From contig NZ_CABPSF010000014.1 in assembly GCF_902459685.1 (NCBI RefSeq), positions 1-38,986 of the forward strand: a DNA stretch of 38,986 bases, written 5' to 3'. This document shows, piece by piece, positions 1 to 38,986 of the stretch. This stretch comes from Pandoraea iniqua (GTDB lineage: Bacteria > Pseudomonadota > Gammaproteobacteria > Burkholderiales > Burkholderiaceae). The notes beneath the pieces are model-generated. The model ran no database searches, was not told where the DNA came from, and saw only the letters and a program-made list of their open reading frames with translations. The translations under genes were made by a program, and so were the position numbers. The first letter of the stretch is position 1, and each line of letters opens with the position of its first letter.

Positions 1-77
1 CCGAAGGTCTGCGTTTCGCAATCCGCGAAGGTGGCCGTACCGTCGGCGCCGGCGTGGTTGCTACGATCGTTGCCTAA
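1..77 (+). CDS. tuf: Elongation factor Tu, C-terminal end (first tuf copy, partial)
   Basis: The window opens inside a reading frame whose last residues are EGLRFAIREGGRTVGAGVV followed by ATIVA and a TAA stop at 75-77. This is the conserved carboxy end of domain 3 of EF-Tu, the GTPase that brings aminoacyl-tRNA to the ribosome. Only 24 codons are visible. The gene precedes tRNA-Trp, secE and nusG, the standard order in Burkholderiales. A second tuf copy begins at 38730, so the whole window lies between duplicate tuf genes. Identification rests on the conserved C-terminus and the neighbours. Confidence 0.93.
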   Translation, partial: EGLRFAIREGGRTVGAGVVATIVA

Positions 78-105
78 GCCGGTCCTTTAAAGGTCCGCGC
101 TTACG

Positions 106-142
106 GGGGTCAGCTTTTGGCGGCTGGCCCCGCTGCTGTTTT
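106..142 (+). terminator. Hairpin between tuf and tRNA-Trp, weak terminator or processing stem
   Basis: Bases 106-114 pair with 123-131 (9 bp, one G:U) around an 8-base loop, followed by a short T run at 139-142 that ends at the tRNA. The U tract starts 7 bases after the stem, so termination would be weak. It could equally be a processing signal separating tuf mRNA from the tRNA. Confidence 0.4.
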
Positions 143-218
143 AGGGGTATAGCTCAACTGGCAGAGCGTCGGTCTCCAAAACCGAAGGTTGGGGGTTCGA
201 TTCCCTCTGCCCCTGCCA
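143..218 (+). tRNA. trpT: tRNA-Trp (anticodon CCA)
   Basis: A 76-base cloverleaf is visible. The acceptor stem is 143-149 with 208-214 (one G:U). The anticodon loop CTCCAAA is closed by TCGGT/ACCGA, with anticodon CCA at 176-178. The T arm contains GGTTCGATTCC, and the 3' CCA is encoded at 216-218. The anticodon reads UGG, tryptophan. The position between tuf and secE is the usual one in Burkholderiales. Confidence 0.97.
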
Positions 219-240
219 AACAACTGTCTGCAAGCTGGAA

Positions 241-621
241 ATGGCGAATTCTCCCGTAGAAACTGTACGTACGACTGGCGACAAGCTGCTGTTGGCTCTG
301 GCCGCACTGCTGGTGGTTGCTGGTGTCGTGGCGTTCTACGCCTTGGAACAACAAGCACTGTATGTGCGCGTTGCTGCCATTGTCGTCGTTCTGGCCATTG
401 CCGCAGGTGTTGGATTGGCATCGCAAACCGGTAAGGGCTTCATGGCCTTTGCTAAGGATGCGTATCGGGAAGTGGGTAAGGTCGTTTGGCCGACCCGTAA
501 AGAGGCCGCTCAAACGACCGCGATTGTCTTCGCGTTCGTCATCGTTATGGCGCTGTATCTCTGGATCAGCGACAAGACGATTGAATGGGCGGTGTTCTCT
601 TTAATTCTTGGCTGGAAGTGA
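241..621 (+). CDS. secE: Preprotein translocase subunit SecE
   Basis: A 126-residue inner-membrane protein, the essential clamp subunit of the SecYEG export channel. Three hydrophobic segments are visible at about residues 17-35, 41-60 and 93-116, as in three-helix proteobacterial SecE. Between the second and third lies the conserved amphipathic stretch [18 protein letters not shown], with the family's VxWPTRKE signature that contacts SecY. The ATG follows the tRNA by 22 bases. The stop TGA ends one base before the nusG ATG, so the two genes are translationally close. Length and context match the family. Confidence 0.96.
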
Positions 622-622
622 T

Positions 623-1180
623 ATGTCTGATACCGGGGCTGCACCGAGTAAGAAGCGCTGGTACGTCGTTCATGCGTATTCCGGCATGGAAAAGAGCGTA
701 GCCAAGGCGCTTCGCGAGCGCATTGCGCGCGCAGGTATGGAAGATTATTTCGGCGAGATCTTGGTCCCGACCGAAGAAGTTGTAGAAACCAAGGGTGGCC
801 AGAAATCGGTCACCGAACGTCGTTTCTTCCCCGGCTATGTGCTGTGCGAGATGGAAATGACGGATGAGACGTGGCACTTGGTGAAAAACACCGCCAAGGT
901 CACCGGCTTCGTCGGCGGCACGGGCAACCGTCCGACGCCGATTCGTCAGGCCGAGGTCGACAAGATCATGTCTCAAATCAAGGACGGGGTGGAAAAGCCG
1001 CGTCCCAAGACGTTGTTCGAAGTGGGCGAGTTTGTTCGAGTCAAGGATGGTCCTTTCACGGACTTCAACGGCTCGGTCGAAGAAGTGAACTACGAAAAGT
1101 CCCGCCTACGTGTTTCCGTCACCATTTTTGGACGGGCAACTCCGGTAGAACTGGAGTTCGGACAAGTCGAAAAGATCTAA
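623..1180 (+). CDS. nusG: Transcription termination/antitermination protein NusG
   Basis: A 185-residue transcription elongation factor that binds the RNA polymerase clamp and links it to Rho or to ribosomal protein S10. The N-terminal NGN domain is recognisable from [18 protein letters not shown] through [10 protein letters not shown] (about residues 11-80). The C-terminal KOW domain contains [20 protein letters not shown] (about 135-155). I place the start at ATG 623, not at an in-frame ATG 15 bases upstream, because GGAAG at 614-618 is well spaced from 623 and the protein then has the usual length. The upstream ATG would overlap secE. A factor-independent terminator follows at 1189. Confidence 0.96.
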
Positions 1181-1188
1181 GAATAAGA

Positions 1189-1216
1189 TGCGCCGGGCAA
1201 TGTCCGGCGCGTTTTT
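1189..1216 (+). terminator. Rho-independent terminator after nusG
   Basis: GCGCCGG at 1190-1196 pairs with CCGGCGC at 1204-1210. Two further pairs (one G:U) close an AAT loop, and TTTTT follows at 1212-1216. It separates tuf-trpT-secE-nusG from the rplKA unit, perhaps partially. Confidence 0.82.
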
Positions 1217-1289
1217 GCGTTGGTGACAGTCGTCGCCGAGGAGCGTCAGTAGCCCGTTTTTTGGTGAACGCGCGCTATGACTCAACCCC

Positions 1290-1308
1290 GAATATGCGCC
1301 ACATATTC
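1290..1308 (+). promoter_or_regulatory. Perfect hairpin in the rplK leader
   Basis: GAATATG (1290-1296) and CATATTC (1302-1308) form a 7-bp stem with a CGCCA loop, just upstream of the rplK Shine-Dalgarno GGAG. In many bacteria L1 represses the L11-L1 operon by binding its leader. This AT-rich stem does not obviously mimic the 23S L1 site, so the regulatory role is only a possibility. Confidence 0.35.
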
Positions 1309-1323
1309 GTTCCGGAGTAAACC

Positions 1324-1755
1324 ATGGCAAAGAAAATCATCGGCTTTATCAAGCTGCAGATTCCTGCAGGTAAAGCCAACCCGTCGCCCCCCGTGGGCCC
1401 GGCACTGGGTCAACGCGGCCTGAACATCATGGAGTTCTGCAAGGCGTTCAACGCCCAGACGCAGGGCCTCGAACCGGGTCTGCCGACGCCGGTGGTGATC
1501 ACCGCCTTCGCGGACAAGAGCTTCACGTTCGTTCTGAAGACCCCGCCGGCAACCGTGCTGATCAAGAAGGCTGCCAAGCTCGACAAGGGCTCGGCCAAGC
1601 CGCACACCGATAAGGTGGGCAAGATCACCCGCGCACAAGCGGAAGAAATCGCGAAGACCAAGATGCCTGACCTTACCGCTGCCGATCTGGACGCCGCGGT
1701 TCGCACCATCGCTGGCAGCGCACGTTCGATGGGCATCACGGTGGAGGGTCTGTAA
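1324..1755 (+). CDS. rplK: 50S ribosomal protein L11
   Basis: A 143-residue protein of the ribosomal GTPase-associated centre that binds 23S rRNA and is needed for stringent-response signalling. The N-terminal proline-rich stretch with [20 protein letters not shown] and the FNAQTQ motif are characteristic. The C-terminal RNA-binding domain ends with [18 protein letters not shown] 1324 follows a GGAG Shine-Dalgarno, and length matches the family. The stop codon shares one base with the rplA ATG, indicating translational coupling of the L11-L1 pair. Confidence 0.97.
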
Positions 1756-2450
1756 TGGCTAAGATCTCTAAGCGTCAACAAGCATTGGCCGCCAAGGTCG
1801 ACCGCAACAAGCTGTACCCGGTCGGCGACGCTCTGGCTCTGGTCAAGGAATGCGCAAGCGCCAAGTTCGACGAGTCGATCGACGTCGCCGTTCAACTGGG
1901 CGTGGATGCAAAGAAGTCGGACCAAGTGGTCCGTGGTTCGGTCGTCCTGCCGGCAGGTACCGGTAAGTCGGTTCGCGTTGCCGTTTTCGCCCAAGGCGAA
2001 AAGGCTGAGCAAGCTAAGGCTGCCGGCGCTGAAATCGTCGGTATGGAAGACCTGGCTGAGCAAATCAAGGCCGGCAAGATGGACTTCGACATCGTGATCG
2101 CTTCGCCGGACACGATGCGCGTTGTCGGTACGCTGGGTCAGATCCTCGGCCCGCGCGGCCTGATGCCGAACCCGAAGGTTGGCACGGTGACCCCGGACGT
2201 TGCTACGGCTGTGAAGAACGCCAAGGCAGGTCAGGTGCAATTCCGCGTCGACAAGGGCGGCATCATCCACGCCACGATCGGTCGCGCATCGTTCGAAGCA
2301 GCTTCGCTGCAACAGAACCTGTCGGCACTCCTGGAAGCCCTGACGAAGGCCAAGCCGGCCTCGAGCAAGGGTGTCTACCTGCGCAAGATCGCCCTGTCGA
2401 GCACGATGGGCGTTGGCGTGCGTGTGGACCAGACGACGCTGTCGGCCTAA
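1755..2450 (+). CDS. rplA: 50S ribosomal protein L1
   Basis: A 231-residue protein that forms the ribosomal L1 stalk and acts as a translational repressor of its own operon in related bacteria. Recognisable are [19 protein letters not shown] at the start, the [16 protein letters not shown] loop (about residues 128-145) that contacts rRNA, and [15 protein letters not shown] further on. The ATG overlaps the rplK stop by one base (TAATG). The next gene is 343 bases away, across a structured leader. Confidence 0.97.
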
Positions 2451-2551
2451 GCGCCAGACGCGGCGAGCGGCACTGAAAAGTATCGCAATCGCAGGGTGAT
2501 GGCGTCCCCTGGGATGGCTTTAGATCCTAGAGATCGATAGCCAGCAGCAAA

Positions 2552-2774
2552 AGACTTTGGGCGAAAGCGGGTTCCTCGGAAAACGCTTTCGGTTATCAAA
2601 GACCGTTGGCGGGAATGGGCATTCACTGACACTCCCTTAATACGCCAGCCAACGCAGATGGCGAACCCGAACAAGTATGCAGTCACATCATGGCGCATGG
2701 GCAACCGGCGCGGTGATAGAAACTCCAGACATGTCGGTAAGCCGTTAGTGGAACGGCATCACCATGAGGTGATG
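2552..2774 (+). ncRNA. Structured rplJL leader (L10-leader-like)
   Basis: The 343-base gap between rplA and rplJ (2451-2793) holds several stems. CGAAAGCG (2562-2569) pairs with CGCTTTCG (2584-2591), extended outward across an internal loop by CTTTG (2555-2559) and CAAAG (2597-2601). CGTTGGC (2604-2610) pairs with GCCAACG (2648-2654). CATCACC (2757-2763) pairs with GGTGATG (2768-2774), directly before the rplJ Shine-Dalgarno. In E. coli and many other bacteria this leader binds the L10-L7/L12 complex and shuts down translation of rplJL. The stem with an internal loop would suit that role. I see no clear promoter here. The structural class is inferred from position and pairing, not from a covariance model. 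Confidence 0.65.
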
Positions 2775-2793
2775 TCAATTTTGGAGGTTAACC

Positions 2794-3291
2794 GTGGCAC
2801 TTAATCTTGATGATAAGAAAGCCGTCGTGGCAGAAGTTTCGGCGCAAGTCGCCGGTGCTTCGACCATCGTTGTGGCTGAATATCGCGGAATCACGGTTGG
2901 CGATCTGACGAAGCTTCGCGCTACCGCGCGTCAGCAAGGCGTCTACCTGCGCGTTCTGAAGAACACGCTGGCACGCCGTGCAGTGGAAAACACTGCCTTT
3001 GCTGGCCTGGCTGAACAGATGACCGGTCCTCTGATCTACGGTATCTCGACGGATCCCGTAGCCGCTGCGAAAGTCTTGAACGACTTTTCGAAGGGCAACG
3101 ACAAGTTGATCTTGAAGGCCGGCTCGTACGACGGCAAGGTGATGGACAAGGCTGGCGTGCAAGCGCTGGCGTCGATCCCGAGCCGCGACGAACTGCTCGC
3201 GAAGTTGCTGGGTGTCATGCAAGCGCCGGTTTCCGGCTTTGCTCGCGTCCTGGCTGCCGTGGCCGAGAAGAAGCAAGCGGAAGCTGCTTAA
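2794..3291 (+). CDS. rplJ: 50S ribosomal protein L10
   Basis: A 165-residue base of the ribosomal stalk that anchors L7/L12 dimers. Typical stretches are [25 protein letters not shown] near the start, then [14 protein letters not shown]. The alanine-rich C-terminal helix ends with [11 protein letters not shown], the L7/L12 binding region. The start is GTG at 2794, chosen because GGAGG at 2783-2787 is optimally spaced and the protein begins [12 protein letters not shown] as expected. A small stem-loop sits immediately upstream of this Shine-Dalgarno and could modulate initiation. Confidence 0.97.
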
Positions 3292-3351
3292 TTCTCGTCC
3301 CGGTTACACGATCGCTGACTTCGGTCCGAACACAATCTAGGAGTTTTACAA

Positions 3352-3729
3352 ATGGCAATCACTAAAGAAGACATCATCGAAGCCGTTGGCTCGATGTCGG
3401 TTATGGAACTGAACGACCTGGTTAAGGCGTTCGAAGAAAAGTTCGGCGTGTCGGCAGCTGCTCTGTCGGTCGCTGGCCCGGCTGGCGCAGGCGGTGCTGC
3501 TGCTGCTGCTGAAGAGCAAACCGAATTCAACGTCATCCTGACGGAAGTCGGCGCAAACAAGGTCGGCGTCATCAAGGCCGTGCGCGAACTGACCGGCCTG
3601 GGCTTGAAGGAAGCCAAGGATGTGGTTGACGGTGCTCCGAAGGCTGTCAAGGAAGGCGTCGACAAGGCTGCTGCTGAAGAAGCCAAGAAGAAGCTGGAAG
3701 AAGCCGGCGCCAAGGTCGAAGTTAAGTAA
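3352..3729 (+). CDS. rplL: 50S ribosomal protein L7/L12
   Basis: A 125-residue acidic stalk protein that recruits translational GTPases. The dimerisation domain (about residues 1-35) is followed by an alanine-rich hinge at about 37-55. The C-terminal domain carries [31 protein letters not shown], the factor-binding face. The ATG follows TAGGAG. The gene lies 60 bases after rplJ. A terminator-like hairpin follows at 3749, consistent with needing several copies of L7/L12 per RNA polymerase subunit made. Confidence 0.98.
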
Positions 3730-3748
3730 TTCGACTCCGCGCGTAGGG

Positions 3749-3780
3749 AAGGCTGGCGACGAAAAGTCGTCAGCCTTTTT
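3749..3780 (+). terminator. Attenuator between rplL and rpoB
   Basis: A 12-bp stem (3749-3760 with 3766-3777, one G:U) encloses GAAAA and runs into a T tract to 3780. It lies 20 bases after the rplL stop. Partial termination here would lower rpoBC expression relative to rplJL, as known for the E. coli cluster. Confidence 0.85.
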
Positions 3781-3928
3781 GTGCTTTCAGGCGTTGCAAA
3801 ACCCACATCCTGTGTGCGGTATTCGAAAGCCGGCGCAGAAAAGCGCCAAGTGGTTGAAGTCAAACAGGTTTTAGTGATGGCTGTGTGAATCGTGGCGTTT
3901 GAAACGCGCGTTACACACTGAGAGAGGC

Positions 3929-3974
3929 CAAAGAAAAGATCGCGCCGTGAAGGTCAGGGCGGTTCTTCTCTTTG
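3929..3974 (+). other. Imperfect long hairpin in the rplL-rpoB gap, candidate RNase III site
   Basis: CAAAGA at 3929-3934 pairs with TCTTTG at 3969-3974, then AAGA (3936-3939) with TCTT (3964-3967). A mismatched GC-rich upper part follows. E. coli has an RNase III processing site in the same gap; this stem could be the counterpart. Apart from this and the attenuator I see nothing recognisable in 3730-4179. Confidence 0.4.
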
Positions 3975-4179
3975 TCTTCTGAAGCGACTGCAGAAGGCAA
4001 GTTTGGTCGGGCGACGGGCAACACAGGCATCCGTCGCCGTCAGCCAGCGGTTGGTAGCGGCCAACCACCAAGCTCGTTGCTCCATGGCAAGCCCGCCGTG
4101 GAGGACGTCTGGTCTCAGTCGATGAACACCCGTTGGCGATGCCTGCCGTCGTCGTCACCGTAGTGATTCGGAGATCGTA

Positions 4180-7100
4180 ATGCACTATTCCTTCACCGAG
4201 AAGAAACGCATTCGCAAGAGTTTTGCGAAGCGTCCGAACGTGCACAAGGTGCCGTTTTTGCTGGCTACCCAGCTCGCCTCGTACACATCGTTCTTGCAGG
4301 CCGAAGCGCTTGCATCGGAGCGGAAACCGGAGGGTCTGCAAGCGGCCTTCTCCTCCATTTTCCCGATCGTTTCTCACAACGGGTTCGCACGCCTTGAGTT
4401 CGTCAGCTATTTGCTCGGTACTCCCGCGTTCGATGTCAAGGAATGTCAACAGCGCGGCCTGACTTTTTGCTCGGCTCTGCGCGCCAAAGTTCGTCTGGTG
4501 ATCCTGGATAAGGAATCGCCGAACAAGCCCGTCGTCAAGGAAGTCAAGGAACAGGAAGTGTACATGGGCGAAATTCCGCTCATGACGTCCACGGGTTCCT
4601 TCGTCATCAATGGCACGGAGCGTGTCATCGTCTCGCAGCTGCACCGTTCGCCGGGCGTGTTCTTCGAACACGACAAGGGCAAGACGCACAGCTCGGGCAA
4701 GTTGCTGTTCTCTGCACGTATCATCCCCTACCGCGGCTCGTGGCTGGACTTCGAATTCGATCCGAAGGACATCCTGTACTTCCGCGTCGACCGCCGTCGC
4801 AAGATGCCGGTCACGATCCTGCTCAAGGCCATTGGCCTGACGCCGGAACAGATCCTCGCGAACTTCTTCGTGTTCGACAACTTCAAGCTGATGCCGGAAG
4901 GCGCGCAGATGGAGTTCGTGCCGGAGCGTCTGCGTGGTGAAGTGGCGCGTTTCGACATCACCGATCGCGAAGGCAAGGTCATTGTCCAGAAGGACAAGCG
5001 CGTCAACGCCAAGCACATCCGTGATCTGGAAAACGCCAACACCAAGTTCATCTCGGTGCCGGAAGACTACCTGCTCGGCCGCGTGCTGGCAAAGAACGTG
5101 ATCGACGCCGATACCGGCGAAGTGATCGCTAACGCCAACGACGAAATCACCGAAAGCGTGCTGCTCAAGCTGCGCGAGTCGGGTGTGTCGGATATCCAGA
5201 CGCTCTACACGAACGATCTGGACCAAGGTCCGTACATCTCGGCCACGCTGCGTATCGACGAAACCGCCGACCGTACGGCCGCGCGTATCGCGATCTACCG
5301 CATGATGCGCCCGGGTGAGCCGCCGACCGAAGATGCGGTCGAGGCCCTGTTCAACCGTCTGTTCTACAGCGAAGAAGCGTACGACCTGTCGAAGGTGGGT
5401 CGTATGAAGTTCAACCGTCGTGTCGGCCGTGATGACGTGCTCGGCCCGATGACGCTGGAAGACGACGACATCCTCGCGACGATCAAGATCCTGGTGGATC
5501 TGCGTAACGGCCGCGGCGAAGTGGACGATATCGACCACTTGGGTAACCGTCGTGTGCGTTGCGTCGGCGAACTCGCCGAGAACCAGTTCCGTGCCGGTCT
5601 GGTGCGTGTCGAGCGTGCTGTGAAGGAACGTCTGGGTCAGGCCGAGTCGGAAAACCTGATGCCGCACGACCTGATCAACAGCAAGCCGATCTCGTCGGCC
5701 ATTCGCGAGTTCTTCGGTTCGTCGCAGCTGTCGCAGTTTATGGACCAAACCAACCCGCTGTCGGAAATCACGCACAAGCGTCGTGTTTCCGCACTGGGCC
5801 CGGGCGGTCTGACGCGTGAGCGTGCCGGCTTCGAAGTGCGCGACGTGCACCCGACTCACTACGGTCGCGTGTGCCCGATTGAAACGCCGGAAGGTCCGAA
5901 CATTGGTCTGATCAACTCGCTGGCACTGTACGCCCGCCTGAACGAATACGGCTTCCTCGAGACGCCGTACCGCAAGGTGGAAGACGGCAAGGTCACCGAC
6001 CAGATCGACTACCTGTCGGCCATTGAAGAAGGCCGTTACGTGATCGCTCAGGCGAACGCGTCGATCGGCGCCGACGGCTCGCTCACCGACGAACTCGTGT
6101 CGTCGCGTGAAGCCGGCGAAACGCTGATGGTCACGCCGGACCGCATCCAGTACATGGACGTGGCCCCGTCGCAGATCGTCTCGGTCGCTGCCTCGCTGAT
6201 TCCGTTCCTTGAACACGATGACGCGAACCGCGCATTGATGGGCTCGAACATGCAGCGCCAGGCCGTGCCTTGCCTGCGTCCGGAAAAAGCGGTCGTGGGT
6301 ACGGGTATCGAACGTACCGTGGCAGTTGACTCGGGTACGACGGTGCAAGCCTTCCGTGGCGGCGTGGTGGACTACGTCGACGCAGGCCGTGTGGTGATTC
6401 GTGCGAACGATGACGAAGCGCTGGCCGGTGAAGTGGGCGTCGACATCTACAACCTGATCAAGTACACGCGTTCGAACCAGAACACCAACATCAACCAGCG
6501 CCCGATCGTAGAAGTGGGCGACAAGGTGGCGCGCGGCGATGTGATCGCCGACGGCGCGTCGACCGATCTGGGCGAATTGGCGCTGGGTCAGAACATGCTG
6601 ATCGCGTTCATGCCGTGGAACGGCTACAACTTCGAGGATTCGATCCTGATCTCGGAGCGTGTCGTTGCGGAAGACCGTTACACGTCGATCCACATCGAAG
6701 AGCTGAACGTGGTCGCTCGCGACACGAAGCTCGGACCTGAGGAAATCACGCGCGACATCTCGAACCTGGCGGAAGTGCAACTGAGCCGTCTGGACGAGTC
6801 GGGCATCGTGTACATCGGCGCGGAAGTCGAAGCCGGTGACGTGATGGTGGGCAAGGTCACGCCGAAGGGCGAAACCCAGCTCACGCCGGAAGAAAAGCTG
6901 CTGCGCGCGATCTTCGGCGAGAAGGCTTCGGACGTGAAGGACACCTCGCTGCGCGTGCCCTCGGGCATGAGCGGCACCGTCATCGACGTGCAGGTGTTCA
7001 CGCGTGAAGGTATCCAGCGCGACAAGCGCGCTCAACAGATCATCGACGATGAACTGAAGGGCTACCGTCTGGACCTGAACGACCAGCTGCGTATCGTGGA

Positions 7101-8286
7101 AGGCGATGCATTCCAGCGTCTGGAGCGTTTCCTGGTGGGCAAGTCGGCCAATGGCGGCCCGAAGAAGCTCGTCAAGGGCACCAAGATCACCAAGGAATAC
7201 CTGGCCGATCTGGACCGCTACCACTGGTTCGACATCCGTCTGGCCGAAGACGAAGGCGCGCAACAGCTCGAACAGATCAAGGAATCGATCGAGCAGAAGC
7301 GTCACCAGTTCGATCTGGCCTTCGAAGAGAAGCGCAAGAAGCTCACGCAAGGCGACGAACTGCCGCCGGGCGTGTTGAAGATGGTCAAGGTGTACCTGGC
7401 CGTGAAGCGCCGTCTCCAGCCTGGCGACAAGATGGCCGGCCGTCACGGTAACAAGGGTGTGGTCTCGAAGATCGTGCCGATCGAAGATATGCCGTACATG
7501 GCCGATGGCCGTCCGGCAGACATCGTGCTCAACCCGCTCGGCGTGCCGTCGCGGATGAACGTGGGTCAGATTCTCGAATCGCACCTCGGCTGGGCAGCGA
7601 AGGGTCTGGGTTGGCGCATCGGCGAAATGCTGCAAGCGCACACCAAGGTCCAGGAAGTTCGCAAGTTCCTGACGAAGATCTACAACGAGAGCGGTCAGCA
7701 AGAAGATATCGACAGCCTGTCGGACGACGAGATCATGTCGCTGGCGCGCAACTTGCAGAACGGCGTGCCGTTCGCAACGCCGGTGTTCGATGGTGCGCAT
7801 GAAGAGGAAATCCGCCGCATGCTGGATCTGGCTTTCCCGGATCACATTGCGAAGGGCCTCGGCATGACGCCGTCGAAGAACCAGGTCACGCTGCACGACG
7901 GCCGTACCGGCGAAGCGTTTGAGCGTCCGGTTACTTGCGGCTTCATGCACATGCTGAAGCTGCACCACTTGGTCGACGACAAGATGCACGCGCGTTCGAC
8001 CGGTCCGTACTCGCTGGTGACGCAGCAGCCGTTGGGCGGTAAGGCCCAGTTCGGTGGTCAGCGTTTCGGTGAAATGGAAGTGTGGGCACTGGAAGCTTAC
8101 GGCGCATCGTACGTGCTGCAAGAAATGCTGACGGTGAAGTCGGATGACGTGAACGGTCGTACGAAGGTGTACGAAAACCTCGTCAAGGGCGATCACGTGA
8201 TCGATGCCGGCATGCCGGAATCGTTCAACGTGCTGGTCAAGGAAATCCGTTCGCTCGGTATCGATATCGACCTGGAGCGCGGTTAA
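4180..8286 (+). CDS. rpoB: DNA-directed RNA polymerase subunit beta
   Basis: A 1368-residue catalytic subunit, the usual length for betaproteobacteria. Landmarks in order: [19 protein letters not shown] at the N-terminus, and [25 protein letters not shown] sequence near residue 150. The rifampicin-binding region contains [23 protein letters not shown] with [24 protein letters not shown] after it. Later come [32 protein letters not shown] and the C-terminal [24 protein letters not shown] that contacts beta prime. The rifampicin pocket shows the usual sensitive-type residues (S, Q, D, H, R in their expected places). ATG 4180 follows GGAG. rpoC follows after 27 bases. Confidence 0.98.
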
Positions 8287-8313
8287 TCGCGTTCAGGCAA
8301 ATAGGAGAAAGCA

Positions 8314-11300
8314 ATGAAAGCTTTGCTCGATCTATTCAAGCAAGTCCAGCAGGACGAACAGTTCGACGCGATCAAGATCGGTCTGGCTTCGCCGGACAAG
8401 ATCCGCTCGTGGTCGTTCGGTGAAGTCAAGAAGCCGGAAACGATCAACTATCGGACGTTCAAGCCCGAGCGTGATGGTCTGTTCTGCGCAAAGATCTTCG
8501 GTCCGATCAAGGATTACGAATGCCTTTGCGGTAAGTACAAGCGCCTGAAGCACCGTGGCGTGATCTGCGAGAAGTGCGGCGTGGAAGTCACGCTCGCAAA
8601 GGTGCGTCGCGAACGCATGGGCCACATCGAGCTGGCCTCGCCGGTCGCTCACATCTGGTTCCTGAAGTCGCTGCCGTCGCGTCTGGGCATGGTGCTCGAC
8701 ATGACGCTGCGCGACATCGAACGCGTGTTGTACTTCGAAGCCTACGTGGTGATCGAAGCGGGCATGACGCCGCTCAAAGCGCGGCAGATCATGACCGAAG
8801 AGGATTACTACAACAAGGTCGAGGAATACGGCGACGAATTCCGTGCCGAGATGGGCGCGGAAGGCGTGCGTGAGCTGCTGCGCGCGATCGACATCGATTC
8901 GGAAGTCGAGCGTCTGCGCGCCGAGCTGCAAGCCACGGGCTCGGAAGCCAAGATCAAGAAGTACGCCAAGCGCCTGAAAGTGCTCGAGGCATTCCAGCGT
9001 TCGGGCATCAAGCCCGAGTGGATGGTGCTCGAAGTGCTGCCGGTGCTGCCGCCCGAACTGCGCCCGCTGGTGCCGCTCGACGGTGGCCGCTTCGCGACCT
9101 CGGACCTGAACGATCTGTATCGCCGCGTCATCAACCGTAACAACCGTCTGAAGCGTCTGCTCGAGCTGAAGGCACCGGACATCATCGTGCGCAACGAAAA
9201 GCGCATGCTGCAAGAGTCGGTGGATTCGCTGCTCGATAACGGCCGTCGCGGTAAGGCCATGACGGGTGCTAACAAGCGTCCGCTCAAGTCGCTGGCCGAC
9301 ATGATCAAGGGCAAGAGCGGTCGTTTCCGTCAGAACTTGCTCGGTAAGCGCGTCGACTACTCGGGCCGTTCGGTGATTACCGTGGGCCCGACGCTCAAGC
9401 TGCATCAGTGCGGTCTGCCGAAGCTGATGGCGCTCGAACTCTTCAAGCCGTTCATTTTCCACAAGCTGGAAGTGATGGGCGTGGCCACGACGATCAAGGC
9501 CGCGAAGAAGGAAGTCGAGAACCAGACGGCCGTGGTGTGGGACATCTTGGAAGAGGTGATCCGCGAGCACCCGATCATGCTGAACCGCGCACCGACGCTG
9601 CACCGCCTGGGTATTCAGGCGTTTGAGCCGGTGCTGATCGAAGGCAAGGCAATTCAGCTTCACCCGCTGGTTTGCGCGGCGTTCAACGCCGACTTCGACG
9701 GTGACCAGATGGCCGTTCACGTGCCGCTGTCGCTCGAAGCGCAGATGGAAGCGCGTACCCTGATGCTGGCCTCGAACAACGTGTTGTTCCCGGCTAACGG
9801 CGATCCGTCGATCGTGCCGTCGCAGGATATCGTGCTGGGTCTGTACTACGCGACGCGTGACAAGATCAACGGCCGCGGCGAAGGCATTTCGTTTGCCGAC
9901 GTCTCGGAAGTGCTGCGTGCGTACGACAACAAGGAAGTCGAACTGGCTTCGCGCGTGAACGTGCGTATCACCGAGATGGTTCACAACGAGGACACCTCGG
10001 AAGGTGCGCCGAAGTTCGTGCCGAAGATCACGCTGTACCCGACGACTGTCGGCCGCGCGATCTTGTCCGAAATTCTGCCGCCGGGCCTGCCGTTCTCGGT
10101 GCTGAACAAGTCGCTCAAGAAGAAGGAAATCTCGAAGCTGATCAACACGGCGTTCCGCCGTTGCGGTCTGCGCGAGACGGTGATCTTCGTCGACAAGCTG
10201 ATGCAGTCGGGCTTCAAGCTCGCAACGCGTGCCGGTATCTCGATCTGCGTCGACGACATGCTCGTGCCGACGAAGAAGGAAGAGCTGATCGGCGAAGCGT
10301 CGAAGAAGGTCAAGGAATACGACCGTCAGTACATGTCGGGTCTGGTCACGGCGCAAGAGCGTTACAACAACGTCGTGGACATCTGGGGTGCAACCGGCGA
10401 CGCCGTGGGCAAGGCCATGATGGAACAGCTCTCGACGGAAGAAACGGTCGATCGCGATGGCAAGACCGTGCGTCAGGAATCGTTCAACTCGATTTACATG
10501 ATGGCCGACTCGGGTGCTCGCGGTTCGAGCGCTCAGATTCGTCAGCTCGCCGGTATGCGTGGCCTGATGGCCAAGCCGGACGGCTCGATTATCGAGACGC
10601 CGATTACCGCGAACTTCCGCGAAGGCCTGAACGTGTTGCAGTACTTCATCTCGACCCACGGTGCACGTAAGGGTCTGGCGGATACGGCACTGAAGACGGC
10701 TAACTCGGGTTACCTGACGCGTCGTCTGGTGGACGTGACGCAGGATCTGGTCGTGGTCGAAGACGATTGCGGCACGAGCAACGGCGTGGCAATGAAGGCG
10801 CTGGTCGAGGGCGGTGAAGTGGTCGAAGCCCTGCGTGACCGTATTCTGGGTCGCGTGGCCGTGTCGGATGTTGTGAATCCGGAAACGCAAGAGACGGTGT
10901 ACGAGGCCGGCACGCTGCTGGACGAAGACGTTGTCGAAACGATCGAATCGCTGGGTATCGACGAAGTGCGCGTGCGCACGCCGCTGACCTGCGATACGCG
11001 TTACGGTCTGTGCGCACTGTGCTATGGCCGTGACCTGGGTCGCGGTTCGCGTGTGAACGTCGGCGAAGCCGTCGGCGTGATCGCAGCACAGTCGATCGGT
11101 GAGCCGGGCACGCAGCTGACGATGCGTACGTTCCACATCGGTGGTGCGGCATCGCGTGCGGCAGTGGCCTCGTCGATCGAAGCCAAGTCGAACGGTACGG
11201 TTCGCTTCACGGCAACGATGCGTTACGTGACGAACGGCCGCGGCGAGCAGATCGTGATTTCGCGTTCGGGTGAAATCCTGATCACGGACGATCACGGTCG

Positions 11301-12537
11301 CGAGCGCGAGCGTCACAAAGTGCCGTACGGCGCGACGCTGCTGCAACTGGATGGCGCACAGGTCAAGGCCGGTGTGCAACTCGGTACGTGGGATCCGCTG
11401 ACGCGCCCGATCATTACCGAACACGGCGGTTTCGCCCGCTTCGAGAATGTCGAGGAAGGTGTCACGGTTGCCAAGCAGATCGACGATGTGACGGGTCTGT
11501 CCACGCTGGTCGTGATCGATCCGAAGCGTCGTGGTCCGGCGTCGAAGAACGTGCGTCCGCAGGTCAAGCTGCTCGACGAGAATGGTGTGGAAGTGAAGAT
11601 CCCGGGTACCGATCACGCTGTGACGATCGGCTTCCAGGTGGGCGCACTGATCACCATCAAGGACGGTCAGCAAGTGCCGGTGGGTGAAGTGCTCGCACGT
11701 ATCCCGACCGAAGCGCAAAAGACCCGCGACATTACCGGGGGTCTGCCGCGTGTGGCCGAACTGTTCGAAGCACGTGCACCGAAGGACGCCGGCATTCTGG
11801 CCGAAGTCACGGGTACGACGTCGTTCGGTAAGGACACCAAGGGCAAGCAGCGTCTGGTCATTACCGATCTGGACGGCAACCAGCACGAGTTCCTGATTCC
11901 GAAGGAAAAGCAGGTGCTGGTGCACGACGGTCAGGTGGTGAACAAGGGCGAAATGATCGTGGACGGCCCGGCCGATCCGCACGACATTCTGCGCTTGCAG
12001 GGTATCGAGGCACTGGCACGTTACATCGTCGACGAAGTTCAGGACGTGTACCGTTTGCAGGGTGTGAAGATCAACGACAAGCACATCGAGGTGATCGTTC
12101 GCCAGATGCTGCGTCGTGTGCAGATCGTCGATTCGGGCGATACGCGCTTCATCACCGGCGAACAGGTCGAACGCTCGGACATGCTCGACGAGAACGACGC
12201 CATGAACGCTTTGGACAAGCGTCCGGCGCAGTACGAGAACGTGTTGCTGGGTATTACGAAGGCGTCGCTGTCGACGGACTCGTTCATCTCGGCCGCATCG
12301 TTCCAGGAAACGACGCGCGTGTTGACCGAAGCCGCCATCATGGGCAAGAAGGACGACCTGCGTGGCCTGAAGGAAAACGTCATCGTCGGCCGTCTGATCC
12401 CGGCAGGTACGGGTCTGGCGTATCACAAGGCCCGCAAGGCCCGCGAAACGTCGGATCGCGAGCGTCACGACCAGATCGCTCTGGAAGAGGCGTTTGCCCC
12501 GATGCCCGCATCGGTGGAAGAGCCGACGGCAGAGTAA
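8314..12537 (+). CDS. rpoC: DNA-directed RNA polymerase subunit beta prime
   Basis: A 1407-residue subunit that contributes the active-site magnesium. The N-terminal zinc ribbon [20 protein letters not shown] has its four cysteines. The lid/rudder region includes [20 protein letters not shown]. The catalytic loop [17 protein letters not shown] supplies the three aspartates. The trigger-loop region contains [19 protein letters not shown]. The second zinc site shows [19 protein letters not shown] 8314 has AGGAG upstream (8303-8307). A strong terminator at 12606 ends the transcription unit, and the accessory region begins after it. Confidence 0.98.
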
Positions 12538-12605
12538 GGTGGCAGGCAGCGCTGGCGAAAGCCGGCGCTGTCACCGCAGACTTTGTCGCGACAGCAGTCG
12601 ATGTG

Positions 12606-12641
12606 AAAAACGGCACCCTTTGCGGGGTGCCGTTTTTTTTT
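12606..12641 (+). terminator. Strong terminator after rpoC
   Basis: CGGCACCC (12611-12618) pairs with GGGTGCCG (12625-12632), extended by the A run before and T run after, with nine Ts at 12633-12641. It closes the rpo operon and, given the A tract on the other side, may also stop the converging receptor transcript. Confidence 0.92.
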
Positions 12642-12681
12642 GCCTGCGGTTTTTTGCTACGTGACGACTACGCCGTCATGA

Positions 12682-14886
12682 TCAGAACCCGAAGTGGCCC
12701 TGCACGTAGACCATGCGCGGGGCGCCGACCATGATGCCGCCGTTCTGATCGGTGTTACGCGTGTAGAAGCGCTTGTCGAAGACGTTGTTCACGCCCACGG
12801 TGACATCGGCGTTCTTGTAGAACGGCAGCTTGTACATCGCTTGCAGATTCCACACACGGTAACCCGGCACCTTGCCGTTGGTGCCGTCGGCCGATTGCGC
12901 TTCGGTGTTCGCCAAGTCCGAGTACTGCGAGCTTTGGTGCGTGGTCGAGACGTTGAGGGTCCACTGACCGATCGCGTAGCGCGCGCCGAGCGTGTCGGTA
13001 AAGCGGGAGTAGAACGGCACATCGAGGCCGGCCGTCGTGCCCGACTTCTGGATCGCACGCACGTAGGTGAAGTTCGCGTACAGGTTCAGGCCGCGCAGCA
13101 CGCTGTCGCGGTCGAAGGTGTAATCGAGCGCGGTTTCGATACCGTCGTGATTCGTCGCCCCGATGTTCTGGAAGGTCGCCGGGCTGACGTTCGGCACTTG
13201 CAGAATCTGGTTGTCGAACTTCATCTTGAACGCCGTCAACTCGGCGCGCCAGCGGTTGTCCGTCCAGCGCGTGCCGATTTCATACGTGCGCGCGACTTCC
13301 GGCTGAAGCGGGTTCGTCGCCGACATCGAGTTCAGCTGCGTGTTCTGCACCGGCCCGAACGACGTGCTGTAGTCCGCGAAGATCGTCCATGCGCTGTTCA
13401 CCAGATACGACAGGTTCACCGACGGCAGCGGCTTGTTGTTGTCGGTACGGAAGGTGTTGCCCGAGGCCTTGTCGACGCGTTGCGAAGCGATCATTTCGTA
13501 ACGCACGCCCGGCGTCAGACGCCAGTTGCCCCACGCCATACGGTCGTCGATATAGAACGCGTTCGCCGTGGTGTAGTTGTAGAACGTGGTGGTCGCCGAG
13601 TTCTTGCCGTTGGACAGGGTCGTGCTGAAGTTGTTGTCGTCGCCGCGCTCGCGCACGAAGCGATAGCCGACCGTAACGTCATGCGCCGTCGGGCCGAGGA
13701 ACAGGCGTTGCGTGTAGCGCGGCTCGATGCCGAACGTCTGATAGTTGCGCGGCTGGTGAATGGTCACGAGCGGCAGCACCGACAGATTGGTCAGCGAGCT
13801 TTGACGGTAGCTTTCGTTGAAGAACGTGCGGAGCTCGAATTCCTGCGTCTCCGAGATCGTGTTCAGGTAGCCGAAGTCGAGGCCGGTGCGATTGCCGCTC
13901 CAGTAGTCGTTCGGACGCGTGTTCTGGAACGGATCGGCGTTGTATTGCGCGGCGGTCAGGCCGCCCGGCGTCATCGACTTGGCGTCGTAATACGAGACCT
14001 TACCGTAGACCTGCTGGCTCGGCGTGATGTCGTAGCGCCACTTCAACGCGAGGTCGTTCACGTTCTCGTTGCTGCCCGTGCGCCAGTCGCGACCGACCAT
14101 GCCCGAGTAGAGCAACGCGAGGCCCAGCCCGTTGTCCATCTGGGTACCTAGGAACAGGCCGTATTGGGTATTGGCGCCGCCCCCGGTGGTGTAGATGTTC
14201 TGACGCACCGTGGCGTCGCCGGTCAGGCCCGGCGTATTCGGAATCGAGCGCGTCTTGAAGTTGATCACGCCGCCCACGTTTTGCGGGCCGTAGCGCACGG
14301 CTCCGCCGCTACGCACAACGTCGATGCTCTCGATGTTGAAGAGACTGACCGGGGCGAACGACAACTGCGGCTGGCCATAGGGCGCCACCGCGAGCGGAAT
14401 GCCGTCGAGCAGCACCGTCGAGCGCGGGCTGAAACGGCCCGCAAGACCGCGCACGCCGATGTTCAGCGAGATGGCGCTGCCGGCGGAGCTGGAGTTGTCA
14501 GTGGCTTGCACCCCCGGCACGCGGCGCAGCACGTCGCCGATGCTCGCCGCACCCGAGGCGTCGATCTGGTCTTTCTTCACGACCGTGCGTGCGCCCGGGA
14601 AGGTCTTCGCACTGTTATCGAGCCCCGTACCGAGCCAGTCGCCCGAAACGTTGACCGCACCGAGTTCGACGTCGGCCTTCGCCTCGTCGGCGGCGCGCGT
14701 GGCGGCGGCGTTGTTGGCCGAATTGCTGACCGAATCGCTGGCCTGCTGGGCATGGGCGACGCCGAGCGTGGCCATCAACAGGGCGGCGGCACAGGCGGTG
14801 GCACGGGGGAGGCGGGCTGCCGGCAACAGGGCGGCGGCGCTGAAAGTGGCCGGCGCTGACGCGCGGCGACGTTCGGACATCTTCAT
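12682..14886 (-). CDS. TonB-dependent receptor, FecA-like (ferric citrate type)
   Basis: A 734-residue outer-membrane iron-siderophore receptor. An N-terminal signal sequence ends near AHA/QQ (about residue 46). A short linker carries a possible TonB box (ELGAVNV). Plug-domain motifs follow: GDWLGTGLDNSAKTFPGAR, VLRRVPGVQATD, RSTVLLDGIPLAVAPYGQPQ and DVVRSGGAVRYGPQNVGG. The barrel ends in MVYVQGHFGF with a terminal aromatic. The motif series closely follows E. coli FecA from my knowledge of that sequence. The N-terminal signalling (STN) domain of FecA is absent, as are fecI and fecR neighbours, so it probably transports without surface signalling. It is divergent from hpaH. A Fur-box-like promoter lies upstream. 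The exact ligand cannot be read from sequence. Confidence 0.88.
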   Translation of the reverse strand: MKMSERRRASAPATFSAAALLPAARLPRATACAAALLMATLGVAHAQQASDSVSNSANNAAATRAADEAKADVELGAVNVSGDWLGTGLDNSAKTFPGARTVVKKDQIDASGAASIGDVLRRVPGVQATDNSSSAGSAISLNIGVRGLAGRFSPRSTVLLDGIPLAVAPYGQPQLSFAPVSLFNIESIDVVRSGGAVRYGPQNVGGVINFKTRSIPNTPGLTGDATVRQNIYTTGGGANTQYGLFLGTQMDNGLGLALLYSGMVGRDWRTGSNENVNDLALKWRYDITPSQQVYGKVSYYDAKSMTPGGLTAAQYNADPFQNTRPNDYWSGNRTGLDFGYLNTISETQEFELRTFFNESYRQSSLTNLSVLPLVTIHQPRNYQTFGIEPRYTQRLFLGPTAHDVTVGYRFVRERGDDNNFSTTLSNGKNSATTTFYNYTTANAFYIDDRMAWGNWRLTPGVRYEMIASQRVDKASGNTFRTDNNKPLPSVNLSYLVNSAWTIFADYSTSFGPVQNTQLNSMSATNPLQPEVARTYEIGTRWTDNRWRAELTAFKMKFDNQILQVPNVSPATFQNIGATNHDGIETALDYTFDRDSVLRGLNLYANFTYVRAIQKSGTTAGLDVPFYSRFTDTLGARYAIGQWTLNVSTTHQSSQYSDLANTEAQSADGTNGKVPGYRVWNLQAMYKLPFYKNADVTVGVNNVFDKRFYTRNTDQNGGIMVGAPRMVYVQGHFGF

Positions 14887-14996
14887 CTTTGCTGACCTTC
14901 GAGACTTCGTGAGTATGGCGAGCGCGGCCTTCGCTCTTGGCGAGCCCCCGGGCGCGGTCGTTGTTATGAGTAATGCGTTGTAATAAAACGTCGCGG

Positions 14997-15022
14997 ATTA
15001 TAAATGCAAATCACTCTCATTT
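14997..15022 (-). promoter_or_regulatory. Receptor promoter with overlapping Fur box
   Basis: On the minus strand a perfect TATAAT (14997-15002) lies about 110 bases before the receptor start. Immediately upstream, 15002-15022 reads as an imperfect palindrome AAATG...CATTT with an ATGAGAgTgATT core, close to the Fur consensus. A repressor bound there would cover the spacer and -35, the usual geometry for iron-repressed promoters. The rest of the 554-base gap 14887-15440 holds the hpa promoter block at 15269 and nothing else I recognise. Confidence 0.72.
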
Positions 15023-15268
15023 TTAATGGGTATTGCTGATCGAGAATCGGTATTTGCGGGTGCGCGGCCGTGGTGCGCATAGCGATACGCAAAAACGGAC
15101 ACATTGCTCGGAAAAGGACTATAAAAACGAAGAAATGCGGGAAGAAGCCGGAGAAACCGAATGCCGTTCGTGAATTTCAACGGGTAGTTGAGGCTGTGGC
15201 TGGATTGCGACAGTAGGGTCTTTCGGACCGGAAATAGGGGGGCAGAGAGGTGCCTGAGGGCCGGCCGA

Positions 15269-15318
15269 CGATTATCCAGTTTTACTTACTAATCGCCCAA
15301 AATCGATTGATTGTTCCG
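15269..15318 (+). promoter_or_regulatory. Shared regulatory block upstream of hpaH
   Basis: This 50-base stretch matches the minus strand of 26152-26201 at 45 of 50 positions, with the final 22 bases (15297-15318, containing AAAATCGATTGATTGTTCC) exact. In both places it points toward a catabolic gene: hpaH starts 122 bases downstream here, and tyrB 94 bases downstream there. The second copy abuts a LysR-family gene, so it is a good candidate for the binding site of that regulator. Confidence 0.75.
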
Positions 15319-15440
15319 TAGGCGCCGAGCCGCAAGAATAGAGCGCATCGAGACAAGAACCGCGCTGCCCCACATCGCGCTCTACGCGCCCCAAGCGCCC
15401 GAGCGTCCGAGCGAGCGGCGGCGCTACGGAGACAAACGAG

Positions 15441-16244
15441 ATGCTGGATGCGTCGATTCATCAAGCCCTTGCCCGCGAATTGCACGACGCCGAGCGCAGC
15501 CGCACGCCGGTCACGCAGTTCTCGCGCCGCTACCCCGACATGACCATCGCCGACAGCTACGCGATTCAGCAAGCGTGGCTCGCGCTGAAATACGCCGAAG
15601 GCCGGCGGGTGATCGGTCACAAGATCGGGCTGACCTCGCGCGCGATGCAGGTGGCCGCGCAAATCACCGAACCCGACCACGGCACGCTGCTCGACGACAT
15701 GCTCGTCGCCGACGGCGCAACGCTGGAAGCGGGGCGTTTCATCGTGCCGCGCCTCGAAGTGGAGCTGGCGTTCATTCTGGCCAAACCGCTCAAGGGCCCC
15801 GGCGTCACGCTGTTCGATGTGCTGGACGCCACGGCATGGGTCACGCCCGCGCTTGAGCTGATCGATGGCCGCATCGAGCTGTTCGACCGCGACACGCAGG
15901 CACCGCGCAAAGTGTTCGACACCATTGCCGACAACGCGGCCAATGCCGCCATCGTGCTGGGCGGGCGCCCGGTCAAACCGGATGCCATCGATCTGCGCTG
16001 GACGGGGGCGCTGCTCTACCGCAATGGCGTGATCGAAGAGTCGGGCCTGAGCGCCGCAGTGCTGAATCACCCGGGCAATGGTGTCGCGTGGCTCGCCAAC
16101 AAGTTGGGTGCCTTCGACGAAGGCTTACAGGCGGGCGAGATCGTGCTCGCCGGGTCGTTCACGCGACCGGTCGCCTGCAAGGCGGGCGATGTCTTTCATG
16201 CCGATTACGGCCCCTTGGGGGCGATCGGTGTGCGCTTCGTCTGA
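15441..16244 (+). CDS. hpaH: 2-oxo-hept-3-ene-1,7-dioate hydratase
   Basis: A 267-residue cytoplasmic metal-dependent hydratase that adds water to 2-oxohept-3-enedioate in the homoprotocatechuate meta-cleavage route. It has exactly the length of E. coli HpcG and shares long stretches with it as I recall that sequence: [49 protein letters not shown] and [13 protein letters not shown]. The conserved acidic residues of the hydratase/decarboxylase family (EVE, E in LELID) are present. ATG 15441 follows GGAG at a 9-base spacing. First gene of a tightly spaced operon (gap of 29 bases to hpaI). The shared LysR-type block lies upstream. Confidence 0.92.
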
Positions 16245-16273
16245 CCGACTCCCCGAACTTCGGAACCGACCTC

Positions 16274-17050
16274 ATGAAAACGCCCCCGAATGCATTCAAG
16301 CAGGCGCTCGCCAACCGGCAGCGCCAGATCGGCCTGTGGATGGGACTCGCCACGCCGTACGCCGCCGAGCTGTGCGCCGGCAGCGGCTTCGACTGGATCG
16401 TGATCGACGGCGAGCACGCGCCTAACGATCTGCGCTCGACGCTCGCCGCCCTTCAGGCGGTCGCGCCTTATCCGTCGCATCCAGTCGTGCGTTTGCCGCA
16501 TGGCGATGCGGTGCTCATCAAGCAGGTGCTCGAAATCGGCGCGACGACGTTGCTCGTGCCGATGGTCGAATCCGCAGACATGGCGGCGGCGCTGGTCAGT
16601 GCCATGCGCTATCCGCCGCAGGGCACGCGCGGTGTCGGCAGTGGGCTCGCCCGCTCGTCGCGCTGGAATCGCTATGACGACTATCTGCATGCGGCGAACG
16701 ACACCGCGTGTCTGCTGGTGCAGGTGGAAACCGCCGAGGCGCTCGCGCAGGTGGATGCCATCGCGTCGGTCGACGGCGTCGACGGGGTGTTTATCGGCCC
16801 GGCGGATCTGGCCGCGTCGATGGGTTATCTCGGGCAGGCGACCCATCCGGACGTGCGCAAGGCCATCGAAGACGGCATCGCGCGCATTCGCGCCGCCGGT
16901 AAACCGGCCGGCATCCTGTGCGTCGACGAGGCGCTGGCGCGCCATTACCTCGACCTCGGCGTGACCTTCATCGCCGTCGGCATCGACACGTCGCTGCTCG
17001 CCAACGCGAGCCGTGCGCTCGCCGCGAAGTTTACCGGCCCGGCAGATTGA
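16274..17050 (+). CDS. hpaI: 4-hydroxy-2-oxoheptanedioate aldolase
   Basis: A 258-residue class II pyruvate aldolase that splits 4-hydroxy-2-oxoheptanedioate into pyruvate and succinate semialdehyde, the last step of the homoprotocatechuate route. Family landmarks are clear: [15 protein letters not shown] with the catalytic His (residue 48), PVVR with the substrate-binding Arg, [11 protein letters not shown] with the metal-binding Glu, and [15 protein letters not shown] with the metal-binding Asp. The barrel runs nearly full length like E. coli HpaI (262 residues). I take ATG 16274 because the frame upstream overlaps hpaH and lacks homology. The Shine-Dalgarno is weak (CGGA). The gap to hpaE is 31 bases. 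Confidence 0.93.
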
Positions 17051-17081
17051 ATTCCCCCACTTTCCCCCAACGAGGCATCGC

Positions 17082-18557
17082 ATGAGCGCTTCCCGTTTTG
17101 ACGTCGCCGGTATTCCGGTGTCGCCAGACCATTTCATCGACGGCCGACGCGTGGCGTCGCCGGATACGTTCGAATGCGTTTCCCCCATCGATCAGACGCT
17201 GCTCGGCCATATCGCCAGCGGCAATCTCGCGCACGTGGACGCCGCCGTCACCTCGGCCGCGCAGGCGTTCCCCGCGTGGGCGGCGCTGGGCGCAGCCGCA
17301 CGCCAGCCGTATCTGCAACGCTTTGCCGACGCAATCGGGCGGCGCGCCGAAGCGTTCGCCACGCTGGAGAGCCACGATGCGGGCGTGTTGCGCTCGCGCA
17401 TGGCCCACGGCGTGGTGCCACGCGCGATGCAAAACATCACTTGGTTTGCCGAGCATGCACTGACGTTGCAGGACCGCGTGATCGAGACACCGCAGGCGCG
17501 CCATCTGGTGCGGCACGACCCGGCCGGTGTGGTGGCCATCATCACGCCGTGGAATTCGCCGCTGATGCTGGCGACGTGGAAGATCGGTCCGGCGCTCGCG
17601 TCCGGCAACACCGTGGTACTCAAGGCGCCCGAGTGGGCACCGCTCACGTCGTCGCTGCTGGCCGATTGTGCGGAAGAAGCGGGGTTGCCGCCCGGCGTAT
17701 TCAACCTGTTGCAGGGCTCGGGGGCGGTGACCGGGGCGGCGCTGGTGAGCGACTCGCGCCTCGCGCGAATCTCGTTCACGGGCTCGGTCACGACGGCGAA
17801 ATGGATCGCCAAAACGGCCGCCGCGAATCTGGTGCCGTGCAGTCTCGAACTCGGCGGCAAGTCGGCCTTCATCGTGCTCGCCGACGCCGATCTGGACGCC
17901 GCCGCTGCCACGGCCGCGCTGATGTATCGCAACGCCGGGCAAGTGTGTCTCGCGGGTACGCGACTGCTCGTGCATGCCGACGTCGCGCAACGTTTCACCG
18001 AGACGCTGCGCACGCTGGTCGAAAGCCTCGTCGTGGGCGACCCGCGTGAGGCGGCGACGGAAGTCGGCCCGATCATTCATCCGCGCCAACTGGAGCGTGT
18101 GGAAGGTTTTGTCGAGCGTGCCGTCGCGGGCGGGGCGCGTGTGCTGTGGGGTGGCAAGCGTCATCCGTTCGGTGCGCAGTATTTCGCGCCGACGCTGCTC
18201 ACCGACTTGCGTCAGCGCGACGAGATCGTGCAACAGGAAGTCTTCGGGCCGGTGCTCACGTTGCAGACGTTCCGAAGCGACGATGACGTCATCGAAATGG
18301 CCAACGGCACCGACTTCGGACTGGGCGGCGTCTGCTACGGCGACGAGGCGCATGCCATTGCCATCGCGCAGCGCGTGCGTACCGGCTTCATCTGGGTCAA
18401 TAGCTTCGGCATTCGCGATCTCGCGGCACCGTTCGGCGGGATCAAGCGCTCGGGCGTGGGCCGCGAAGGCGGCGAGTGGAGCTTCGAATTCTTCTGCGAC
18501 GTGAAGGATGTCGTCGTGCCGAAACAGCCGTTCAAGGCGAGCTTCAGCCATCGCTGA
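17082..18557 (+). CDS. hpaE: 5-carboxymethyl-2-hydroxymuconate semialdehyde dehydrogenase
   Basis: A 491-residue NAD-dependent aldehyde dehydrogenase that oxidises the ring-cleavage product of homoprotocatechuate. The Rossmann cofactor region includes ITPWNSPLMLATWKIGPALA and FTGSVTTAKWIA. The general base is Glu256 in SLELGGKS and the nucleophile is Cys289 in NAGQVCLAGTR. The C-terminal FGGIKRSGVGREGG motif is present. ATG 17082 with GAGG six bases upstream gives the HpaE length (about 488); an upstream in-frame extension would overlap hpaI. Substrate assignment leans on the flanking hpaH, hpaI and hpaD; the protein alone would support only aldehyde dehydrogenase. Confidence 0.9.
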   Translation: MSASRFDVAGIPVSPDHFIDGRRVASPDTFECVSPIDQTLLGHIASGNLAHVDAAVTSAAQAFPAWAALGAAARQPYLQRFADAIGRRAEAFATLESHDAGVLRSRMAHGVVPRAMQNITWFAEHALTLQDRVIETPQARHLVRHDPAGVVAIITPWNSPLMLATWKIGPALASGNTVVLKAPEWAPLTSSLLADCAEEAGLPPGVFNLLQGSGAVTGAALVSDSRLARISFTGSVTTAKWIAKTAAANLVPCSLELGGKSAFIVLADADLDAAAATAALMYRNAGQVCLAGTRLLVHADVAQRFTETLRTLVESLVVGDPREAATEVGPIIHPRQLERVEGFVERAVAGGARVLWGGKRHPFGAQYFAPTLLTDLRQRDEIVQQEVFGPVLTLQTFRSDDDVIEMANGTDFGLGGVCYGDEAHAIAIAQRVRTGFIWVNSFGIRDLAAPFGGIKRSGVGREGGEWSFEFFCDVKDVVVPKQPFKASFSHR

Positions 18558-18616
18558 TCATCGCTGATGGCATTGCCGCATTCAGTGAAAAAACAAGAGA
18601 GATTGAGGAGAACACC

Positions 18617-19510
18617 ATGGGACAGATCGTCGGCGCGGCATTGGTGTCGCACCATCCCGGTTTGATGCAGTGTGAAGAATTTCGCGTCTTGCAGGGCGCA
18701 GGCGCGGATTCGGATTTGATCGCCGGGTACACGCGCGTGCGCGAGCGAATCGCGGCGGCGAAGCCGGACGTCGTGCTGATTTTCGATTCGCACTGGTTCA
18801 CGACCGGCTATCACCTGATCGACGGCGGCGCGCGTTATTCCGGCATGTACGTCTCCGACGAGATGCCGTGGTATTTGCACGGTGTGCCGTATGACTATCG
18901 CGGTCATCCCGAACTCGCGCTCGCCGTGGAAGCCGTGGCGCGTGAGAAGCGTGTGCGGGCGCGGGCCGTGCAGCATCCCGATCTGCCGCGCCACTACCCG
19001 ACGATCAACGTCATCAAGCAGATGCGGCTCGATGCGTGGCCGATCGTGACCGTGAGTTCGTGCCAAAACTGCGAGACGGAGCATTTCCTGCAATCGGGGG
19101 AAGTGATCGGCGAGGCGATTCGCCGCAGCGATTTGCGGGTGGTGATGCTGGCGTCCGGTGCGCTGAGTCACAAGTTCAACGGTATCGACTGGACGCCGAC
19201 GCATCCGCGCATTTTTCACGAGAGCAATGTGTCGCGGCCGGAGAACATCGAGAGCGACAAGCGCGCGATCGAAGCGTTTCGCGAGGGGCGTCACGACCAG
19301 ATTCTGGCGGATTGGGACAGCGACTATCGCAAGCGCCCGTGGGAAGCTCACGGCGCGCACTATCTGCAAATGGTCGGTGCGCTGGGCGGCGCGGCATGCC
19401 GCAGCAAGGGCGTGGTGCTCTCCGATTACGAGAACGCGCGCGGCACCGGTAACGTGCATATCTGGTTCGACGGCGACGACAGTGCGAGCCGCACCGCGCG
19501 TCAGGCCTGA
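18617..19510 (+). CDS. hpaD: 3,4-dihydroxyphenylacetate 2,3-dioxygenase (LigB-type)
   Basis: A 297-residue extradiol ring-cleavage dioxygenase of the LigB/class III family. It opens homoprotocatechuate between C2 and C3 using Fe(II) and oxygen. Visible family features: SHHPGLM near the N-terminus (metal-binding His12/13), IFDSHWFTTGYH (His59), SDEMPWYL, HYPTINVIK and the LASGALSHKF loop. ATG 18617 has GAGGAG at 18605-18610; longer frames would run into hpaE. LigB-family enzymes with other diol substrates exist, so the substrate is inferred from the operon. It follows hpaE by 59 bases and precedes hpaG by 12. Confidence 0.85.
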   Translation: MGQIVGAALVSHHPGLMQCEEFRVLQGAGADSDLIAGYTRVRERIAAAKPDVVLIFDSHWFTTGYHLIDGGARYSGMYVSDEMPWYLHGVPYDYRGHPELALAVEAVAREKRVRARAVQHPDLPRHYPTINVIKQMRLDAWPIVTVSSCQNCETEHFLQSGEVIGEAIRRSDLRVVMLASGALSHKFNGIDWTPTHPRIFHESNVSRPENIESDKRAIEAFREGRHDQILADWDSDYRKRPWEAHGAHYLQMVGALGGAACRSKGVVLSDYENARGTGNVHIWFDGDDSASRTARQA

Positions 19511-19522
19511 GGGAGTGACACG

Positions 19523-20470
19523 ATGGATTTCGAATTTCCGCTGAAAGCCCTCCCCGAAGTCATGCGTGGCCCGCGTGTTGAACGCCGGCGCATTCTGCTG
19601 GGCGGCAGTGCGTTCTGGGGCACGATGATCGAAGACGGTTCGCTGCGTGGTCAGTTGCGACTCGACGACGGCCGTGTGGTCGATCCGCAAACGGTGGCGC
19701 ATCTGCCGCCCGTCGACCCGTCGAAGATCATCGCTGTGCATATCTCGTATCGCTCGCGCAGCATGGAAACGCGCAACAAGCCGAAGCCGACCGATACGCC
19801 GACGTATTTCACCAAGCCGCCGACCTCGCTCAACGGCCACGGCGGGCAGATTCTCAAGCCTGCCGATTGCAAGTATCTGAACTACGAGAGCGAGTATGCG
19901 GTGGTGATCAGCCGGACGTGCCGCAACATATTGCCCGACGAAGCGTGGGATTACATCGAAGGCTTTTGTCCGGCGCTCGATATGGGCTTGCAGGACTTTC
20001 GCGATACCGATCAGGGATCGATGTTGCGTGTGAAGGGCGCGGATACGCTGCTGCCGATCGGCCCCGGCATCGTGCGTGGCGTGAATCTGTTCGAGCAGAC
20101 ATTGCGCACGTATCGCAACGGACTGGTCGTGCAGGAGGCGCACATCGGCGATGAGACGATCTGGGGGCCGCATTACATGATCGCCGACATTGCGCGTCAC
20201 ATCACGCTGATGCCCGGCGACGTGATCCTGATGGGCACGCCGTGCCATTCGCGCTCGGTCGATGCGGGCGATCTGGTCGAGTGCGAGATCACCGGATTGG
20301 GCCGGCTGTCGGGCAGGGTGGTCGGCATCGAAGCGCCCCGTGCGGCGGCGCTCGGCGTGGGACATGCGCCGACCGATAGCCCCGAGGTGCGCCGCGTTGC
20401 GCTGGGCTTCGACGAACGTGTGCCGGAGCATTTCAAAGAAAACTATCGACGCGCGGCAAATAAGGCGTAG
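19523..20470 (+). CDS. hpaG: Fumarylacetoacetate-hydrolase-family decarboxylase/isomerase (HpaG-like)
   Basis: A 315-residue single-domain member of the FAH superfamily. The core runs from about residue 70 (KIIAVHISYRSRSMETRNKP) to 265. It has YFTKPPTSLNGHG, the metal-binding YESEYAVVI and DQGSMLRVKGADTLLPIGPGIV, and ends with PGDVILMGTPCHSRSVDAGDLVECEI. In E. coli the 5-oxopent-3-ene-1,2,5-tricarboxylate decarboxylase and the HHDD isomerase reside in one double-length protein of 429 residues. Here only one catalytic domain is present plus an N-terminal extension, so it may do one or both reactions as an oligomer. ATG 19523 follows GGGAG by 7 bases. Confidence 0.82.
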   Translation: MDFEFPLKALPEVMRGPRVERRRILLGGSAFWGTMIEDGSLRGQLRLDDGRVVDPQTVAHLPPVDPSKIIAVHISYRSRSMETRNKPKPTDTPTYFTKPPTSLNGHGGQILKPADCKYLNYESEYAVVISRTCRNILPDEAWDYIEGFCPALDMGLQDFRDTDQGSMLRVKGADTLLPIGPGIVRGVNLFEQTLRTYRNGLVVQEAHIGDETIWGPHYMIADIARHITLMPGDVILMGTPCHSRSVDAGDLVECEITGLGRLSGRVVGIEAPRAAALGVGHAPTDSPEVRRVALGFDERVPEHFKENYRRAANKA

Positions 20471-20550
20471 TTGACGTACGCGGTGGCGGCATCCGAAGAT
20501 GTCCCGGTCATGCCGGCATGTCGCGGCAATTCTTGGTACGGAGCAGACGA

Positions 20551-21540
20551 ATGAAGGTAACGATCATTGGCGCGGGCGCCATTGGCGGGTTGATCGGCAC
20601 GAAGCTGGCGGCGACGGGCGAAGCGCGGGTCAGCGCATTGGCGCGCGGCGCGACGCTGGCGGCGCTGCGTGAGCGCGGCTGGCGCGTGAAGCAGGGCGAG
20701 TCGCTCTCGGCAGCACCGGTGGCCGCAGCGCATCCGCTGGAAGACGCGGAGAAACTGGGCGTGCAGGATCTGGTGGTGATCGCGGTCAAAGGGCCGGCGC
20801 TCACCCAAGTGGCGGCCTCCATCGGGCCGCTGATCGGGCCGGACACGATCGTGCTGCCGGCGATGAACGGCGTGCCGTGGTGGTTCTGCAAGGGCGTGGC
20901 GCCGTTCGGCGACGAACCGTTGACGAGTGTCGACCCGGGTGGCGCCATCGGCGCAGCGATCCCGTTGGCGAACGTGTTGGGCTGTGTGGTGCACGCAAGC
21001 GCAGCCACCCCGGAGCCGGGGCTGGTCGATCACAAGATGGGACGCGGGTTGATCATCGGTGAGCCGGGTGGCGGTACCAGCGAACGTGTACAGAGGCTGG
21101 CCGGACTGCTCGAGCGTGCGGGCTTCGAGGTGAAAGCCTCGGAGAACGTCCGGCAGGACATTTGGTACAAGCTGTGGGGCAACCTGACGATGAACCCGGT
21201 GTCCGCGATCACCGGCGCGACCATCGACCGCGTGCTCGACGATCCGCTCGTGCGTGCGTTCTGCTCGGCGGCGATGGCCGAAGCGGCGACGATTGGCGGG
21301 AAGATTGGTTGCGTGATCGAGCAGTCGCCGGAAGACCGTCACGCGGTGACGGCGAAGCTCGGTGCGTTCAAGACGTCGATGTTGCAGGATGTGGAAGCCG
21401 GCAGGCCGATTGAACTCGACGCACTGGTGAGCGTGGTGCGCGAGATGGGACAGACGCTTTCGGTGGCGACGCCGAATATCGATTCGTTGCTCGGGTTGGC
21501 GCGTTTGTTTGGGCGGGTGCGCGGGTTGTATCCGCAGTAA
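20551..21540 (+). CDS. Ketopantoate reductase family protein (2-dehydropantoate 2-reductase-like)
   Basis: A 329-residue NADPH-dependent reductase fold. The N-terminal nucleotide motif is MKVTIIGAGAIGGLIGTKLA. The catalytic region is typical of the family: VIAVKGPALTQVA, then NVRQDIWYKLWGNLTMNPVSAITGAT with conserved Lys and Asn. The C-terminal helical domain is full length. I use ATG 20551 (GGAG at 20541-20544), since the motif begins there. It is 80 bases after hpaG on the same strand and may be cotranscribed. Pantothenate synthesis is one possibility, but the context of a catabolic operon suggests reduction of another 2-oxo acid. The stop codon lies inside a short tandem repeat. Confidence 0.8.
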   Translation: MKVTIIGAGAIGGLIGTKLAATGEARVSALARGATLAALRERGWRVKQGESLSAAPVAAAHPLEDAEKLGVQDLVVIAVKGPALTQVAASIGPLIGPDTIVLPAMNGVPWWFCKGVAPFGDEPLTSVDPGGAIGAAIPLANVLGCVVHASAATPEPGLVDHKMGRGLIIGEPGGGTSERVQRLAGLLERAGFEVKASENVRQDIWYKLWGNLTMNPVSAITGATIDRVLDDPLVRAFCSAAMAEAATIGGKIGCVIEQSPEDRHAVTAKLGAFKTSMLQDVEAGRPIELDALVSVVREMGQTLSVATPNIDSLLGLARLFGRVRGLYPQ

Positions 21541-21572
21541 GTGTGCGCAGTAAGTGTGCGCAGTAAGTCTGC
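21534..21572. repeat. Three tandem 13-bp units at the end of the reductase gene
   Basis: GCAGTAAGTGTGC is present at 21534-21546 and 21547-21559 and, with one change (GTC for GTG), at 21560-21572. The first unit carries the gene's TAA stop. The array looks like slippage duplication; no function is evident. Confidence 0.85.
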
Positions 21573-21629
21573 GCACCATCGACCCGCATGAAAGCGGCGG
21601 ACTGCGTTGCCGAGTCCGCCGTGAAGACC

Positions 21630-22457
21630 TTAACGCGTTATGGCGAGCGACATCGATGCCATTGGCGCCAGCGTGAATCGTGTCAGGGTCTGGTCGATGC
21701 CACGATTCTCCGGTGTGAAGGCGCCCATCGATTGCAGCAGTGCATCGAGCTTTGCGGTGACCGGCGTGTGCCCGGCGGCGCGAGGCATGACCTGCGGCGC
21801 AGCCAGCACATCACACCATTGCGAGCTACGTGCGGCTGCCATCAGTGGCTCGACGATTTCTGCTGGCTTCCCGGCCGGGACAAATTTGAATTCCGCGAAC
21901 ACCTTGTTTTCGAGATCCGCGGGCTTCAGGTCCTTGGGCAGGTCTGCGTCGGCATATGCCCGACTTTGAACGATCTTGCCGCCTTCCAGAAGATTCGAGC
22001 TCACGCTTAGCGTCATGTTGCCGTGGTCGAAGCGAATGCCGTAATCGATGCTTACCTGACGTCCGTTCTGATCGACGAAAGCGTCTCGTTTCGGGAAGAG
22101 CTCCATGCCTGCGCTAGCGTGCATGAACGAGTCGATGGCCGCGTGCAGCTCATCCTTGTCCATACGTGCGTACTCGGGCGAGAGATTGTGATTGTCGATT
22201 TGGTTGACGATCTCCAGCCCGTGCGCGACGGAGTTGATCGGGATGGAGTCGTTGGGAATCTCACTGAACCCGGGGTGCCGCGTCTGAAACGATCGGAGGC
22301 CCTCGACCACGTCCGCCAAATCTTTCATCCCGGCGTCTCCAAGATGCTGTGCGCCGTGCCCCCCTCTGTTGACGGGGATATTCTTCCCCGTTAACTGCGA
22401 GAAATCTCTGACAAGGGCGACAAATTTAAGCTGCGCATAATTCATTGAATCGGACAT
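21630..22457 (-). CDS. Hypothetical protein
   Basis: A 275-residue soluble protein that I do not recognise. The sequence has no signal peptide or membrane segment. It begins MSDSMNYAQLKFVALVRDF and contains an N-terminal helix-rich part (KDLADVVEGLRSF, KDELHAAIDSFMHAS). A central beta-rich part (RQVSIDYGIRFDHGNMTLSVSS) and a C-terminal stretch ending LAPMASMSLAITR follow. I choose ATG 22457 over an in-frame start 123 bases upstream because GGAG lies 8 bases before it. Base composition looks somewhat less GC-rich than the hpa genes. It is convergent with the reductase gene and next to a toxin-antitoxin pair, so it may be horizontally acquired. A secreted effector is conceivable but unsupported. 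Confidence 0.6.
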   Translation of the reverse strand: MSDSMNYAQLKFVALVRDFSQLTGKNIPVNRGGHGAQHLGDAGMKDLADVVEGLRSFQTRHPGFSEIPNDSIPINSVAHGLEIVNQIDNHNLSPEYARMDKDELHAAIDSFMHASAGMELFPKRDAFVDQNGRQVSIDYGIRFDHGNMTLSVSSNLLEGGKIVQSRAYADADLPKDLKPADLENKVFAEFKFVPAGKPAEIVEPLMAAARSSQWCDVLAAPQVMPRAAGHTPVTAKLDALLQSMGAFTPENRGIDQTLTRFTLAPMASMSLAITR

Positions 22458-22656
22458 TGCATACGCTCCAGATCGTTTCGAGGAAACCCGCGAATTCGAT
22501 GCCCTGATCGCAGGTTGCATTGACTTTGCGACGGGGCGCTGACGGGATGTCGATTCACCCGGCGATCTGTGAAATGTCACTTCAAGGGCGGGAAAAAACT
22601 GAGGCCATTCCGTATGAAATGGCCTCGGTCGTTGGCATTAGCGAATCTGGGTCGTG

Positions 22657-22740
22657 TTACCGCACCCCGGTATGCCGGTAAATCCGGCTCAGGGCGGCGA
22701 ATCCGATAGCGGCAGCAGCGATGAAGCCGCGTGCGGGCAT
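22657..22740 (-). pseudogene. Relict 3' end of an MHS transporter gene
   Basis: On the minus strand this stretch translates to an MPARG lead-in, then GFIAAAAIGFAALSR, then IYRHTGVR and a stop. It matches the last 23 residues of the intact transporter at 23413-24711 (AAAAIGLLALSRIYRHTGVR). At DNA level 26 bases are identical (22667-22692 and 23423-23448), flanked by diverged codons. No other part of a second transporter is present; upstream on this strand lies mntA. It looks like the stump left when a paralogue was disrupted, or a displaced copy of the transporter 3' end. Confidence 0.7.
22667..22692. repeat. 26-bp direct repeat, left copy
   Basis: Identical to 23423-23448, which lies in the 3' end of the intact transporter gene. 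The two copies, 756 bp apart and in the same orientation, bracket the mntA-hepT pair. Confidence 0.9.
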
Positions 22741-22784
22741 GGGTTATATTGACGGCTGTCGAGTCATCTTTGTCGAGGTGCGTC

Positions 22785-23075
22785 ATGCGACCATCCATGG
22801 TGCTGCAACTGAAGCGCGCCGCAGTCCGCGAGGCGGCTGAGCGTTATCACACCGTAAATCCGCGAGTGTTCGGATCGGTGCTGCGGGGAACGGATCGCGA
22901 CGACAGCGATCTCGATCTTCTGGTGGATGCTTTGCCCGGCACGACACTCTTCGATCTCGGCGGCTTGCAGGATGAATTGGAGTCGATGCTGGGCGTGCAC
23001 GTCGATGTGCTGACGCCAGCAGATCTCCCATTGAAATTTCGGGCACAGGTACTCGCTGAGGCTCGTCCTGTATGA
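22785..23075 (+). CDS. mntA: MNT-domain nucleotidyltransferase, antitoxin of an MNT/HEPN pair
   Basis: A 96-residue minimal nucleotidyltransferase. The active-site signature GSVLRGTDRDDSDLDLLVD fits the GSX10DXD motif of type VII antitoxins, which AMPylate and neutralise the HEPN partner. It ends with VDVLTPADLPLKFRAQVLAEARPV, typical of the family. ATG 22785 with GAGG six bases upstream is preferred over a longer in-frame start at 22731 that lacks a Shine-Dalgarno. The stop overlaps the next start by four bases (ATGA), as usual for antitoxin-toxin coupling. It lies between a relict transporter 3' end and hepT. Confidence 0.88.
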   Translation: MRPSMVLQLKRAAVREAAERYHTVNPRVFGSVLRGTDRDDSDLDLLVDALPGTTLFDLGGLQDELESMLGVHVDVLTPADLPLKFRAQVLAEARPV

Positions 23076-23395
23076 GTGAGACACGTCTACCCGACTATCT
23101 CGACCATATGCGGCTGGCAGCAACCGATGCCTGCGACTTTGTCGACGGTTTGTCAAAGGAAGACTTTCTTCAGGACAAGCGCACGCAGCAAGCTGTGGTG
23201 ATGAGTCTGATAATCATCGGCGAAGCGGCTACCAAGATCATGGACCGCTACGCTGACTTCTCCCAAGCGCATTCAGAGGTGCCGTGGCGAGCGATGCGCG
23301 GCATGCGCAATCGCATCGCTCACGGCTACTTCGAAATCAATCTCGACATGGTCTGGGACACTATCTCGCGTTGCCGGATCTCCTCGACCGACTGA
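23072..23395 (+). CDS. hepT: HEPN-domain toxin (HepT-like) with a frameshifted C-terminus
   Basis: A 107-residue DUF86/HEPN protein. The RNase motif RX4HXY is intact as RNRIAHGY (around residues 84-91), and the preceding helix RTQQAVVMSLIIIGEAATKI is typical. The family normally continues past WDTI into a D/E-L-P-x-L helix. Here the frame instead reads SRCRISSTD and stops. The next frame from 23371 to 23406 encodes LPDLLDRLNEL and a stop, just what is expected. A net loss of one base (mod 3) near 23369 therefore appears to have scrambled the last helix. The catalytic residues remain, but folding or MntA contact could be affected. It overlaps mntA by 4 bases. Confidence 0.85.
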   Translation: MSETRLPDYLDHMRLAATDACDFVDGLSKEDFLQDKRTQQAVVMSLIIIGEAATKIMDRYADFSQAHSEVPWRAMRGMRNRIAHGYFEINLDMVWDTISRCRISSTD

Positions 23396-23412
23396 ACGAG
23401 CTCTAAGTCAAC

Positions 23413-24711
23413 CTAGCGCACGCCGGTATGCCGGTAAATCCGGCTCAGAGCGAGGAGCCCGATTGCGGCCGCGGCCATCATGTAGAAGCTCGGTGCCAGC
23501 TTGCTGCCGGTCACGTTGATGAGCCACGTCAGGATGAATGGGGCGAAGCCGCCGAAGAACGTCACCGACAGGTTGTACGACAGCGACAGGCCCGTGGTGC
23601 GCGTCTTCACCGGGAAGATCTCGGACGCCAGTGCGGGCAACGGCGCAAAGTACACCGTCATCAGCACCCCCAGCACCGTTTGCAGCGCGAGCATCATGCC
23701 GAAGCTCGGATACGTCGAGAGCAGCCAGAACATCGGCCAGATCAGTACCAGCAATGCTGCCGCCGCAATCATCATCGGCTTCGTGCGACCGGCACGGTCC
23801 GACCACGCGCCCACCACCGGCGACAGGAACATCTGCACCAGCCCCGTGGCCACCGTCGCGGCAAACGCCACCGATGCCGGCAACCCCAACTGCTTGATCG
23901 CATACGTCGGCATGTACAGCACGAGATACGTCGACACCGTTGCGACGACGACAGCGCCCACCGCGAGCAGCAGACGCATCTTCTGATGCTCCAGCGTGTC
24001 GCGTAACGGCGTCTCGGTCGGCTCGGCTTGCAGGAACTCCGGCGTCTCGTCGACATGGCGACGGATGTAATACGCCACCGGGCCGATCAACAGACCGAAC
24101 AGGAACGGCACACGCCAGCCCCAACTCTGCATTTGCTCCGGTGACAGCGTGCTGGTGAGCAACGCGCCGAACCCGGCAGCGAGCAGCGTCGTCAGGCCCT
24201 GACTCGCGACCTGAAAGCTCGCGAAGAAGCCGCGTCGCCGTGGCGCGTGTTCGGCCAGAAACGCCGTCGCGCTGCCGAATTCACCGCCCGCAGAAAAGCC
24301 CTGAATCATCCGCGCCAAGACGATCCCCACAGGCGCGAGTACGCCGATGGAAGCGTACGTCGGCATGAACGCGATGATCGCCGTGCCGACCATCATCATC
24401 AGAATGGTCAGCGTGAGCGCCGCGCGTCGCCCCTGCTTGTCGGCATAGACACCAATGACAATCGCACCCAGCGGGCGCATGAAGAACGACACGCCGAAGG
24501 TGCCCAGCGTGAGCAGCAGCGAAGTGGTGTCGTCATGCGTCGGGAAGAACAGCTTCGCAATGGTTACGGCAAAGAAGCCGTACACCACCAGATCGAACCA
24601 TTCGAGCGCATTGCCGATGGACGCGGAAATGACCGCACGCCAAGGGTGCTTGGCAATGTGGTCGCCTTGGTGCGCGTCAGGACGCGCGCCGGCGGCGGTG
24701 GCTGTTGTCAT
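23413..24711 (-). CDS. MFS transporter, metabolite:H+ symporter (MHS) family
   Basis: A 432-residue inner-membrane carrier with about twelve hydrophobic segments. The opening ISASIGNALEWFDLVVYGFF is the MHS signature shared by ProP, KgtP, ShiA and citrate carriers. GVYADKQGRRAAL in the loop between helices 2 and 3 is the MFS signature. RMIQGFSAGGEFGSATAFLAEHAPRRRGFFAS in helices 4-5 is also characteristic. The substrate cannot be read from sequence: a dicarboxylate, an aromatic acid or a betaine are all possible. It precedes tyrB-like aminotransferase on the same strand, downstream of it by 134 bases. Its stop codon lies only 6 bases beyond the ancestral stop of hepT. Confidence 0.88.
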   Translation of the reverse strand: MTTATAAGARPDAHQGDHIAKHPWRAVISASIGNALEWFDLVVYGFFAVTIAKLFFPTHDDTTSLLLTLGTFGVSFFMRPLGAIVIGVYADKQGRRAALTLTILMMMVGTAIIAFMPTYASIGVLAPVGIVLARMIQGFSAGGEFGSATAFLAEHAPRRRGFFASFQVASQGLTTLLAAGFGALLTSTLSPEQMQSWGWRVPFLFGLLIGPVAYYIRRHVDETPEFLQAEPTETPLRDTLEHQKMRLLLAVGAVVVATVSTYLVLYMPTYAIKQLGLPASVAFAATVATGLVQMFLSPVVGAWSDRAGRTKPMMIAAAALLVLIWPMFWLLSTYPSFGMMLALQTVLGVLMTVYFAPLPALASEIFPVKTRTTGLSLSYNLSVTFFGGFAPFILTWLINVTGSKLAPSFYMMAAAAIGLLALSRIYRHTGVR

Positions 24712-24818
24712 GGTGTCTCCAGTCGACGTGATGTCGTGATGTAGTTATCGATTCGGCATGCGTTTGGCGGAGGCATGCGCTCCGTGTTTCCGATGATCCG
24801 TTTCTGGCAGTTCTTTGC

Positions 24819-24838
24819 CGGGGGCGCCAACGCCCCCG
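24819..24838 (-). other. GC-rich stem-loop after the aminotransferase gene
   Basis: CGGGGGCG (24819-24826) and CGCCCCCG (24831-24838) form an 8-bp stem with a four-base loop, 8 bases after the aminotransferase stop. There is no U tract on either strand, so it is not a canonical terminator. It may stabilise the 3' end or separate the gene from the transporter. Confidence 0.4.
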
Positions 24839-24845
24839 TGCTATC

Positions 24846-26057
24846 TCAGTGACCCGACAGCACCTGCGCAATCGCACCGGCAACCGTGCCGACATTGCGC
24901 GTGTTGAGTCCCGCCACGCACATGCGTCCCGAGCGCAGGATGTAGACGCCGTGGGTTTCGCGTAGCGCGTCTGCCTGCGCTGCGGACAATCCGGTGTACG
25001 TGAACATGCCGCGCTGCGCGAGGTAGCGCGAACGCTTCTCGTCGCTGACATGCGAAGCGAGTTGCGCGTGAATTTCGGTGCGCATCGCGGCGATACGCGT
25101 GCGCATGCCGTCGAGTTCGCTTTCCCATGCTTGGCGCAGCGCGGGGGTCGTGAGTACCTGTGCGACGAGTCGCGCACCATGCGTGGGCGGGTTGCTGTAG
25201 TTGGCACGCACCGTGCCGGTGAGCTGTCCGAAGACGCGTGAGGCTTCCTCGGCCGAAGTGCAGACGACCGACAACGCGCCGCACCGCTCGCCATACAGCG
25301 AGAAGTTCTTCGAGAACGAGTTCGCCACGACGGTCGGTACGCCCGACTCGGTGAGTGCGCGCACGGCGAAGGCGTCGGCATCGAGTCCGTCGCCGAAGCC
25401 CTGATACGCCATATCGACGAAAGCGATGAGGCCGCGCTCGCGCAGTACCGGGATCAGTGTCTGCCACTGCTGCGGGGTGAGATCGACGCCGGTCGGGTTA
25501 TGGCAGCACGCGTGCAGCAGCACGATGCTTTGCGGCGGCAGTTTGGCAAGGGTGTCGAGCATGGCGTCGAAACGCAGGCCGCCGGTCGCGTCGTCGTAAT
25601 ACGGATACGCCTGCACGGGAAAACCGGCGCTCTCGAACACGACGCGATGGTTGTCCCAACTGGGATCGCTGATCCACACGGTGGCGTCGGGGAAGTAGCG
25701 CTTGAGGAAGTCGGCACCCACGCGTAGCGCGCCACCGCCACCGAGGGTCTGCAAAGTGGCAATGCGCTGCTCGCGGCGGGCGGCGCAGGCGTCGCCGAAC
25801 ACAAGGGCCTGCACGGCGTCGCGATAGGCGGCAGAGCCGGCCATCGGCAGGTACGGGCGCGGACCGATGTCGGCCAGTACGCGGGCTTCCGCCTCGCGCA
25901 CGGCGCCCATCACGGGCAGACGGCCAGCGTCGTCGAAATAGATGCCGATCGACAGGTTGACCTTATGTGGCCGGGGGTCCTGACCGAACGCTTCGTTCAG
26001 ACCAAGGATCGGGTCGCCGGGATAGGCATCGACGTGAGAAAACGTAGAACCTCGCAT
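24846..26057 (-). CDS. tyrB: Aromatic amino acid aminotransferase (class I, TyrB/AspC type)
   Basis: A 403-residue PLP enzyme that interconverts tyrosine, phenylalanine or aspartate with their 2-oxo acids. The AspC/TyrB family is evident from YPGDPILGLNEAF, VNLSIGIYFDD, GPRPYLPMAGSAAYR, HACCHNPTGVDLT, FVDMAYQGFGDGLD and the PLP lysine Lys250 in NSFSKNFSLYGERCG with Arg258. The start is ATG 26057 (MRGSTFSHV). Its promoter region shares a 50-bp block with the hpa operon and abuts a divergent LysR gene. A role in feeding tyrosine-derived carbon into 4-hydroxyphenylpyruvate and onward is therefore likely. TyrB versus AspC specificity is not settled by sequence. Confidence 0.88.
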   Translation of the reverse strand: MRGSTFSHVDAYPGDPILGLNEAFGQDPRPHKVNLSIGIYFDDAGRLPVMGAVREAEARVLADIGPRPYLPMAGSAAYRDAVQALVFGDACAARREQRIATLQTLGGGGALRVGADFLKRYFPDATVWISDPSWDNHRVVFESAGFPVQAYPYYDDATGGLRFDAMLDTLAKLPPQSIVLLHACCHNPTGVDLTPQQWQTLIPVLRERGLIAFVDMAYQGFGDGLDADAFAVRALTESGVPTVVANSFSKNFSLYGERCGALSVVCTSAEEASRVFGQLTGTVRANYSNPPTHGARLVAQVLTTPALRQAWESELDGMRTRIAAMRTEIHAQLASHVSDEKRSRYLAQRGMFTYTGLSAAQADALRETHGVYILRSGRMCVAGLNTRNVGTVAGAIAQVLSGH

Positions 26058-26125
26058 GAAACCTCGCAGGGGGCGTCGCAGACTCTGGACGCAAATGGAT
26101 CAAAGGAATCGCAGTGGATTTTTGA

Positions 26126-26169
26126 AATCGATTGTGGGCGACGACCCTTTGCGGAACAATCAATCGATT
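26126..26169. promoter_or_regulatory. 9-bp inverted repeat in the tyrB-lysR intergenic region
   Basis: AATCGATTG (26126-26134) and CAATCGATT (26161-26169) are exact inverted copies with centres 35 bases apart. The right arm lies inside the block shared with the hpa promoter. The arrangement suits a LysR tetramer contacting two sites between its own gene and a divergent target. Confidence 0.6.
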
Positions 26170-26201
26170 TTGGTCGATTCGTAAGCGAAACTTGATAATC
26201 G
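26152..26201 (-). promoter_or_regulatory. Shared regulatory block between tyrB and the LysR gene
   Basis: Read on the minus strand, toward tyrB, this matches 15269-15318 upstream of hpaH at 45 of 50 positions; bases 26152-26173 are an exact 22-base match. The block ends 7 bases before the LysR start codon. A LysR protein bound here would be expected to autoregulate and to control tyrB. Confidence 0.75.
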
Positions 26202-26208
26202 AAACCCC

Positions 26209-27141
26209 ATGCCCCTGACCCGTGTCACGCTGCGCCAGTTCGAAGCCCTGATTGCCATTGCCGAGCTGCACAGCTTCGCCGAAGCCGGCAAGCGGCTGGG
26301 TCTCACGTCGTCGGCGGTGAGCCAACTCGTGGCCGAGCTTGAATCCGTACTCGGCTTCCGCATCTTCGATCGCACGACGCGACGTGTGGCGCTCTCCAGT
26401 GCCGGACGCGACTTTCTTGCATCTGCGGAGTCCGTGTTGCGTCACGTGCAGGCGGCGGAGAAGACTGCCGACGATTTGCGCAATCGTGCCGCCGGCATCG
26501 TGCGCGTGGGGGCGCCGCTCGTACTCGCGGGCATGGCACTGCCGGCAGCGATTCGCGACTACGCGGCGTTGCGTCCGAAGGTTGTCGTGCGCGTGGTCGA
26601 TACGCCGGTCGACGCGCTGATCGATCACGTCGCCAATGGCGATCTCGATCTCGCCATCGGCCCCAATCGTGCGACCGGTGCGCATGTTGCCGGGGCGCCG
26701 GCGTTCGATAGTCCGTGGGTGTTGTGGTGCGCGCCGTCGCACCCGCTCGCCAAACGCAAGCGACTGCGCTGGCAAGACCTGCGTGACACGCCGCTCGTGG
26801 CCGCAGGACGCGATCACGAGCGCAGCGTCGAGCAAATGCGCGCGAGCGCACCGCCCGACGCACGCATCACGCCCATCGATGTCGTCGATAACGTGACCAC
26901 GGCGCTCGGCATTGCGGCGCAGGGTCTCGCGTCCACGCTGACCCCCGGCTATGTGGCGGCGCTCGCCAATACCTTCGGTCTGGTGATGCAGCGCGTGGTC
27001 GCGCCGGAGACGATCCGTCAGGTGTGTGTGTATCGGCCGGTGTCGCGCGCCGCGTCACCCGCTGCCGAAGGTTTCGCGCAATTTCTGCTCGACTGGTTGC
27101 CGCAGTGGAACGAACGCATCATGTCGGCCTCGCGTGATTGA
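26209..27141 (+). CDS. LysR-family transcriptional regulator
   Basis: A 310-residue DNA-binding regulator. The N-terminal winged helix-turn-helix (about residues 5-65) reads VTLRQFEALIAIAELHSFAEAGKRL then LTSSAVSQLVAELESVLG and FDRTTRRVALSSAGRDFL. The remainder is the effector-binding domain of two alpha/beta lobes. It is divergent from tyrB across 151 bases. No Shine-Dalgarno is visible before ATG 26209, and the conserved block ends 7 bases upstream. By family behaviour it should activate the divergent gene in response to a pathway metabolite. The second copy of the block at the hpa promoter extends the likely regulon to the ring-cleavage operon. The effector is unknown. Confidence 0.92.
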   Translation: MPLTRVTLRQFEALIAIAELHSFAEAGKRLGLTSSAVSQLVAELESVLGFRIFDRTTRRVALSSAGRDFLASAESVLRHVQAAEKTADDLRNRAAGIVRVGAPLVLAGMALPAAIRDYAALRPKVVVRVVDTPVDALIDHVANGDLDLAIGPNRATGAHVAGAPAFDSPWVLWCAPSHPLAKRKRLRWQDLRDTPLVAAGRDHERSVEQMRASAPPDARITPIDVVDNVTTALGIAAQGLASTLTPGYVAALANTFGLVMQRVVAPETIRQVCVYRPVSRAASPAAEGFAQFLLDWLPQWNERIMSASRD

Positions 27142-27186
27142 TGTGCGGGGCCGCTTCGCATTGATGAGCGTCGCTTATCTGTGAGC

Positions 27187-27690
27187 TTATCTGCGCTTGC
27201 CGTCGGGTGACGGCAGCGCGGCGAGATCCTCGCTCAATTGCGCGCGCAGCGTCGAGATGGCCGCGTTCGTGTCGGACGGCTTCAGTTCTTCGCGCGCGAT
27301 GGCTTCACGCAAGTGGTGGCGCAGCAGCGGATCACGCGTTTGCGTCAACGTTTCGCGATAGAACGGCAGCACGTTTTCGGGATGACCGCCAACGCGGTAC
27401 AGGTGCGCGATTTCGTCGATGGTACGCATCGCACCGAACGCGGGGCCACCCGGCGCACGAGGTCCCATCGGTCCCGGGCCACGCGGGCCACCGGGGCCTT
27501 GAGGACCTTGCGGCCCGGCGCCGGCGTGCGGCATGTCATTGCCTTGCGGGCCGTTCTGCGCGAGGACGATTTGCGGCGGCATGTCTGAGGTATTGGCCGG
27601 TGCGGCGTGCGCGGCGGTCGTGGTGGTGGCCGCCAGTGCCATGGTCATGGCAACAACACCCGAGAGCTGGCGAAGCGTGATCTTCATCAT
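27187..27690 (-). CDS. Secreted collagen-like/helical protein
   Basis: A 167-residue exported protein that I do not recognise as a family. A signal peptide MMKITLRQLSGVVAMTMAL through AAHA is followed by a Gly-Pro-rich segment (about residues 50-88). In that segment, triplets such as GPQGPQGPGGPRGPGPMGPR resemble short collagen-type Gly-X-Y repeats. The C-terminal half is helical (RTIDEIAHLYRVGG, DPLLRHHLREAIAREEL, ISTLRAQLSEDLAAL). I choose ATG 27690 because GGAG is five bases upstream and the signal peptide starts there; the longer open frame upstream has no export signal. It is convergent with the LysR gene. Function unknown; probably periplasmic or surface-located. Confidence 0.68.
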   Translation of the reverse strand: MMKITLRQLSGVVAMTMALAATTTTAAHAAPANTSDMPPQIVLAQNGPQGNDMPHAGAGPQGPQGPGGPRGPGPMGPRAPGGPAFGAMRTIDEIAHLYRVGGHPENVLPFYRETLTQTRDPLLRHHLREAIAREELKPSDTNAAISTLRAQLSEDLAALPSPDGKRR

Positions 27691-27920
27691 ATGGACTCCG
27701 TAATAAAGACGTTCACTGGAATGTCGAACGCATGCGCCAAGCGTATCGTGCGCGGTGCTGTGCATCGGTCGGTGGTAACCGTGTGTAAGGTGGGAGGCGT
27801 GGAATGCGTGGAAGCGGCGTGTGGGCGGGTGAGGTGTAATGTGTGAGGCGATGCGGGTTGGCGGCGGTGTGGGCGAACCCATGCCGCAGGTCGCCGCGGA
27901 TCTTTGAGAAGGAGCGCTTC

Positions 27921-28328
27921 ATGACTACCGAATTCGTTCGCCCGGTTGCCGTCACGTCGCTGCGCAGCCCGCTGGATTTCTATGCGACGCTCGCGCGCGT
28001 GATCGACACGCTCAAGCAGCACGGCATGACGATCTTTGCAGACATCGATCAGAGTGCTGCCGCAGCATCGGCGGGACTCTCACTGAGGCCGACGCGTCTG
28101 GTGTTGTTCGGCAACCCGAAAGGCGGCACGCCGGTCATGGCGGCCAACCCGCATGCCGGGCTGGAGTTGCCACTCAAGGTGATGGTCTGGGCGGCCTCCG
28201 CCGACGAGGTGCGGGTGGATTTCCTGAACCCCGGGCCCGCGCTGAGTGCCTTGTACGGTATCGATGCCGCACAAGTGGCGGCCTTCGGTGGTGTTGCAAA
28301 GCTGCTTGAGGCGGCGCTCAAGGCATGA
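27921..28328 (+). CDS. DUF302 domain protein
   Basis: A 135-residue soluble protein of the DUF302 family. Typical elements are a domain beginning VTSLRSPLDFYATLARVIDTLKQHGMTIFADIDQSAAA, the LVLFGNPKGGTPVMAANPHAGLELPLKVMVW core, and YGIDAAQVAAFGGVAKLLEAAL at the end. ATG 27921 follows AAGGAG by 6 bases. No signal peptide is seen. The family has no settled biochemical role, though it often accompanies redox or metal-response genes. It stands alone, upstream of the dienelactone hydrolase on the same strand but 302 bases away. Confidence 0.82.
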   Translation: MTTEFVRPVAVTSLRSPLDFYATLARVIDTLKQHGMTIFADIDQSAAAASAGLSLRPTRLVLFGNPKGGTPVMAANPHAGLELPLKVMVWAASADEVRVDFLNPGPALSALYGIDAAQVAAFGGVAKLLEAALKA

Positions 28329-28461
28329 CCCCGGCGCCATGCCGGTGATACATGGGTTCGGCGGCTGAAACGACGGGCGAGGGGCGCCACGCCGCGATCG
28401 GGCGCGATGGACCCCGGCTCACCGTCAGGACACGCGTGGGCGCCCGCTGAGCCTTATGCCA

Positions 28462-28506
28462 CGGGCGTGGGCACGCCCGGTGCGCATCACGAAAAATGCC
28501 TATACT
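28462..28506 (+). promoter_or_regulatory. Candidate promoter and palindrome before the dienelactone hydrolase
   Basis: CGGGCGTG and CACGCCCG form a perfect 18-base palindrome (28462-28479, two central bases unpaired). It ends near the expected -35 position of a good -10, TATACT at 28501-28506. No clear -35 consensus is present. The palindrome could be an operator, or part of a stem closing the DUF302 transcript. The remaining gap (28329-28630) shows nothing else. Confidence 0.4.
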
Positions 28507-28630
28507 GATCCGGCCTTTCTGTGCGCGACAGCCATCGCCGGATGCAGCCGTTCCCCACGGTTGCCGGCGGACCGGCCGGTCGGCGGGTCGCGAGCGCAGG
28601 CTTTCCCCCTTTTTCGTGAGGAGTCATCCC

Positions 28631-29341
28631 GTGTCGAACAGTCAATGGATCCGCGTCGAAACCGTCGACGGTACTTTCGATGCCTATCTGGCATTGCCGC
28701 CGTCGGGCAAGACGGCTAACGCACCGGGCATCGTGCTGGTGCAAGAAATCTTTGGTGTGAACGAACACATTCGCGGTGTGGCCGACCAGTACGCGTCGGA
28801 CGGCTATGTCGTGATCGCCCCGGACATCTTCTGGCGCGCCGCCCCGCGCGTCGAACTCGGCTACTCGGGCGACGATATGGCGCGCGCGATGGAGTTGCGC
28901 AAGTCGGTCGACGTGGAGAAGGCCGTCGCCGACGTCGGCGCCAGCGTCAAGGCGCTGCGCAGCAAACTCGACGCGGGCGCGAAAGTGGCGGCGGTCGGTT
29001 ACTGCTTCGGCGGCTTGGTGTCGTATCTGGCCGCGGCGCGCGGTCTGGTCGACGCTGCCGTGCCGTACTACGGCGGGGGCATTCACAACTATCTCGGCGA
29101 AGCCGCCAACCTCAACGTCCCGACGCAATTCCACTATGGCGCGCTGGACAGCCACATCACGCCGGATATCGTGACGGCGGTCACCGAGGCCGTGAAGTCG
29201 CGGCCGAATACCGAAGTCTTCGTGTATCCGCAGGCCGATCACGGCTTCAACTGCTGGTCGCGTGGCTCGTACCACCAGCCGTCGGCGGCGCTCGCCCACG
29301 GCCGTGCACTCGCGTTCTTGTCGACGTGGTTGTCGAAGTAA
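28631..29341 (+). CDS. Dienelactone hydrolase family protein
   Basis: A 236-residue alpha/beta hydrolase of the DLH family, which hydrolyses lactones such as 4-carboxymethylenebut-2-en-4-olide. The catalytic triad is visible at standard positions: Cys125 in GYCFGG, Asp173 in ALDSHITPD and His204 in ADHGFNC, with Glu39 in VQEIFGVN. I choose GTG 28631 since GAGGAG lies 7 bases upstream and the N-terminus SNSQWIRVETVDGTFDAYL fits the family; an upstream in-frame ATG at 28496 adds an unrelated tail. There are no chlorocatechol or protocatechuate neighbours, so the actual substrate is open. A terminator follows. Confidence 0.87.
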   Translation: MSNSQWIRVETVDGTFDAYLALPPSGKTANAPGIVLVQEIFGVNEHIRGVADQYASDGYVVIAPDIFWRAAPRVELGYSGDDMARAMELRKSVDVEKAVADVGASVKALRSKLDAGAKVAAVGYCFGGLVSYLAAARGLVDAAVPYYGGGIHNYLGEAANLNVPTQFHYGALDSHITPDIVTAVTEAVKSRPNTEVFVYPQADHGFNCWSRGSYHQPSAALAHGRALAFLSTWLSK

Positions 29342-29355
29342 GCCGGCGCACGTTG

Positions 29356-29390
29356 CAAAAAAGCCCGCCCCAGTTTTCGGGCGGGCTTTT
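29356..29390 (+). terminator. Terminator after the dienelactone hydrolase
   Basis: AAGCCCGCCC (29361-29370) pairs with GGGCGGGCTT (29379-29388), with A residues before and Ts after, so it could work on both strands. Confidence 0.88.
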
Positions 29391-29407
29391 CATTGGCAGA
29401 CTGTGCT

Positions 29408-29435
29408 AAAAAAGCCCGTCGCCGAAGCGACGGGC
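29408..29435 (-). terminator. Terminator for the DUF4148 gene
   Basis: On the minus strand GCCCGTCGC, a TTCG tetraloop and GCGACGGGC are followed by six Ts. It lies about 195 bases downstream of the DUF4148 stop; the stretch between (29436-29629) shows no other gene. Confidence 0.9.
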
Positions 29436-29629
29436 AAAGTCCTGTGCGTTGAACCACTACGCACAGCGACAGGAGCCTGCGGCGATGCCGGGCTGGCTGA
29501 AACATCCAGCACCCGCCATACGAGACCGGAAACACGCTGAACGCCGGGACGATGCCGGCGCGTCGTCATGCGCAGAACGCGCACCGCGCCGCGGTCCCCT
29601 GAGCGGGACGCGCGGCGCGGCAATTTAGC

Positions 29630-29938
29630 TTATGAACCGAAGTAGGTCGAACCGGCGCGTTGCGAGCCACCGACCGAACCCATGGTGACCGGGGCGCTGC
29701 TCGAGACCGGTTGGGCGCTCGGCGCTGCCTTCGGATAGACGCTGTCGTGTTGAACCACGATGCCAGCCTTCTGGGCTTGAATCAGTTCTTCACGAACTTG
29801 GGCGCGGGTGAGAACGCTGGTTTGCGGAACCCACGAGAATTCCGAAGGACCGTCGAAGGCGTCGCTGGCAAAGGCCGAACCGGCCGACACAGCAAGCATT
29901 GCGGAAACCAGAGCCGAGGTAATAAGAGTGCGCTTCAT
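29630..29938 (-). CDS. DUF4148 small exported protein
   Basis: A 102-residue protein with a clear signal peptide (MKRTLITSALVSAMLAVSAGSAFA) cut before SDAFDG. It carries the DUF4148 core SVLTRAQVREELIQAQKAGIV, a short family abundant in Burkholderiaceae. The tail is Ser/Gly/Ala rich. ATG 29938 has a strong Shine-Dalgarno (GGAG in GACAGGAGAAAAC). It is monocistronic: a terminator follows and the next gene upstream is divergent. Members are often strongly expressed and stress- or host-responsive, but no molecular function is established. Confidence 0.87.
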   Translation of the reverse strand: MKRTLITSALVSAMLAVSAGSAFASDAFDGPSEFSWVPQTSVLTRAQVREELIQAQKAGIVVQHDSVYPKAAPSAQPVSSSAPVTMGSVGGSQRAGSTYFGS

Positions 29939-30087
29939 GATGTTTTCTCCTGTCTTTTGAAGGGGGCGATGTGTAATTCATCGTCGACAGTTACAGTCTA
30001 TTGATGCGCGACTCGACAATAAACACGACATTCGTCAAGCAACTCTTGTCAATTAAGAAATAATCGAAAACGACTGAGGAGACATCG

Positions 30088-30489
30088 ATGCTTTATCTGT
30101 GGATCAAGGCCGTACATCTGATTGCCGTGATTTTGTTGATTGCCGGGCTGGTGGCGATGTCGCTCGGCGGGCGTCTGGCGCAGCCCGAATGGCGCCGCAT
30201 CGCGCGGCAGGCCGACTATCGGCTGGCGTCGCCGGCGCTCATCGTCGTGTGGCTTAGCGGCCCAACGCTGGCGGTCATGGCGAATTGGTGGAGCGCGCCG
30301 TGGTTGATGGTCAAACTGGTCTTCGTGCTGGTGATCTCGGCGTTGCACGGGCGCCTGTCCGCCACACTGCGCAGGCTGGAGCGCGACGGCGTAACGCAGC
30401 CGTCGCCGTCGCTATTTCAGCGGGCGCTGCCCGTCACGCTGGTGTCGATGGCCGTCATCGTCGTCATGGTTATCGTGAAACCCTTCTGA
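30088..30489 (+). CDS. Small integral membrane protein, CopD/HemJ-like
   Basis: A 133-residue protein with four likely membrane helices (about residues 5-25, 48-66, 72-90 and 110-130). The opening LYLWIKAVHLIAVILLIAGLVAM with His10 resembles the first helix of HemJ and CopD-type proteins, which carry a conserved histidine. The positive-rich loop GRLAQPEWRRIARQADYR follows. It is shorter than HemJ. ATG 30088 follows GAGGAG. A role in haem or copper handling is plausible by family, but the match is limited. Confidence 0.6.
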   Translation: MLYLWIKAVHLIAVILLIAGLVAMSLGGRLAQPEWRRIARQADYRLASPALIVVWLSGPTLAVMANWWSAPWLMVKLVFVLVISALHGRLSATLRRLERDGVTQPSPSLFQRALPVTLVSMAVIVVMVIVKPF

Positions 30490-30602
30490 TGCGCATGACG
30501 CGGTAAGGCAATCGAGGCGCTCATTGAGGGCAATCGGCTTGGTGAGCGTGTGTCGGCGGTGTTACGCTGGCGTGGTCGCCTATAACGCCGAAAAATGGCC
30601 CG

Positions 30603-31394
30603 ATGCCGATCTCAAGTGCGGTAACCCTGGATGGTCCAGGTCACGACCGCCCCGTCGGCGCGCTGGCGAAAGATTACCCAGATGGTTTTATCGTGACGCC
30701 CCACAGCCACCGGCGTGCGCAACTGATGTTCGCGCGTGCTGGAATTCTGGAAGTACGCACGGATACGTCGTTCTGGGTAATACCGCCGCAACGCGCGTTG
30801 TGGATTCCGGGGAACGTCTCGCATGAAGTGCGTATGCGGGGCAAAGTCGAAATGCGCACGATTTACGTCGACGTGGCGCGCTGTGGTCTGAGCGCCCCCG
30901 ACACGCCGGTGGCCATTCGCGTCACCCCGTTGCTGCGCGAGCTGATTCTGCGCGCCATGGCGCTACCCAAAGACTGGGCCGCCGACGGCAAAGACGGTCT
31001 GGTCATCGCCCTGCTGCTGCACGAAATCGAATGGAAGAGCGACACGCCGCTGCACTTGCAGGTGCCGGTCGATGCCCGCTTGCGCAAGATCTTCGACGCT
31101 TATCTGGCCACACCGGCCGACATGCGCAGCTTGCAGGATTGGGCGTCCGAAGTGGGCGCGTCGAGCCGTACGCTGGAGCGCCGTTTCATGACGGAGTTCG
31201 GTTTGCCGTTTCGGGAGTGGCGGCAACACATGCGGCTGCTCGGCGCATTGCCGCTGCTGGGGGCCGGGCGGCCCATCACGCAGGTGGCGCTCGAAGTCGG
31301 TTACGACACGCCGAGCGCGTTCTCCACGATGTTTCGCCGCCTTATGGGCGTGACGCCAAGCGAATACCTGACGCGCGGCCGGCACCCGGATTGA
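30603..31394 (+). CDS. AraC-family transcriptional regulator
   Basis: A 263-residue regulator. An N-terminal cupin-type sensing domain (HSHRRAQLMFARAGILEVRT, WVIPPQRALWIPGNVSHEVRM, about residues 33-80) precedes a C-terminal double helix-turn-helix. That part reads LQDWASEVGASSRTLERRFMTEFGL then FREWRQHMRLLGALPLL, and finally ITQVALEVGYDTPSAFSTMFRRLMGVTPSEYL. The layout resembles the NimR/YeaM group, which controls adjacent efflux pumps; no such gene is adjacent here. Its 3' end overlaps the 3' end of the convergent HAD hydrolase by 53 bases. Confidence 0.88.
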   Translation: MPISSAVTLDGPGHDRPVGALAKDYPDGFIVTPHSHRRAQLMFARAGILEVRTDTSFWVIPPQRALWIPGNVSHEVRMRGKVEMRTIYVDVARCGLSAPDTPVAIRVTPLLRELILRAMALPKDWAADGKDGLVIALLLHEIEWKSDTPLHLQVPVDARLRKIFDAYLATPADMRSLQDWASEVGASSRTLERRFMTEFGLPFREWRQHMRLLGALPLLGAGRPITQVALEVGYDTPSAFSTMFRRLMGVTPSEYLTRGRHPD

Positions 31395-32064
31395 GCCAGT
31401 GCATGGCTTCCCACATATCGTCGTAGACCGGCACGCCTTCGGCGTAGAGCGGTGAGCGCTGACGCTTCGAGCCGATGCCGACGAAGTCGATGCCGAGCGT
31501 GCGTGCCACCTTCAGATCCCACATGCCGTCGCCGATCGACACGATCGCGCGCGGATTCGTGATGCCGTAACCCGCCTGCGCGCGCTTGATCGCCTCGCTC
31601 ACCAGTTGCTCGCGCGAGCTGTATTCGGAGGCCGTGATGAGCATGGCATCGGTGTAATCGATGGCCACCGAGCGCAGCTTGCGATGGCTGACCTGCCGGA
31701 TGCCACCGGTGGCGAACACCACACCCCAGCGCGACCGGTGCGCGGCCTCGACGAAAGCGCGCGCGCCGGGAATCTCCGCCAGCCCGTGGGCGTTGAGCAG
31801 CGCCGTGAAACGTTCGTCGATCTCATGCTCGAAGCGCGCGAGATCGTGCGGCTGGGGCAGGGCACGGCCATTCTCGGCATGCGCGTGGATCAGAATCCCC
31901 GTATCGGTGTGATGCGGGTAGCTGCCCCAGTCGGTGTTCAATGCTTCGAAGGCCAGCGACTCCATGGCGCCCAGCAGCGCGCGCTGGTGGATGCGCACCG
32001 AATCTGTGAGCGTGCCATCGACGTCGAGTACCAGAATGCTGTCTTTTTCGAAACTCGCCTGCAT
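31342..32064 (-). CDS. HAD-superfamily hydrolase
   Basis: A 240-residue phosphatase-like protein. Motif I is LDVDGTLTDS (nucleophile and acid Asp residues, about 14-16). Motif II is VVFATGG, motif III a Lys in the RKLRSVAID region or after, and motif IV GDGMWDLKVA. A helical cap lies between motifs I and II. The set resembles phosphoglycolate-phosphatase-like HAD proteins, but the substrate is unknown. It is transcribed convergently with the AraC gene and the two coding ends overlap. ATG 32064 has a purine-rich region (AGGAG on the minus strand) upstream. Confidence 0.84.
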   Translation of the reverse strand: MQASFEKDSILVLDVDGTLTDSVRIHQRALLGAMESLAFEALNTDWGSYPHHTDTGILIHAHAENGRALPQPHDLARFEHEIDERFTALLNAHGLAEIPGARAFVEAAHRSRWGVVFATGGIRQVSHRKLRSVAIDYTDAMLITASEYSSREQLVSEAIKRAQAGYGITNPRAIVSIGDGMWDLKVARTLGIDFVGIGSKRQRSPLYAEGVPVYDDMWEAMHWLNPGAGRASGIRLASRP

Positions 32065-32290
32065 GGGGATATAGAAATAGGAGGAGAGGCGTCGTGACAG
32101 ACGAAGTCTCGGAGTGTACGAATTCGCGGCATCAAATAAAACGCGCCGGGTGACACGGGATACGCCGTTTGCGACACCTTCGGCTACGGTATTTGACAGG
32201 GCTGATGCGCATCAAGGGGGAAAGCCGCCCGGGTGTCGCTTTTTTATGCCTTTTTTTACGCGGAAACTCCGGGCCCGGCCGCGTCGGCAT

Positions 32291-32337
32291 CAGCCCGTGA
32301 TCAGCCCGGCGATCAACCCAACGATCAGCCCAATGAA
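32291..32337. repeat. Four imperfect 12-bp units
   Basis: Units CAGCCCGTGAT, CAGCCCGGCGAT, CAACCCAACGAT and CAGCCCAATGAA follow each other. On the minus strand, in a frame different from the gene at 32325, they encode a glycine-zipper-like stretch GFIGLIVGLIAGLITG ending at a stop at 32290. Confidence 0.75.
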
Positions 32338-33542
32338 ACCCGCCGGAACAACAATTGCGTGCGCGACAGCCGTCGGCGGCGGGGCTCGCAGAGCGGTTGC
32401 CGGACGTCGGCATGTGAGTTGCGGGCGACCTGCTCCCGGGTCTTGCCGTACGCGAAGTCCCGGTACCGTCGATGCCCCTCGTGGAGCCGTTTCGACAGGG
32501 TGTGCACGAGATCGTCGCCCACGGCGAGCTTTTGCATGTGAATTCGTCCGACGAGGTAGTACTCGGGCACGTCGCCAAACAGGTGGTCGATATGCAGGCC
32601 GGTGTAGGTCATGGGGTCGTGACGCACCGGCTCGACCGTGGCTCGCGTGCTCAGCGAGACGAGCAGCGTGCGCACGCCGTTTTCCCCCGGAATCCGGATG
32701 AACGCCCCCAGCGTGGCTTCGTCGGTCAGCGCGTCGCCGGCCGGTACCGGCACGTCGCGGTCGGGAATGCGCAGGAACAGATTGTTCCGCTGGGCTTCCT
32801 GCGTGCCGCGTACGACGCGCTGGAACGTCAGGCGCGGCACTTCGATGTAGGCGGTGCCCGCCGCCAGCGCCTCGCGCAGTTCCGGCGTCAGGTCGCCGAT
32901 GCGCTCTCGCAGGCGCTGCGCGATGGCTTTCGTGGCGTAGCGACCCTGCGATTCGCTGGCGAAACGGGCTTCGAAGCCCGCTTCGAGGGCGTCTGCGTCT
33001 CTCCGGACGACGGACAGCGCTGCCTGCGTGCGCTCAGGTAACGACTTCTCGCAGCCGCGCCGCATCAATTCGCTGACGCGAACGTAGGTTCGTTCACCCG
33101 CAGGAACGTCGAGCAGGCAATCGCCGCTGTCCATCCGGCTGCCGACGACGCAGACCGGCGGGACAGCCGCCAGTTGTTCGGCCAGATACGCTGCGCGCGT
33201 GATCGGTGGACGTGACCAGTCGTAGGGTTGTGAGGGCGCGGTTGTGCTCGTGGAAGGGGATGCGGATGTCGACGGGGAAGTGGCGGCAGACGTGTCAGCC
33301 GACGGGGTGACGGATGCCGGCGCCAAGGTCGACCTGAAGGTGGGGGCCGCGGTTGGCGCGTAGGCCGGGACGCTGGCGCGGCGCATTGCAGACGGTCTGG
33401 CAGGGGGCGAAGGGCCCGCGTCGGATGGCGGCGGGTGCGTGCCGGCGACGAACGCATCGGCAAAGTCGGAGGTGGGGGCCGTGTTGATCGGCATCCCCGT
33501 TGTGGCGGCCAATGCCGCCGTCAGCCATTTTCCAATGTGCAT
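32325..33542 (-). CDS. Hypothetical protein with Pro/Ser/Thr-rich N-terminus, possible 3' frameshift
   Basis: A 405-residue protein of unknown family. Residues 1-30 are mildly hydrophobic (MHIGKWLTAALAATTG). Residues 35-108 are Pro/Ser/Ala/Thr-rich and probably disordered. A folded region (about 110-370) starts YDWSRPPITRAAYLAEQLAA and includes RLRERIGDLTPELREALAAG and YTGLHIDHLFGDVPEYYLVGR. The last 25 residues are Arg-rich and out of character. In another frame the same DNA encodes AHAIVVPAGFIGLIVGLIAG, a likely membrane helix, so the true C-terminus may be lost to a frameshift. No good Shine-Dalgarno is seen at ATG 33542; an in-frame ATG 48 bases later is an alternative. An exported or effector-like role is speculation. 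Confidence 0.6.
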   Translation of the reverse strand: MHIGKWLTAALAATTGMPINTAPTSDFADAFVAGTHPPPSDAGPSPPARPSAMRRASVPAYAPTAAPTFRSTLAPASVTPSADTSAATSPSTSASPSTSTTAPSQPYDWSRPPITRAAYLAEQLAAVPPVCVVGSRMDSGDCLLDVPAGERTYVRVSELMRRGCEKSLPERTQAALSVVRRDADALEAGFEARFASESQGRYATKAIAQRLRERIGDLTPELREALAAGTAYIEVPRLTFQRVVRGTQEAQRNNLFLRIPDRDVPVPAGDALTDEATLGAFIRIPGENGVRTLLVSLSTRATVEPVRHDPMTYTGLHIDHLFGDVPEYYLVGRIHMQKLAVGDDLVHTLSKRLHEGHRRYRDFAYGKTREQVARNSHADVRQPLCEPRRRRLSRTQLLFRRVSLG

Positions 33543-33670
33543 AAGGGGTCATTCCGGTCAGTACCACGGGCCTGTCCCGTGGTGCTTCGCAGTGTTCCCA
33601 TTCGTGCAGATTGCGTTTGTCGGTTCCGGCGCAACGCGTTGGGGTTTCCGATCAACTCGACGTCAGGCGT

Positions 33671-35065
33671 CTAGACAATCGCCGAGTGCACGCTGGGCGG
33701 CGCTTCACTCAAGAGCGATTTCAGTCGCTTGAGCGCGCTGGCGAGACGTTCGGGGTCGCGTACACCCCCCAGCGAAATACGGATGGCGTTGGGGGCGTCG
33801 GGGGTCAGACAGAACGCGTCGGCGGGGGTCACCGCCAAGCCTTCGGCACGGGCCGCCATCGTCAATTCGCGGGCGGTCCATGGGGCGGGCAGCGACTGCC
33901 AGCGATGGATGCCCTGTTCAGGCGTCGCGCCAATGTCGCCCAGCACCTCGGCGGCAATGGTCTGGCGTTGCGCGGCGGCGCTGCGCACGCCGGCCAGAAT
34001 GCGGTCGGCCATGCCGTTGTGAATCCACTGGGTAGCCAGCCCGGTCATCAGCGGCGGTGCCATCAAGGCAAACGCATTCAATGTGCCGAGGAAAGCGTCG
34101 CGGCGGCGGGCGTCGGCGAGGCGCAGATAAGCGGTGCGCAGGCCGGGCGTGAGGCATTTCGACAACGTGGCAATGTAATGCACACGGTGCGGCGCGAGGC
34201 GCGCGAGCGGCGGCGGGGCCCGGTGGGCAAGGCGCCAGTACGGATCGTCTTCGATCACCGTCAGATCGAGCGTCTCGGCGACGTTGAGCAACTGGCGCCG
34301 GCGGGCCTCGGGCATGGTCCGTGCCGTCGGGTTTTGCAGCGTCGGGTTCAGGTAGACGACACGGGCCTTGTGCTCACGGGCAGCGGCGATGAGTGCGTCG
34401 GGCAGCATGCCGTCGTCATCGGCCGCCACCGCGACGAGCTTGCGCTCCAGTGTGCGGGCGGCGCTGCGAATGCCCGGATACACGATCGGTTCGCACAAAA
34501 CGGTTTCGTCGCGCACCGTCTCGGTGAGCAACAGCGCGGCCAGCGTGGCCTGCGCACCCGGGCATACCGAGACCTGCGACGCGTCGAGCTCGCCGAGCAT
34601 GGGGGCCAGCCAGAGGGCACCGGCCTGCCGGTCCGCAATGCCGCCATCGCCCAGTTGATACGCCATGAGCATGGACGCATCGGTGTGCGTGAGCACTTCG
34701 TCGATCCCTTGCTGGAGCAATTCACCGAGGAAAAGGTCGGACGGCGCGGGGGGGATGTTCATGCCCAGATCGAGCACCTGTTCGAACGTTACGCGCGGTG
34801 TGCTCACAAACGTGCCCAACGGCCCCCGTCCCTCGATGGCGTTGCGCTCGCGGGCCCGGTTGTAGGCGCGCGTGACCGTGGTGAAGTCGATGCCGAGCCA
34901 CGAGGCGAGCTCGCGCTGCGCGGGCAGACGGTCGCCGGGGCGCAGCCGGCCATCCGCGACGGCCTGCTCGATGAAGCTGGCAAGACGCAGATAACGCGGA
35001 CCTTTCCCCGCCGCCAGTGCGGGTTTCCAGAACGTGGCGCGCAGGGTGTCGTGGGAGGCGTCCAT
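33671..35065 (-). CDS. MocR-type GntR regulator with aminotransferase domain
   Basis: A 464-residue fusion. The N-terminal GntR winged helix (about residues 20-90) reads YLRLASFIEQAVADGRLRPGDRLPAQRELA then FTTVTRAYNRARERNAIEGRG. The fold-type I aminotransferase domain has VYLNPTLQNPTA, VIEDDPYWRL and the PLP lysine in YIATLSKCLTPGLRTAYLR. Such proteins sense PLP or an amino-containing ligand and regulate rather than transaminate. I start at ATG 35065; the upstream in-frame extension (MPNPRAPSV) lacks homology and would cross the operator region. It is divergent from rpsL. A dyad at 35115-35132 is a likely autoregulatory site. The target gene is not evident. Confidence 0.86.
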   Translation of the reverse strand: MDASHDTLRATFWKPALAAGKGPRYLRLASFIEQAVADGRLRPGDRLPAQRELASWLGIDFTTVTRAYNRARERNAIEGRGPLGTFVSTPRVTFEQVLDLGMNIPPAPSDLFLGELLQQGIDEVLTHTDASMLMAYQLGDGGIADRQAGALWLAPMLGELDASQVSVCPGAQATLAALLLTETVRDETVLCEPIVYPGIRSAARTLERKLVAVAADDDGMLPDALIAAAREHKARVVYLNPTLQNPTARTMPEARRRQLLNVAETLDLTVIEDDPYWRLAHRAPPPLARLAPHRVHYIATLSKCLTPGLRTAYLRLADARRRDAFLGTLNAFALMAPPLMTGLATQWIHNGMADRILAGVRSAAAQRQTIAAEVLGDIGATPEQGIHRWQSLPAPWTARELTMAARAEGLAVTPADAFCLTPDAPNAIRISLGGVRDPERLASALKRLKSLLSEAPPSVHSAIV

Positions 35066-35114
35066 GGCGGATGTCGGTAGAATGTATGGAGAATTTTCGC
35101 TGTGCAGCGTCGTA

Positions 35115-35132
35115 ATGCAGTTTAGTCTGCAT
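35115..35132. promoter_or_regulatory. Inverted repeat upstream of the MocR gene
   Basis: ATGCAG (35115-35120) and CTGCAT (35127-35132) form a perfect dyad with a six-base spacer, 50 bases before the MocR start. GntR/MocR regulators often bind such repeats and repress themselves. The rpsL promoter lies 127 bases away. Confidence 0.5.
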
Positions 35133-35258
35133 ACATATCGGTCGCAATGCCTGAATTCTGTCGCGATGCGTGAGCGGACACTTGGCGCCCGCGGGTTGGG
35201 CATCCCACTGAGCCGTTAACAATCAACGACTTACCGAGCGAAAACGCATCCGGTTGCA

Positions 35259-35287
35259 TTGACACTTGCACATCCCCCATGTATAGT
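35259..35287 (+). promoter_or_regulatory. str operon promoter (sigma-70)
   Basis: TTGACA (35259-35264) and TATAGT (35282-35287) are separated by exactly 17 bases, a near-consensus housekeeping promoter. Transcription would start near 35294, giving a leader of about 160 bases before rpsL. That leader includes a small stem GGTAAT/ATTACC at 35361-35366 and 35375-35380. Confidence 0.88.
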
Positions 35288-35452
35288 CGCAGGCTCCGGT
35301 TTTTCCGGCGGTAGGCGCGTGCCCAACCCAAAATGCTTTCGCATCAAGCGGTTAGGTGCGGGTAATCCGCAAGAATTACCGGGAAGTGCGCAGTAAATCT
35401 GCATGGTAGCCCGCCTTGGTTGTCATGCTTTTGACACATTTAGGAAATCACA

Positions 35453-35827
35453 ATGCCAACGATTAACCAATTGGTCCGCAAGCCGCGCACCTCTGCTCAA
35501 ATCAAGAGCAAGAGCCCGGCCCTGCAGGACTGCCCGCAGCGTCGCGGTGTGTGCACCCGTGTGTACACGACGACGCCCAAGAAGCCTAACTCGGCACTGC
35601 GTAAGGTTGCCAAGGTGCGCCTGACCAACGGTTTCGAGGTCATCTCGTACATCGGCGGTGAAGGCCACAACCTGCAGGAACACTCGGTCGTGCTGATTCG
35701 CGGCGGTCGTGTGAAGGACTTGCCGGGTGTGCGTTACCACATGGTGCGCGGTAGCCTCGACACGCAAGGCGTCAAGGACCGTAAGCAAGCCCGTTCGAAG
35801 TACGGCGCGAAGCGTCCGAAGGCCTAA
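35453..35827 (+). CDS. rpsL: 30S ribosomal protein S12
   Basis: A 124-residue decoding-centre protein. [12 protein letters not shown] at the N-terminus, [18 protein letters not shown] (with Lys43) and [17 protein letters not shown] (with Lys88) are the conserved tRNA/mRNA-proofreading loops. The residues at the classical streptomycin positions are the sensitive-type lysines. ATG 35453 follows TTTAGGAAATCACA. First gene of the str operon; rpsG follows after 126 bases. Confidence 0.98.
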
Positions 35828-35953
35828 GCAGCCTCACGGACATACGTTCGGTGATGGTGTTGAATCGTCACTGAGTAAGTGGTCACTCGGCCCGAGAAGG
35901 GCTAGTAGGTGGCCTGGAGCCTGGCTCCGACTGAAACAATTAAGGAAGAAATT

Positions 35954-36424
35954 ATGCCGCGTCGCCGCGAAGTCCCCAAGCGCGAAGTGTTGCCCGATCC
36001 GAAGTTCGGCAACGTTGATGTCGCTAAATTCATGAACGTGTTGATGCTTGCCGGCAAGAAGTCGGTGGCAGAACGCATCGTTTATGGTGCTTTCGAGCAG
36101 ATCCAAACCAAGGCGGGCAAGGATCCGCTGGAAATCTTCAACACCGCTCTCGGTAACGTGAAGCCGGTGGTTGAAGTGAAGAGCCGCCGTGTTGGCGGTG
36201 CAAACTATCAAGTTCCGGTCGAAGTGCGTCCGTCGCGTCGTATGGCATTGGCGATGCGTTGGTTGCGTGAGGCCGCGAAGAAGCGTAGCGAAAAGTCGAT
36301 GGCCCTGCGTCTGGCAGGCGAGCTGATCGAAGCCTCGGAAGGCCGTGGCGGTGCGATGAAGAAGCGTGACGAAGTTCACCGCATGGCTGAAGCCAACAAG
36401 GCCTTCTCGCACTTCCGCTTCTGA
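35954..36424 (+). CDS. rpsG: 30S ribosomal protein S7
   Basis: A 156-residue assembly protein that nucleates the 30S head, and is an operon autorepressor in E. coli. [19 protein letters not shown] is the usual start. [21 protein letters not shown] and [21 protein letters not shown] are the rRNA-binding motifs. The C-terminus [10 protein letters not shown] matches S7. I choose ATG 35954 (AAGGAAG upstream) because it gives the standard length; a longer in-frame start at 35909 lies in the untranslated gap. Confidence 0.98.
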
Positions 36425-36454
36425 CGCTGGCAGGCAGTACCTAGAGCAGAAACC

Positions 36455-36492
36455 GGGGCGGGTGCGCATGAGAAATTGCGCCTCGCCCGTTT
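36455..36492 (+). terminator. Hairpin between rpsG and fusA
   Basis: GGGCG (36456-36460) with CGCCC (36484-36488), continued by GCGCA (36464-36468) with TGCGC (36477-36481), forms a long stem with a bulge and a weak GTTTG tail. It may attenuate or protect the upstream rpsLG mRNA rather than fully terminate, since fusA has no obvious promoter of its own. Confidence 0.5.
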
Positions 36493-36541
36493 GTGTTAGT
36501 AGCCCCCTCAAAAATGGCGGCTACATTGAAAGAGGCTTAAA

Positions 36542-38644
<2,103 letters not shown>

Positions 38645-38729
38645 ATTCGTTTTGAAGGGTGTCTGCGTCATGTGATGCAGTGCCCGTCACTCTGTTTAAA
38701 TCGTCTATTCAGTATCTGAGGATTCGGAA

Positions 38730-38986
38730 ATGGCAAAGGAAAAATTCGAGCGGACTAAGCCGCACGTGAACGTCGGCACCATCGGTCACGTTGACCATGG
38801 CAAGACCACCCTGACGGCCGCTATCGCAACGGTTCTGTCGTCGAAGTTCGGCGGCACGGCAAAGAAGTACGACGAAATCGACGCAGCGCCGGAAGAAAAG
38901 GCACGCGGTATTACGATTAACACCGCGCACATCGAGTACGAAACGGCTAACCGCCACTACGCACACGTTGACTGCCCGGGCCACGC
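38730..38986 (+). CDS. tuf: Elongation factor Tu, N-terminal part (second tuf copy)
   Basis: The frame starts at ATG 38730 with [20 protein letters not shown], the P-loop [14 protein letters not shown], the switch I stretch [17 protein letters not shown], and runs off the window in DCPGHA (G3 motif). This is EF-Tu, last gene seen of the str operon. The first tuf copy ends at 77, so two same-orientation tuf genes flank the window. Confidence 0.97.

Follow-up and report, generated by a model that had tools for sequence, protein, structure and literature searches.

In Pandoraea iniqua, a putative operator-promoter block of about 50 bp is found once ahead of the ring-cleavage operon hpaH-hpaI-hpaE-ligB-faaG-apbA and once in the divergent gap between tyrB and lysR, and a single LysR regulon linking tyrB to this operon is well supported. 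The initial annotation had proposed such a regulon, with two promoters, in the window (the whole stretch of 38,986 nt that was analyzed). The proposal is strengthened by the co-occurrence of block and LysR gene, the fixed register of the block with a -10-like element, its LysR-like size and position, and the presence of similar sites beside LysR genes in other genera. The block most likely combines a LysR-type operator with a sigma-70 promoter, and it is very probable that the LysR protein encoded at 26209-27141 binds both copies and activates transcription in response to an inducer; binding, activation, inducer and autorepression are all inferred from sequence. The regulon was not met in the literature searched, a partial search from which no claim of absence from print is made.

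Two copies of the block in the window

When both strands are read, positions 15269-15318 and the reverse complement of 26152-26201 are identical at 45 of 50 positions; in the register used here for block numbering (position 1 is the G of GATTATC, at 15270 and 26200), the copies agree at 44/50. The exact 22-base core (15297-15318 and 26152-26173) is the sole inverted exact match of at least 18 bases in the window, and only about 0.00014 inverted 22-mers are expected there from base composition, in line with the initial remark on chance. The distances first given from block to gene also hold, with 122 bases to hpaH (ATG at 15441) and 94 to tyrB (start at 26057), and copy 2 lies directly ahead of the LysR start at 26209. 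A BLAST search of 15230-15400 against the whole assembly (6.34 Mb, 17 contigs) returned only these two places at E ≤0.001, the match for copy 2 being 90% identical over exactly 26201-26152 (Table 1).

Table 1. Genes and predicted regulatory elements in the window
Feature	Position	Strand	Evidence or remark
Block copy 1, predicted operator-promoter	15269..15319	+	upstream of hpaH operon; 45/50 to copy 2
Copy 1 LysR recognition site, predicted: ATTnnnnAG-N5-CTTnnnAAT	15271..15293	+	centre 15282, about -64
Copy 1 activation site, predicted: AATCGATTGATTG	15301..15313	+	block columns 32-44; overlaps -35
hpaH promoter -35, predicted: TTGTTC	15311..15316	+	TTGT in 27/27
hpaH promoter -10, predicted: AAGAAT	15334..15339	+	17-bp spacer
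hpaH, 2-oxohept-4-ene-1,7-dioate hydratase	15441..16244	+	TIGR02312 433.8 bits, cut-off 351.5
hpaI, 4-hydroxy-2-oxoheptanedioate aldolase	16274..17050	+	TIGR02311 387.4 bits, cut-off 368.8; start picked by eye
hpaE-like aldehyde dehydrogenase	17013..18557	+	PF00171; TIGR02299 480.7 bits, below cut-off 638.35; taken from first start listed, real one perhaps downstream
LigB-type extradiol dioxygenase, distant HpaD	18608..19510	+	PF02900; TIGR02298 130.3 bits, below cut-off 315.95; query stretch, listed ORF begins 18476
FAA-hydrolase family protein, HpaG-like isomerase/decarboxylase	19523..20470	+	PF01557; TIGR02303 155.6 bits, below cut-off 276.4
ApbA/PanE-type ketoacid reductase	20518..21540	+	PF02558/PF08546; NF005089 407.6 bits, cut-off 223; final gene of presumed operon
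MFS metabolite/H+ symporter, downstream of tyrB	23413..24711	-	PF07690
tyrB, aromatic amino acid transaminase	24846..26057	-	NF006719 571 bits, cut-off 377
tyrB promoter -10, predicted: CACAAT	26131..26136	-	17-bp spacer; 23/23 well-preserved sites
Block copy 2, predicted operator-promoter	26151..26201	-	between tyrB and lysR
tyrB promoter -35, predicted: TTGTTC	26154..26159	-	23/23 well-preserved sites
Copy 2 LysR recognition site, predicted: ATTATCAAG-N5-CTTACGAAT	26177..26199	-	centre 26188, about -64 for tyrB
GATAAT, possible lysR -10 within operator	26194..26199	+	9 nt before lysR ATG; from sequence
LysR-type regulator, divergent from tyrB	26209..27141	+	HTH_1 (PF00126, N-terminal HTH) 63.8 bits and LysR_substrate (PF03466, substrate-binding) 110.8 bits, both above cut-off

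A recent duplication or a dispersed repeat without regulatory meaning could also place two similar blocks in one window. The 45/50 identity would agree with this, as would the fact that the copies are more alike here and in the closest relatives than in most other genomes. However, many unrelated copies, the outcome named at the outset as refuting the regulon, were sought in this genome and in 32 Pandoraea genomes and did not appear: in pattern scans allowing ≤3 mismatches, no genome had more than two sites, 27 having at least one and five lacking any, and reversed-pattern controls gave 0 sites. Moreover, mean likeness across species is 45.1/50 among hpaH-side copies and 47.5/50 among lysR-side copies, against 40.2/50 between the copies within a genome (range 37-46/50 in 23 genomes; 44 here). 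The copies are thus closer to their counterparts in other species than to each other, which marks them as old and separately kept. A dispersed repeat is ruled out by the presence of two copies only and by the separate conservation of each, and an origin without regulatory meaning is hardly conceivable.

Co-occurrence of the block and the LysR gene

The block is present in 27 of the 32 Pandoraea genomes, and these are the same 27 that carry the LysR orthologue (this one included, at least 88% identity). The five block-less genomes likewise lack LysR and the dioxygenase, and so this co-occurrence cannot tell LysR apart from the other cluster genes. The hpaH-side copy is found in 27/27 locus-bearing genomes. 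The lysR-side copy is well preserved in 23/27, always 8 nt from the lysR start, and in 22 of these it occupies a tyrB/lysR gap; the four genomes omitted from lysR-side counts comprise three in which it is decayed, also 8 nt from the lysR start, and one in which it was not detected. Over the resulting 50 sites (27 hpaH, 23 lysR-side), 30 of the 50 block columns are invariant. The distance from block to hpaH varies from 67 to 124 nt, and the spacing from block to -10 is fixed in 26/27 hpaH sites and 23/23 lysR-side sites. tyrB and the MFS symporter occur together in 22/27 genomes and are both absent in five. Among the tyrB-less genomes, the lysR-side site is decayed in three (9-11 departures from the lysR-side consensus, with the -10 CACAAT replaced by CACCAT or CACCAG), undetectable in one and retained in good form in one (G010). 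The three decayed sites share one LysR clade and so probably reflect one event.

Outside Pandoraea, 27 genomes had a LysR match, and the regions of 24 were taken; the other three belong to a group of eight at 52-59% identity. In all 19 genomes with a 65-70% identical LysR, a similarly laid-out site precedes lysR by 5-6 nt, and a -10-like hexamer keeps its register to it; two of these sites (G185 and G144) are poor fits to the anchor pattern, mismatching it at 10 and 8 positions. Opposite LysR stand tyrB and then apbA in 16 genomes, an hpa-like operon in two and neither in one, which makes 18/19 with tyrB or the ring-cleavage genes opposite LysR. A class II aldolase lies between tyrB and apbA in the one genome examined for it. 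In G144, one strand carries, in this order, the genes from hpaI to apbA, those of an ABC transporter whose binding protein is TrpX-like, and tyrB; hpaH, the site and lysR are on a separate contig. The two genomes in which LysR faces hpaH directly, which would be the most telling case, have the poorest site letters. Five more distant genomes of the 52-59% group were viewed and excluded from the orthologue counts; weak site matches (8-9 mismatches) were seen in four and none in one. Three Paraburkholderia homologues are also more distant (51-54%). Two long open reading frames before a TonB receptor, considered as siderophore synthetases, are rpoB and rpoC.

These sites bear on whether another regulator, such as the AraC-type protein encoded in the same window at 30603-31394 or a LysR paralogue that 10 Pandoraea genomes carry, binds the block, with the adjacency of LysR being incidental. 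The block always travels with a multi-gene cluster, as this explanation would allow. However, 19/19 other-genus sites stand 5-6 nt from the LysR orthologue with varied gene sets opposite, no araC homologue was found in the fetched other-genus stretches (tblastn, E 1e-8, 50 bits), and at E 1e-60 this genome yielded nothing matching the LysR paralogue. Binding by another regulator is therefore highly improbable.

Predicted operator and promoter elements

The DNA bound by a LysR regulator usually spans 50-60 bp, comprising a recognition site at about -65 and an activation site at -35/-10, and it often adjoins the regulator's own divergent gene (PMC8407307). The block has this layout, with a dyad about -64 from the start, predicted near 15346 for hpaH and near 26124 for tyrB, and a conserved second element overlapping the -35. 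In the pooled unique sites, the highest dyad score belongs to a centre at position 13 (0.604), only narrowly ahead of the runner-up at 30.5 (0.573). Column percentages were taken over 65 unique rows from the 27 + 23 + 19 sites. A dyad is seen, yet no T-N11-A pair is conserved across all groups; T6-N12-A19 is nearly so. T11-N11-A23 was rejected as a general box because at least 15/19 other-genus sites have A at position 11, and the perfect inverted repeat of copy 2, AATCGA-N6-TCGATT, was rejected as the main dyad because AATGGA or AATAGA stands in 18/23 well-preserved lysR-side sites. The putative activation site is invariant over the 50 Pandoraea sites. The hpaH -10 keeps its register in 26/27 genomes, as AAGAAT (25) or AACAAT (1), and is shifted by 1 in one.

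In the proposed mechanism, the LysR protein would bind both copies as a tetramer, the first dimer anchoring on an ATT-N3-AAG-N5-CTT-N3-AAT dyad near -64 and the second on AATCGATTGATTG against the -35. An aromatic inducer would then shift LysR and allow RNA polymerase to start from the weak -10 elements (AAGAAT and CACAAT, each a 4/6 match to TATAAT). LysR bound at copy 2 would cover the lysR start region, making autorepression probable, and the GATAAT within the operator is a possible lysR -10 that would imply the same.

Alternatively, LysR could mainly repress both promoters until relieved by the inducer. In favour of this are the overlap between the second dimer site and the -35 and the existence of repressors among LysR proteins (PMC8407307). 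However, the weakness of both -10 elements, a -64/-35 layout typical of activated promoters and the position of the first dimer site upstream of the core promoter make repression improbable, and activation by LysR is preferred. Known divergent LysR-type units resemble this one in the divergent regulator and target, the operator of about 50 bp, recognition near -65 with activation at -35, and likely autoregulation. They differ in that here a second copy of the putative operator is found about 11 kb off, before another operon, without a regulator gene beside it.

Substrate of the operon and known systems

The regulon had been thought to join tyrosine transamination to homoprotocatechuate cleavage, a route that the genome does not support. 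TyrB is an aromatic aminotransferase, HpaH and HpaI score above equivalog cut-offs, and the nearest solved structure to the dioxygenase by sequence is a 3,4-dihydroxyphenylacetate 2,3-dioxygenase (8iq8, E 7.9e-22), all of which would agree with such a route. However, the HpaE, HpaD and HpaG models are under cut-off, and hpd, an enzyme gene of the homogentisate route, is present here and in 31/32 genomes overall. The hydroxylase and the isomerase were judged from the HpaB (PF03241) and HpaF (CHMI isomerase, PF02962) families alone: HpaB had no match in this genome and was not found in 14/27 locus-bearing genomes in all (found in 13/27), and HpaF was found in 0/27, this one included. HpaF matches occur in 3/32 Pandoraea genomes, all among the five without the locus. 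The lack of HpaF matches in the 27 locus-bearing genomes makes the homoprotocatechuate route less likely, and it is considered doubtful. A compound that enters the pathway as a catechol would be a better fit.

Tentatively, and with somewhat less than even confidence, the genes may instead belong to a pathway not yet described, acting on an aromatic amino acid or on the corresponding catechol (e.g. DOPA), with LysR sensing an intermediate; the HpaF result makes this reading somewhat more likely. After uptake, TyrB would transaminate the compound, the ApbA-type reductase would deal with the keto acid, and the divergent HpaD would carry out extradiol cleavage with neither HpaBC nor HpaF taking part. 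Outside Pandoraea, regulation by this LysR lineage seems to be confined to the tyrB part or else to cover all of the genes through a single promoter. In a search of 300 sampled genomes of the order for the dioxygenase at E 1e-90, only this genome matched.

In E. coli W, the hpa meta-cleavage operon is under HpaR (MarR) and hpaBC is under HpaA (AraC/XylS). In Burkholderia xenovorans LB400, hpa is likewise under HpaR (PMC7180172). Both systems share HpaH and HpaI with the operon described here, and the other steps appear to be of the same chemical kinds. In contrast, P. iniqua has putative LysR-type control, no HpaB or HpaF found in the genome, distant HpaE, HpaD and HpaG, and additionally an ApbA-type reductase and tyrB. 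HmgQ, a LysR-family protein of Azotobacter and Shewanella, has been predicted to regulate the homogentisate route (PMC5343134). It is alike in family, in its connection with aromatic amino acid degradation and in being predicted by comparative genomics, but its targets, hmg/hpd rather than tyrB and an extradiol operon, set it apart.

Altogether, the regulon would link tyrB, for an aminotransferase, with ring-cleavage genes whose substrate may not be that of the textbook hpa route, as two enzymes of that route were not found in the genome. It offers a testable two-promoter regulon and a base-level operator model for the LysR protein, and the operator sequence may be used for tracing the regulator in other Burkholderiaceae.

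The two block copies and their genes

The two occurrences of the block, a shared control sequence of about 50 bp, were found to be identical at 45 of 50 positions and to have an exact 22-base core in common, as described in the initial annotation and borne out by direct comparison of both strands. This core is the sole inverted exact match of at least 18 bases within the window, where about 0.00014 inverted 22-mers would be expected from base composition. Downstream of copy 1 lie, in order, hpaH, hpaI, an hpaE-like gene, ligB, faaG and apbA; copy 2 is located between tyrB and the divergent LysR gene (lysR), with an MFS transporter gene downstream of tyrB. Scored against NCBIfam models, HpaH and HpaI lie above their cut-offs, and the dehydrogenase, the dioxygenase and the FAA-family protein fall below those for HpaE, HpaD and HpaG, respectively. 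By sequence, the best solved relative of the dioxygenase is 3,4-dihydroxyphenylacetate 2,3-dioxygenase (8iq8). The LysR protein contains both LysR domains; sequence comparison with solved structures gave it distant relatives, the highest-scoring of which are OxyR-type chains ("hydrogen peroxide-inducible genes activator").

Core genes flank the catabolic genes on either side. Two small genes overlap between the two operons: one encodes a nucleotidyltransferase (PF01909) and the other has an RNRIAH motif. They resemble a HEPN/MNT pair with a putative HEPN member. One copy of an exact 26-base direct repeat is situated at the MFS gene's 3' end and the other lies beyond the small gene pair, as if this gene-end piece had come to lie across the pair by duplication or insertion.

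Features of the window and their coordinates
Feature	Position	Strand	Remark
Ribosomal proteins L11 and L1, rpoB, rpoC	1324-12537		core genes
TonB-dependent receptor	12682-14886		divergent from hpaH operon, upstream of copy 1
Block copy 1	15269-15318	+	upstream of hpaH
hpaH	15441-16244	+	
26-base direct repeat	22667-22692		beyond small gene pair
Small gene pair	22785-23395		
26-base direct repeat, second copy	23423-23448		3' end of MFS gene
tyrB	24846-26057	-	
Block copy 2	26152-26201	-	
lysR	26209-27141	+	
MocR-type regulator	33671-35203		GntR and aminotransferase domains
Elongation factor G	36542-38644		core gene

Conservation in Pandoraea and beyond

The motif search proposed in the initial annotation was run on 32 Pandoraea genomes (the window's own included), and the block was detected in 27, the same 27 that hold the dioxygenase and a LysR orthologue at >=88% identity. 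A dispersed repeat would have many unrelated copies, but BLAST of the whole 6.34-Mb assembly (E <=0.001) matched the block at these two places only, and pattern scans (<=3 mismatches) returned one site or two per genome in these 27 and none in the remaining five; a reversed control pattern gave zero matches in the same scans. Across 50 Pandoraea sites, 30 of the 50 columns are invariant. Likeness is 45.1/50 among hpaH sites (counterparts of copy 1), 47.5/50 among lysR-side sites (counterparts of copy 2) and 40.2/50 between the two sites within one genome. Sites are thus closer to their counterparts elsewhere than to their own-genome partners, and by this sequence comparison both copies date far back and were maintained separately ever since, as one module and not a repeat.

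Gene order was compared using stretches from 26 other Pandoraea genomes. The ring-cleavage operon and the hpaH site are present in 27/27 locus-bearing genomes, as is a homologue of the TonB-dependent receptor gene at its place. MFS-tyrB lies between this operon and lysR in 22/27; in the other five (G008, G010, G011, G024, G029) no MFS or tyrB match was found there, and lysR comes after apbA. On the lysR side, 23/27 genomes have a well-preserved site, with <=5 mismatches to the window copy and a constant distance of 8 nt to the lysR start; G008, G011 and G029 have a decayed one (11-12 mismatches), and in G024 none could be detected. The site therefore goes with tyrB, with the single exception of G010, which has kept the site without tyrB. 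The three decayed sites come from a single LysR clade (G008, G011, G029; support 93/92), so their decay was probably one event. A LysR paralogue (48-50% identical) occurs in 10/32 Pandoraea genomes; at the three loci viewed (L060-L062) the next gene is, by eye, class II aldolase-like, and such a gene follows tyrB in another genus.

In a family sample of 349 genomes, LysR was matched (E <=1e-85) in 54, 27 Pandoraea and 27 others, and regions were fetched for 24 of the latter. LysR is 65-70% identical in 19 of these genomes; in all 19, lysR is adjoined by a site that shares the layout and register, and a pattern derived from the genus-20 sites found exactly one site in 15 and none in four. tyrB lies opposite LysR, with apbA farther on, in 16/19 (the one annotated genome among them has a class II aldolase between the two), and hpaH with an hpa-like operon in 2/19, G185 and G144, whose operator letters agree poorly with the anchor pattern (10 and 8 mismatches). 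The G144 locus spans two contigs: one carries, in a row on a single strand, the genes from hpaI to apbA, one for an aldehyde dehydrogenase, those for an ABC transporter (its binding protein is TrpX-like, at 293.7 bits short of the 390 cut-off) and tyrB, and the other carries hpaH, the site and lysR. In this arrangement the two Pandoraea operons seem to be combined, and of the evidence from outside the genus it best supports their working together. The LysR of G165 is an orphan, facing neither tyrB nor hpa genes, with no match to either in the 16 kb fetched (L148); it has a recognisable site at 7603-7650 (turned so that lysR is on +; 4 mismatches). Among more distant LysR relatives (L160-L164, 53-59%), the opposite gene is MFS transporter-like by eye in several, and a weakly similar site occurs in 4/5.

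Pathway and substrate

The initial annotation joined tyrosine transamination to homoprotocatechuate cleavage, a reading that requires 4-hydroxyphenylacetate 3-hydroxylase or a substitute. This route was not borne out: HpaB (PF03241) was not found in the window's genome and is present in 13 and absent from 14 of the 27 locus-bearing genomes, the HpaF isomerase (PF02962) was found in 0/27, and hpd is present in 31/32 Pandoraea genomes. Ring cleavage here therefore does not follow the textbook hpa route, and a substrate that is already a catechol would fit better. HpaF occurs in three genomes (G023, G025, G030), all among the five Pandoraea without the locus, as if the classical and divergent sets replaced each other. 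Known hpa operons are controlled by HpaR (MarR) and HpaA (AraC/XylS) (PMC7180172). For tyrosine degradation, a regulator of the LysR family, HmgQ, has been predicted; it controls genes other than those here (PMC5343134). Among the results listed by our literature searches, no report of this predicted regulon combining tyrB and ring cleavage appeared.

Anatomy of the probable operator and proposed working

Block positions are numbered from the G of GATTATC (15270; 26200). The best dyad in the pooled sites, ATT-N3-AAG-N5-CTT-N3-AAT, is centred at position 13 (score 0.604; runner-up 0.573 at 30.5), and positions 32-44 read AATCGATTGATTG. TTGTtc (42-47) is the predicted -35, followed after a 17-bp spacer by a predicted -10 at 65-70: AAGAAT or AACAAT in 26/27 hpaH sites (shifted by one base in the remaining one), CACAAT in 23/23 well-preserved lysR-side sites, xAxACT in 19/19 other-genus sites, and CACCAT or CACCAG in decayed sites. 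Depending on the genome, hpaH starts (as placed by tblastn) 67 to 124 nt past the block, and the -10 register is fixed, so the spacing conserved is that of block to promoter. With transcription taken to start about 7 nt past the -10, as is usual, the dyad centre lies at about -64 from this predicted start. LysR regulator sites are described as spanning 50-60 bp, with a recognition part at about -65 and an activation part at -35/-10, the regulator gene often being divergent (PMC8407307).

At copy 2, LysR would also cover the stretch immediately ahead of its own start codon, which includes GATAAT 9 nt from the lysR ATG, and so it probably represses its own gene. Altogether, the block is a real, well-conserved predicted LysR-type operator common to two promoters. 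The LysR protein probably holds both by means of this two-part operator; once an aromatic effector is bound, it would free the -35 region and thereby allow joint transcription of the two operons.
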